This document shows, in pieces, positions 1 through 64,000 of a DNA stretch of 64,000 nt. Where the stretch lies: contig OZ004590.1 in assembly GCA_963924555.1 (NCBI GenBank), forward strand, positions 930,001 to 994,000, in the 5' to 3' direction. Below the pieces are notes generated by a model, which saw only the letters and a list, made by a program, of their open reading frames with translations, made no database searches and was not told where the DNA came from. This stretch comes from Crambe crambe (Eukaryota > Porifera > Demospongiae > Poecilosclerida > Crambeidae). The position numbers and the translations under genes were made by a program. The first letter of the stretch is position 1; the number at the start of each line of letters is the position of its first letter.

Positions 1-1456
1 TAGTTCCATAGAAGAAATGGTATAGGAAGTTGCTCCATATTTAAACACTCCATCTGATGTGCTGAATGGCATCCCCACTAATGCAGCAGCTACACCTAGA
101 GGGTCATAGTTCCTTGTAGGAGTGGTGATCCACCATATAATTGCTGTTTGATTAGCAGTGCAAGTGAACACTAATAGTTCTCCATCACAAGCAGCAACAG
201 AGGAAGGAGATAAGGTCAGTGCATCTAACATGAATAGAAAAGATGTGATTACTGAATCTGATCATATTTCATAAACATAAGGGAAAGGAAATACAATCAT
301 AATAAACACACAATGCCTATTCACCATGCAGTACACTATTACATCTGTCACTGAAAATTCATAATATTATCATTCACATGATGATGCTGATGATAAAATA
401 CACTAGCTGCAGTGGAACCTCCAATAAAGGGCACTACAAAGGAGGAAAAATCCCCCAATCTAAAAAGTACCTTTATACACTCTATACAAAATAATCTACA
501 AAAGAGTTACAAAGGACAAAAGGTTGGGTCCCAATTATTCAGAGGCGGTTCCACTCTACACTAAGAACATTCCATAAGGGCAACAGGTGCTCTACATTTT
601 AAAATGATGACACAACATATTATGCAACATAAGGCCTTACACAAGATAACATAACAATGTCCTCAAAGTCTAAGTCTGAGATATGGGTAGCACTAGCAAA
701 GAGATGGTATGGATGACATGAGGTGTTAATTTTTTTGTATGTTTGTTTATTTGTCTATGCAGGTGCAGCAGACCCTTAACTATAGATTTTAACTAGCTAG
801 CTAATTAGACCACTAACTTCATTATGTTTAACTGCAAAAACAATCTTCTTAGGTAGATTACATCCTAGGAGATAACTGGCTAGGAGAATACTTATTGCAT
901 GACTCTGCTATGTGCTCACAAATCATCCGCTGTCTGATTGAACTTTGACCCTGCCATCCAAATGATATAAAAGTGCAACTGTACATGTTCACTTACATGC
1001 ATAAAATGGACAATTTTTCCTCCATCTAGCATGCATGATTAGTGTGTGGGCTCACTTCACTCACCACTACACATGCTAGTTTCCTTCCTCATAAATGTCA
1101 TTAATGCCAATATTCAGGCTAGTCTGATGTCACAGCGATACTGTGAACCCAAGGGTCTGGTGGCATCAATTTAGCATCCATGAATTGTAAATGCTAACAT
1201 AGTTTAGAAAACCTACACTGTAACCTAGCCACCTCTTCTCCACCCCACCTAATGGACATAACCACTGACTCACTGTCTATATAAACACACTGTTATATAT
1301 TGTGTGTGCTCATCAAGACATGATAGTCTTATCAGCACATAAGACTTTGGGGTGGGGCTTTTTTCATACAACTTATCTAAGAACTATATACTTACTACTG
1401 ATTGATATCCATGGTATTAGTAGACAAATAGTATAAAGTCTGTTTTTCTCTGCCAT
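1..1456 (-). CDS. Ig-domain receptor, 5' part only (runs off left edge)
   Basis: Two coding exons are visible. Exon 1 (1396-1456) starts with ATG at 1456 and encodes a 20-residue signal peptide with hydrophobic core TICLLIPWISIS. It ends at a GTAAGT donor in phase 1. Exon 2 (224 down to 1, cut by the window) begins after a TTAG acceptor, also phase 1. It encodes an Ig-like segment with the first cysteine (VFTC) and the core tryptophan (IIWW). It is about 90% alike by eye to the Ig exon of the inverted pseudogene at 10985-11317 and more distant from the Ig exon at 3772-4098. By analogy with the neighbouring intact gene, FN3, CCP and membrane exons should follow outside the window. The start codon lies 71 bp from that of the intact gene on the other strand. 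No lesion is seen in the visible part. Receptor role is inferred. Confidence 0.6.
225..1395. other. Intron 1 of the left-edge receptor, segmentally duplicated
   Basis: No coding exon is seen. Much of this stretch is repeated in the same orientation at 11318-12587 (for example 818-1020 matches 11615-11800, and 1210-1396 matches 12440-12587). The duplication therefore included the intron and upstream half of a minus-strand receptor gene. One MITE lies at 410-556. Confidence 0.6.
410..556. repeat. MITE, CAGTGGAA family (degenerate)
   Basis: The ends are imperfect inverted copies: CAGTGGAACCTCC on the left and GGCGGTTCCACTC on the right. The interior has runs like 'aaaggacaaaagg' shared with the element at 35342-35509. 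Only the right side keeps a flanking TA. It sits in the intron of the left-edge receptor. Confidence 0.5.
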
Positions 1457-1527
1457 TATGGCTCTTCACCTAGATGTATGTACTTTGACCTCTGATGCAG
1501 AATAATTTCAGACTGCTCGATTCAGTG
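1457..1527. promoter_or_regulatory. Bidirectional promoter between head-to-head receptor genes
   Basis: Only 71 bp separate the two divergent start codons (1456 minus, 1528 plus). Transcription start sites are likely to lie inside or across each other's 5' UTRs. No TATA box is visible. The assignment rests on the two signal-peptide exons, each with a phase-1 GTAAGT donor. Confidence 0.45.
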
Positions 1528-4500
1528 ATGTTGCAAAACAACAGTCATCTTATTTGTTTATTAATCTGCTGCATCTCAACTAGCAGTAAGTCTGTAATAC
1601 TAAGCTAGCACCTGTATGCTAATAGTTGCTGTCAGTCACAATTGTTTGCTGCATGATTATTAGCTATATGTTTTTGTTTATTGCTTATGAAGCAAACACT
1701 CTAAAAATGCCATATTAGGAGACTTTGAAGTGTTTGCTTACATAGCTACAAACCCTTCTGCGGCAGTCAATATACTATAAGAGTGTCCACATACTGTTAA
1801 AAGAGTCAGTTTTTGTATCTCTATAATTACTTCAACAAGGTGTGTGGAAATATTGTGGCACACATGGTGGTGAAAGATGGATGCATGTATCATTAACCAA
1901 ACTGAAGTTATGCAGTTGAATGATTCCTAGAATAGTACTTCTTCTCCAGTGGGCAGGAAGTTTTCACTTCAAAGCCCATAGTTTGTAGATATTTGCATAG
2001 AAGACTCTTGCTATTTACCAAATTCTTCTACTTCCTCTTCTCCTCTTTAGACAACTGTAGCAGACTGTCTTGACACCATGCAATTTCAGCATGTCCAGAT
2101 TCACATAAAATGACCCTGCAGTGCTTTTATTAGCACTATGCATAATAAATCCTCTCCCATCCTTAGACAACTGTCTTGAAAGAGGCCTACTGGTACATGT
2201 GTGTGTACATAATAGAAGATACACATGCTCATAAAGTGAAAGTAAAAAATGTGGCCATTGCTATTTTGTGTAAAAAAGAAAAAAGTGTACACATTTGGAA
2301 ATAATGGACAGTTCCAAAGCTCATTAACTTGTGACATGGAACAGCTTTCTTTGATTAAGTAGGAAAGTGAAGGTGTGCACAGGCTATAAACAAAGCTACC
2401 ATAACACACATGATAAACTACTGGGCCATTCACTGTAAAGAAAAGGATTGGATTTGAAACTTGGCAGCTAGCAAACCATCCTCAATGTTATCATGTCACT
2501 GATATTATCATGACACAAAAAAACAACCAAGGTGTTAGGTTATTACTACATAGATCTAGCTACCTATGAACACTAAATTTATAACTACTCACACAAAACA
2601 AAGATAAAACTGATAGATACACGTCATATCAGACAAACAAAATTTCTAGACACCGTAGCAGCCATTTTTTTACATTTAAAGTTGGCACTTAGCACACTAC
2701 AAATGAAATCCAGGAAGTTATACACATGCACTGGTGGTTTAACTGTTTACTCCACACTGCACACACAATGTGTCTGCTATATCTTACATGGAATTCAAAG
2801 CAATGATGGACTGCGATTAATAGAGTCAGACCTTATTATTCCTAACCTAAATACATACCTGTGTGAGTAACTTGCTATGTTCATCCATGATTCATCTAGC
2901 ATGACGTAAATTTTTTATCTCATACAATCCAGCATTCCCTCTATACGTCAGGGACTTTGAACTTCAGTAAAGAAGATTAAATGAATGTTTAGATTAAAGG
3001 GATGATAGTCAATAAGGTCATCCTGCTTAGAGATTATATGAACATGCAAGTAAAATCATAGCACTAATGTAATCAATTCCTCTGAAAACTATGATGTACA
3101 TGTGCATAATAATAATAAACAAGTTAAACACAGGCCTAACAGGCTAGTGATCTATATAGGCAACTGTATGAGCATTGATACATCAACATTATATACTTGC
3201 AAATCTTACAACCTGAAGTAGACATAGAATAAAGTTAATAATTGGACAATATAACTTGTAATGAGTGATTGTGTGAAGTAGCTATAATTATTATTGTCAA
3301 TTCACTTATTATAGTGTAGTGGGCCCAGGGAGGTTGGTAAAGACCAGTAACAGACATAAATTCCTGTACTCAAAGCGTCTTTTCCCACTCCCTTCTGTCT
3401 GCCTTGTAGCGGGTTGGAAGATGACACACTATTTTTAAACATGTTGAGTTAAAGGTAAAGGATTATAGCATAGTCAATTTTGTGGTTTAAAAATCATACC
3501 ATTTGAATGAATAAGTTGCTTGAGGATGATGATGATGATGAGGATGATGGGCCAGATGAAAATGAGGTGATTTTAGAAGTCACTGTAAAATGACACTACT
3601 TTGTCTTCTGCTCTTCATACTTGAGTCCTAGCACATTGAAGGTGCAGTTGCTGACAGTAGGAGAGAAGTATTCTGGAGTTGATTGTGATATCTGACCCTA
3701 TCTCCTTATGTTGAAATCTTTCTTGATATGCAATCATGTAATTCACTCTAACTATGATTCTGTTATCACAGATGCACTGACCCTATCTTCTTCTGTTGTT
3801 GCTTGTGATGGAGAACAAGTAGTGCTTGCTTGCACTGCTAACCAAACCTTTGTGCGATGGACTGTTTCCACTCCCACTATGAACTACACAAATATAGAAA
3901 CAGACAATAATGATATGGAGCAGAGGCTAGCAGATGGTGTATTGATATTCAGACTTGCTTCTTACACACCTTCACCTTTGGAACTAGTGGCGACTGTGAC
4001 CGTGAGTGTCAGTCAGAACTTCAATGGAACATTGGTAGAATGTGCATCACTCATATCAGGAGTTGTAAGGAGGAAAACTTCAGTGCTGACTCTTGCAGGT
4101 AAATTTTGTGGAACTAGTAATTAGTGTGGACATAATGATATGGAGTGAGTTGGATGCTCTGAATATGATTACTTGATATTAGTGCATAATGTATATACCA
4201 TACAGTGGGGATAAATTATCATGGATTTAGTGGTTTTGAAAATTAATGCACTATGGTCATATTTCTTTAAAATCAAAAATATTTTATGATCTATTTTACT
4301 TTTAGTCAATTCAATAGGTGAAATCTTATGAATTTCGGCCAAAAACTATTTCAAATGAAAGGAAAAAAAATTATGCTAAATAAAAAGGCCATGTAGGATT
4401 AGTACTTTAACAGTTTCTGTTAACAAAAATCAAAATTATGCTGCCTTCAATAATAATCCCTACATCACTGCCTAAACCAAGCAGAACACTTTTATACTGA

Positions 4501-7500
4501 CATGAACCATAGGCATGATACATTGAGCAAAGAAATTGCATCACCTCAATCCTCACGGCATTAATATGCAGGCACTCAGTTTCCTTCATCAGAGAGTGCG
4601 GTAGCACTCTCTAAGTAGGGATGGCAGGTCAAAGTCCATAGGACAGTATAAACTAAAAACTCTTCTTTCTCTTCTACCCTTACTCTACAGGTTCTTAGAA
4701 GGCTACAGTGAATTATTATATCTACAAAGAAGAGAGGAGAATGTTCAAAAGCCAAAAATTCATTCGCCAACATAAGAAAAAAACGAGTTCTAAAATTGAC
4801 TTTTCGTTCTTTTTCTTTATAAGGCCACATCAAATTAATTACTTGTTTATCATCCTAATTTCTTCAAAAATTAGGAGAGGGGGGGAGGGTTTTATTTTTA
4901 TTTTTTATTGGTTTCCATGGCAATTATTTAAAAAGCTATTATGAAAACATACAAAAAGCTGAAGTTCCACAAAAAAAAGCTAAGTTAAAAGTAGTAGCTG
5001 CACACTTTATTTGAAGAATAACAAACACCATAATTTAATAGTTGCCAAAACTGAAATTACACTGAAAATCATGCCTAAATTTCAAATAAAGTACACCATG
5101 CACATGCTCAGTAGAAATAAAATTAAAAGTCCAGAAGAGCAAAAATTAGGAGAGGGAGGGGATGATAAACAAGTAATTAAGTTGACGTGGCCTAATAATA
5201 AGGATAATAATAATAATAAGATCGACGTACCGACTTACTGGCTATAGTCATCAAAATTCTGCTTTGGCCATCTGTTAGAGCGGCACCTAGAGGCTGATCT
5301 TTTGCTATTAGTTTTGACTAAGGCTCTACTTCACTATTCGATAGCACTCGGAACACAGCTGCTAATCTTTCTACGCCATTTTGAAGGGGGCGGGGCTTAT
5401 GGGCGGAGTCACGTAAGCTTAAGTTTAGCTATAGCCAAGGTCTTCATTCATTATCTGATGATGTTCCAGTCACTCCTTGCTGAATTACAGTACAGATGCT
5501 CATCCTATAGTAGCATTATAGCCAGTACTTGGCTGTAGTGTAGTCAGCTCACTTCACCATGCCGTGTACATGTCATTTACATTGCTGTTGCTGTAAAGTT
5601 TTATATCAACAAAACTTAAATAGCTAAACAAATTCTTCAACCAGAGACACTGTATGTACCTACAAAAGAGGTTTATGTAGAGCTGGCTTTGTATAGTACT
5701 GTACTGTAGCCTCCCTCATTCAACTTCAAGCACTAAGAAAAAGGATAGAAACAAGTGAGCGTAAAAAATTCCTTCAAATAAAAAGGTTAAGTAGGGATAG
5801 CCTAAAATCTAGCTGGGCTATCTATAATGTGCTGCAGCCTCGTATGAAAAAAATCTTCGCGATATTACCTCATAAAAGGGGTGGGGCAATTAATAGCAGT
5901 TCTCCTCATATAACACCTGCACAGGATGTGGCCATTTGATGGCATCCACTATTATGATCACTACACCAAATGCATAAACTCCCCATACTCCTCCCTCAAG
6001 CAAGACATACGTACCATCTCAATAATTATTTCAGTGATCACATATGTAACAATTAGCTAATGCTGTTCACTTTTTAAAATGTTCACTCCTTTCAGTACTC
6101 CATTACACTGCAGATGATCATCCTTCAAACTCTCCTCCCTGAACAGAATGAAATACTGATCATTAAATAAATTTAGTTCAATCAAGGAAGCCTTTAGTGT
6201 CTATCAATTTTCATAATCACAAAGAAAAAGAATGCAAACAAGTGAATGCAAAAAATTTCTTCGAAATAAAAATGTGAAGTAGGGATGCTATTATAACTGC
6301 AGCTTCATTATGAAAACCAAGTACTGCAGCATCGAAGCAGTATGGCCCAAAAATCTAGCTAGAATATGTATTATAACTGCATGCAAGAGAGTGAACTTAG
6401 TGAAGTGACCCTTACCCATCATCAAGTACGAGATACTATTCCTACTTCACTCCCATGATCAAGGGCCAAGGGAGTGAAGTAGGAATAGTATCTCGTACTT
6501 GATGATGGGTAAGGGTCACTTCACTAAGTTCACTCTCTTGCATGCAGTTATAATACATATTCTAGCTAGATTTTTGGGCCATACTGCTTCGATGCTGCAG
6601 TACTTGGTTTTCATAATGAAGCTGCAGTTATAATAGCATCCCTACTTCACATTTTTATTTCGAAGAAATTTTTTGCATTCACTTGTAATAAATATGTATG
6701 CTTGCAGCATTAGTATTAGTATTAGTGTATTAGTAGGCGAGTGAAGCTTTTTTGTGTTTCATGTATGGAAATACTACTGTACTGAACTGCTCTCTGTCAA
6801 AATCTAGTTCCTCATTCTCTTTTGTACAGATGACCCTACATCATTTAGTCTGACACTTCCTAACACTTCAGATCTGGAGTTTGGGAGGACTAGTATCACA
6901 GCCATTAATGTATCCTGGACACCACAGGATGGTGTCAACTATGTCATTGCCATCAGTCCACCTATTCCATATAACAATGTTTCAAGGACTAGCATAACCA
7001 TACCCAATGTCCCCTTCAACACCCAATACAACATCACTGTAGGGGCCATCAACCGTTGTGGTGCCAGCTACACTGCATCCACCTCACTAAACTACAGTAA
7101 GTCATTGTAGCAAATGTTGGCTAAATGAGTAGTCATTTAACTTTCATGTAGCTCGCTGTGTCTTCCCTTCCATCAGTCAACATGTGGTATCAAATGTGAC
7201 AGATGGGGCATCATCCTCTGAAGGTGCTGTCCTCGTATTATCATGCAAAAACTCAATTCAGTCACTGGTTGGTGTGGACAGAACCACATGTGTTGAAGGT
7301 GTATGGATACCAGATATCAATGGAGTCACGTGCAGAGGTATGGATTATCTTCATTGAACTTTATAATAGCCACATTGTGGGGCTAGTGGGTGGGGGGGGG
7401 GGGGGGGGGGGGAGGGGGGGTCTCTTCAGACTGCAGCACTGCAGCAAAAATAGTCATCCCATTTTTTTCCTGTATTGCAGGAGAGTGTGGGTTACCTGTG

Positions 7501-8038
7501 TTTGCTGATGGTGTGGTGGTGGTTGATCACTTCACTACTACATTTGAAGGTTCTTCCTTCAACTTCACTTGCCCCACTACCATCATCAGAACTGACTGCA
7601 CTGCAGAAGGTCACTGGAGTCCAGATCCTGCCACATACATGTGCATCAATGCCAGTGCTACCACAACTGCTGCTGATATGACAACTGATGGTATGCATAG
7701 AGAACTCTGTCTGATAGTGAAGAAGTACACAACTATTTATGTTATTTTCTATACTAGCTACAGCATGTGCTTCTGTACCAGTGAGCTCTACCACTGTGGT
7801 GACTGTGGTCTGCAGCATTGTGTTCTTCATTGTTGGAGTGGTGGGTGGGTTTGCTGGTGGTGTTCTAGTTGTGTATTGCTGTGGCAAGTGGCAGTTGGTT
7901 CACCAGAGGAATCGCAACCTCCAACCCAGCCAGCCTCCACCTGCTCCACTTTATGAGGATGTCATTATGACCACTGTTGTCAAAGATAAAGATGAGCCGG
8001 AACTAAAGGACAATGTAGCATATGGACATCTCAGGTAG
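1528..8038 (+). CDS. Intact cell-surface receptor: signal peptide, Ig, FN3, 2 CCP, TM, ITIM-like tail
   Basis: Six exons, all joined in phase 1: 1528-1585 (signal peptide, core LICLLICCIS), 3772-4098 (Ig-like; VLAC, RW and VEC mark the fold), 6830-7096 (FN3; VSWTP and YNITVGAINRCG), 7152-7337 (CCP with four Cys and Trp), 7481-7690 (second CCP), 7758-8038 (TM and tail). Total 442 codons. The membrane segment is Val/Gly-rich (SIVFFIVGVVGGFAGG, about residues 360-390) and is followed by CC-GKW and a tail of about 50 residues. The tail carries LYEDV and, at the end, VAYGHLR, which fits the ITIM consensus. Several NxT glycosylation sites lie in the ectodomain. CCP2 lacks five residues (ADGFS) kept in the related copies at 16318 and 9871-10070. 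Likely a type I adhesion or recognition receptor; ligand unknown. The palindrome at 6238-6686 and a G-run at 7391-7420 lie in its introns. Confidence 0.75.
1586..3771. other. Intron 1 of the intact receptor; no gene seen
   Basis: AT-rich stretch of 2.2 kb between the signal-peptide exon and the Ig exon. Short ORFs here have no family resemblance and no splice context. A GATGAT run lies at about 3524-3548. A second ATG with a leucine-rich start at 3590 (MTLLCLLLFILES then stop) has no suitable phase-1 donor and is not used in my model. Confidence 0.5.
4820..5194. repeat. Inverted-repeat element with 37-bp arms
   Basis: The left arm at 4820-4856 (starting TAAGGCCACATCAA) and the right arm at 5158-5194 (ending GACGTGGCCTA) are near reverse complements, sharing ATTACTTGTTTATCATC. 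The interior is AT-rich without coding potential. It lies in intron 2 of the intact receptor and is probably a non-autonomous transposon remnant. Confidence 0.5.
6238..6686. repeat. Perfect palindrome, 217-bp arms with 15-nt spacer
   Basis: Arm 6238-6454 is the exact reverse complement of 6470-6686 as far as I can read, with spacer 6455-6469. It sits in the intron between the Ig and FN3 exons of the receptor. A diverged relative of the left arm and its outer flank is found at about 5729-5850 ('cactaagaaaaaggat' onward). The similarity extends beyond the left arm to about 6213 but not beyond the right arm, so the right arm looks like the inverted copy. It could be a recent fold-back duplication, a hairpin element or an assembly chimera. 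Confidence 0.85.
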
Positions 8039-8950
8039 CTGCCAAGCAATATAATATGTGTTTTTCTATAATTATCTCATAGAGAATCTGATGTGGTGGA
8101 AGATTATTTAGACACTTTATTATAAATTAATTCTCGTTATATACACAAGTATGGTTTCTATACATGTGGAATGTCCTTGTCCAACATCATCCCTTAGCAA
8201 TAGATAGATTACAGATGTGGTACTAGCTACACATCTTGTAACAGGGTGTAACCTTGAAATTAGGTCAGGGTCTATGCAATCTGGTGCAATCTGTGGATGA
8301 AATTAGCAACATCTCCAAGATTCAATGAATCAGTATGCTATGATCTCTGTGGTAGTTAGCTAAGAATCAAACACTATGACTAGCAATATTATGTTAATGT
8401 ACGTAAGTACATGAGTCAGCTGAATATGGATATCCCAGTTAACTTTGATGTTGTGTTCAGAATTACTCTACTGTACTAAGATTGCTGTGTGAAATTCTGA
8501 TTTATATATATTTTTTCGAAATCCAAGCTCAAAATATTGGTCTGGCCAAAGTTGGACTGGCCTTAATGGAGGTTAGACCCCTGTGTAACTAGCTATCATT
8601 CTTTGACTTATGTTGACAGACTATGATCAGATCCTGGCCCAAATATATTCCTTCATGCAAACTATAACAATGAATATGTAGAAACCTATACTTAGAGCCC
8701 AACTAGTATTAAAGCTACTGTAGCTACCTGATCTTTAATTGCATATTTGGTTAATACTCTATATGGAAATTATGCAAGGATGAAGCCATGCATGTTACTG
8801 AATGATAACTACCTAGCTGACTGCATCCCAACTTCACAACACTGCATGATTTTATGCTAGCCAGATATATATTTTTTGAATAGTGGCTACTACAGTGCAT
8901 ATTATGCTCTACAAAACTGTGCTTCCTTTCCTTTCTGACAACTGAATCAG
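8039..8950. other. Non-coding spacer with a duplicated block
   Basis: 3' UTR and intergenic or intronic sequence after the first receptor stop. The block 8622-8735 ('cagatcctggccc' onward) is repeated directly at 9400-9522, showing the second terminal exon sits inside a tandem duplication. No other coding signal is seen. Confidence 0.5.
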
Positions 8951-9317
8951 ATGCTACTGATAGAGAAGGTAATAGCTACTGAACTCTGTCTGATAGTGAA
9001 GAAGCACACAACCATTTACGTTGTTTTCTATACTAGCTACAGCATGTGCTTCTGAACCAGTGAGCTCTACCACTGTGGTGGGTGTGGTCTGCAGCATTGT
9101 GTTCTTCATTGTTGGAGTGGTGGGTGGGTTTGCTGGTGGTGTTCTAGTTGTGTATTGCTGTGGCAAGTGGCAGTTGGTTCACCAGAGGAATCACAACCTC
9201 CAACCCAGTCAGCCTCCACCTGCTCCACTTTATGAGGATGTCATTGTGACCACTGTCGTCAAAGATAAAGATGAGCTGGAACTAAAGGAAAATGTAGCAT
9301 ATGGACATCTCAGGTAG
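8951..9317 (+). CDS. Spare receptor end: microexon plus second TM/ITIM-like terminal exon
   Basis: An 18-nt microexon (8951-8968, encoding DATDRE) is flanked by CAG and GTAATA. A full terminal exon (9037-9317) follows, with the same CTAG acceptor, Val/Gly-rich membrane segment, LYEDV and VAYGHLR stop as 7758-8038. Both are phase 1-1 compatible with the CCP2 exon that ends at 7690. They could serve as an alternative 3' end of the intact receptor, or be the surviving tail of a paralogue whose ectodomain was deleted. The frame is open. The tail differs from the first by a few residues (EPVSS, VGVV, DELELKE). No ectodomain exons lie between 8039 and 8950. Confidence 0.5.
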
Positions 9318-9514
9318 CTGCCAAGCAATATATATATTTTTCCATAATTATCTCATAAAGAATCTGCAGCTGAAAATTTAATTATTAGTGACTGGCTATA
9401 TTATCAGACCCTGGCCCGAATAAAATCCTTCATGCAAACTATAACAATGAAATTATTAAATATGTAGAAACCTACATAGAGCCCAATGAATAGCTAGTAT
9501 TCAAGCTACTTTAG

Positions 9515-11317
9515 TTACCTGGTCCATATGTCCTTTAGTTCCAGCTCATCTTTATCTTTGACAACAGTAGTCACAATGACATCCTCATAAAGTGAGGCTG
9601 GCTGGGTTGGAGGTTGTGATTCCTCTTGTGAACCAACTGCCACTTGCCACAGCAATACACAACTAGAACACCACCAGCAAACCCACCCACCACTCCAACA
9701 ATGAAGAACACAATGCTGCAGACCAGTCACCACAGTGGTAGAACTCACTGGTTCAGAAGCACATGCTGTAGCTGGTATAGAAAAAAAAAAGAATGACAAT
9801 CCTTCACTGCTATAAGTACATGAGTACATGTATACCTTCTTGACCAGTAGAGCTCGTCACATTAGTAACAACAGTTGTTGTGGTAGCACTGGCATTGATG
9901 CACATGTGTGTGGCAGGATCTGGACTCCAGTGACCTTACACAGTTCTGGTGATGGTAGTGGGACTCAAACCATCAGCACAAGTGAAGTTGAAGGAAGAAC
10001 CTTCAAATGTGGCAGTCAAGTTATCCACGACCACCACACCATCAGCAAACACACCCTCCTGCAATTAACACAGCACTATACTAGGGATTTGGCAGAGGAC
10101 TCAGTCCCAATTATTTTTTGCTAACCTAGTAGCTATTATATAGAAGTGACAAGACTAATGGAAATAGTCCTGCACAATGTCTGGACTCCATACACCTCCA
10201 ACACATGTGGCATTGTCCACACCAACCAACACTCACACTAATATATGAGAATGAGATGACAGCGCCCTCAGGGGCTGATACCACACCCACCACATTAGGT
10301 ACCAGTCTCACATGAGGACTGATGGAAGGGAAGACACAGTGAGCTACATGAAAGTTAAACTACTCATTCAGCCAACATCTGCTACAATGACTTACTGTAG
10401 TTTAGTGAGGTGGATGCAGTGTAGTTGCCACAACGGTTGATGGCCCCTACAGTGATGTTGTACTGAGTGTTGAAGGGGACATTGGGTATGGTTATGCTAG
10501 TTCTTGAAGCATTGTTATATGGAATAGGTGGACTGATGGCAATGACATAGTCGACACTATCCTGTGGTGTCCAGGATACATTAATGGCTGTGATATTAGT
10601 CCTCCCAAACTCCAGATCTGTGTCAGGAAGTGTCAGACTAAATGATGCAGGGATATCTGCAGAGGATGATATACACATATGCAACTAATTAGCTATACAC
10701 AGTTCTATTCTCCCATTGATGGTGAGGGATGGCCAAAGTCCTAAATGACAATCCAACAACTAGCAAGATAGATTTCCACAGTACTTTGTGGATTGTGGGT
10801 GCTTCTCTACAATATCCAGTTGCCTGGCTGGAATAGCAAAATCTCAGCAAGGAGATGAAGAAGTATGGGTCTAAACGCTAGCCATAGGAAAGGCATCAGA
10901 GGAAAACCTCTAAAATCTATAGTGGCCAAAATGAACACATCTACTTGGGACAGTATCATATACATGTAATATTATCAACATTACATATAAGAGTAATATT
11001 TGCAGTCTCATTCCTTCCACTTTCTCCTCCTTCACGATTCACTACAGTTCCATCAAGACTCCTAGTAGCTGTTGTAGTGAGAGTGGACACTAGTTCCATA
11101 GGAGAAGTGGTATAGGAAGTTGCTCCATATTTAAACACTCCATCAGATGAACTGAATGGCATCCTCCCCACGTCTGAAACAATTACAGCTAGAGGGTCAT
11201 AGTTTCTTGTAGGAGTGGTGATCCTCCATATAATTGCTGTTTGATTAACAGTACAAGTGAACACTACTAGTTCTCCATTACAAGCAGAAAAAGAGGAAGG
11301 AGATAGGTTCAGTGCAT
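9515..11317 (-). pseudogene. Inverted receptor copy, pseudogene (Ig, FN3, CCP, CCP, TM)
   Basis: Exon remnants follow the order of the intact gene on the opposite strand: Ig 10985-11317 (open), FN3 10396-10656 (open), CCP1 about 10190-10350, CCP2 about 9830-10070 and TM/tail 9515-9772. CCP1 carries a frameshift after SAPEGAVISFS and has lost a cysteine. CCP2 has lost bases at its start and has an in-frame TAA next to the GHWSPDP block, where A has TDCTAEG. The membrane exon has a 2-nt loss after STTVVT that shifts frame, and the tail lacks the SQPPPAP stretch and the VAYGHL motif. No signal-peptide exon is present: the duplicated flank ends at 12587. Ig and FN3 exons are well preserved, so the damage is recent. 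Expression as a protein is unlikely. Confidence 0.75.
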
Positions 11318-12587
11318 CTAACATGAATAGAAAAGATGTGATTATGGATATCTAGGAAATGGTGAGTGAGGGAGTTCTATTAAGTCTAAGTCTGAGATAT
11401 GGCATGGAGAGTTTGTTTGTTGTTGTGTGTGTGTATGTGTTTTTATTTCCATCTATTTGTGTCGTGAACTAAGAACTTTTATTATACCTTCAACTTACAA
11501 AAAGATAACTGAATAACAAGTGATAAAACGCAACACATACTGAGCGTGCTCAAACACAAAAGAGGAAGTAAAGAATACCACAATTTGTCCAATTATCCAT
11601 AGGTTCAAGCACTATATTATGTTAACTGCAAAAACAATGCTCTGAGGTAGATTTGATTTCTAGATCCTAGGAGGAGAATACTTATGCTATGTGCTCACAA
11701 ATTGTCCACCGTCTGATTGAACTTTGACCCTATTATCCAAACAATCGAGAAGTACAACTTTTAACTGCACATGTGCACCTACGTGCATAAAATGGACGAT
11801 GATACATAATCATGATATGGCATACTTGTCCTTCTACTAGCATAATTAGTGTGAGGGCTCAATTACTTACTACACACATGCTAGTTTCCTTCTTCATAAT
11901 GTCATTAATGCGCAGCACATGCAAATGACCTTTTACCCAATATCCAAGCTAGTCAGCTCTAGCCTAGCCATAGAGTTCAAGTTGTAAGTGTTGCTGAAAA
12001 AACTGCAGGTAGCTAGTGGATTGTGAATCTTCATCATCTACTCATATCAACAATTACATCTGCATTATTAGTAAAACAACTTTTTGCAAAAAAAAAAATG
12101 GTTACATCGAGTGGGCATGATTATCCAAAAAAGGATGTGGTTATGGCAAAATGGGCATGGCCAGATAAATTTTCCATACACAAGCACACAGATATTTTAG
12201 AACCCCCCTCACAAAACTCTGGTTACAGACCTGTCCACTAACCAATGTCTGTATATGAACAGCTGCCTATAATTGCCATAGATTATGAAATGCTCTACCT
12301 ATAACCTCAATGAGTGTGTGAGTGGTGCTATACTGGAAGTTGTGCATACTTCTTTAATCTTGTCTAGCCAATCAGCCCTTATCTCTGTACCTTTGAGTGC
12401 TACATCACCTCTTTCTTGTCAGTAGGTCTACACTATTATTCTAGCCACCTCTTCTCCTGGATATATTAACTACTGACTCACTCTAAGCTATTGTGTGTGC
12501 ACATCAAGATCATGGACTTTGGGGTGGGGCATATCTGCTTTTTTCATACAACTTATCTAGAAACTATAGCAGCTAGCTATATACTTA
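11318..12587. repeat. Segmental duplicate of 225-1395
   Basis: Matches the upstream intron of the left-edge receptor in the same orientation, with many small indels. Examples are the 'ctgcaaaaacaat' block at about 11627 versus 833 and the 'gactttggggtgggg' block at about 12525 versus 1344. The match stops at the signal-peptide exon donor (12587 against 1396), where receptor tail sequence begins instead. No gene is seen. Confidence 0.65.
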
Positions 12588-12800
12588 CTGCAGCATTGTG
12601 TTCTTCATTGTTGGAGTGGTGGGTGGGTTTGCTGGTGGTGTTCTAGTTGTGTATTGCTGTGGCAAGTGGCAGTTGGTTCACCAGAGGAATCACAGCCTCC
12701 ACCTGCTCCACTTTATGAGGATATCATTGTGACCACTGTTGTCAAAGATAAAGATGAGCTGGAACTAAAAGACAAGGTAGCATATGGACATCTCAAGTGA
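12588..12800 (+). pseudogene. Receptor TM/tail fragment, 5'-truncated
   Basis: Begins abruptly inside the membrane segment (CSIVFFIVG) without an acceptor and runs through the tail to a TGA after KVAYGHLK. A 15-nt stretch around LQPSQ is missing and the second motif reads YEDI. It follows directly on the duplicated flank, so it is a recombination product rather than a working exon. Its 3' flank is shared, in inverted orientation, with the fragment at 16938-17102. Confidence 0.7.
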
Positions 12801-12835
12801 ATTCCTATAAGTATTATTCTGCTCAGTGCATTGCA

Positions 12836-12872
12836 CAAAAAGGGCTACAAAAAGGGCTACAAAAAGGGCTAC
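12836..12872. repeat. Short tandem repeat, 12-bp unit x3
   Basis: Three copies of 'aaaaagggctac' in the 3' flank of the truncated receptor tail. The inverted partner near 16900 has a single copy. Confidence 0.7.
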
Positions 12873-13254
12873 AGCCATTAGCTATATTTAGGTAAGGATT
12901 ATCTCATTTAGATAAGTATAGTTTTCAGACAAAGAAATAATATAATGAGCTATGTTATGCACAGCATGCAGGTGACAATGCATAGTAAAAAATAAACATT
13001 AATTCAAATCATGTGGCTGGTGTTGAGCTATGCATGCACAATCAGGAGTCTGGCATCACCAGCCCAGCTTTTCTTCTTGCAATAAACATGCATGTTGATT
13101 TATGCCCAGATGGTGTCTCACCAACATTAATGCTACTCTACGTGACCAAATATAGCAATCTGATTGGCATCATAGCTGCATGCATGGGCATCACAAGTAA
13201 TTGATGCTAGAGATACCAGACCACTTTTCTTCCCACTCCCCAAGCAAAATTGAA

Positions 13255-13830
13255 TTTAATTTTTAATAGAACATGGGGGCTTCACAGTTTATGCATGCTA
13301 GCTAGACCATTTTTCTTCCCACTCCCCAAGCAAAAAGAAGAAAAGTTAGGCTGGCAATGCCAGACTAGGTTTTGCCTTATAGCTAAGTTATTCCTACACA
13401 ACTATTGCTGTACCACTTTCCAATAACCAAACATCCACACTTTTACACAGATTCAAAGGTTTTGGCTCAGGAGAACAATTGACTACGCATGCATGTTTCC
13501 TTCACATGCTTCCTACACATTTATGTCCACTACAATTCTGAATTTCTCATCGAATGAAGTTAGTGAAGATACAGACAGCTGCATAGGAAAGTAGTTGTGC
13601 TATTTATGTAATGATCAGATACATTCTGAAGGTGTTACACTCTCACTGTAGCTCTGCAGCTAGCTATATAGAGCCTACCTAGTTCCTACAGATTTTTTGA
13701 TCCAAGTAAAGGGTTTGACAGGTCTTGGCTGAATTCCACCAAGGCTATAGGATGAAGTATGTCCAATGATATCAAAAAAATAAAAAGTGGCCTGGTAGCT
13801 GTACCAGCCATAATAGTGCCTATATTAGCT
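13255..13830. repeat. Segmental duplication, copy 1
   Basis: Matches 17155-18105 in direct orientation: 'gaacatgggggcttcacag' through 'ggctcagga', then a block starting 'attgacta' through 'gcctggtagctgtac'. Neither copy has convincing coding content. A further block at about 15625-15790 matches 18195-18350. Confidence 0.65.
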
Positions 13831-16000
13831 AGCTATAACCAGGGGAGTAAAGATTTGGTGGGGCTACATGCTGGAAAAAAATTTGACCAGTGGATTTTCA
13901 TATTTGCACCCCCACACAAAATATCCTAGTGTATTTTGAATCCCTCCAGTGGTTTTGGTATCCCCTTTTTGTACCCCCAATATTTTGTACCCCAACACAA
14001 AATATCCATCCATCCAGTGGTTTTGGTGTCCCCGTGGCATGATTTACTTACTCAATGGATTTGGCACTCTATACGTAATATAAATAGCTAGTGATGTACA
14101 TAATGATCGTGGCTGTTTCTTTGCATGTTGTGGGGTAAAGGGTTGGGTACATGTGTACTGCTTGGATTTGTGCTCATGGATAATATTCCAGTTGTAGTTC
14201 TGTTGTACATATTTTAGCTGATATATGAACCTTAACTTGTAAGCAAGGACATGAAGCAGCTGAACTCTTTTCATTTTAACCATAGCAGTTTTTCCAAGGA
14301 AGGGAGAACGACTCTAGCTAGTCTTACAGAAGTGAAACAAAGGTTGCCACTAGTCTAGAGCAGGAAAAAAGAATGTTCCGACAGAGCTTGCTGAATGATG
14401 CAATTAGCTAGCTAAGACGAAGCAGCTATAACAGATAGCCTATCAATAGCTAAGTAGCTAGTAGAACAGCTAGCAACATGCGCATTAAAACCTAGCAATT
14501 ATAGCTATCTAAGTTAGTAGCAGGGTCTCCAAAGTTTCAGATTTTATCCAAAGACTCAGATTTTTATACACTCTGTTCAGTATTTGGACAGGATTTCTCC
14601 TGCACTAGACTAATACTCAGATTTTTTCAATTTTTATGTAAAACAAGTGTACAATAAATGGAAATATTAATGTTGAGTTAGAGTTGGTGTGGATACTCTG
14701 ACATCTCTGCTTATACAGTGTCAATGAGGATTTGAAGGCTTCATTAGAAGATTTTCATTAGCCATATGCACCCATAATTTTTTTCACAGATTGACTAATG
14801 GCCTATTAATTTGTATACAGATTTTCTTTGGATTTTTTTTGCTATTAAAAGTTTGGATTTTCTCAAGGACCATTCAGAGTTTTCAAATTTTAACTTTGGA
14901 AACCCTGTAGTAGCTAGCTAGAAATTGTAGCTAGCTTCAGGCTAAAGTCACTAGCTAGCTTCAGGCTAAAGTCACCTCTGGAGTTTATATCCTTAAAAAA
15001 CAGGGGGTGCAAAAATGCCTAAGGGGACATGGAGTGTCAATTTTCTTCTATTCCTTATCTGTGAATCTGTCTGTCATTATGGCAGAAGACAGCCTTCAGT
15101 CCTGCAGCCTTTCCAAAAGTGGCAAGAATTTATTCCACGGGGCAATTAGCTACAATGGTTCGATCACAGCACTGTAATCTTTTGCATTATACAGTAAATA
15201 CTAAGCTTCTCTCCATTAATTTTTGAATGGTGGCAATGGATAGTGTACAGGCTATAAACTCAAACTCCCTTTATCCTGTGCCCCAGCAAGATCTTCATAA
15301 CCGATTACTCAATAATAATTATGGTAATGTGTATTACCATTGCAATGTTTCCTGTATTCATTTCAAGTGAGATATCCATACTTTTGACCTCATGCAAAAT
15401 CACTTACTGTATTGTCATTGCATATGTCAATAGCCATTGAGGCGAGATTAAAGTCTGTGGTGAAAAATGATTATAGTATGTATTAGTAGTGCTCTTGACT
15501 AACCCATTCCATTCCATTCCATTCCACCATTTCATTCCACCATTCCATTCCACCATTCCATCCCACCATTCCATTCAACTGAATAAAGACACCCTAATCC
15601 ACTAGTGGATTTGGTAGGGGGGTACAAAAATAGGGGGTGCCGAATTTCCTGTAACACCCACACCTTTTTGATGACCACACCCATTATAATTAACGAAGTC
15701 CAATCAGTAGCTAGGTACTTTTTCATCTGCTTGCCTTGGCCCTCTTAAGAGAAGATATGATTGGCCTTGCAATGCATGCTAGCTACCACATAGTACTTCA
15801 GCCAAAACCATGGCAAGAGTTTTATCAACTAAGCTCAGCAAAACAATGATGCTAGGATACTATTATTGGTTCTTGGGGAAAATTATAATAGTGACTCATG
15901 ATAAGATCATGGCTCCTGTCTAAAAAACACATTAAGCTCAAACTAGCGAGTACCCACAGAAACTCTGCATGCACCCCAGAAACTCTGCACACACGTGTGT
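13831..16000. other. Repeat-rich non-coding region between receptor fragments
   Basis: No gene is supported. It contains direct repeats of 'cacaaaatatcc' around 13913-14010, a pentamer microsatellite (CCATT type) at 15504-15574 and TAGCTAGC runs. Short ORFs lack homology, codon signal and splice context. Confidence 0.5.
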
Positions 16001-16064
16001 CCACTGAGTGGTTTGCAATCTGGGCTTGTAACCAGGAGACCATGAGATCGAGTCCTACCAGTGA
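16001..16064 (+). tRNA. tRNA-like sequence, probably SINE head or decayed tRNA
   Basis: 'gagtggtttgcaatctggg', then 'cttgtaacc' (anticodon-loop-like TGT) and 'gagatcgagtcctacc' (B-box-like T arm) are in tRNA order and spacing. The acceptor stem does not pair well by eye and the B box is off consensus. This fits a tRNA-derived SINE or pseudogene better than a working tRNA-Thr. Confidence 0.3.
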
Positions 16065-16317
16065 CATATGTAAAGGGTAAAGTTAAAATCGAAATGTTCA
16101 TACAAAATTAGATTGCATAAAAATTCAGTTGTTAATGTGCAAACTTTAAGCGAAATTTAATTGTGCAAACATTTTGATCTTGTACCCGGTGTTTATTCTT
16201 CCTTTTCACATGCATTAATTTGTCATCTAGCACACTGGCCACCAGTCCACCAAGCTGAAAATAGGTACCTGGAATCAAATCAAACTTTGATTATAATTCA
16301 GGTTCTTTTCTATGCAG

Positions 16318-16636
16318 ATGACCCTACATCATTTAGTCTGCATTATAACGGGAGAGTGTGGGTTACCTGTGTTTGCTGGTGGTTGATAACTTCACTGCTA
16401 CATTTGAAGGTTCTTCCTTCGACTTCACATGTGCTGATGGTTTTAGTCCCACTACCATCATCAGAACTGATTGCACTGCAGCAGGTCACTGGAGTCCAGA
16501 TCCTGCCAAATACATGTGCATCAATGCCAGTACTACCATAACAACTGCTGCTGATATTATAACTAAATCAGATGCTACTGATAGAGAAGGTATTGGCACG
16601 CAGCTAGCTATAGATACATGTGGGCATCACAAGTAG
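16318..16636 (+). pseudogene. Receptor fragment: FN3 start fused to CCP2
   Basis: A TATGCAG acceptor leads into the first eight FN3 residues (DDPTSFSL). These are fused within a few bases to the CCP2 exon, out of frame. The CCP part then reads in another frame (FEGSSFDFTCADGFS) and runs into DATDRE without the intron that precedes the microexon at 8951. The deletion removed most of FN3 and all of CCP1. Not translatable as a receptor. Confidence 0.7.
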
Positions 16637-16937
16637 TTGATGCTATAGAGACACCAGACCACTTTTCTTCCCACTCCTCAAGCAAAAGAAGAAAAGCTGG
16701 GACTCCTGATTGTGCATAGCTAGCTCAACACCAGCCACATGATTTGAATCAATGTTTATTTTTTACTATGCGTTACCACCTGCATGCATAATATCAAGGT
16801 TTGATTTGTATCCATGCATGGTAATTCACTTCTGTTGTCGTACCTATAGCTCATCATTACATTATTTCTTTATCTGAATACGCCTAATATAATGGCTGTA
16901 GCCCTTTATTTATACGCAGAATAATACTAATAGGAAT

Positions 16938-17102
16938 TCACTTGAGATGTCCATATGCTACATTGTCCTTTAGTTCCAGCTCATCTTTATCTTTGACAAC
17001 AGTGGTCACAATGACATCCTCATAAAGTGGAGCAGGTGGAGGCTGGCTGGGTTGAAGGTTGTGATTCCTCTGGTGACCAACTGCCACTTGCCACAGCAAT
17101 AT
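16938..17102 (-). pseudogene. Receptor tail fragment, inverted
   Basis: Reads from CCGKWQLV through LYEDV and VAYGHLK to TGA. A one-base loss in the 'gttggttcacc' stretch shifts frame and the membrane part is missing. The 3' flank (16690-16937) is an inverted duplicate of 12801-13070, pairing it with the fragment at 12588-12800. Confidence 0.7.
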
Positions 17103-17154
17103 TCAGTCACGTAAAGACACATCTGGGCATAAATCAACACACTTTGTTTTTTTT

Positions 17155-18105
17155 GTTGTTCAATTTTTGATAGAACATGGGGGCTTCACAGTTTATGCAT
17201 GCTAGCTAGACCATTTTTCTTCCCACTCCCCAAGCAAAAAGAAGAAAAGTTAGGCTGGCAATGCCAGACTAGGTTTTGCCTTATAGCTAAGTTATTCCTA
17301 CACAACTACTTGCTGTACCACTTTCCAATAACCAAACATCCACACTTTTACACAGATTCAAAGGTTTTGGCTCAGGAAGTATGATCATGAGTGATAAAGA
17401 CATCATTTTTGGTCCTTGCATAACAATTTGCGCTATACCAGCCACATTTGAAAGGTGGGGCAGTATTTTGTCAAAATTCATACTTAAATTAGAGTCAGAG
17501 TTAGCTAGTATCACAACCATAGCTATCATAATAAATTATCATAACATGAGCAGGTGATATTAAACTGGTGCGGAGTGCTCCATATCTATTTTTCTTTCTT
17601 TAAGTAAAATAGCTAGCTATATAGCTATCTAGCTAATAGCTATCTAGTAAAATTTGGTTCGCTGATTTGGAAAAATTGACTACACATTTCTTTCACATGC
17701 TTCCTACACATTAGCTATGTCCACTACAATTCTGAATTCCTCATCAGATGAAGTTGGTGAAGATACAGACAGCTGCACAGGAAAGTAGTTATGCGATAGC
17801 TATGTGCAATGTTTCCCATACATTCTAAAGGGTGTTGGACTCTCACTATATAGCTAGCTAGCTAGTTCCTACAGATTTTTTGACTAAGACAGATGTGGAG
17901 GAAGGGGTGGGGGGCACTTGATTCATGTGCATAAGTACACGCTATGTAGCCAGCTAGCTAGGTTCCTACAGATTTTTTATCCAAGTCAAGGGTTTGACAG
18001 ATCTTGCAATCCATTGGCTGTATCAGAATTGCACCAAGGCTATAGGATGAAGCATGTCGGATGATATCAAGAAATAAAATTGGCCTGGTAGCTGTACGTG
18101 CCTCA
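17155..18105. repeat. Segmental duplication, copy 2
   Basis: Direct copy of 13255-13830, with extra TAGCTAGC-rich insertions around 17610-17660 and 17850-17960. No gene is seen up to the nucleolin promoter. Confidence 0.65.
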
Positions 18106-18561
18106 GGCTACTTCTTTTATAGCCAGGGGAGTAACTAGATTTAAGATTTGGTGGGGCTAGCTAGCTACATGCTTGTACGTGGAAAACATTTTGACCAGCA
18201 CACCTTTTTGATGACCACACCCATTTTAATTGATGAGGTCCAACCTGCAGATTCAGAAGGTACTTTCACCTGGTTGCCTTGGCCCTCTCAAGAGTTGCAT
18301 TTCAAGATATGGTTGGGGCTTTGCAATGCACATTAGCTATCAGATAGTAGCTACTTCACCCATAAACTTTATCAACCTGGTATACAGGCCTGTAGCCAGG
18401 ATTTTAGAAAAGGGATGATTATTAATATAATAATCAACTAAGATATTTTTGAACTAGCTATAGCTAAGTGGTTATCAATTCAGGAAACTAATGCTCCATC
18501 AAAGGGGGGGGGGGGGGGCTCAAGCCCGTTGAGCCGCCTGCTGGCTACAGGCCTGGTATAG

Positions 18562-18616
18562 GTTAGCCTCGTTCCCAGGCCCATTAAAATAGGGTAGGCC
18601 TGGGAACGAAGGCTAG
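18562..18616. repeat. Short inverted repeat, AGCCTCGTTCCCAGGCC family
   Basis: Left arm AGCCTCGTTCCCAGGCC and right arm GGCCTGGGAACGAAGGCT surround an 18-bp AT-rich centre. Partial relatives occur at about 28450-28495, 31132-31160 and 32240-32265, indicating a dispersed fold-back element. A 15-base G run (18504-18518) lies just upstream. Confidence 0.55.
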
Positions 18617-18639
18617 CTAAACCTAGTATATACCTTGCC

Positions 18640-18826
18640 ATAGCCTGGGAGGGGCCTGGGGACGGACGGATATCCGGCCGGACGCGCGGTATATATGCGC
18701 ATATGCGGTAAGGGTCGCTCGCGCGTGTGACACGCGCGTGATGCATGAAAACACGAGGTAGACTAACTTCCACGTGGTGCGCTAGATCTGGTGGACTGTT
18801 TTACAGAAAAGAGAAAAGAATCGAAG
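18640..18826 (+). promoter_or_regulatory. CpG-rich promoter of the nucleolin gene
   Basis: A short island with many CpGs (ccggccggacgcgcgg, gctcgcgcgtgtgacacgcg) in otherwise AT-rich DNA, immediately before the predicted start codon at 18827. No TATA box at a usual distance. This fits a broad housekeeping promoter. Confidence 0.55.
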
Positions 18827-21800
18827 ATGGGCACGAAGACAAAAGAAAACGTGAGGATATAATGCTCTAAAGTTTTATGGAGTGATATAGTAATGATGGT
18901 TTATTTCTAGCCAGAGAAGGTGAGGGATGAGGACTCCATCAAAAAGCTGAAAAAGAAGAAAGCAAGTGCGGGGAAGTATTCCAGTGTCCCTCCTCCAAAG
19001 GACAAGCCCAAGAAAGATAAACTGAAAGAGACTGAAGTCACTCCTGTCTCCAACAAGAAAAGTACATAAATTAAGTCTGGCATTCTTTTGAGCTTGTATG
19101 CATATTGTGCACTAGTTATTGCCTGAATGGTGTAGTAATCCTGCACACTAGCAACACAACCAAAAAATGACTCTACATTTAAACTGAAATGTTTTATTTT
19201 TCACTTTTTTAGAATCTGGTGTGAAATCCTCATCAAAGAAAGTAGCTCCCAAAATGAAGTCTTCTTCGTCAGAGGAGGAGAGTGAGAGTGAGGAAGAGAA
19301 GCCAACAATCAAGAAGGCAAAGACAGTAGCTAAGCCTGACAAGAAGAAGCAGCAAGCTCCTCCTGTTCCAAAAGAAGACAGTTCAGAGGAGGAGGACAGT
19401 GAGAGTGAAGAAGAGAAGCCGACAATCAAGAAAATAGCTAAGCCCGACAAGAAGAAACAGCAAGCTCCTCCTGTTGCAAAAGAGGAGGAGAGTTCTTCAG
19501 AAGAGGATAGTGAGAGTGAAGAAGAGAAGAAGCCAGAGAAGGCAGTTGAGAAAGTGTTGAAAGGGAAGTCCGGCAAGAAGACGCAGCAAACTACTGTCAT
19601 AGTGACACAAGATCATGATAGTTCTTCAGAGGAGTCAGAAGAAGAAAAACCACCAACAAAAAAGCCTAAGCAAGCAGGTATATATATTTCATTGTTCTTA
19701 TTGTCATGGGTTCATACCCCTTGGCTGCCGTACAATTATTTTTGTCATTAGCCAATAGCCAACCTCCAAAGAAGAAGACTGTCCCCAAAGGAAAGCCATC
19801 TTCATCAGAGAGTGAAAGTGAAGATGATGAGGTCGTGGCTAAAAAACCAGCTGCTAGACCTTCCTCTGGGAAGAAGACGAAGCAGACTCCTGTGGTGGTT
19901 GAAAAGAAAGAGAGTGAGAGTAAAGAAGATGAAGAAATGGAAGTCACAGTAAATGGGAACAGGCATCAAGATGAGTCATCTGAAGAAGACTCCAGTAATG
20001 TAAGAGAACATTCACACTCTCTGGGGAGGTGGTACACTATCCTACATTACTAGTTATGTGAATGCTTGTACTACCTTATACTTGATTGTGTAGGAGGAAG
20101 AGGCCATGAAAGTTGATAAGAAGCCCAAGAAGCAACCTACTGCAGAGGAGTCTTCAGAGGAGGAGTCGGATGAAGAGGAGAAGCCAACAAAAAGGAAGCA
20201 GAAACAAGCTGGTATGTTCTTATCCATGGTTAATAAATGTATAGTTACATACATAGTTATGTGGTAGGATCAAAGTACAATTCAAATCACCTGGCTGAAG
20301 TAGTGACCCTATGTGTTTTGGTTTGCATGGTTACATACTGATTGGTGTCTGATCCCACTATGCAGAACCTATAAAGAAGCTGAAGAATGGTGCACCCAAA
20401 AATACCAAGCCTTCATCCTCCGAGGAAGAGAGTGAGAGTGATTCTGAAGATGATGATGTAAGTAAACCTCACCAGGGGGACCAGTGAATGGTTTGCTGGT
20501 GGTGTGTGGCTGCATCATGTTCATACCACCTTTCTGACTTGAGTTACTGCCCAAGTCGTATGGAAGAGGGGACATAGATTGGACTGCCTAGACTGCTGAC
20601 ACTCTTGTCTGGATTGTACATAATGTTCAACCCACATTTTTCACCATGGTGTAGCTTGCTGTTTGTTATTGGGAAGGAAGATAGATCCATCACTGGTTTT
20701 GGGTTCCTATGTAGCCACTTCAGATCGAATGTACTGGAAGTGGGAGTAGTTAACCACTTGTGCACCAGTACTAGTGGGAATCAGTTGAGGTTTCATTATG
20801 GATATACGAGTTCTAGTTTCATCAGACTCTGTACATGTGATCTGTTATCAACATGTGCAGGATGAGGAGGTGATCAAGGTACAGGCAAAGACATCTAAGA
20901 AGCACCCTCGCTCAACAGCAGAGGAATCTTCAGATGATGAAGATGAGTCAGAATCGGAAGAAGAGCAGCCACCAAAGAAGAAATTGAAACGTACTGGTAA
21001 GGGTGTATTTCCAGATCAGAAAGCAGTGAGTAGCCATGTAGCACACATCCATGTATTTAGGTTCTCTATGCATGCTATAATGAATGTTATGACACTGAAT
21101 AAAGGACAATTCTAAATTCTAAATACAAAGGATGCAGAGAGACGAGCAGCGGCAGTAGGCAAGTTAGCGATCATACTGGGATCAAAGAAAGCCATAAAAC
21201 AGCAAGACCGGAGCTCAAGATTTTTGAAAAAGCAGCAATAGAGCCTCCTGAGAAAGCAGAAAGACAGCCAACAAAACTAAGCAAACAAGCTATAGCTATG
21301 ACCACCATAATACTAGAACTTAAGCCACTACAGCAGTATAGAAAGTAAGAATAACGACATGTATGCAAAGTAAGTGTAACCTCAAATGACAATACTAGCT
21401 ACATGCCGAGGAAAGACAACACTGAAAGCCGAGGATGTCAAAAGCAATGCTTCTGGTCCAAAACTTTGCATCCAGTCTCTCCATTTCCATCTCTGTCTCA
21501 TTCAGTGCTATTCTTCAAATAACCTATTCTTAAAGCTACCAGCTCTACTCATAAAGATTAAACCCACACACAAAAATTTCAATTTGATGAAGGGGTGTGT
21601 GGTTATTCAGAAAGAATGCTGATTCTAAACCACTTTGTCTGGGTACTTGTTTCATTTAGCTACTCCAAGCAGCTCCAGAGCTAGCAATAGGGATTGTGAG
21701 CACCCTTGACCTCTTATAAAGGTGACACCTCTTTATAATGTAGTACAAAAAAATTTGTTCCAACTTGTCCATTATTGAGACTGCGTAGTGAATGTTGTGT

Positions 21801-23252
21801 AGTGAATGTTTCATTGCAGTGGAAGTTTAATTTGATACGGAGATGTTAGTGATTGGTTGATTTCTTGTAGGTGGGAGTGAAGAGAGTTCTAGTGAGGATG
21901 ACGATGAGTCTTCAGATGAAGAGGAGCAAGAGGTTGGCTTACTCAAAAAGCCTAAAGATAAAGGAACACCAACTGCCTTTGTTACACCCAACAAAAAAAA
22001 TTCCCAAGATACAAGTGAGTTCACTACGTTACCCTCCATATGTTACTTGTCCACAAAACCACATACTAATTATGTTGTCATACATGTGTTGTCTCTCTCC
22101 CCATCACCAAGACCCTGTCGTAGCCTGTCACTGACCCCATTTCTATGCATGTGTTATAGACTGCACGCTGTTTGTTGGCAACCTGTCCTTCAGTGTGGAT
22201 GATGAGGTTCTCTCTGAATTCTTCACCTCCAATGGCCACACACCCACTTCTGTACGGATCATTACATCCCAGGGAAGATCCAAAGGGTTAGTCTCACTAA
22301 ACTACTTCATCCAATGAGTATATATAACATGTACATACACCTAATACTTCCTATGAATATGAGATTACATACATCTAATTGTACTCCTCCAATGAGTATG
22401 GGATTTAGTACATGTACATATGCTACGTAACATGCCATGGACCATGTTCAGTGGACCACTCCAGCTTTCCAACCCTTTGTTTCGGTGTATCTTTTTGAAG
22501 GGGCAAGTGAATGTTTTGTGCATTGTATAATTATGAGTTTTGTGAATGTCTGCTACATGTGTATGTGTATGAGTTTAGTGAATGTTTGTTATGAGTTTTG
22601 TGAATGTTTAAGGTTTGGATATGCGGAGTTTTCATCTCCTCAACATGCTCAGAAGGCAATGAAGTTGGCAGGGAGGGAGATGGAAGGCAGAGAGGTTCGT
22701 CTCGATGTGGCCACACCTCGTCCCGATGGAGGAGGAGGAGGAGCAGGAAATAGGGGAAGAGGAAACAGCAGAGGCACTCCACGTGGAGGAAGAGGTCAGA
22801 CAGTCATTCTGCTTAATTGCAGTTTTCTTTTTCTGAGCTACAATGATGTGATGAATTTCTTCACCTGAAATGCAGTGTTGAAGTTCAATCGAGCTTTTTA
22901 AATCTGAGTGCCTCATGATAATTTCATGAAGACTAGTATTACAGCAAATTGGTGCTTTACCACTGAATGACTATAGAGAATGATGTGTGCATGTGTGTAT
23001 AGGTGGTGGGGGACGAGGTGGAGGAGGTAAGAGCCCAGGTCCTTCCAATAAGCTGTTTGTGAATAACCTGAACTACGAGACGGAGGTCAGCACACTGCAT
23101 GAAATGTTCCCTGAGGCCAATGATGTTTACCTCCCCAAGAACAGGGAGACTGGAGAGAGACGAGGGTGAGCTAAAGTGTCTTGTATTCTACACTAGGTGG
23201 GGGATCCCCCCATATGTTCCATCAAATTTCATTCCCCTTTGGAAGAGAAGCA

Positions 23253-23302
<50 letters not shown>

Positions 23303-24522
23303 ACCTCAGTCTTCATGGAGAGGAGAGGAGAGGACACTCACTAACCAGCAGTGGGGATATAATTCTTCCATCTGGCTTGGGGAAGTGGGATAATATTTGT
23401 AACATCTGAAATAGCTGAAAATATCCGAGTGTGCACTAAACTGATGGTGGGGGGATTATTAAGTGTAGGGAATTGTGTGATGGTGAGGTATGCATAATGT
23501 TGATGTGGGGAATTGTGTGATGGTGAGGTATACATAATGTTGTGTTTAATTGTGCAGTTTTGGATTTGTTACGTTTGACGATGTTGCCACTGCCAAGAAG
23601 GCATTATCAGAGAATGACGGAGCTGAAGTGGATGGCTTCAACATTGGTCTGCGTTTTGCAGAGGACCGTCCTCGTGATGGAGGAGGAGCAAGTGGTGGTA
23701 GGGGGAGAGGGGGAGGAGGAGGAGGAGGAGGTTTTCGGGGACGTGGAGGTGGTAGAGGAGGTCAGTAATGAAATAATGTACATCAGTAAATTTTCATGTG
23801 TAAAAAAAAATTTTTTTCTTGGTTTGAAGGGCTCTTGTGCTTTAGATCTTGATTGAACCTATCATTCAATTTGTGTACCACCATTGTACCAGTCTAGTTG
23901 CAAGTGCAGAACAGCACTAGAGTGGTCCCAGGGCCAGATTGCTGCACTTTTTTTAGGTCAGCAGATAGTCGAATATGGAGTTCACTGTTTGACAAACTGT
24001 TGTTCAGCATAAGTTTGGTTCTTGTCTGCAGAATGAACTAGCTGCCTCCAAACCTAGTAACTCTGCATGATCCTTGTCAGGAATAAGTCTGCTTTCTTCA
24101 GATCACCAACATTCTATAGTATGCTTATGTTTTCATTGTCTTCATTACTTTGTGTTGATTAACTGTTGTTATAGCCTTTTTAAATGCAATCCTAACCCTG
24201 TCAATAATGCCCTGGAAAGCATATACAAAGACCTAGTAATACACTTGCAACTTGTTAACAATATGCTCCCTTCCATGATCATGTTACTGTCCAGAACTAC
24301 AGAGTTAATGTTATTGAGTTGACCACCCCATGATTTAAGTAAGCATGGTATGTGTTACTGTATGCTTTGGTCCTTTGCTTATTAAGTGTGCTGTATGATT
24401 TTTGTTGTGCAGGACGAGGAGGTGGACGTGGAGGAAGGGGAGGTGGTTACTCTGCTCCTCCTAGCAGGAAAGGCACCATTCAAAACTTCCAAGGCAGTAA
24501 AATGACTTTTGACAGTGACTAA
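18827..24522 (+). CDS. NCL: Nucleolin-like protein (acidic/Lys repeats, two RRMs, RGG tail)
   Basis: Thirteen exons, 720 codons: 18827-18850, 18911-19061, 19213-19677, 19752-19999, 20094-20211, 20366-20457, 20861-20996, 21871-22014, 22160-22286, 22613-22794, 23003-23165, 23558-23760, 24413-24522. Residues 10-455 are alternating Lys/Pro-rich and SSSEEE-type acidic stretches. RRM1 begins about residue 460 (CTLFVGNLSF, RNP1 GFGYAEF) and RRM2 about 577 (KLFVNNLNY, RNP1 GFGFVTF). A GGRG tail follows, ending KMTFDSD, close to the usual nucleolin terminus. Nucleolin acts in the nucleolus in rRNA transcription and pre-rRNA processing. Two RRMs instead of the four of vertebrates is common outside vertebrates. 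Reading through the last intron would end at a TAA at 23766 after GRGGQ, giving a shorter form. Introns hold a GA microsatellite and other repeats. Confidence 0.9.
21125..21400. repeat. Purine-rich intronic repeat related to 29770-30300
   Basis: Lies in nucleolin intron 7. Its tail ('ctgagaaagcagaaagacagcc' region and 'ataacgacatg') resembles the end of the repeat block in MOK intron 8 ('ctgagaaggcagagagctaacc' region and 'ataatgacatg'). Probably a dispersed element of unknown class. Confidence 0.35.
23258..23298. repeat. (GA)n microsatellite
   Basis: About 20 uninterrupted AG units in nucleolin intron 11. Confidence 0.95.
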
Positions 24523-24738
24523 TTTATTATTATGCCCAACAATCATATCTTCATGCAAGAATATATTGGTGTTGCACTCTTTACTAAAAATATTAAATAT
24601 TATTATGGACAAAAAAATTTTTATTATTTTTTTTTCAAAATGGTTACAGTCACCCTTGCAATCTACAAGCCAGAACCACAGACATCAAACTTGGTTGAAC
24701 CACTGGTTCTGTGATTGCAAAGGTGATGTGTACATAAT

Positions 24739-26079
24739 TTAGGTTCGGAGGGTGTCGTATCTGTTGGTTCTGGTCTCCCTTTCTCCTTCCCACTTTGTTT
24801 TCTCATCAGTGGTGAGTATCTGCTCCATAATTTGCTGCATGACCTGGTCACAGTCTCCAAATATCCTCACTCCAAGGGCCTTCCCATCCTCTTCTCTGCA
24901 ACACAAGTCATCAAATGCCGTCTTCTGCCGATTGACAATGACTAATCTGAGAGGTTCTTTTCCCATTGTCACAAGATTGCATGCAGGCACTACTTGCATG
25001 GTAGTCCCAAGACTAAGTATCAAATCAGCCTCTCTAGCTTGTTTTTCAGCAGCTTTAATGATGCTCTCTTCAAGGTTATCTCCAAAGTTGATGATGCTGT
25101 CCTTCAAGTGGCCACTGCAGGAGCTGCGTTCACATCTCCTCCCAGTGCGGTGGTTCAACCCACAGGTCTTGCACTGGATAGCATGTTTGGGCTTCTTGAC
25201 ATCACTACAGCCTTCATCTTCAATCTCTTCAAAGTATTGGCTGGCAATATCGTCAACGACGTAGAAGGGTCGATGATACCTGTGGCCACACTTCTCACAC
25301 ACTTCAATAAATACATTGCCATGAAGTTCAGCCAGAGAGTCATGGCTGACTCCAGAAAGCCCATGCAAACCATCTCCATTCTGGGAAATGATGTAATTTA
25401 ACAGACCCAGATCCATCAATTTGACCAGGCTTTCATGAGTGTAAGTGGGCCTCAGGTCTTCATAAGGCACTCCATCATCTTCATCTGGTTCATCACTGTT
25501 AGTATCATCACCAAGTAAACTTCCCACTTTTTTGGTGACTGCTTCTCTGTCCATTTCTGTCCATTTTCCTCCCTTTCCACGATAGTCTCCAATGCCAGCA
25601 GAGGTGGAGATCCCTGCTCCTGTGAACGCTATGCAGTGTCCAGCATTTCTCAACATTGACACTATTTTAGTCGATGCCTCTTCAAGTGCAAGGACAGAAT
25701 CGTGCTTTTCTACAGTTTTGGCAGCTTCTTTGAGCATTGTTTGCTCTGCTGAACTCATCCTGATGGTCATGTTCTTGCGATTTCGTCGACGAGCATTCTT
25801 CATCAACTCCTGCCAGCACTGTTCGTGGAAAACTGCTTCACCTGATACAGACCATTCAACTGCTGACAGAGCTAAGAATGAGGTCAAGTCTGCTCTAGTT
25901 GGCAAGCCAGCCTTAATCTCTGTCCTGGGTTGATAATGGGGGTCAATTTTGCTGCTACTGATCGTGCAGATCTTAAGGGAGCAGGTTAGAATATGATGCT
26001 TGCTGCTTCGCTTTGCAGAAGGACTACTATCAGCCGCTCTTTTCACCGGTTCATCTCGGACATGCAAAGATTCAGCCAT
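24739..26079 (-). CDS. Sirtuin, class IV (SIRT6/7)-like NAD-dependent deacylase
   Basis: A single uninterrupted frame of 446 codons, unusual here because most neighbours have many introns. The catalytic core (about residues 150-430) shows GAGISTSAGIGDYRG for NAD binding, QNGDGLH with the catalytic His, ELHGN, a zinc-binding CEKC with later CKTC and CERSSC cysteines, INFGDNL and LGTTMQV. These features match SIRT7/SIRT6-type enzymes best. In QNGDGLH a Gly stands where SIRT7 has Cys. The N-terminal 130 residues are Lys/Arg-rich with RRRNRK, as expected of a nuclear enzyme, and are not otherwise recognised. It would remove acyl groups from lysine using NAD. The gene ends 217 bp from the convergent nucleolin gene and starts 199 bp from the divergent MOK start. 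Lack of introns could reflect an old retroposition. Confidence 0.9.
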   Translation of the reverse strand: MAESLHVRDEPVKRAADSSPSAKRSSKHHILTCSLKICTISSSKIDPHYQPRTEIKAGLPTRADLTSFLALSAVEWSVSGEAVFHEQCWQELMKNARRRNRKNMTIRMSSAEQTMLKEAAKTVEKHDSVLALEEASTKIVSMLRNAGHCIAFTGAGISTSAGIGDYRGKGGKWTEMDREAVTKKVGSLLGDDTNSDEPDEDDGVPYEDLRPTYTHESLVKLMDLGLLNYIISQNGDGLHGLSGVSHDSLAELHGNVFIEVCEKCGHRYHRPFYVVDDIASQYFEEIEDEGCSDVKKPKHAIQCKTCGLNHRTGRRCERSSCSGHLKDSIINFGDNLEESIIKAAEKQAREADLILSLGTTMQVVPACNLVTMGKEPLRLVIVNRQKTAFDDLCCREEDGKALGVRIFGDCDQVMQQIMEQILTTDEKTKWEGERETRTNRYDTLRT

Positions 26080-26278
26080 CTTGCGCGAACTAGGGGCACG
26101 CCCAAAACATTATAATGCTTACTCAGCATGCATGCATGTATGCAAGAGCTGTTCATTACATCATCCATATTTCTTGATCACCATAGCAACAATAATAGAG
26201 ATGGATAGACGTACCCAGTACTTGGGCTCTAAGAGATGACGATCCACGGTTCCTAAGACTAAAAATCGGGACTGCAAT
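26080..26278. promoter_or_regulatory. Bidirectional promoter, sirtuin / MOK
   Basis: 199 bp between the sirtuin ATG (minus) and the MOK ATG (plus). The sirtuin side has CpG-containing sequence (ttgcgcgaactaggggcacg). No TATA box is evident. Confidence 0.45.
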
Positions 26279-29200
26279 ATGCAAAGTAAGACCTTTGTAT
26301 ATCATTATGTTAGCTTAGTGCCCTGGGCATGGTAACTCTTGGTTACTTATCTGTGATGTTGCTAAGTTACCTGTCAGATCAATGAACGTGACTGTCACAA
26401 TAGTAGGACTTTCTTTGTAGATGATGCACAGGTTAGGGGTCCAGATCTGTGTAATAGAATAAGTATAGCTATATCTGCTAAAGATGCCAGTCCAGAAGCA
26501 AGGAAGTAATCTTTTCCCCAACAAGGATAAATCCAACAAGGATAAATGTAACCTTGTGATTGTCCCTAACTTCAATGGTAAGATAAACAATCTTATTAGC
26601 TTCTTAAAAGGACTCTATTGATATCCTGTGGTATAGAATTACATAGGGTTCTAGACCTTGAGGTGCTATATTATCTGCTCTATCAAGTTATAGCCCACTA
26701 ACATGAATTCCCTTTCTAAATTTAGTATTGTTGCTTTCTAGATTATCGGATTGTGGGTCGAATGGGTGAAGGAACATTTTCTGAAGTTCTAAAGTGTCAA
26801 AACCATATTGATGGTAAACTGTATGCTTGCAAGAGAATGAAACAGAAATATGAAAGGTTCGTTGGCACACCCTCAGCTCCTTCACATTCCCCCTACCTTC
26901 CTATTATCACTCCTATGTATACCTACTCTCTCTCTACCTGCCCTCCCTCTCTATCTTTCATCACTCCCTATCTCTATCTCCTCTTCTACCTCCTCTGCCT
27001 CCCTCTCTACTTGCCTCTCCTTTTACCTCTTCTCTTCCCTATTCTATCTTCTTGGTCTCATATTTTAGTGTGTTGGATTACCTATCTTATTATTGATAAC
27101 TGGATTTATTTATTGTGTTGACATCCATTGGTGCTTGGGCTCTTATTGAAGCTTTACATTTTAGAATAAGTTGTGTATTTATATCTGGACACATTATTCC
27201 TAATGTGGCACCAGGAACTGAAAGTGCAGTTTATTTGAAACTTCAATCATGGAGCTTTAATGGACTTTAGCACTTTACTTGCAGCCTTTAAAACTTAGTT
27301 GGTACTTTGTTCAAGGATACTATATACGTTGGCTGTGATCATTTTCATATGATTTTTCACAAATCCAGTCACATTGTTGTTTGGGTATACAATCATGATG
27401 TTACAGTATTGCTCATTGTGTATTTTTCCAGTGTGGAGCAGATCAATAACCTGCGTGAGATCCAGGCTCTGCGTAGACTCAATCCCCACCCAAACATCAT
27501 TCAACTAAAAGAAGTCATATTGTAAGTGGCCACCACCTTCCATGATAACCACTGTCCCAGTGTTTCATTTTTCATGTAGTGATCGCCAGAGTAAGACACT
27601 TTCATTGATCTGTGAGCTAATGGATATGAATATTTATGAGTTTATTAAAGGTACTACGTAGGTACAGTATAATCATACACATACCTGTAGTGAGATAAGA
27701 AATCCAATTGTCCAAATAGGACGTATAATACAATTCCTTGAAGTGGTAGAAAATTACCAGAGGTACTCTTAGCTGTGAGTGTGTTCAGTACGTGGGGAGG
27801 GCTCTCAGCTTCATAGATCACTTGCACTAGCTAACTTATTGTTCCTTTGTTGCCATTGCAGATAGAAAGAGTTTTATTCCAGAGGAGAAGGTCCAGATGT
27901 ACATGTACCAATTATGCAAGTCCATCTACCACATGCACAAGAATGGGATATTTCACAGAGACGTCAAACCAGAAAACATCCTTATCAAGGTACTCAGCTA
28001 TGTACTAGGATAATGAAACAAATAATCGTGACAGGGCACCAACAGTAAAGTGTTGGCCAGCTACAAAGTTCTAGAGCTTACTCTCCAACATATGGTTTGC
28101 TGAATTATGACGGCACTTTTTTTTGTAGGATAATACATTAAAGCTTGCAGACTTTGGGTCATGTAAGAGTGTGTACTCCAAGGAGCCTTACACTGAGTAT
28201 ATTTCCACTCGATGGTACCGTGCTCCAGAGTGCTTGCTCACTGACGGTTTCTATGGCCACAAGATGGACATGTGGAGTGTAGGTTGTGTCATATTTGAGG
28301 TGATGACCCTGCGCCCCTTGTTTCCTGGCTCTAACGAGGTAGACCAGGTCTCTAGGATCCATGACGTCATAGGCACTCCATCATCAACCATATTACAGAA
28401 GTTCAAGAAGCAGTAAGTTTTATAGGTAGCCAAGGAACTGTTAGCCTCCAGGTTTCCAGGCCTATTTAGAAAGGGGGGAGACGAGGCTAAAGAACTGTGA
28501 AACACCTGTACACACCAGTTGCAAACCAGTCCTTTGCTTGACAAAATAATATTAACTGCTAATACTCCTTAGCCTTCTTACTATTATTATGGATTCGTTT
28601 ATTTTGCAGCCAATCACGTCACATGGACCTTAATTTTCCATTAAAGCAAGGGAGCGGCATTAGTGCCATGCTTAAACATGGCAGCAAAGGATGTGTGGAC
28701 CTGATCACACAGCTCTGTACCTACGACCCCGACAGTCGTCTTACTGCTAAACAAGCCCTCAGGCATCCTTACTTTAGGAACCTCAGGTACACACACCCAC
28801 CATCCATTCCCTGTAGTCCATATCCATCTCTATATCTCAATATATGCTATGCATGGGCATAAAAGAATCCTGCATCTATCCTCTGCCATTGCAACTACTT
28901 AATAAATATAGTTCTAACTGTCAGGAAGAACAGACCCCCATAATATCTTATACACAATATACATTCAGTTTGGTGGATTATTGTAATCCTCTAAGAATTT
29001 GGGAACTCATCGGAAGCCTTTTATCATGTGCTTATCACTAATTATGTGAATTTTGAGACAGAAGATTGTGTTGCCATGGCCTGAAAGTACTTGGTGGCAT
29101 TACATAACTTACTTACTCAAGTGCTTGCATGTTGCCACTTACATTGAAACTTATAAGTGATTGCAATTTTAAGGTCACAAATTGCTACATGTACTATATA

Positions 29201-31745
29201 GTAGATATTGTGTGTGTGCATTTGGTATTAAGTATCATGTTGATGCAGAGAGGCAGAGAGGAGAGCAAAGCAAGATGTTCGTAGCCCTCTTATTGCTGAA
29301 TCAGTGAGTTCCAGGCTCCTGGTTTCAAATCCCCAATCTTCACGCATACAACGTAGTAACCCTCATCATCATAAGAAGTTACGCCACAGATCGAGACTAA
29401 ATCAGGTACTCCATGTAGAACTTCAATCATTGAAACAGAAATTAATTCTATGCCTAAAGTTTAAGGGGAAACAAGTACTGTAGGTCATGCTAGTCAATCA
29501 GTTTTGCTCTGTTTACTCAACAGGCAAACTTCAATCGGTGCAGCAGTGCTCAGTACTATAGCCTCGACTATTTATTACAGCTTCTCATCACTTTTTAGTT
29601 GCTGCCTTAGATGTTCATTATCCCATCAGTCTTTGTTTTTGCCCAAAGTCCCGAGGCGCAGTGCTGGAGGCATCTATGGTACCTACGTCTTATTGGTAGC
29701 ATGCACAAATGGTTGTATGCATGCGACCTTGGCATGGCAGTTCAGCCATGCATGTGCCAGCAGCTTAGCAGTTAAAAGTAAAGCAGCAAGAGCAGACAAG
29801 AAGTTAACGATATTTTGAGAAAGTACTGGGAGCAAGAAAACCAACATGAAAGCCTTAGGTAAGCAACGAGAGCAGAGGGTACAAAGATCGTCTGAAAAGG
29901 CAGCAAAAGAGCCTACAAGAGAGCCTTAAATAGCAAGAACAGAAGCTACCAAGTAGTTGTTCCATAAACAGCAGAGGGTATATAAAGCTCAAGATTTATG
30001 ATCAGCAGCAGGAGAGCCTACATCACCACTGAGCAAGATCATCTAGCAAGAGAGCCTTAAATAGCAAGAACAGAAGCTACAAAGTCACAAGTAGTTGTTC
30101 TTAAGAATGAGATTAAAGCAGCGAGAACCATAAACAGCAGAGGGTATACAAAGCTCAAGATTTATGATCAGCAGCAAGAGAGCGTACAAAAAAGCCTTAA
30201 AATAGTAAGATACAAAGTCATAAAGTCCTGAGAAGGCAGAGAGCTAACCACCATAGCTAAATACTAACTTAGCTAAAGTCATTGATGTAATAATAGAACA
30301 ATAATGACATGCATGGTTGTACCTGCAAAATAAATCAGTGACAAGGTAACCATCATACTGCGTACCAAGGATCAAGTCGTTTAAAAGACAAACTTGTTAG
30401 TTCTCTTGTTTGCTGGTCTTTCTCTTAAACAAGCTCTACTAATCCCCTTACTTATTATTGCTTTTGTCGTTATATTTTACAGTGGACTCCCTCTAATCTG
30501 GCCATGTTTGGGGCCAGTAAAATTGCCGTGATTAGAGGGGTGGCCTCAGTACATTTATATTATGAAGTATACATGGGGACTTCTAAAAGTGTCCTGAATA
30601 CAGGGGTAGCCTCTTTTCAGGGGTCCTGATTAGAGGGAGTTCTACTGCTATGCCCTAGTGGCTGGAGCAATGATTATGTGATTTCTATGCCATGACCATG
30701 CAGCTTGGAGTGGGAGAGTACTACAGCAGTGGGATAGGCTCAAGTGCTGCAGTCAGTGGAGTAGGAAGTAGACACTTGCCTGGGGGAGGAGTCGAGGGGC
30801 AGTTTCTGCCCTCTATCAGCAAGCAATCATTTCACCAGCAGCAGCAGCAGCACCCTCACCCTAACCATCAACGACATGGAATGCCTCCTAGTGGCACCAC
30901 TTCAGGCTACACTTCCATGTCCATGTCCACCAAGAGCATAGCACATGACACATTCCTACCTTCCATCTATGGAGATAAAGTCTCATCTCAGGTATGTGTG
31001 CCTATACATAGGTTATGTGGTATGAATTATCAGGTTTGCCACCACCAAATTTATAGCAGGTGTGACATGACATAAACTGAACCTTGAGCTTTGAGCTCTG
31101 CACATGCATGCTCACTTACATGCTAAACGAGTAGCCTCGACCCCAGGCTTATAGAGGGCCTGGTACACAGTCACATGGGAGTAGAACTGGAGTAGAACTG
31201 GACTTACTAACACTTGTAAAGAATTCTACAGGCCGATCTATCTGTGATCCAGCTGATGAACAAAATCTACTTGATAGCTTACTAGCTAACGATACGCAAC
31301 TCCAATACTAATGTGCTGCTAGGCTAGGCTGGCTAAGCATAACAACACTTGACTTCAGTGGCAGCACAATACCCCTTCTTTTTCTCAGGCCTGGCCATGT
31401 GCTGGACGAATGGCAATGGGAATGTGTTTCCTTGGACACTGAGTTTCTATGGTTTCTATGAATATTTTTATAAAAAGGGGGTCTGAGGCCAAAGCTACTA
31501 AATGAGCATACCCTAATTTCGTTGAATGTCACCCATTTATGTGTGTATAATTATTGTGTGTATGCAGCTATTTATGAACCCAATAATAATATATTATGCA
31601 GCATGCACTGTATCCTTCTGTTGGGCCAAAGCGCAGTCACCACCACCAGCCCCATCATCATCACCACCACCACATAACTCCAGCCCACAAGCAGCAACCT
31701 CCACACCTCCCAGCCATCACTAAACACAGAACAGGGGCTGGATAG
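26279..31745 (+). CDS. MOK: MOK-like MAPK-related serine/threonine kinase
   Basis: Ten exons, 486 codons: 26279-26285 (MQ plus one base), 26742-26856, 27432-27521, 27580-27650, 27862-27989, 28129-28412, 28610-28786, 29249-29405, 30704-30991, 31602-31745. The tiny first exon was chosen because ATGCAA plus one base before GTAAGA gives [15 protein letters not shown], matching the family start. The kinase domain spans residues 4-290: glycine loop [11 protein letters not shown] lysine in [18 protein letters not shown] in [15 protein letters not shown] activation motif and STRWYRAPE. All key residues are present. The C-terminal tail (about 195 residues) holds a Gln run, Ser/Thr-rich sequence and seven consecutive His. 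MOK belongs to the MAK/ICK branch linked to cilia. Intron 2 is strongly pyrimidine-rich (26871-27056) and intron 8 contains repeats. Confidence 0.92.
29925..30210. repeat. Tandem duplicate of about 130 bp, purine-rich
   Basis: 'agagccttaaatagcaagaac' occurs at about 29928 and 30053. In both copies it is followed by 'aacagcagagggtata' and 'aagctcaagatttatgatcagcag'. It lies inside MOK intron 8 within a longer purine-rich block (29770-30300) and is non-coding. Confidence 0.6.
30480..30648. repeat. MITE, CAGTGGACTCCCTCTAATC family
   Basis: Terminal inverted repeats: CAGTGGACTCCCTCTAATC on the left and GATTAGAGGGAGTTCTACTG on the right, flanked by TA. Located in MOK intron 8. Related to the elements at 44773 and 35342. 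Confidence 0.65.
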
Positions 31746-32650
31746 ATAGTTTCAGTCTCCTCATTAATAGCTCTCTAATAACCTTCCTTTTGATCTCTCT
31801 GAATAAGATTTGTTGAATAACAAAGTATTCACATCATCAGCAAGATATTTATGCCTACATGTGATGTGCTATGCAAGTCTAATCTCCTAAAGTGCACACT
31901 CAGCCTGCTAGTCAGGTGCCCCATAAAAGTTCAACACTAAAGGTTCAGGTTCAACTTACCCTTTTCTGTTCAGCAATAAGTGGACTATGGGATGATAGAA
32001 AAAGGAGTGGCATAATTATGCAGGGGGGACTTCCTGCTGTTACCAATAATTAATGATCTAATGTGAGCATTATTGTGCAGAGCCCTAGCCTGCATGTAGT
32101 CAGTATACAATGACGTATGAGCAGAGATGCATTTGGAATACGGATACTTGAAATGAAATGAGCATGGGTCGATCATCATGAGAAGTTCGATAAGAAGTTT
32201 AAGTCCTTTCGATTTTCCTAATGGCGACTAACTAAAAAGAGGGCCTGGGGGAATGAGGCTACAGAGCCCTACACAATACATGCTATAACTGTCATGAAAA
32301 GTGTATGTCACACACTACCTGGCTTGACTACATCCATAGCTAAAAATAGTGCAAGCTATTGAGTTTCACATGGAGATAGCTTCTGTGCATTTTGCTATTG
32401 CATACCACACTTTTACTTGTAGGCTTCAATACATGTCGATATCAATGTACTACAGTAATTCATCTATTCCTTAGGGGGTATAGGGTGATTTTCCTGTGTT
32501 GGTTATAAGCTCCAGGTTCTAATAATTATGTGACAGGATGACTGATGCTGTCTTCCACGTAATAGCATTTTAAGCTGGGAAGGGGGGACTCCCTGGGAAT
32601 CTCCCTGTTAAAATTGTTATAGTTATAGCTATAATTATGTGAACTGCACC

Positions 32651-33926
32651 AGCTTTACATGATCCAGCAGATAAATAACCTCTACAGGCATGGGCTTGTT
32701 TGCATCCCAGCTATTGTGCAAGTTATTATGTAGTTGTGTCAGAGTGAGGTTCTACAATGCATCAAATGCATTATGCATTTAATGATTATCACATGTGCAT
32801 GCTGTGTTAGCAATAATAGCTAATGAGGTTCAAAGTGCACTGATGATATCAATGTTTGAGCAGCCATCTGTTTGTGTGCCACTGATACAAAAAGTGTAAT
32901 CATAACTTAACAGTGCAATACTGAAACATACTGCTGATCAGTTGCACAGGAGGTAGGCTCATACCAAATACATGTATTACTGCAAAGACATTAATATATG
33001 TAATAGCATGGTTAGCTGTGGTATTTGGGATTAATGACACGAGTAATGCAGGGGTAATAGCACAAGGAGAAGCCGAGTGCTATTTACTGCATTACAATAG
33101 ACTTCTTCTTCATCATCATCAGCAACAGAAAGCTAAAGAATCCCAAGTCCATAACACTGGCATCCACTAATGATAATGGTGCCTATACTTGCACCATGAA
33201 TCGAGCAGTACATATGAAATGTATCTGCCTTCCATCAAGAAGAACCTTCAGGATTATTGGCATTTTGGAACCAACTCGGCTGGCTTTTCAAACCATCATA
33301 GACATTATATATTATCGTCCACTGGCTAAAACTAGCTATACTAGTTTTTATGGTTCATGGAGCAGTCTGCAACATTGAATTCCCCATGCTGTGTATTTCC
33401 CACTACTCTGCAACGTTGAATTCCCCATGCTGTGTTTTCCCACTACTCTGGCAGGCAGTTGAGCGATGTATAGGGTTCAATTTAACACAGCTCCATTAGC
33501 TACCTACTCTAGTATAAAGATTCACCTAGTTATAGTGCCTGTTGAAATTTAGCTTTACATGATCCAGCTCTATAGCAGCAGACAAATAACCTCCACAGGC
33601 GCTAGGCATGGGCTTGCCAGCTATTGTGCAAGTTATCATGTAGCTAATACCTTTGTGTCAGGGTGAGGTTCTACACTTTGTAGCTCTACTCAGCTATGCA
33701 TTATGCATTCACATGTGCATGCTGTGTTAGCAATAATAATGAAGTTCAAAGTGCACTGATGATATCAATGGACATGTGATTTGGTCTGTTTGTGTGCCAC
33801 TGATACAAAAGTTGTATTTGTATTTTAGTGCATACTGTATTTGTATTTTAGTGCATACTGCACTGCTGATCAATTGTACAGGAGGTAGGCTCATACCAGA
33901 TACATGTACATATATTATTGCAAAAG
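32651..33926. repeat. Diverged direct repeat pair, about 340-375 bp each
   Basis: Copy 1 is 32651-32990 and copy 2 is 33551-33926. Both start 'agctttacatgatccagc', contain 'cacatgtgcatgctgtgttag' pieces and 'gtgcactgatgatatcaatg', and end near 'aggtaggctcatacca'. Indels are frequent. No coding content. Confidence 0.7.
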
Positions 33927-34433
33927 CATTTAGTACATGTATATTCAATTTGACACAGCTCCATTAGCTACCTACTTTAGTATACAGATTCACCTAGTTA
34001 TAGTGCATAATATCATCACTGGGAGGGGATGACATTATGCTACAGCATTTATTAGAAGGGGAATCACAAGGGGAACTCCCTGGGACTGAGTTAAAACATT
34101 GACACATGACAGCATGACATCATACATTACAGCTAGTTCTTGGAATTAACTAATGAAATAAATGGCAGTTAATACACATTTTGTATTTAGCTATATATTT
34201 GTCTGCTATAGAGTTATAACATGTAGCTATATATAACTGTGAATAAGGCAGTTCAAAATAAATACTTGTTTAATGGATTTCCCTGCCCTATTTTGACAAA
34301 ATAGAAACTTGTATATTGCTGTTTATCTTTGTACACTAGAATCCCATTATACTGCAGTTTATCCTTGTATACAGGAAAATATGACCATACAAATTCAAAG
34401 AAATACCATTAGCTACAGTATGCATGATGCATA

Positions 34434-34553
34434 CACTGTAAAAACGAAAGTGTGTACTGCACACTAAATTGTCCCAATACACACACCAAAAACAAAAACA
34501 GTGTGTGTATTGGGACAAAATGGTGTGCAGTAAACACTTTCATTTTTACAGTG
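34434..34553. repeat. Compact fold-back MITE with TA target duplication
   Basis: 120 bp made almost wholly of two arms: CACTGTAAAAACGAAAGTGT at the left and ACACTTTCATTTTTACAGTG at the right, pairing through the interior (attgtcccaatacacacac against gtgtgtgtattgggacaaaa). It is flanked by TA on both sides (34432-33, 34554-55), as expected for Tc1/mariner-type mobilisation. Confidence 0.8.
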
Positions 34554-35124
34554 TAGTATACGTTTATTTCGTCCTGCCTGCCTATAAGAAAGGGTTACTA
34601 ACACTTAGTTATGCAGCATCTGTGATGTTGAATTTGCATAGCTATACTAATGCCTATGTGCAGGTACTACATCCATTTTGAGTGGGGGGGCCCCCCAGCC
34701 CCCCTGCTTCTTATGCCCATGATATAATGCACTCATATGCAGGGGACTCTCTATGATTGAAACGGATTGTAGTTAGCATTCTATAATATGTATGCATGCA
34801 CAATTCATAATGCAGCTATTTAGAATATCTCAGCTATAATAACAATATGACTGTATGCAACATGCTAGCTAGTCTTTTCCTTGCAATTCAAAACTCTAGC
34901 TTGTCCATACATTGTTTAAATCCCACATTGCAGCACAGATGTAACTGACTAATACAATGTTATTGCAGACATGTGTCAATGTAATGTATCACAAGATATA
35001 TTGCACTCTGCTGGATGGAAAGATGAAGCATGCACATGGCTGTAGTCATTAGGCTTTTGTCCTTCCTGTTATTAAAATGTGTATTAGCTACTTCCTGAGA
35101 TTTAACTACTTCCTGTACATTATT

Positions 35125-35214
35125 CACAAAGTATAAAAAAGATTCATCGATTTAGAGTTAGCTAGCTATTTCTGTTAAATCTACTATGTGCCCACTGCAA
35201 TAAATCCAAGAATG
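35125..35214 (+). promoter_or_regulatory. TATA-type core promoter and first exon of the Kelch-Roc-Death gene
   Basis: TATAAAAAA at 35132 lies 80 bp before an ATG (35212-35214) that is followed directly by GTAAGT. Joined to the Kelch exon acceptor at 36011, this gives MDELNT in frame. It is the only TATA box I found well placed before a gene in this window. Confidence 0.45.
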
Positions 35215-38200
35215 GTAAGTGCAGAAATGTAATAGCTAGGAACAGTCACTATGATATCAAATTTTTGTTTGTTTGCTTTGTTTTATTTTTGTTGATTTTT
35301 TTTTTTGCTGTTATTTAATTTAATGAGAAGAGGATGCTATACAGTGGAAAGAGAGGACAAACCTCTCAACAAAGGACTACCTAAAACCTAAAAGTACCTT
35401 TGTATACACTCTATACAAAATAACCTCAAAAGAGGATAACCTCTCTACAAAGGACAAATGCTATAGCTATATATGTCCCAAGTGTGTCCATTATTCAGAT
35501 GTTCCACTGTAATAGCTAGCTACCATACAGCTGCCAATTGGTTAACGCCTCTATTTACTCAAATGCAAGCACATGATATTGTACCCAATTTGCTGGAATC
35601 CCTCCTGAACTGGTACATAGGATAGTTCACCGCTATGCTTGTAGCCATGGTACAAGTCTGATTCTCAGATTATTGTGCATGTGCATGCCTGGATTAAGTG
35701 CGCATGCATAATTCAGATAATAGCCACACACCCTCATACCCTTGAGGAAACAATGAATTCAATCACACTGTCTAGCCAAAATTACTGTCATGTCAGCACC
35801 ATCAGCATTGAGTAGTGATAAAGGGCAGAGGTTAATAGTACTTTTTAAAATAAATATTAAGCAAGACTCATGTCGCCTGCTATTATTAACATGTTAAAAT
35901 TAATGAATACTATGTCTGCACTGATCCCTTCATCCCTTCATACTCTAGTTTGCTTCATACATGTCAATTGTTATAGCTACATAGCTACTCCTCTGATCAT
36001 TCACATTGCAGGATGAGCTGAATACACTTGAGTGGAAAGATTGCAGTTCACTTCCTCTCGGTATGAGAGATCCCCAATGTATTTTATTCAATAACAAGGT
36101 GTATGTAGGGGGAGGGGCTACCTCATCAGCAAAAAATGCTAAACTATTTGTTTCTGATACTAACATGAATTCATGGTCTGAATCGCCCACACCCACCTAT
36201 TACCATGCCATTACCACCTTCTGTTTGGGATCCACATCCTATCTAGTACTCATTGGTGGCATGGAAGCTTCCACTACTAAAGTCACTAACAAGCTGTGGC
36301 TGGCTGATGTTAAAATGAACTGGAAAGATTCAGTGCTGCCTGCAATGCCGACAAAACATTACTGGTCATCAGCTATAAGCACTGGAAAGTACATCATTGT
36401 AGCAGGTGGAAGAGGAGTGGATGCCAACTCCATCAACACAGTTTCTTTGCTGTACCAAAAACAGTGGTTGTCCATTCACCCTCTGCCAGAGAGATGTTCT
36501 GGAATGAAGTCCATTATTCATGATGGTTGCCTCTATCTTATGGGAGGATATAATCAGCCAAATATATTCTACTGCAAACTGGACTCACTCCTGGACTCTG
36601 AGCATCATGAAACTGAGTCTGAGTCAGCAGAAGTGTGGAGACAATTGAACACACCTTTACAATGGTCCAGCCCTTCTTCATTTGGAAATCAACTGCTATC
36701 AACGGGAGGAAAACTTGACTCCACTTTAACAGGAGGAAAACTTCACTCCGCTCGATATTGCTCTCATATCTACACTTATTCCTTTCTTGCTGGAATATGG
36801 CTTCATCTGGGGAACATGCCTTTAGAATTGAATAGTGCTGCTACAATCATCCTCCCCACAGGAGAACTGGCAGTTATTGGGGGAGAGAGAGGAAAATTAA
36901 ACTACAGTCCTAGAGTATTCAAAACATCATTAAAAGGTAAGAATGTTCTAGCTAATCTGAAAGTGCTGTTAAAAACTTTGTCCCTTATGTGTAGATATTG
37001 AACAAAAGTACTGGGATGCCTTTTGCAAAATCAAAGGAGAATCCATCAATATACGGTTTGCCAAGATGACTTATGTTGGTCCCCCTCGTCTGGGGAAGAC
37101 GACAACACGTCGTCGTCTAACTGGAGAAATTGTTGATATCAGCTCTGCAGGTGAGCCACAGCAACCCAGTACGGGGACAGTTGAGTCAGGTCAAGTCTTC
37201 ATCAGAGATTTATCTGAAACAACAGCAATAATGATGCCAACAGAATGGACTGCCGCCAAAACTCCGTATCAAGAGGCTTGCTTCTATTTCTCAAAGTTCT
37301 TTCAACTTCTTTCGACCAAACCAGCCACTAACAATAGTGGAAGATTGCAGCCAATTTCAGATGGTATCCCTGATCAGGAAGATACAGAAATGGAGAATTC
37401 TGAAGATGTCTCCAGCACAGAATTGCATTCACCCCTCAATGATCCTCAGCACACTATTCAATCACCTCCAGTAAGCATTACCAGTTCCTTTAGTGACGAG
37501 AAAGAAGCTGTCGATTTATTCTGTGAAGTCATGAATTCAGAGCACTGGAAATACATCAAGTATTTGTTTCGTGATGCTACACTTCTAAGAATGGAAGACA
37601 CGGGTGGCCAACCAGAGTTTATGGATATGCTGCCAGCACTCACTATTGGACCTGCTCTTTATGTTATTCTGCAGGCTAATTGATGACTTCTTCAGTCACT
37701 ATGCTATTTCTTACTGTAGTGAGTCTTCAGAAACCACCCCACCAGTGGAGTCCACTTACACAGTAGAGGAAGTCTTCCTCAATACTCTCTCTAGCATTGC
37801 CTGCTCTACTTCACAAGATGACACAGTTTCACCCAAGTCTGTTGCATATGTTGTCGCCACCTACAAAGATCAAGTATCTGAGCAGCAAATAGCAGAATTT
37901 GATCAGAAAGTTCAAGAGAGCTTGCGATCTACAGATTTCTTCAAAAAAGATCTTATCCAGTTTTCATCTAAAGAAAAGGACAGGATGATACTTCCAATTG
38001 ATAACCTGAAAGGAGGAGAAGATGAAGTCAAGAGCATTCGTGAATTTTTAGAAGATGGAATTAAGAAGCATTTTGAGAAGCTTCGTCTTCCTGTCACTTG
38101 GCTGATCTTGAGTCTCTGCCTCCGAAGCAGGTCCAAAAGGATCTCTAGTCTGGAGAGCTGCCAGGAACTGGCAAAAGAGCTTGGTATTTCTCCCAATGAT

Positions 38201-41200
38201 GAATTGAGATTGGCCTTGGAGTTCCTGCACCACCGTGCTGGTGTGTTGATGTACTTTCCAACAGTACCAGAGCTACAGGACATTGTTATATGTGATGTAC
38301 AGATTGTATATGACAGTGTCACCAATCTCATTGTCAACACATTCAGATTTAAAAAAGCAAGTGTGGCAGCCTCAGAATGGTTCCACAAAACTGGTCAATT
38401 TTCTTTAAAGGATATCAAAAAAGCTACATCTGATTTCAAGGGAGACTGCATCCCACTGTATAAACTGGTGAAGCTGCTGGAGCACCTCAACATCATTGCT
38501 CCCATCAAAGACCAGTGTGATGGTTTCGATTCTCCCCCGACTTCATCTGCACATAAAAAAATGTACTTGATGCCATGCATCCTTCAAAATGCAAGTACAG
38601 AAGAATTGCAAGAAAAAAATTTCCAAACGGACATGGTAACGCACTGTGCTTCTCTGATCATTCGATACAAATGTGGCTTTGTCCCAATTGGAGTCTTTCC
38701 CGCTGCCATAGCTAATATCATTGGAGAAAAGTCACTCAAGTTAATTGTCAAAGGCATCAAAAAGAATCGGGTTCAATTCCAATTTGGTCCTGATCGTGAT
38801 TTAGTCACTCTCATCTCTCAACCAAAGTACTACAAGATTCATATTGCTCAACACCCTTTTGCCAAAACCCCAATCCACGAGGTGTGCAGTAAAATCAAAG
38901 AGATTATCAAGTCTACCCTGAGGGAAGTCACCTCCCGGATGATGAGCTATGACTTCATTGATGGCTACCAGTTCTCTTTTGAGTGTCCATATCATGTTGG
39001 GAGTGACCACCTATGTGTGGTGGATGATAAAGAGGCCTCACCTTACTTAATGGATTGCCTTGAAGATGTGGATGATCCTAAGACTGTCCAGATGGAAAGT
39101 CGGCATTTAGTATGGTTTGGTAAGGTAGGTTATAGCTAGTTCTTGGTTAAACTTAACTGTTACATCAATACTTTAACTATTATGCAGCCTTTCAGTCAGA
39201 GTCAAGATCCTATAGGTGATCATAGTGACCTTCAGTCAGGTGAGTTCAGTTATGAGCATTCCCTTTCCTTTTGAGTAGCCACTTATTCAATTAGTTAATA
39301 GCTACTAGCAATCAGCCATGTAATTGAACTTAAGGTCACAACAGCATTTCAACCCCTGACTATGTATCAGATATACCTGCCTATGACTTGGACCAGCAAT
39401 TGGACTGGGACCATAATGGAGTGGAGTATGACTTAAATGAGATAGCAGACCATATAGTGGATTGGGAAAGACTCTCTGTTGATCTGGGGTTAAAGCATCA
39501 TGAAATAAGTGATATCAGTGCCATAAATCAGAATAGACCTTCATTGCAAAGGTAAGATATTCAATGAAATCATGATTGTGTTTTATAATGACTATATCAT
39601 CAGACGAGATGCAGTGAGGTTATGGAAAAGTAAATGTGGCCATGAAGCTACTTATAGGAAGTTGCTGGAGATTTTCGTAAAGAACAAACAGCATGCTGCT
39701 GCAGAGACTCTCAGTAGAGTGTTAAAGAAGAAAGGTGAGGAATCTAACTGACCTGTTCTATAGTTATGTTCAATTGCGATCAGGTAGGAACCATGTCATC
39801 AGTGGATCTGCCTCATTACAGTCTACTTCAGGTATCTATAGCTAGTTAAGCCGTTTCGTAGCTATATGGGGTAATTTCAAAACTATGAAGACTTCATGAT
39901 TGTGAGCACCCCACTAAACGGAATTGCCATGCTTTATTATTCAGTTTGCTATCCATCTACTTAATGCATCTGTTATGTATAAAGTGCACTAGCTCAGCTA
40001 ACTGCTCAAGTTCTGCTTCATAGCTATACTCCCAGCTATCGTAGCCAGCTATTTTGAAAACCACTAGCTAATAATAGCTAATAACTAAATTATAGTTTCG
40101 CATACTTTTTCAGCTGACTTGCAATCATACTTGTCCTCTGTGTTCTCTGATGCCACATTGAGCCTCCTGGACAAGCAACTGGACTGGTGTCATGGTGGTG
40201 TGGACAAGGACCTTTATGCTATAGCAGATAGTATGTTGAAGTGGGAAGAGAAGCTCTCCACACACCTTGGGCTGACCCACATTGATATCACAAATATCAA
40301 GGAGCAGTATCCAAGGAATCCTATACAACAAAGGTATCTAATAGTCATCAATTAATACCCTTAAGGTGGTCACATGTTTGTATATCTCACAGACGAGAAG
40401 TTTTGAAGACTTGGAAAAATAAACAGGGCTATAAGGCTACCTATGGAAGATTGCTGGAGATATTCCTGATAGCTGAACATCCACGTAGTGCTGATACCAT
40501 TCATGAAGTCCTAAAGGAAAATTTGAAGTGTGAGTTTTAATACTTATTTCTAGGACCGAATGCTATACTTAAATTTTAATTTTATTAGCGATAGGTGATA
40601 GGCCAAAAATTATAAAGAACCAAGACTATATTGATATAGGAAGTGCATGGAGAGGTATGCCTTTTTATGGGAAGGACTTACAGTGAATGGCAGGGATTAA
40701 TACGGAGGTCGTGAAAACCTGGGATTTCCCCCCCCCCCCCCCCCCCCCCCCCCAACCAATTGATACTATTCCCATTGAAAACATAAAATACAGTTCCTGC
40801 GTCTATTTTGCAATTTTAAAATGTCTAAAATTTCACTAAAGCTTACTTCAAAAAGTTCAGGGCCTTCAATGCTTCAAGAATGGAAAGCACAGAATTATAC
40901 TAGTATAGATAATAAGCTCCTAACACAGATCTGACATTCAGCATACATGTCATCCATACAATTTTTCTGTATCAATCCCTGAATGACACCTCCCATGCAT
41001 GCAAACGCAGAGTTCAAGGACTACTCCAAGTCTGTGAAGGCTGATCTGAATATTTACTTTTGTTGTAGCTCCAACAGATAGCAGCATTCAAGCACCTTCT
41101 TGCATTGATCATGACCTAACACTGGGAAAATTCGAGGAAACTGCCCCCTCACAGGTTCAGCAACATATAGAAAGGCAACAACATGTAAGTTTAAGAACTA

Positions 41201-41998
41201 GTGTGATTCAATAAGAAATTTATCCTAGTTAGCTGTAGCTGTAGAAGATATACAACCAGAGTTCATTCTAAATAGCTACGATTCTGCCATTAGCTAGCTA
41301 GTTTTCAACCTGAATCCAAAAAATACTTAGTCTGAAGAATCCTTCAATACTTTAAGTTTAATAACCTAGCATAGACATAGATATTTAAACTAACTAGCTA
41401 ACAGCTGTATACTTGCAGTGGAAAAAGAGAAACAGAGGGAGTATTGCCTTTTACTTTACATAGGACATAGCTAATATAATAGCTGCTCCCTCTGGGACAG
41501 GATCAGAGCGGAGCTGATTTTTGATGAGTAAGAATTTCTACCTAGCTACCAGCATTCTAGCTAAAACCAATGTAGTTACAGTTGTTGTACATGAAACCCT
41601 TTACTTCTATATAGTTTTGAGCTTATTGAAAATGATTTTTGTGGCTAAGTTTGCCAATCCAGTAGTCCAGTCCAGTCCAGTCCACTGAATAGAGACTACC
41701 AAAAATTAATACTATTCTGATTCACTCATCACTTCAAAGAGAATTATTCATTTAGCTATACCTTCATTTATACCATAGTGTACAACACTAGCTGGGGGTT
41801 CAACATGTCAAACTCAAGGAAGAAAACGGCTCACTAGTGAGGGTTCTATTGAGTGTGTTCATGATTTATCTCTACCACCACCAAAGAAAAAGAATTTTGA
41901 TAGTGAGTTTGGGTGGTAGCTACATGTCACAATATATATTATTTCTTTTTGCAGTCCCTATATCACTGCACTGTGATGATGATGAAGGCGTATTTTGA
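35212..41998 (+). CDS. Kelch - Roc-like GTPase - COR-like - Death - Death protein
   Basis: Thirteen exons: 35212-35214 (start codon only), 36012-36936, 36995-39124, 39188-39239, 39371-39551, 39604-39734, 39784-39831, 40114-40333, 40393-40529, 40589-40654, 41069-41184, 41779-41902, 41955-41998; about 1,390 residues. Residues 1-310 are Kelch repeats (YVGGG, LIGGM, VAGGR, LMGGY, VIGGE). A GTPase follows: GPPRLGKTT (G1), a long acidic insert, DTGGQPE (G3) and TYKD (G4-like). Then comes a COR-like winged-helix region (LEFLHHRAGVL and DIVICDVQ). Two Death domains lie in 39371-39734 and 40114-40529. The tail has PPPKKK. In exon 3 the frame changes between 37668 and 37670: either an indel or a 58-nt intron at 37617-37674. 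Probable intracellular scaffold or sensor in cell-death or immune signalling; this role is inferred from Death and ROCO families. Confidence 0.75.
35342..35509. repeat. MITE, CAGTGGAA family
   Basis: CAGTGGAAAGAG at the left and GATGTTCCACTG at the right, with TA at 35340-41 and 35510-11. The interior shares 'aaagtaccttt' and 'tacactctatacaaaataa' with 410-556. Lies in intron 1 of the Kelch-Roc-Death gene. Confidence 0.7.
40728..40753. repeat. Poly-C tract
   Basis: 26 uninterrupted C residues in intron 10 of the Kelch-Roc-Death gene. Length is likely unreliable in the assembly. Confidence 0.9.
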
Positions 41999-42844
41999 TA
42001 CAATCATGTCATACACCCATGGATGGATGAACAGACCACATCCTTTGCCAGTGGGTATATACCATTGTTATCATATTTACCTTTGGTGTCTTATGTAATG
42101 AGGACCGATAGTCTGAGGCAAATCATAGACACTTAACTGTTACCATAAATGCCTGTTAAAACATTTCAATACTGGAATCAATTTTATAAACCAGTTATAG
42201 AAGCAGTCTGAGAAATCAGTAACCAATCCATAACTGGCTACATTAGCTCTACCAGAATAAATCCAGAATGAATTCTCTACCAGATTAAATTAACCAGAAT
42301 ATAAATAATGAACTCTTCATAACCAGCTACAGTTATCAATGGGCTCTGTGACAAGGTTATTTGAGTCATAGTTATTTTTCTGATACTGTTAATATCCACA
42401 CAATGGCATATTAGCTTTTCATTGTACATTCTTGATCATTAGCAGGATGGTCAACCTGCATCATTTACATACTGAAAACAGGCAAGAGATACACCTCTTC
42501 ATTTCAATAAGCTTTGTAATGCCCATTATAGCTAAATTGGTCTGGTAGCTATTGGTAATGGATTATCAACTACATTTATATTGTACAATCTCAAAAACTT
42601 AGCTGAGCAGAAATCACACCTCTCCGTGCCACAAGCCTACAACATGATGAAATACAGCTAACCTGAAGTCAATGCGCAAACCAGAGCATGTCAACTCCTC
42701 AGCCCCCCCCCTAAAACTGATAAACAAAACAAAACAAAAAGTTGATGAAATAAGTTTGATGATGAAGTCAGTAGTGAATAATATCATTTTCCTGCTAAGT
42801 ACTGAACAATAGCTGGTAGTTGGCTGGTTTAATTGATAGATACA
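41999..42844. other. Convergent intergenic region, no gene seen
   Basis: 3' flank shared by the Kelch-Roc-Death gene (+) and GDE1 (-). AT-rich, without a recognisable element beyond 'aacaaaacaaaac' near 42724. No coding signal. Confidence 0.55.
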
Positions 42845-44743
42845 TTACTGTTGCTGTTCTGGAACAGAAACATCGAGTCCCACATGGTCAGTCATGTAAG
42901 GAATCTTCAGCACTTGCTGAAAACGATTCTTTTCTTCCTTACTGTTTACAGTCCAGGCAAGTAAACTGACACCCTTCTTCTCCCATACCACCGGATCCAT
43001 TCTATATCGGGACACACGAAATCTTAAATATTGCACACCCTCAAAAAAAAAGAGGTTACTCCACAGATCCACTTTTGCCACCAAGTTATTACAAACCTTC
43101 ATAGAATATCCTCATTTCTGCGAAGCATTTTTTATTTTTCGAACCCATGCTATTTTCCTTCTACAAGACTATATCAGAACTATCAGACTGTCTAGCTACA
43201 AGTTATACTGTCTAATAAGTAAGTCAGCTAACCATCAACCTGCATTTAACAAGGAGTGTAGTCCTGTTCACATAGGAATCACTTCAACTGTAAAAGTGGG
43301 GGGAAAGGCCAAGAAACAAACTTACCACTTTGATAGTCTGATTAACCTAGCTACAGCTGCTTACTGCCTTACTGTGTATAAGACAACCACAATAACAACA
43401 TGAATGAATGATTGACAACTTTTTGTGCACAGCAGCTAGATAATTTTCTGAGAGCCTTTCAAAAATTTATTTCTATGCAAATTTAGTCCCTTTCCCACAA
43501 ACAGTACAGTCATGTACACAAATAACCAAGCAGCTGCCTGTGGAAATTTTACTAATTTTGGTAGCCAAGCTAGACCATCTAGTATAGCTTGTACCATGCA
43601 TCTACTTTATCCCAATAAAGTACACACAGACCTTCCAGAAAGGATGTCATTCTTATTAGCAAGGATGAGGCTTATGCCCAGTATTCTCCAGAGCCATGTT
43701 CTAATGGAGAGGGACAGGATCTTGTCAAGTAAGACCACCAAATAGTGCTTCCAGCACTGGCTGTTGCGAGGAGACCCTTCAGTTGTGGTGGACAGGACAC
43801 CATCACGAGTCACTAAACCTACCACCAGCCTCTCATCAGCATGATGCACCTGCACAATACACCAATGTATGCACAGACCAAAATTGACAAGATAAATGCT
43901 GTATCATTCAAGCACTGTGTATGCATAATATACATGGAGGAAGGAAGGATAGACTATAATTGTACCTTATAGAGTATGTGGGGATAGAAGGATATGACAG
44001 CAATACGTGAATAAAGATGTGGACTTTCAGACAACAGCTTCTTCACCACTTGCAAAGACTAAAATTAATAATCACAATAAAGAGCAATTCCATAGCTAAT
44101 TAATGATTATTACTTGATTAGGATTACTCTTCAGTTCTAGAAACATCAATAAATCCAGCTTTTCACACAAATCCACAGCTTCATAAAGAGTAGGAATACG
44201 TTCACCAGCAAAGTCTGGTCTATGAAGTACACATCAATGCAAGTTATACAGCTATATATGTACATCAGGTAAACACACGTTTAATAATAGGGCAAGGGAA
44301 AGTGGCCACAATTAATCCTAGCATAATAATTTCATAATAATTTACCCCCCTGTTTTGACTCCAAAGTCCATGCTTTTCAACTGCTCTAATGTTAGATCTC
44401 TGACTCTGCCTGAGCCATTGGAGGTTCTATCAACTGTGGCATCATGAACCAGAACAGGCTGTCCGTCTTTGCTGAAACCTAGGTCCACTTCCACACCTGA
44501 CGCTCCCAGCTCTTTGGACTTAAGGATGGCTGCCAGAGTGTTTTCTGGTCTGCCCCCTCTGTGTGCCAGAGGCTTTGCACGTACAGCCTGAAGCATAGCC
44601 TCCACTCTTTCCCGGGGAACTTTAGGGAGTCTCAACATGAAATACAGAAACAAACACGTCACAACCACCACTGCCAGTACAAACGCACTCATCTTCTTCT
44701 GCCGAACTGCTGAATTAATTAACGATCTCATAGATACGCGCAC
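42845..44743 (-). CDS. GDE1: GDE1-like glycerophosphodiester phosphodiesterase, membrane protein
   Basis: Five exons on the minus strand: 44346-44743, 44114-44219, 43966-44058, 43632-43849, 42845-43001; 323 codons against 331 in human GDE1. The N-terminus has one membrane segment (SAFVLAVVVVTCLFLYFML, about residues 19-37). The GDPD domain begins LAHRGGRPENT, with VEVDLGFSKDG, VLVHDATVDRT and FLELK supplying the metal and catalytic residues. The specific match to GDE1 is exon 4 (WKHYLVVLLDKIL, WRILGI) and the final LAWTVNSKEE and MTDHVG. The last acceptor could lie at 43002-43003 (chosen, family length) or 21 nt upstream, both in phase. The enzyme hydrolyses glycerophosphodiesters and lysophospholipids such as N-acyl glycerophosphoethanolamine. 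The alternative start at the next Met is possible. Confidence 0.88.
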
Positions 44744-44772
44744 GAGCGACAGCTGTATGTATTATGCATGTA

Positions 44773-44948
44773 CAGTGGAACCCCTAAATGTGGACTCCCT
44801 GAAATGCAAAAACCTCTCTAATCAGGACACTTTTTCTTGTCCCAACTCAATATAAATGTGTATAATTTAACCCCTGAAATAGGGACACCTCTCTAATCAG
44901 GACACTTTTCACTGGTCCCAAAGGTGTCCGCATTTAGAGGTTCCACTG
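44773..44948. repeat. MITE, CAGTGGAACCCCTAAATG family
   Basis: 176 bp with matching ends CAGTGGAACCCCTAAATG and CATTTAGAGGTTCCACTG and exact TA duplications (44771-72, 44949-50). The interior has repeated 'cctctctaatcaggacac'. It occupies most of the 250 bp between the GDE1 start and the NAA30 stop, so it sits in the GDE1 promoter region. Confidence 0.8.
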
Positions 44949-44993
44949 TACAGCCAACTGAAATGATATTTTTTTAAATGAGGTGGTTGGTGG

Positions 44994-46054
44994 TTATGTG
45001 AAACGGGGATCTAGAGGGTCCTTGAGCCAGAGTTTCAAGCGGTAAGCATCCACTCCATTGAGGTAGTACTGGTGCAGGTACTTATCTCTCACAAATCCAA
45101 GGTTCTCATACAAACTCAGTGCTGCTTTATTCGTAACTTCTGTCTCCAATACAACCTGAAATAATGTTATTACATAATCTTTACTCTCTCCTAATAATAA
45201 TATTGGGTCCGGGAATTGAGGGAAATACAACATTGTGCTATTTCCATTGGGTTATGCTCAGCCTCCACCTTATGGCCATCAGCGAGTAAACTAGTTTCCC
45301 TGATCATATGCATATGCTAATTCCTTCTGTATAGAAGTGACAGTTAGGGAAAGAAAACATTGTAGCAACTTGAAGTGAACCAAAGCAACAGATTATACCT
45401 CAAATTCAGCGTTTACACACATGTCCAGACTTAAATCAATCCTTCAGCTTCAATGCACCACACACAACACACACACATTACCTCATCACAGCCATCATAC
45501 ACCATCTGTTGAATAGCTCTCTTCACTAGTGTTGATCCTTCAATGAACACAGTACATGAATCAGTGTCAGTGCACCATTTATTTTACATCCTACCTATTT
45601 TTCTTTTCCGATAGTGTTCATGCACAGCCAGCATTGCAATGTAGCCCCTTCTAGTGTTGTAATGATGTATCTCCAGCTTGCACACAATGGCACCTACACA
45701 AGAAGCACCACATCTAGCCAAGATGCATAGTTGGGGCCAGTTATGGATGAAGTAGCGATAGGTGTAGATGGAATAAGGTTCAGAAAGAGCAGTCTTCATC
45801 AGCCGTACAATATCAGGCATCTGTAGTTCAGACTGGTACACTTCATACCTGATGTAACTCTGAACTGGAATGTCCACATCTCCCTTGCTGCATTCCACAC
45901 TCAGATCCTCCACAAGCAGAGGTGGAGCATTTTCTTCTAATTGGAGCACACCATCACCTGGTGAGAAATTTTTGTCCTCAGAGTATTCACGTTCTATGTG
46001 TGCTTCTACTGGCCAGAGATTCACAAACTTTTCTTCTTCGCCTTGATCATCCAT
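44994..46054 (-). CDS. NAA30: NAA30, catalytic subunit of N-terminal acetyltransferase C
   Basis: Three exons on the minus strand: 45595-46054, 45482-45537, 44994-45155; 225 codons, complete. Residues 1-75 are an acidic, poorly conserved N-terminus. The GNAT domain follows with [55 protein letters not shown] and [15 protein letters not shown]. All are hallmarks of NAA30 (yeast Mak3), which acetylates N-terminal Met-Leu/Ile/Phe-type substrates as part of NatC. The acetyl-CoA loop reads RKRKIGS, so the first glycine of the usual RxxGxG/A is Lys. The gene is divergent from the exchange factor at 46530 and tandem with GDE1. Confidence 0.92.
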
Positions 46055-46529
46055 GGTGCTGCAACAAGGGTCGGCCCGCGAGACTAAGCTTACTGCGATG
46101 TGAGCCTCATTGCAAAACTAAAGCTTGGTAAGGATCATCTACTCCATGCCACTTCCTGTTTATTATAATAAGCACGACTACTGATGATCGACTCTCTCAA
46201 GCTACACCTTCCCTCGTATTAAACAAGGAGATTCGAGATTGACTGTTTGCGTTTTCTGACTTTGGGAAACTTGGAACCAATACAAAACACTGCTCCTGAA
46301 TATACACCTGACCTTCTCAGGACCACCACGGTCAGAACTCTAGTTAGAGTCTAGCTAATTTCAGCCTAGTGTGCATGCAGTTTTAGTGAAGTGCAAAAAA
46401 CATAGCAACCCACTACTGCCAGTGTTATAATACCTAGCTGATACTGCTGTTGGACTACCTAGACTGGCTTAGCAGTGTTTAGCTGGACAGTTTATTTTTG
46501 CTGTTTGCTTTTTGGTCATTTGCTTTAAA
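46055..46529. promoter_or_regulatory. Shared upstream region of NAA30 and the Rho exchange factor
   Basis: 475 bp between divergent start codons. Slightly CpG-containing near NAA30 (gggtcggcccgcgagac). No TATA box placed as expected. No other gene. Confidence 0.4.
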
Positions 46530-49500
46530 ATGGATAAAAGGAGGCTGTGTGAATACAGTTGGGACGTGAAGGGCTTACTGAAGGCAGTCAAACTTATGGT
46601 ATGTCTCTGGATTTATCTGACTGGGGATGTTATCGTACCATACATGTGCATGTAGTGGTTAGGCAATGTTGCCATACAGGATTGCACCCAATAGGAAGGA
46701 CCTTCAAGGATGTTGCATACATGCATGCACTTTCATGAGAGGAACTTCACTGAATTACTCTAAAGTAGTAGCACTCAAAGTGCTAGCTGTATGTGTTGAA
46801 ATGCAGAATGAACAACCAGTCTCTGCATCTTGCATTGGATTAGCTATGTCTATGCTTTGAAATGAGATCAGCAGTACTACTCATATGTCAACCTCAAGAG
46901 TTATGAATCCCTTGAAACAATATCTTACTTATTTTCACAGTTGAAGATGTCTGGTGAAGATGAGACCAGTACTCCTTTAAATGGTCCTAGAGACCATGGT
47001 AGTACCAGCAGCAGCATACTTGATGAGGAAGACCAAATGGCACTTCAATTCTTCAGGGCATGTGCTGATCCAGGTACGGCCAGGGTGCAAAATAGTAGGG
47101 AGGGAGGTGGTGGGGAGAAATTGTAGCTTGGTTGGAAAGGACTTGTTGTTAGGGGTGATTCAGGATCCTTTCAGGTGAGATCATGAGTATAAAATTACTC
47201 TCTTCATGACTGTATTGTTACCTAAGATTTTTTGAACTTCTTTGTATCCCCCACCCTTAATTTCCTTATGAGATAAGCTTTAATTTGATGCTGTAGCTTT
47301 GGTGGTTGAGTTGGACTGTGCAGGTGCTAAGTCAAGGTTATGACTGGTGAACCTGATTTCTCATTTATGGATTCCTTTGCGATAGCTTGAGTTATGCACT
47401 GATCATCCCTTCATGCTTGCTTATTTATGGATAAGGTGGGGCTCATTTGCTCTGCTATTAGCACCCACTTCACATCCATTATCCCATTCACTCCAATTGA
47501 CTCCCCGTGTTTGTGGTTCTAAGTATGCCTGACATGACTTGCTGAGTCAGCAAATGCAAGGTGTGTGCCTTCAAGGATCCCCTCCATTAATTTTTCCCTG
47601 ATGAATTTAGTTGGAAGCAATAAGGTAGTGGCTACTGTAAATCGGGAAATTTTCGCTGTTAAAAATATTACGCGGTTAGCTCAAACAACGAAAATTAAAC
47701 ACATGAAATATTTTCTACAACAGATTACAACATTGAAAATTTTGCACATTGCGTACTAGCTACCTATCGCTAGTTTAGTCTCTCCAAGTATTTGAAGCAG
47801 AAGGATGGTCTTCCAGATCCAAAGGGATCTCTGTCCTGTTCCTTCTCAGGCTATTGCTCGAGCGAATTATGAAGTGGAGGCAGAGATAGTTAGTTCGAGA
47901 TATTCTTTCTGTCCTAAATCGTACCTGATTTCTTCACTGCCACCGTGTACCTGTCCTTTTCATTCGTTGGCTCCCTCACACTCTAGCGTTTCACCTAGAC
48001 TGGCATCCCACATGTCACGGAGCCACGAACACAGTAAGTGATCTGGAACTCTGTGCTAGCACTTACCGCCATTTTTCTCCAGCTGGATTTAGTAACGAAA
48101 TTTTCATTGTTGAAAATAATTCGCGGGTAATTCAAAAAACGAATAATAAACGCATCGAAAAAATAAAACGTGAAGATATTTCATGCGAAAATTTCCCGAT
48201 TTATGGTAGCTTCCAAGTAGGAAGCCAGTTTTAAATGACCCAAGGGGAGAGGGTAAAGGATAACTAATTGACCTTTCCTGGAAAAAATTCCTGATCAATT
48301 GTGATAAACCTTGATGATTTACTTTGATGTACTATGTCTTATGCCAAAGAAATTACATGTGTTGAGAAACTGCCAGCTCCCTTGTACTTTAGAGTGTTGT
48401 GTCTTCTGATGTAGGAAGGAAGAGGTCTCTTCGATCACTCGAGATTCCCCTTGATAACTTATTGAGTGGAATCATCTATATTCCAGGTATGTTCAGCTCA
48501 ATATTAGTTGGCTGCATCGTGCCCAGCACTGTGAGCTACTCAGTATAATAGTACTATTGGTACCCAGTACTGACCCAATATAATAGTACCCAATACTGAC
48601 CAGTGCTGTTGGTACCCAGTACTGACCTATTATTGTACTCTGTTGGTACCCAGTACTGACCCATTATAGTACTCTGTTGGTACCCAGTATAGTACTCTGT
48701 TGGTACCCAGTATAGTACTCTGTTGGTACCCAGTACTGACCCAATATAATAGTACTGTTGGTACCCAGTACTAACCCAGTATAATAGTACCCAGTACAGT
48801 ACTCTGTTGGTACCCAGTGTACTGTTGGTACACAGTACTGACCCAGTATAGTATTATTGGCTGTTTGCTCCCCAGTACTGTTGACTGTTGTGATGAAGCC
48901 TTTACCCTTCCATAGGTGGGCGTGACAAGCGGGGAGGACCTATCCTTTTGCTGACTCAGCCTGATCACCTTGACTTGGAGACACTGATGGAAATGACACA
49001 TCAAGACTTCTTTGACATGCTTGCATACTTCACATCTGTTCCAAGGTGTCTATCACATCCACACATACATATGCAAGCTTCCCATATGTATGTGACATGT
49101 CATATCCCATTCCCATATGCATGTGACATGTCATCCCATTCCTGTGGGCAGCATGCTAGCTCTGCAATATCCTATTTCACACATGCACATGGGAATGGGA
49201 TATGACAATGTGTATGGCAGGCAATGGGATATGACATGTCACATGAACATGGGAATGGGATATGGCATGTGGAGCCAGCACCATGTAATGCCCCGCCAAT
49301 CTATACATTGTTGATACTGTCATGGGTGTGATTTTGTACACATGTTACTTGTGTGTGTGACTCTGTGTGTTAGATACTAATCTCTCGAGACTTTTCACTG
49401 CTGAAGGGAGAGAAGGAGGGAGGGAGAGAGAGAATTATGGGTGTGGGTATGTGTAAGTGGCTTGATTTTTTTTTAGTTGCTGTAAATGTGAGATTGAATT

Positions 49501-52500
49501 CTTTTAGGATGGTAATCATAATTGTAAACTGTTGTGACTTGGAGTACCGTTCACTGAATGGCAAGTGTCAGCATTGCCACTTTTCAATACATGGTCAAGT
49601 GTTATGTTTTACAAGTTAGCAACAAACATCTTCTTCTGAGAAGATAGAAGTATAAACTTCCACTCCCTCCCCATAACAACATTAGCATGAAAAGTTGCAT
49701 GGATTCTCAGGTTGTACAAGGTTAATGGGAAATAGTGTGTCACACTGCCCATGCATGAGGGGGACCAGGTTGATAGTTGCCTAGGGGACCAGAATTAACC
49801 CACTGCAAAGTTCAGATACAAGACTTTCTCACTCATCGACATTAGATTCTTCCAAGCTGCCTCTCATGGGCTGTCTATCCATTGCTGGTCCAAAATAAAT
49901 GGTCCCACCATAGACAAGGCAGCATGCATGGGACATTTATTAGCTTATAGTTGGTATAGTGTTTATTTTGGCTGTTGAAGGAATGGTTTTGTAATTTTTG
50001 CTTTCATAGGAACATACATTTAGTGATTCCCAATAGTTTGGTAATTAGTCCAAACAAGGTCATCTCTGTTTCAAGGGGATGCACCTCACTCGATTACCTC
50101 TAGCAATCTCCGCTCCACTGCAGTTAAGTGGATCGACTCTACCTCCTTGATTTCCTTCATTTTTATGGTTCTTCACTCTTATCTGTTCCACCCTCAATGG
50201 ATGCATGGCATAACCCTTTCATTATTTCTTGTTTTGCAGTGAGGAGTCTCGTAAAGTAGGTTTTTCTGTTATCATTGATGGAGAAGTGATTCATGACTTC
50301 CTATTGCGCCTCATGATCAAAGCACTTGCCATTATGCAGGTCAGTCACTCCAATACACTCCATTATAATAGTTGCGGTAAGGGACACAATATCAATACTG
50401 TTTGTCTCAGCACTTGCAGTGGGTGAACTGCACTTCCCTAGTATATAGCACTACCAGTCAGTCAATCTGTCTGTGTGTCAGTTAATGTATGTTTCAACTT
50501 CACAGTGAAATCCAATACTTTTAGGCTGACCTGGTGTAAGCCCCTGAGATAACCTAGATAATGTAGTCCATTAGTTTGCATGGATGTAATGAGTACCTGT
50601 TTAGAAGTTGCTGTGTCAACATTAACTGGCCCTTTTATCTGTTGTAGAGTGAAGAGAAGTTGTTCCATAAGGTGTACTTTGTGTCGAGTGTGCGTGACAT
50701 CACTCTAATAGACTGGAAGACAGAGTATTGTGGCAAACCTGATGTGGAGGACCTGCCAGTAAGTCAAGCATTATTTTAGTTCAACTCTCTATTTTCAAGT
50801 GTGAATTGTTGTTTGTGTACAATTTATATTTCCCAATGGCAGCTGGTTTTCCCACTGATAACGTCTTCCCAATTGTAGCTGGTTTTCCCTTTGCTCATGA
50901 GGGAATAAGTCCATACACATGGTGGAGTTAGCTCTCCTGTATCCTAGGACCCTCTTCCTTTTTATAGCGAGTTATAGAATTAACAGTATAGCTGGAATTA
51001 ACAGTATAGCTGGCAGTTGAGTTAATGATTATTTTTTGCATCTTTTTTGCATTCTTGGGACCGGGGATAAACATGATACAAATTTATTTAAATGGTTTAC
51101 ATGATCATCCTGCCAATCTAAACGGTTTTCAATTTTCTTTTGAACACTAGAAAAGGGTCTATTTTTGCATCTTAAAGAGATGAGATATTATTATAGGTCC
51201 TATAACAATCTAGATGACCACACACGCACACACACACGCACACACACACACGCACACGCACACACACACACACACACACTTGCAGTCTAAGTTGGGTGTA
51301 CAGACATTGATGTTAAGTGAACTATGCTATTTTGTTTGTTTGTTTGTTTGTTTGTTTGTTTGTTTGTTTGTTTGTGTAGTTTAAGCGATTGAAGAACAGG
51401 GGGCAGTTGCTGCTGTACACTGAGAGGAATCAGTTGCCCGTTGAGTTCGGTGGCACTCTCTCCTACAACCATCAAGACTGGGTCCGCTTCAGAATGGTAA
51501 GTCACACACTGTCAGGTCAATAGTGTAACTCTTACACGATTGTAGTTATGAAAACTAAGTACTATTTTATACAAAACACTCCCACATCAATTATCAAGTT
51601 CTATTTTCACTTCTCCCCCAGTTTATAGGTAAAGGTCATCAGTACCATAAATACAGTTATAGATTAATAGTGCTACCTCCGGTCAGAGTTACAGGGCATG
51701 GAGAGAGAGAGAGGTCATATGTGAGATATGCTGGAGGTTGATAGGGGATCAGATGGCAACTAGATCCCTTGCACATTGCATATAATCATCTACAACTGAA
51801 ATTATGTGGCTTTGTTTTTAAAGGCTAATAGCACACCTTCAAAGGACACTCCCTAAAGCTAATAACTCACTTGCAAAGGACACCCCTTAAGGCTAATAGC
51901 ACACTTGCAAAGGACATCCCCTAAGGCTAATAGCACACTTGCAAAGGACACCCCTAAGGCTAATAGAACACTTGCAAAGGACATCCCTTAGGCTAATAGC
52001 ACACTTGCAAAGGACACCCCCTAAGGCTAATAGCACACTTGCAAAGGACACCCCCTAAGGCTAATAGCACATGCTCTCTGTAATGCAATTGTGGAAAACA
52101 AGAAATTTCCAAAAAGTATCACTAGAAAGGTTGGCACAGACATAGTAGAACAGTCTTTTAAGTATGTACCAGGTATGTGGTACCTGAGGTGTGTCCTGTT
52201 TGTGTTGCCTGCAAAAGTATATTAGTGGAGAATACCTACAACATTGGCAACAATACTTCATTCACACATGACAGACATTTAGTGTACACTCTTGCAATGC
52301 TCACACTAGGGAGGTGACAAAACCCTTGTTATGGTACAGGAGTCATGTGATATCAAAGTGGTTTGGGTTGGGTTGGGTGTGTATTTTTGGAATGAAGAGG
52401 AACGTAGCTTTATACTCTCCCTTGTCTTAAGTGCTGCACACACATTCATCTTAAAGTTTCAGGATAGTTGAGGGAAGGGAGGGATGAACTATACTAGAAC

Positions 52501-55500
52501 TTGAGGGGAAGTGTGGAAATGGATATTTAGATTTTACACATGTCCTAGTGTGCATTACACACTAAGCTTCCTGTGCCACTAAACATGATCTGTGTTTGGA
52601 TGATTGGTGTGTTGAGTGTGGATGTCATGACAACGGTAGAGTCATACTAAGCAACAGCATTAGCAGTATGTCACACAATCCACCAGTATCAAAACATAAT
52701 GAAATCAACCCTCCCTCATGTAGCCAATTAATTACAGAGAGGGAGATTGGGAGGGTGCTGTTAGATTCTCCCACTCTCCATAGTTGGCTATCTCAGTTGA
52801 CCAACCTCTTTTTTATAGCCAGCTATTTAATTAACCCTCTATAGCCTGCTACTCTATAGCCACAGCTATTTAGCTGGGCACTGACCCTCCATAGCTTGTT
52901 AATTACTTGTCTTTCCTACCAGATTGGGGTTTTCCCCTGCATGGTTGCTATAACTTTAGTCATGTTTCTTTTATTTCTTAGCAAGTGGAACCATTTCTCT
53001 GTGACTGTATCTCAATTTCCAAACGTCTTGCTCAAGCCATCGAGCCTTTCACGGATGAGAGTATCCCTGACTCTATAGAACAGGTGGAAGAGACCATCCA
53101 TAAGCATCGGCTGATTCGTAGGAAAACTCTGGAGGTGTTGCACATTGAGGAGCTGGAGAGTGAGGGCTCCAGAATTGACCAGCACATGCACCAAACTGCC
53201 TCCAATCATTTGGCAGCCAATCCTGACTTCTCCAACACACTTGGTACCATTTCCAACCTCCTGGCTCAGATCAGTACCGTCAAGGACCGAGTTGAGACCC
53301 TCTGGACCACTAGACATGAGAAACTCCAGACCAACCTCAAACAAAAGAGATTTGAGACTGAAGCTAACAAGGTCAGTAACTCACTCCATAAGTCTCTGCA
53401 TTGGCCACAGTACTGTACAGACTACATATTCAGTGCTGGATACATACAGTGCTGGATACGGATACATACAGTGCTGGATACACACAGTGCTGAATACATA
53501 CAGTGCTAGATACATACAGTGTTGGATACATACAGTGCTGGATACATACAGTGCTAGATACATAGAGTGCTGCAGATATTAAAGTGGTCTGAGCACGTGT
53601 CATCACCTAGTATCTATCAGTTGAGTGTCAAAAAATAATGAGGTTTCTGAAGCAATAGAGTTGTTTGTCATTGATGATGCTGAAGCTTCATATTTCAGTA
53701 AGAGTCTTCGTATTCTGTAATGAGTGATTGGCATCTTCTGACCCTAAAATCTTCTGCACCATTTGAAGCCATTTGAGGTACTTTGACAAGGTTTGGCTAG
53801 AGCTGAGCTAGCACTGTGCATGTGTTAGTCACTCCCATGTTGCCATGGCCTACATACAGGGGATCCTACCAGCTTCCTCTGCTAATGGTGCAATGCATTG
53901 ACAGGCTGTTCAATATGCAATGGATGGCTAATCATTTTTAGGAAGTTGCACTGATTTCCTGTTTATCAGAACCATGATGAAAGGTGGGTATGTAAATTAG
54001 TTCAGCTTCTTTGAATAAGATTCACTTCTTAGCAAACATCAACAATTACCACCAGTGGTCTCTCTCTCTCTGGCTTCAAGGTGGACTATTATACTCAGGA
54101 AATAAAAATGTTCAGTGTCATTTTCAGCTGTGAAAAATTTAGTGTAACTGGTTCTGTAGTGGGATGGGGCCCCTGTTAATATTACCAACATTATCAATTC
54201 CGGTACATTGCATTAATAGTGCAGAAATTCTCCATAATCTTCTAGCCATCTTGCTCATCAGTAGCATGGGGTAGTCTCGTGGACCAGATCGATCTGCTGG
54301 TGACCAGTTTCGTTGCAGAGGAATTTGATTACACGCCCACAAACCTATGAATATCATTACTAATAACATGCGCGCGCAAAGCGCTCTCTTCTTGCTTTCT
54401 CTTCAGGCGGTAAGTCGAGTGAAGCTGCTATCGCTAACCTGATATCATGAGACTTCTCCATCAATGTAGTTCAACTGCTAGATCCTGTGACTGTGATAAA
54501 ATGATTTGCAAAGCCAGTCGCATTTTATTAATCTTTACGTGAGCACGTGATTCTCCATAAGCAATACATGTATGTAAAGTATTATCGTTCAAATTCCTGG
54601 GGAATGCAACAAAACTGGTATAGCACACTCACCTTCCGCATTTCGCGCGTGGGGTCTTGTTCACGAGACTAAGCATGGGGTACGTTTAATTTGGTATGTA
54701 TTTTTCGATCAGAACTTGCTGCACTACTTGTGCACTTGAATGAGATTCATAGCGCTACTGCTTCCTTCCTGTCTGCCAACTAGCCATGTGTTTATTCAGT
54801 GCTATGGCTTCAGGTCACATCCTGCCTATATAGCAGCAGCCCCAGGTGTTGAACCTCTAAACTAGTTAACTTAGCAAGTGTCGGCAGAAAGTATTGTTAA
54901 GGTATTGATGTAGCTAGCTTAACCTAGTGTAGTGAAGTGCTGTAGCTGGATCACTGCTGTGTGTTTATGCACTCCTTGTGTTTGTGCAGGTGATTGAGTG
55001 GTTTGAAGAGTATGCTGAAGAGTTTTTCCAGACTCACACAGAACTTGGGGAAAGTCTTGATGTTTCACTGGCTCTAGCTGAAGAACTCCAGAACTTTGAA
55101 GATTCTACAAAGGTCAGTCTAGTTCTAAGTCAGCAGCACAGCTAGCTGCATAAGCAAAGAGCACAATCAATCAATCACATAATTGTGCTGTTCTGCTGGG
55201 AAAGTATTAACACATGGTTTGCTGCTAGCTAGCTGGTAATTATTGAAAGCTTGCATGCTTGAGCTGGGAGCTAACCACAGCTTTGATGCATTCAGAGGAG
55301 CTAGTCAACATGTTAGCACTAATCAGCACATCTTTGGGATGTCAAGTACAGACAACAGTGACTTATTAGAGTTATCAAGTGTGAAGAAGTGCTATGCTAC
55401 CACAGGGTTCAGTATATCCTGTGAACAAATAATGAGATTTGACAGTGGGTAGGGGAATTAGTGTCATGATGTGAGTGTCAATGTATGATTAAGAGATGTG

Positions 55501-58500
55501 TACAAGCACTTGAATGTTTCTACTGGGAAATTAGCCCATGATTTAAGGTGTTTCTCTATTACAAGGGACACATAGGTTATCTACTCAAACTACAAATCAG
55601 GAGTTCATTGACTGTCCCACATATTGAAGTTTGTCATGCTCTGATCCAAGGGATTCATCGTAAATTATAGTTGACCAGACATTTGAAACACCTGCTATAC
55701 TCCTTTGTATTGTAATTGCAGGATGCAGGAAAATAACTAATTTTTATTCTGCCCTGTGCATACCCACAGGGACAGTGTGTTTGGTAGCCATGCATAGAGT
55801 GAGGCATTGATTGAGAGGTCACAATTTGGTAGTAGTGTCCATGGTGATTAGTTGGAGTGATTAGACAAGCCATAGGTGTGGTGGGGAAACCTGCTTGCAG
55901 TGTGTAGCTGTTGGCTGACTACTAGGGAATGTTGTTAGTTAGGTAAATGCTCCTTTGCCTATTGTGACAGAAGAGCTTCTGTGTGACATGTAGTGCATTC
56001 TTAAGTTGTACACAACTGGAGGTGTTGCTCTCTGCCAGTGCTGCAGTGTACTGGTGTCATTGTGATGGTGGGAGAGGATAAGGTTTCTGTTGTTGCAATT
56101 CAGAGCCTTATTCTCTGTCTGATGTTGTGTAAGAAGCTGTAATGTGGGATCTCTGTTGAAAGTTATCATCTTCCCTGTGTGATGACATTTCATAGCCCTT
56201 GGGCTATATATAAATCACTGGCTGGTGATGTATGTCTATGCAAATGTTTATTGGCATGCTCCTCATCTTTGTGTGTGTGTGCAGGAAATAGTGAGTAGCA
56301 GTAACCAGCTTGTGTCTAGTGGGGGTGAACTGGAGAAGTTGCCTTACACCAACAAGAACACTGTCCAGCCTCTGATGGGCAAGATCAAGCAACTAGTAAC
56401 TGACTTTGACTCCAGACTCTCCAAAAGGAAAAAGAAGCTCGATGACTCTGTACGACTCCACAGACTCACTGAAACTGTAAGCATATAACTAATTTACTGT
56501 CTTAACTCCCATGTCATCTACATCTTCCAACCTATTCATTGATGGTTTCTAATCACTAATGATCATCATGACATCCTTAATTGTCATGGCATCCATCTTA
56601 ATTACCATGAATTACCATGACATCCATCTTAACTGCCATGAATTGTCATGGCATCCATCTTAATTGTCTGAGGCATTGCTGGTATGTAGTACTGCCATTG
56701 CACAGTATTCATTTTCTTTTAGTGTAAATGATGGGGGAGTGTGAGGACTTAATGTGATGTAGGTCAAGAGCTCAATTTCATTACTACTAACATTATCTTG
56801 CCTATCTTAATTAATGTGTGTTGGTGTTGCATATTGATTGTGCATCTGGTTGCAGACTAATGGTTCAAAAGTAGTATAAGCCATTAACTTGCAGACTATT
56901 AAGTATGTTGTAGCTAGATCTGCCATAAGATATTCAATCAGTGCCCTAAGGCATAGAGTGAGACTCCTATATTGCACTGAGTGAGGAAGTGAACTGCCAG
57001 GATCAAAGGTTTACTTAGCAATGTAGCAGCAGCAGCAGCAGCAATAGCACTGGCTTCCTCAGTGGTTAATGATGCTGTATGTGTCACAAAGTGCAGTAAC
57101 CATGGCAGTAACATAGGCGAGTCTGTGATGGTACAAGTGTAATGAATTCCCTGGTGACCCAGACCTATATTCCCATGCATTTATGTGTGGGTGCTGTACT
57201 CCAATCCTTGGAAAGGAAGTTTCATTGGGTCTATTTGTTTGCCTACATATTTACCACTGTCATTAACACAATAAAGAACTTTACTATTGGTAGCAATTAT
57301 AGGACACTGAAATTGAGCGTAATAGAGCATCACCACTTTATGATGTACTGGTGTTGTATTTTGCTGCAGTCGCTTGACTGGTGCATTGAGAGTGCAGTTG
57401 TGCTGTCAGGCAGTGACATGCTCTCTGCCACAAGCAGCAACCCTGAGCAGAGCAAGAGAGATCTGGACCATTTTCTCACCTCCTACCCACCACCCACAGA
57501 CCAGGACCTGCAGCACTTGTTGGAGCTGATAGAGCAGGTGGGAGCACAGTGGATCAAGGACAATGCTCTTTTTGCTTACAACCGTGTAGTAGAGGTCAAG
57601 GAGCGTTTCAGGTACTACAGCAAGATGCTGAATGACGCTATAGAGAAGAGAAGACTGGAGTTGCAGCAGCAGCTCCAACAAGAAAAGATGGAGAGACAGT
57701 TAAAAGAGAGTGAGCAGGACATGGTGGATGGGTCTCAGAAGAGCAGTGATGGAGGGAAGAGTGTTCGACTAGCTGAAGCACTGCTGGTGCAGATGGCCAG
57801 TTCAGGTGAAGAGGAACCTGAGAGTGTATTCCTGGAGAGCAAATCCATCCAGAGTCGGCAGATGGACCGTGTCAATAAACACAGGTCACAGGAAATGAGC
57901 AACTCACTTCACTATGATGATTTAGGTGTGGACCACGCACTGATGCTTCTCAAGTCAGTAGCCAAGAGTGCTGATGCCAAGCTGCATTCACCTCCACATC
58001 AAGGTCAGTAAGCTGTGGAATGTACATAGAGGTTTGTGTCCTGTATGGGCTGCAAAGAATCAATGCGGATTTTTATAGGTTTGGATGAGACAGACATGCA
58101 TGACACTCTCATGAGACAAAGTGATAGTAGCTCCTCTCTCAGTCATCGAATCACCAAACAAGATATTTCCCAACCCACAAAGACCACTGGCCCTCTCTTT
58201 AAAACTGGAAAATCTCTTGACTCTGACGAGGAAGATGACTGGCGAGCAATGACTGCTACTGAGCAAAGGCAAAAGGTCAGTTTGTAGTCAGCTAGCTAGC
58301 TAACCTGGTAGACTTCATGCTGTCTCCTCACACACACAGATTGCTATGATGCCTTGTCCTGTGGAGGAATCTTTAAAGAACCAAACCAAGCAGTCCAAAC
58401 ACAGAAGGTATGCTAATTAATATAACAATATTCATAGCCCAAACCCACTGACTCTATGTGTACATAGTTTGAATAGTATAAGTAATGGAATGTTGAAAGG

Positions 58501-61500
58501 TTTGCTTGGAAGTGGGGTTAGGCGCTAGGCACTTCATTGGCATGGATCGTCCTTGGTTTTGTGGCTGATCTGTTAGTGGGGTGTCTTTGTTCTCCTCTGT
58601 CTGTGTTGCTGCTGTCACTCCTGAAGCTGTGCGAGGCTCGGTGAGGGATGGCTCCTCTCTACCTGTCTGTGGTGTGTTCTATAGGCTCTTAGGTGGGCTC
58701 TAGCCAGGCTGGGTAGCTACTCTTCCGGAAACAACACTTCCATTGGCACTACTAGACGTAGCCTGCCATTTTTTTCCCACTATTGTTATATAACTTTGCC
58801 AATGCTGCTATAAGTTCTACCACCTAACAGAAAACTAATGGAGGAGCTTATTCAGACAGAAGAGACATACATTCGTGATATGGAGTGGGTAGTGGAGCAC
58901 TACATGCCTGCCATGGATGACATCAATTCTGTCCCACGCAACTTGGTGGGGAAAAAGAACCTCATCTTCTCTACCATTCCTCACCTCCTCCACTTCAACA
59001 AGCTGTATGTTAATCTACAACACCACCATCTTCCATAGAAATAGTTTATACATCGTATTATCAACATTAAAGCATATCAGCACATAGAAATGCTCCAGTT
59101 GTCACGATAGCTTCACCATTTTATATAATGCAGGATTATCCTTCCTCAACTGAAACAGTTGAGCAAGTGTCCTGTGAAGTTGGGACGTGTGTTCATGACC
59201 ATGGAAGAAGACCTCCTCAACTATTCCCTTTACTTCAAGAACCTTCCACAGCAAACAAGACTCATGGAGGAAGGAGGCATAGAATTTTTTGCTGTGAGTA
59301 TTTGAAGCTTGCTGCATGCAGACTGGGACCTAATAGCCTGTTTACTGTTGTTGGCTGTGTGTGAATGCTAACTTGCTAGTTGTCTCTAATGAATTTGAGA
59401 AAACAAGAAAGGTTCTTGTGTGTGGGGAAGTCATATCAGATGTTAATATTGTATGCACAGGATGTCTCGCGCAGGATTGATGACCGCTTCTTGCTGAACT
59501 CTTACCTCATCAAACCCTTTCAGCGCATCACCAAGTACAAGATATTCATAGAAGAAATGATCAAGTACTCCACCAAAGCTGACATGAAGGGAAAATTAAA
59601 GGAATATTATGATAAACTAAAGGTACAATCCATGTACGTATGTATGTATGTATGTATATATGTATGCATATGTGTGTTGTGTATGTTACACACAGATACA
59701 TATGCAATGTAAACTATTTCCTCTGTGAGGTGTTGCTGCTATTTGAGCCTTTGTCAGAATGGAGGTCATGTTTGGTTTCTTGTATGTATAGGAAGCTCAG
59801 AAGATGGTTGACTTCATATTGCGTCATGGCAATGACTTGCTGGCTGTGGAGTGCCTGAGAGGTCATGAGGTGTGTATGACTAGTTATTGATTTTGTGTGG
59901 AGATGTATGTCATGTAGAGAGTTGATCAGTGAGTGTATTAGGAAGGAAGCCCTTCATAATAGAACTGCTACACATCCTGTTTTAGTTTTCTGGGTAAGGA
60001 GAGTCTTTGATCTTGTTGTGTATGGACTGTTGTGCATGTGACCATTTCTTATGGCTTGCTGCAAGACTCCCACTGGCAAAGGATGTGCACACAATGCATG
60101 CAGCAGATTCTGCTATACATATTTCCTCAGCCCTTAATCATGTACATTTCTTCTGGGCATATAGTCATTTTTCTGAGAATAGTCTTCCAGTGGCTTCCTA
60201 GTGAAGTGATCAGTGTCTGTTCTGCATTCATGCAAGTATTAATTCCTCCTCCTTCATTTTAATTATGCAGTTCTTTGTCTGGTTTCATGTGCATGTATTC
60301 AGCTTTGACTGCATGATGGTTGCCTCATACATTGCAAGAGGGTGGGTGGTCCACACGAGGAGCTCTGTGTGGCATGTGTGCAGTTATAACACATGTAGTA
60401 GCATCTAATGTTGTCTTTGTGGTTTAGGGTAACATGAGGGAACATGGCAAGATTCTGCGGCAAGGTGATCTGACGCTAGTGGAGTATACTAAGCATCATC
60501 GACGAGTCTTCCTGTTTGAACACACAATCATTCTCACCAAGAAGCGCAAGTCTAAACATCATGTTCATGAAGTGGCTAGCTCTGACATCTTTGACTTTAA
60601 ACAAGCTTTCAAGGTCAGTTACTAGCTAGCCAGTCGGTCAAGCCAGCAACCTCTGAATAGCACTCAAGTGCTAACCCTCAGCACCATGGCACGCACGCAC
60701 TGCATTACAATTATGTCATTCAATTATACCCCACCCCCAATAGAGCCACTTACGCATGTAGGCATCTTCTTTTCATATAAGCCCTTTTCGAACCGTCTAC
60801 ACTAAGTCCATGTCATACATAGGTGTAGCATGCACACGTGTACAGCCATGCTCTAATTGTGTTTCCCACCGAATTTGTAACTGTAACCCCTCTCCCGAGG
60901 AGGGAAGTAGAGGGAAGGTGACTTTTATTTGTTATATCATTAATTTTAGACCAGTGACTACGGCTTGCGGGAAAATGTGGATGGACATGCCACTCGTTTT
61001 CAGCTCTACAAGAAGAAGGAGACTCTGACCTTCCAAGCAGAAACGTTGGAGGAGAAGAACATGTGGGTACAAGATATATGGGACCTCTTCTTCAGTCACA
61101 TGCTCAGTCTCAAAGGTTGGTCTATCTCACGCTATTGTCCCCCAACCCCTTAATTTCATGAGTGAGGAGGAATTTTGTAAAACTGTAGTTTGTATTTATT
61201 GTTTTATGAATCAGTTTCATGGACATCATATATTCTTGACTGTACACTTCATTGTCAACAGCTCCCAATACAGTCCGTACTAGTAGTTTATGTTTTGCCT
61301 GGCTCTGCTTCTTCACATTAACCAAATACTTCTAATGTATGCAGATCTGAATCTTGAGGCCCATGGGTCAAATGCATTGACCTCCATTGCAGCCACAGGC
61401 AGTGCAACTATCGGCCGCTCATTTGGTCATTCCCTGCGTCGTGCCATGTCAGTGAGACACAGCTCTGGAAACCGCTACAGCCGAGAGATCAACAGACCTT

Positions 61501-62024
61501 CCAGTCTCCTCTCCAACCAGAGTGCTCATCGGCTGAGTGGTGGAGGACTCAGCATCAAGGAAGAGTCTTCCTCAACTAACAGACACTCGGGCACGTTTGT
61601 GGATTTGAAATCACATGATGCTGATGGCAGTGCATCCAATAGGAGCAGCATCATCAGCACATCATCCACCAGCACTGTCGGGAGTTGGAATCCTCTCCCC
61701 CCAAACACTTCTCCCGGCAACCTAACCAATGGTCACTCTTCAAACAAGACACACAACTTATCTGTGGTACAACTGACCCCCAACTCTTCGCACCTTCCAC
61801 CACGCCCTCATAGTGCTTCTCCCCTCTCCCAGCGTAAGGAACCCCCACTACAAAAGACCTCCACACTCCCCCCATCACTAGCTAAAGGCAGTTCCTCTCC
61901 TGGTTCCCCACATTTTCCTAATATGTCAAATGCTCTCTCCATATCATCGTCATCCTCATCCAGTTTAAATTCACAAGAGTCCCTGGACAAAACATTAGTA
62001 CCTGTGTTTGACACTCCTGTGTAG
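46530..62024 (+). CDS. Sec14-spectrin-DH-PH Rho guanine nucleotide exchange factor (MCF2L/DBS- or Trio-like)
   Basis: Twenty exons, 1,313 codons: 46530-46598, 46941-47073, 48415-48486, 48916-49045, 50240-50339, 50648-50758, 51380-51496, 52982-53371, 54990-55112, 56285-56476, 57370-58003, 58079-58275, 58340-58407, 58831-59004, 59134-59293, 59461-59622, 59792-59869, 60428-60613, 60950-61115, 61345-62024. Sec14/CRAL-TRIO lies at about residues 68-250 (GGRDKRGGPILLL, LPVEFGGTL), spectrin-like helices at 250-560, a Gln/Glu-rich linker next, DH at 779-970 (IQTEETYIRDMEWV, SYLIKPFQRITKYK), PH at 975-1090 and a Ser/Pro-rich tail with a long Ser run. One DH-PH pair and no SH3 favours the MCF2/MCF2L group over Trio/Kalirin. 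It would activate Rho-family GTPases at membranes. An alternative start is the Met in exon 2 (MSGEDE). Confidence 0.85.
47633..48208. repeat. TIR element, TACTGTAAATCGGG family, 576 bp
   Basis: The left end TACTGTAAATCGGGAAATTT and right end AAATTTCCCGATTTATGGTA are inverted copies carrying terminal TA. Subterminal parts are also loosely palindromic and rich in CGAAAA/TTTTCG. Located in intron 2 of the exchange factor. No transposase is seen. Confidence 0.65.
48530..48870. repeat. Minisatellite, GTTGGTACCCAGTA core
   Basis: About nine irregular copies of 'ctgttggtacccagta' with 'ctgacccaatataatagt' variants, in intron 3 of the exchange factor. Confidence 0.85.
49060..49275. repeat. Mixed direct/inverted repeat of 'gacatgtcatatcccattcc'
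   Basis: The left part has 'gtgacatgtcat..cccattcc' twice. The right part has the reverse complement 'gggaatgggatatgaca' several times. It could form a long imperfect hairpin in intron 4 of the exchange factor. Confidence 0.6.
51222..51375. repeat. (CA)n and (TTTG)n microsatellites before exon 7
   Basis: CA-rich run at 51222-51280 and a TTTG run at 51331-51375. The latter forms the pyrimidine-rich side of the exon 7 acceptor (TTTGTGTAG at 51379), so its length could affect splicing. Confidence 0.9.
51819..52072. repeat. Minisatellite, 33-bp unit, about 8 copies
   Basis: Unit 'aaggctaatagcacacttgc' followed by 'aaaggacaccccct', with point differences. In intron 7 of the exchange factor. Confidence 0.9.
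53424..53576. repeat. Minisatellite, 17-18-bp unit, about 9 copies
   Basis: Unit 'tacatacagtgctggata' with small variants, starting 50 bp after exon 8 of the exchange factor. Confidence 0.9.
54139..54369 (-). CDS. Possible nested small secreted-protein gene (76 codons)
   Basis: Single open frame antisense within intron 8 of the exchange factor. It begins MLLVMIFIGLWAC, a good signal-peptide core, followed by a polar, basic segment (RNWSPADRSGPRDYP, KMARRLWRIS). The upstream side on the minus strand (plus 54370-54720) is the only CpG-containing stretch in this intron (gcgcgcaaagcgc, catttcgcgcgtgg), as a promoter would be. No family is recognised, no poly(A) signal was found just downstream, and more upstream exons cannot be excluded. 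It could be chance. Confidence 0.3.
   Translation of the reverse strand: MLLVMIFIGLWACNQIPLQRNWSPADRSGPRDYPMLLMSKMARRLWRISALLMQCTGIDNVGNINRGPIPLQNQLH
56567..56665. repeat. Short tandem repeat 'catgacatccatcttaattg'
   Basis: About four imperfect copies in intron 10 of the exchange factor. Confidence 0.7.
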
Positions 62025-64000
62025 TTAGGTAACACCTGAGCTCTACTTCACCAGCCGGTGTCAAGTTTAGGTCACTCACTCCCATACAGTTTGCAATTTT
62101 TCATCGTTAATAATTTTTGTACATACACTATTGCTCATGCGCAGTGCATAAAAGAGTACTTTAGCTTCTACATTTGTGAGTATGACGCTACTACATAATC
62201 TTCAACACAGTTGCGGTATAGTAAAATGTTATTAATGCCAGGATGCATTTGGAGCAGCTGGTGCTTGCTCTTAAGATTGTGTCGGATTAAGGTAACGGGG
62301 AGTATATAATTATTCTCACGACTGCTTCGTCCTGCCAGTATGTATTGATCTGCTATATCCATTGCGCATGCGCACTTCAAAAAAAATTAAGCTATACTTG
62401 CGATGACTAGCAAGAATCAACAATCATGTAGCTAACAGGCTGTGCAGTGGTGGAACATTATTAACGAACAAATAATGCTCTTTAGCAGTGCTGTTCATAT
62501 ATCTAGCTAGGATATTTCTCATGTGAGGATTGAACAGAGTCATGGTGCTGGCCTTATAATGGCCTAACCATATCAGTGAGGGCTGTTCTGTGTACATCAA
62601 CCCAAGTTCAGGGTGGTGGTGGGGTATGTCTGCATAATGTGGCCAGGAACAAGTTGGACAACTTGTCAGTGAGAGTGGCAGAGGAGGTGGCATTTTTATT
62701 AACATTCGAAGGAACGTCCAGAGTAATCCTATGATCCTTTTGCAGTACATTTTAGAAAACAGAGCATTTATTGGAAGTGGTCTCTCTGCTGAGGTGGAGG
62801 CTCATAACACTGACAACATGATACCGGTTGAGCACTCCACTTTTAGCTACTGGAAATGTGATAACTTTACAAAAGAGATTGCTACTAGTGGTGGTTTGCA
62901 AGCTCTCTGAGTCCACCGATAACACTATAAAGTTTCACACAGATGAGATGAACTTGATGAGCTGGAGTACAGAGTGCCAATCCCATGCTGAGTACTTGGA
63001 TACCGAATTATTCACGAATCTCCAATCAATAAAAGTTGATTGAATAAGGTAGCTGCTGTCTGCTCTTTCAAAAATGTTGGGAGTGATGTTCACAGCAGAT
63101 CCAGTACCAGCAGAGTTGTTGAACCATGTACAAGAGTTGATTGTTTGCAGTAAGGAAAGAATTCAGGGTTGAAGAGAAATAAGTCCCTCCACCTAACAAT
63201 GCCCAGACTCATATTTGAAGAAAATATTGCCCATCCCATGATAATGATATTGAAGCTACTTCTCTTCTTCCATGTCTAGTAGTTTGATCTTAGAGGCTTT
63301 GTTTCTGATCTTTAATGGCAGTGTTAGTGGTTTTCATGTCTCCACTAATGGGGCACACTTCTCCAGCAAGTATAGCAGTAGCTAATCAGCTAAGAGTTAT
63401 ACCAGGGAAGATAAAAATCAACCCACGGATACTAAACAAATAGCTTCTTTCCCCTCGATATAGTTGTTGATGACTCTTCATCCTGTGTGGCTAATCAAGT
63501 CAAAGGACTGCCTGGACATGATGATACTCTTCTTCAAACAGTTACTTCTCGGAGAATCTTTCTGTTGTTACAAGTGGAGTTAATGGACTGTCCTCCAGGG
63601 TTTATACTGATCAAAGATGAATGCTTATCTAATGCTTCAGGTGATTTTCATTCCGGATACAAAATGAAAGTCATTGGAATAGAAGAAGTCGAAATTGAAA
63701 AATCCATATATGATTTGATAGACAAATTGGGAATGAAAATGCACTTCTGTTGATCAGTAAGGAATCCAGAAGCTGGTTGGAATCCAATGGTCGAGTGTCC
63801 AAGGACTGCATCCCTTCCTCCATCTCTTCACCCTGAACAACAGCAGCTGCTGCCAGTCAGATATCACTATCAATCCCATGGATCAGAACGTTCTCCTGAG
63901 GAAGATTGGCAGCTCCTCCTTGCGAGTCTTGTGTCATGGGAACATGCGATATTGGTGGACTGGGTTCCAGAGGCTGATTGTGAACCTGATGTGATGCTGA
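62025..64000. other. 3' flank and unassigned sequence at right edge
   Basis: 3' UTR of the exchange factor, then about 1.9 kb without a gene I can support. A frame at 63487-63753 contains MDCPPGFILIKDEC, which resembles CPPGF-type extracellular segments seen in sponge predicted proteins. It has no clear start, splice context or neighbouring exons. The region may hold a decayed gene or an exon of a gene to the right. Confidence 0.35.

Follow-up and report, generated by a model that had tools for sequence, protein, structure and literature searches.

Allorecognition candidates of sponges, cnidarians and ascidians have, according to one review, no conserved proteins in common, yet ITIM and ITAM motifs and the signalling pathways behind them are where cnidarian, mammalian and intervening systems are said to converge (PMC12065747). 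The FcoR proteins of Botryllus are described as consisting of a V-type Ig domain, a sushi domain, two C2 Ig domains, a transmembrane (TM) segment and an ITIM or hemITAM, and are encoded at 53 loci with neighbouring, co-expressed pairs (PMC12065747). The Hydractinia Alr family is given as 41 genes with V-set and I-set domains (PMC11999971). Sponge aggregation factors have been put forward as multigene self/non-self candidates (Grice 2017, as cited in PMC12065747); they are described as an extracellular proteoglycan complex.

We analysed a window of the demosponge Crambe crambe, i.e. the whole 64,000-nucleotide stretch, together with the related copies in the genome, in which a silicatein-type CGASYAF site, with cathepsin-type CGSC sites elsewhere, agrees with a demosponge origin. 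We found what is probably a clustered, diversifying array of type I recognition receptors of the ITIM type. Their architecture, as predicted from the sequence, begins with a signal peptide and an Ig head; an FN3-Sushi-Sushi stalk and a single TM segment follow, and the short tail carries an ITIM pattern. Compared with the FcoR definition (V-type Ig, sushi, two C2 Ig, TM, long tail), the array has one Ig, one FN3, two Sushi domains and a short tail; like Alr, it is a clustered V-set family with ITIM-type tails. Among the papers listed by searches of open-access PMC, none describes this architecture in its title or the beginning of its abstract.

Gene Content and Opposed Gene Pairs

An earlier note had described one intact gene with phase 1-1 exons, a spare terminal exon, an inverted pseudogene and three fragments, and all of these are borne out: The intact gene has six exons with AG/GT at every intron border, introns in phase 1 throughout and a single 442-aa open frame ending in VAYGHLR, while the pseudogene carries stops and frameshifts and yielded no signal exon in a search at E<0.05. 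The "divergent copy at the edge" stands insofar as a minus-strand Ig exon lies at 1-224; what had been missed is its relation to the intact gene. Because a signal exon is located at 1456-1396, the edge copy is the divergently oriented, head-to-head partner of the intact gene, which is new relative to that note. The features are as follows:

1..224, minus strand: 5' part of the class B Ig exon of the partner gene (the gene extends beyond the window to C13:927749; C13 is the contig of the window)
1396..1456, minus strand: signal-peptide exon of the partner, MAEKNRLYTICLLIPWISIS; phase-1 donor at 1399 or 1396
1457..1527, no strand: 71-bp stretch between the opposed start codons, proposed bidirectional promoter; holds ACTTTGACC
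1528..1585, plus strand: signal-peptide exon of the intact gene, MLQNNSHLICLLICCISTS
3772..4098, plus strand: predicted V-set Ig exon, class A, of the intact gene (by the fold of the family; the modelled member is class B)
6830..7096, plus strand: FN3 exon of the intact gene (Pfam)
7152..7337, plus strand: Sushi-1 exon of the intact gene (Pfam in family members)
7481..7690, plus strand: Sushi-2 exon of the intact gene (Pfam in family members, weak fold match)
7758..8038, plus strand: TM/tail exon of the intact gene with PLYEDV and VAYGHL (ITIM pattern); stop at 8036-8038
9037..9317, plus strand: spare TM/tail exon, open
9530..11317, minus strand: inverted pseudogene with class B Ig, FN3, broken Sushi-1, Sushi-2 and tail exons
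12588..12800, plus strand: tail-exon fragment, frameshifted
16318..16589, plus strand: fragment, start of an FN3 exon fused to a Sushi-2 exon
16938..17102, minus strand: tail-exon fragment

The partner gene spans C13:927749-931456 and is itself broken in FN3, Sushi-2 and tail. Within the window, blocks of 114-300 nt recur beyond chance, with 88-99% sequence identity.

The opposed arrangement recurs: Eleven of 12 partner-type signal exons face one of the other type, with start codons 52-88 bp apart. The opposed genes may share a promoter and be co-expressed. Moreover, among the Ig exons whole enough to be classed, class B is found on 8/9 partner-side exons vs 1/8 on the other side (Fisher p 0.003). 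Both the narrow spacing in 11 units and this bias would be expected if the two products of each opposed pair had to dimerize with one another and formed a binding site from their two V domains. However, of the eight units in which two signal exons and two gene bodies are all present, only two have both genes intact, and each of these two has the identical Ig class on both sides; none of the remaining 4 of the 12 units contains two intact genes. The count of 2/8 weakens this obligate-heterodimer idea, which we consider quite improbable and which, as a general rule for every pair, is rejected.

Domain Identity and Fold

In a Pfam scan of the 442-aa window protein at E<=10, fn3 was the only match (E 5e-4, below the curated cut-off), leaving the Ig and Sushi exons unnamed. 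Since Pfam alone was unable to name these exons, family alignments and folds were used; alignment A1 includes 32 of 33 rows (C13:927749 omitted) and A3 26 of 27 (C13:800595 omitted). Sushi-2 has a Pfam match in 16/25 family members and a weak match by fold to complement Sushi domains (best E 0.04), and Sushi-1 is recognized by Pfam in 2/26 members and by its cysteine pattern. For the Ig exon, at most 6/32 members match any one Pfam Ig family (best E 0.0015), and a profile search against solved structures gave only weak matches of about 25-40 residues, the targets being light chains of antibodies and one antibody construct (best E 0.0013). By fold the Ig match is clear: The modelled head adopts a predicted V-set fold, a point that the earlier note had missed, with fold-match lists that leave room for other families.

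Family Size and Exon Exchange

The genome-wide search at E<=0.01 yielded 74 matches for the tail, 40 for Ig and 47 for FN3, which are matches and not genes. Exon borders of the copies were placed by a simple scoring rule. A single-copy family is rejected by these numbers, and assembly duplicates are rejected as well, as the copies differ in sequence and sit on one 7.57-Mb contig. The proposal of a birth-and-death receptor family is supported. The copies are many and occur in both orientations, and 7/19 of the five-exon genes are broken. The proposed shuffling of domains through phase 1-1 exons likewise holds in the form of exon exchange between copies, as shown by sequence comparison, although class A as a clade is not rejected in FN3, Sushi-1 or Sushi-2. 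Median amino-acid identity among the C13 copies is 0.47 for Ig, 0.92 for FN3 and 0.89 for TM. Inverted copies might serve as donors for gene conversion, which would homogenize FN3 and tail, whereas the Ig classes remain distinct.

Probable Diversification of the Ig Face

In one Ig class, B, the inferred change is concentrated on the binding-type face, a feature absent from the earlier note. The M2a test, for which no loops were named beforehand, used 10 of 12 class B exons (two exons of broken genes were omitted, and for four of the ten the gene is disrupted elsewhere, in a different exon), and the face signal persists when it is repeated on the five from intact genes. M2a was run in our own code, which for 10 sequences gives an M0 omega of 1.17; IQ-TREE gives similar values of 1.14 and 1.17 for 9 and 12 sequences. 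Recombination and alignment inflate the outcome of these selection tests, and other parts also score: 2dlnL is 41 for the full tail exon with leader, 11 for Sushi-2 and 8 for FN3, and in intact genes FN3 and Sushi-2 still give p 0.02. Class C reaches 16.5 (with sites 1 and 12 off the face), class A 7.2 and residues 61-110 of class B 2.0; the value of 2.8 for the C3 Ig is not significant.

A two-rate test of loops against framework, with loops picked by eye from the alignment and hence not blind, is borderline for class B (p 0.05); class A loops give a non-significant 1.23, class C 0.92 and C3 0.48. Across 11 hand-chosen within-class pairs, which include exons of broken genes, pN/pS is 1.06 on the face vs 0.63 in the rest, a contrast with Fisher p 0.015, the face not being significantly above 1; for class B alone the values are 1.17 and 0.78 (p 0.12). 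The head may bind a cell-surface ligand via its C-C'-C''/FG face, which would be driven to change.

The Tail and Its ITIM Pattern

The ITIM-like tail claimed earlier is supported by VAYGHL of the window gene, which fits (I/V/L/S)xYxx(L/V/I), so that an Ig-fold ectodomain is combined with an ITIM pattern in the predicted cytoplasmic tail, as in ITIM receptors. This short motif is found in its strict form in 24/33 open tail exons (24/27 on C13, 0/5 on C3 and 0/1 on C17); an overlapping tail-exon scan counts 22 VAYGHL. The C3 and C17 tails read VAYGHF or VAYGHS and keep NVAY, and VAYGHF also occurs in two otherwise intact C13 genes. Tyrosines of the tail would be phosphorylated and recruit an SH2 phosphatase, and binding would thus damp the response.

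These tails also bear on a different reading, in which adhesion or developmental receptors were expanded by drift and what resembles an ITIM serves instead for sorting or adaptor binding as an NxxY site. The N-V-A-Y of the tail also fits NxxY, the C3 and C17 tails retain precisely this part, and the broken five-exon genes agree with birth-and-death, which can be neutral. Nevertheless, the class B face signal in intact genes and the strict ITIM, which is retained both on C13 and by distant copies located on C14, C21 and C5, render this reading unlikely. Recognition receptors with ITIM-type tails are our preferred explanation.

Possible Targets

The threshold at which a cell responds to self, non-self or microbes would be set by receptors of this kind. 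Allorecognition is our first guess among these targets and a plausible one: Allelic V-set heads would bind themselves or each other across individuals, and the ITIM tail would permit fusion on self. The general plan shared with Alr and FcoR as well as the clustering, exon exchange and face-focused change are in line with an allorecognition locus, but V-set genes are abundant across sponges, with 594 (text) or 564 (table) given for Dysidea avara (PMC12909245), so the fold alone says little; we hold this reading as possible and tentative. The same sequence evidence, including all signs of diversification, fits equally well with microbe or symbiont receptors that are diversified in an arms race and set tolerance through the ITIM, and Ig- and Sushi-domain genes are reported as regulated after LPS in Halichondria panicea (PMC8242945). 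As no microbial ligand signature was seen, and as a diversified V-set face and opposed pairs would be more usual in cell-cell protein recognition, we rate this as somewhat unlikely.

Returning to allorecognition, a more specific form, in which divergent, co-regulated V-set/ITIM pairs with a V class differing by promoter side and diversified CDR-like faces make up a sponge self/non-self locus, is doubtful. If true, V-domain recognition would be coupled to inhibitory signalling in paired genes in sponges besides cnidarians and chordates. A locus in which V-set heads and Sushi stalks are combined with ITIM-type tails and opposed pairs would extend the ITIM/ITAM convergence to sponges. The array is a concrete candidate for sponge self/non-self discrimination, and exact exons and a short candidate promoter are now in hand for testing this long-open question. 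Even with a microbial ligand, it is an animal receptor array whose members exchange single exons and in which only 52-88 bp separate the opposed starts.

Comparison with Known Systems

Sponge aggregation factors are defined by Calx-beta domains, which the Pfam scan of the receptor protein at E<=10 did not return. The Ig-domain receptor tyrosine kinase of Geodia cydonium and the sponge TIR-Ig receptors are likewise sponge Ig-domain receptors; they are described with a kinase or TIR signalling part where the array has an ITIM-type tail. Vertebrate ITIM receptors (KIR, LILRB, PD-1) share the Ig head, TM and ITIM, and in PD-1 the head is likewise V-set and the ITIM, VxYGxL, is similar; the sponge receptors differ by their Sushi/FN3 stalk. 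By sequence, only weak and short matches among solved structures, to antibody light chains, were found for the sponge receptors. Hydractinia Alr is similar as a clustered V-set family with ITIM-type motifs (PMC12065747, PMC11999971). It differs in that grafting genetics belongs to Alr, whereas the sponge array is known from sequence. Alr stalks are built of Ig domains and are not known to contain Sushi or FN3. Botryllus FcoR/fester resembles the array in V-type Ig and sushi domains, TM, ITIM, tens of clustered loci and neighbouring pairs (PMC12065747), the latter being present in the sponge genome sequence as opposed gene pairs. However, FN3 and two Sushi domains stand where FcoR has one sushi and two C2 Ig domains, and both sponge partners belong to one family, with narrowly spaced, opposed starts. 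One system is found in a chordate and the other in a sponge, and the likeness between them rests on architecture.

Organization of the Receptor Family

The intact gene that an earlier note had proposed in this window (C13:930001–994000) proved to be real: six exons (signal, V-set Ig, FN3, Sushi-1 (S1), Sushi-2 (S2) and TM/tail), joined by introns that are all of phase 1, encode a 442-aa product with the tail YCCGKWQLVHQRNRNLQPSQPPPAPLYEDVIMTTVVKDKDEPELKDNVAYGHLR, and every further copy listed there was found in the window. The Ig–FN3 intron carries two repeats:

window 5193–5600: 408-bp repeat
window 6238–6457 and 6467–6686: perfect inverted repeat, its 220-nt arms separated by 9 nt

The 408-bp repeat is 100% identical at at least 38 other genome places (40 of 1409 candidates scored), which gives it the look of a mobile element that spread in a burst very recently; the inverted repeat may be a hairpin element or an assembly fold-back. 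Past 947.1 kb on contig C13 (17.1 kb in the window) no family match occurs among the matches listed, and frames there resemble other genes by eye: a sirtuin-like 456-aa frame at 24739–26109 (minus strand), and long frames at 35997–39139 in which kelch repeats seem to precede a GTPase of the Roc-COR type.

Genome-wide searches (143-Mb assembly, 119 contigs) show how far the family reaches, with counts that refer to matches and not genes, some being pieces of one exon. The tail exon query yielded 74 matches at E≤0.01 (C13 45, C17 10, C3 9, C14 6, C21 2, C5 1, C9 1). The FN3 query yielded 47, on C13 and C3 only, and the main cluster reaches down to C13:710.8 kb; the Ig class A and class B queries gave 40 and 56, with weak Ig matches on C17, C9, C5 and C12. 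Across the analyzed C13 and C3 stretches, 27 gene groups show Ig-FN3-S1-S2-TM in this order, 17 of which passed an exon-level intactness test. Within the contiguous, gap-free stretch C13:798500–994000 (195.5 kb), 12 of 19 five-exon genes are open throughout when their exons are joined, ten of them with an assigned signal exon. As a side observation, C17, C14, C21 and C5 carry the same TM and tail module downstream of exons without a match to this ectodomain, in the manner of a wider receptor superfamily.

Of the 33 tail exons that are open, 24 carry the strict ITIM-type pattern (V or I)xYxxL (C13 24/27, C3 0/5, C17 0/1); tails on C3 and C17 have VAYGHF or VAYGHS in its place, and the distant copies with other ectodomains on C14, C21 and C5 read IAYGQV, IAYGQI and VSYGPV. 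YED occurs in 29/33. Judging from this motif, the tail would recruit an SH2-phosphatase.

The source animal is most likely a demosponge: elsewhere in the genome, a silicatein query matched short exons on contig C15 at up to 78% identity. Three silicatein-like copies lie about 5 kb apart at C15:871.8–883.0 kb; the one copy read there contains CGASYAFS, where a serine replaces the cysteine of the catalytic site. CGSCWAF, CGSCWSF or CGSCYAF stand in further matches to this query.

Head-to-Head Units and Exon Exchange

Minus-side genes (partners), which are opposed head-to-head to plus-side genes, have their own signal exon of the MADRNRLYTICLLIPWISIS type. A search of the contiguous C13 stretch at E<0.05 detected twelve of them: eleven are opposed to a MLQNNSHLICLLICCISTS-type exon with start codons 52–88 bp apart, one of these units (854105) having a stop in the signal exon, and the twelfth (810077) has a decayed MLQNNSHLICLLICCISTS-type neighbor readable by eye. 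ACTTTGACC lies between the start codons in 10/11 units, and the whole 195.5-kb stretch contains 24 copies of it; the natural reading is that the opposed genes of a unit share a putative promoter. Eight of the twelve units have a signal exon and a gene body on each side; two of these eight keep both genes intact, and six keep one. None of the remaining four has two intact genes:

C13, unit 810077: both sides broken
C13, unit 818057/818142: without an assigned body
C13, unit 819025/819078: without a body on the minus side; 822422, an intact gene, may be part of this unit
C13, unit 885969/886022: inverted as a whole; one stop in 877752; without a partner Ig

Class B Ig exons occupy 8/9 partner-side versus 1/8 other-side positions (p 0.003), in a tally that omits two broken Ig exons (812283 and 854105). 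In the only two both-intact units (C13, 909 and 921 kb) the two partners agree in Ig class, B+B and A+A, and the six one-intact units have classes that differ between sides, one including an unclassable Ig. This pattern (p 0.036) was spotted after the fact and may reflect chance or conversion.

On the exon trees, Ig class needs 7 (FN3), 7 (S1), 5 (S2) and 9 (TM) changes versus minima of 3, 2, 2 and 3, which follow from the number of Ig classes. In AU tests of three Ig classes across these four exons, the class was rejected as a clade at p<0.05 in 9/12 cases, class B in all four exons; class A as a clade was not rejected in FN3 (0.37), S2 (0.33) and S1 (0.27). Exons have thus been exchanged among genes, and the uniform intron phase of 1 allows a transferred exon to stay in frame.

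Diversity and Likely Selection in the Ig Exon

Averaged over pairs of C13 exons, pN is 0.287 for Ig, 0.041 for FN3, 0.095 for S1, 0.101 for S2 and 0.072 for TM, and in class B Ig (11 exons) pN exceeds pS (0.144 versus 0.112). Comparison of M2a with M1a on 10 class B Ig exons gave a 2dlnL of 52.8, with 14% of codons at an omega of 6.7 and nine sites above 0.9 (residues 27, 29, 31, 40, 46, 50, 55, 99 and 101). Placed on the strands of the model, they map to strand C next to the core Trp30, to the C′–C″ region and to the FG loop. V domains usually bind with this C/C′–C″/FG face, and the nine sites would fall on it, their facing being deduced from alternation with Trp30.

The class B signal is kept in gap-free columns, in residues 1–60 with their own tree and among five intact genes; residues 61–110 alone give none (2.0). 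Signals elsewhere count against it: 2dlnL reaches 41 for the full TM exon, 11 for S2, 8 for FN3 and 6 for S1, and in the other Ig classes it is 16.5 (C), 7.2 (A) and 2.8 (C3). When the unalignable leader is removed in 12 intact genes, the tail value drops to 1.0, and FN3 (8.2) and S2 (7.6) persist (p 0.02). In 11 hand-chosen within-class pairs, pN/pS is 1.06 on the face versus 0.63 elsewhere (contrast p 0.015); because of this value of 1.06, the whole Ig face is not proven to be above 1. When loops were tested against framework, class B reached p 0.05, and no other class was significantly above 1. We therefore claim for class B a change concentrated on the face, which has good support, and positive selection that likely acts on some sites.

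Comparison with Known Systems

The earlier observation of a receptor cluster is confirmed and extended. From its sequence, the array probably comprises recognition receptors; a role in allorecognition proper is possible, though less likely. V-set genes are numerous in sponges (PMC12909245), so that what is new here is the specific architecture together with the tail common to several ectodomain types, the exon-wise exchange and the opposed pairs. Among the sources consulted, the closest described systems are Botryllus FcoR (PMC12065747) and Hydractinia Alr (PMC12065747, PMC11999971). The domain order of FcoR, as described there, differs from that of the sponge receptor, which is therefore not an FcoR member; if the tail is indeed an inhibitory motif that recruits a phosphatase, the sponge receptors would by analogy work like FcoR and Alr.
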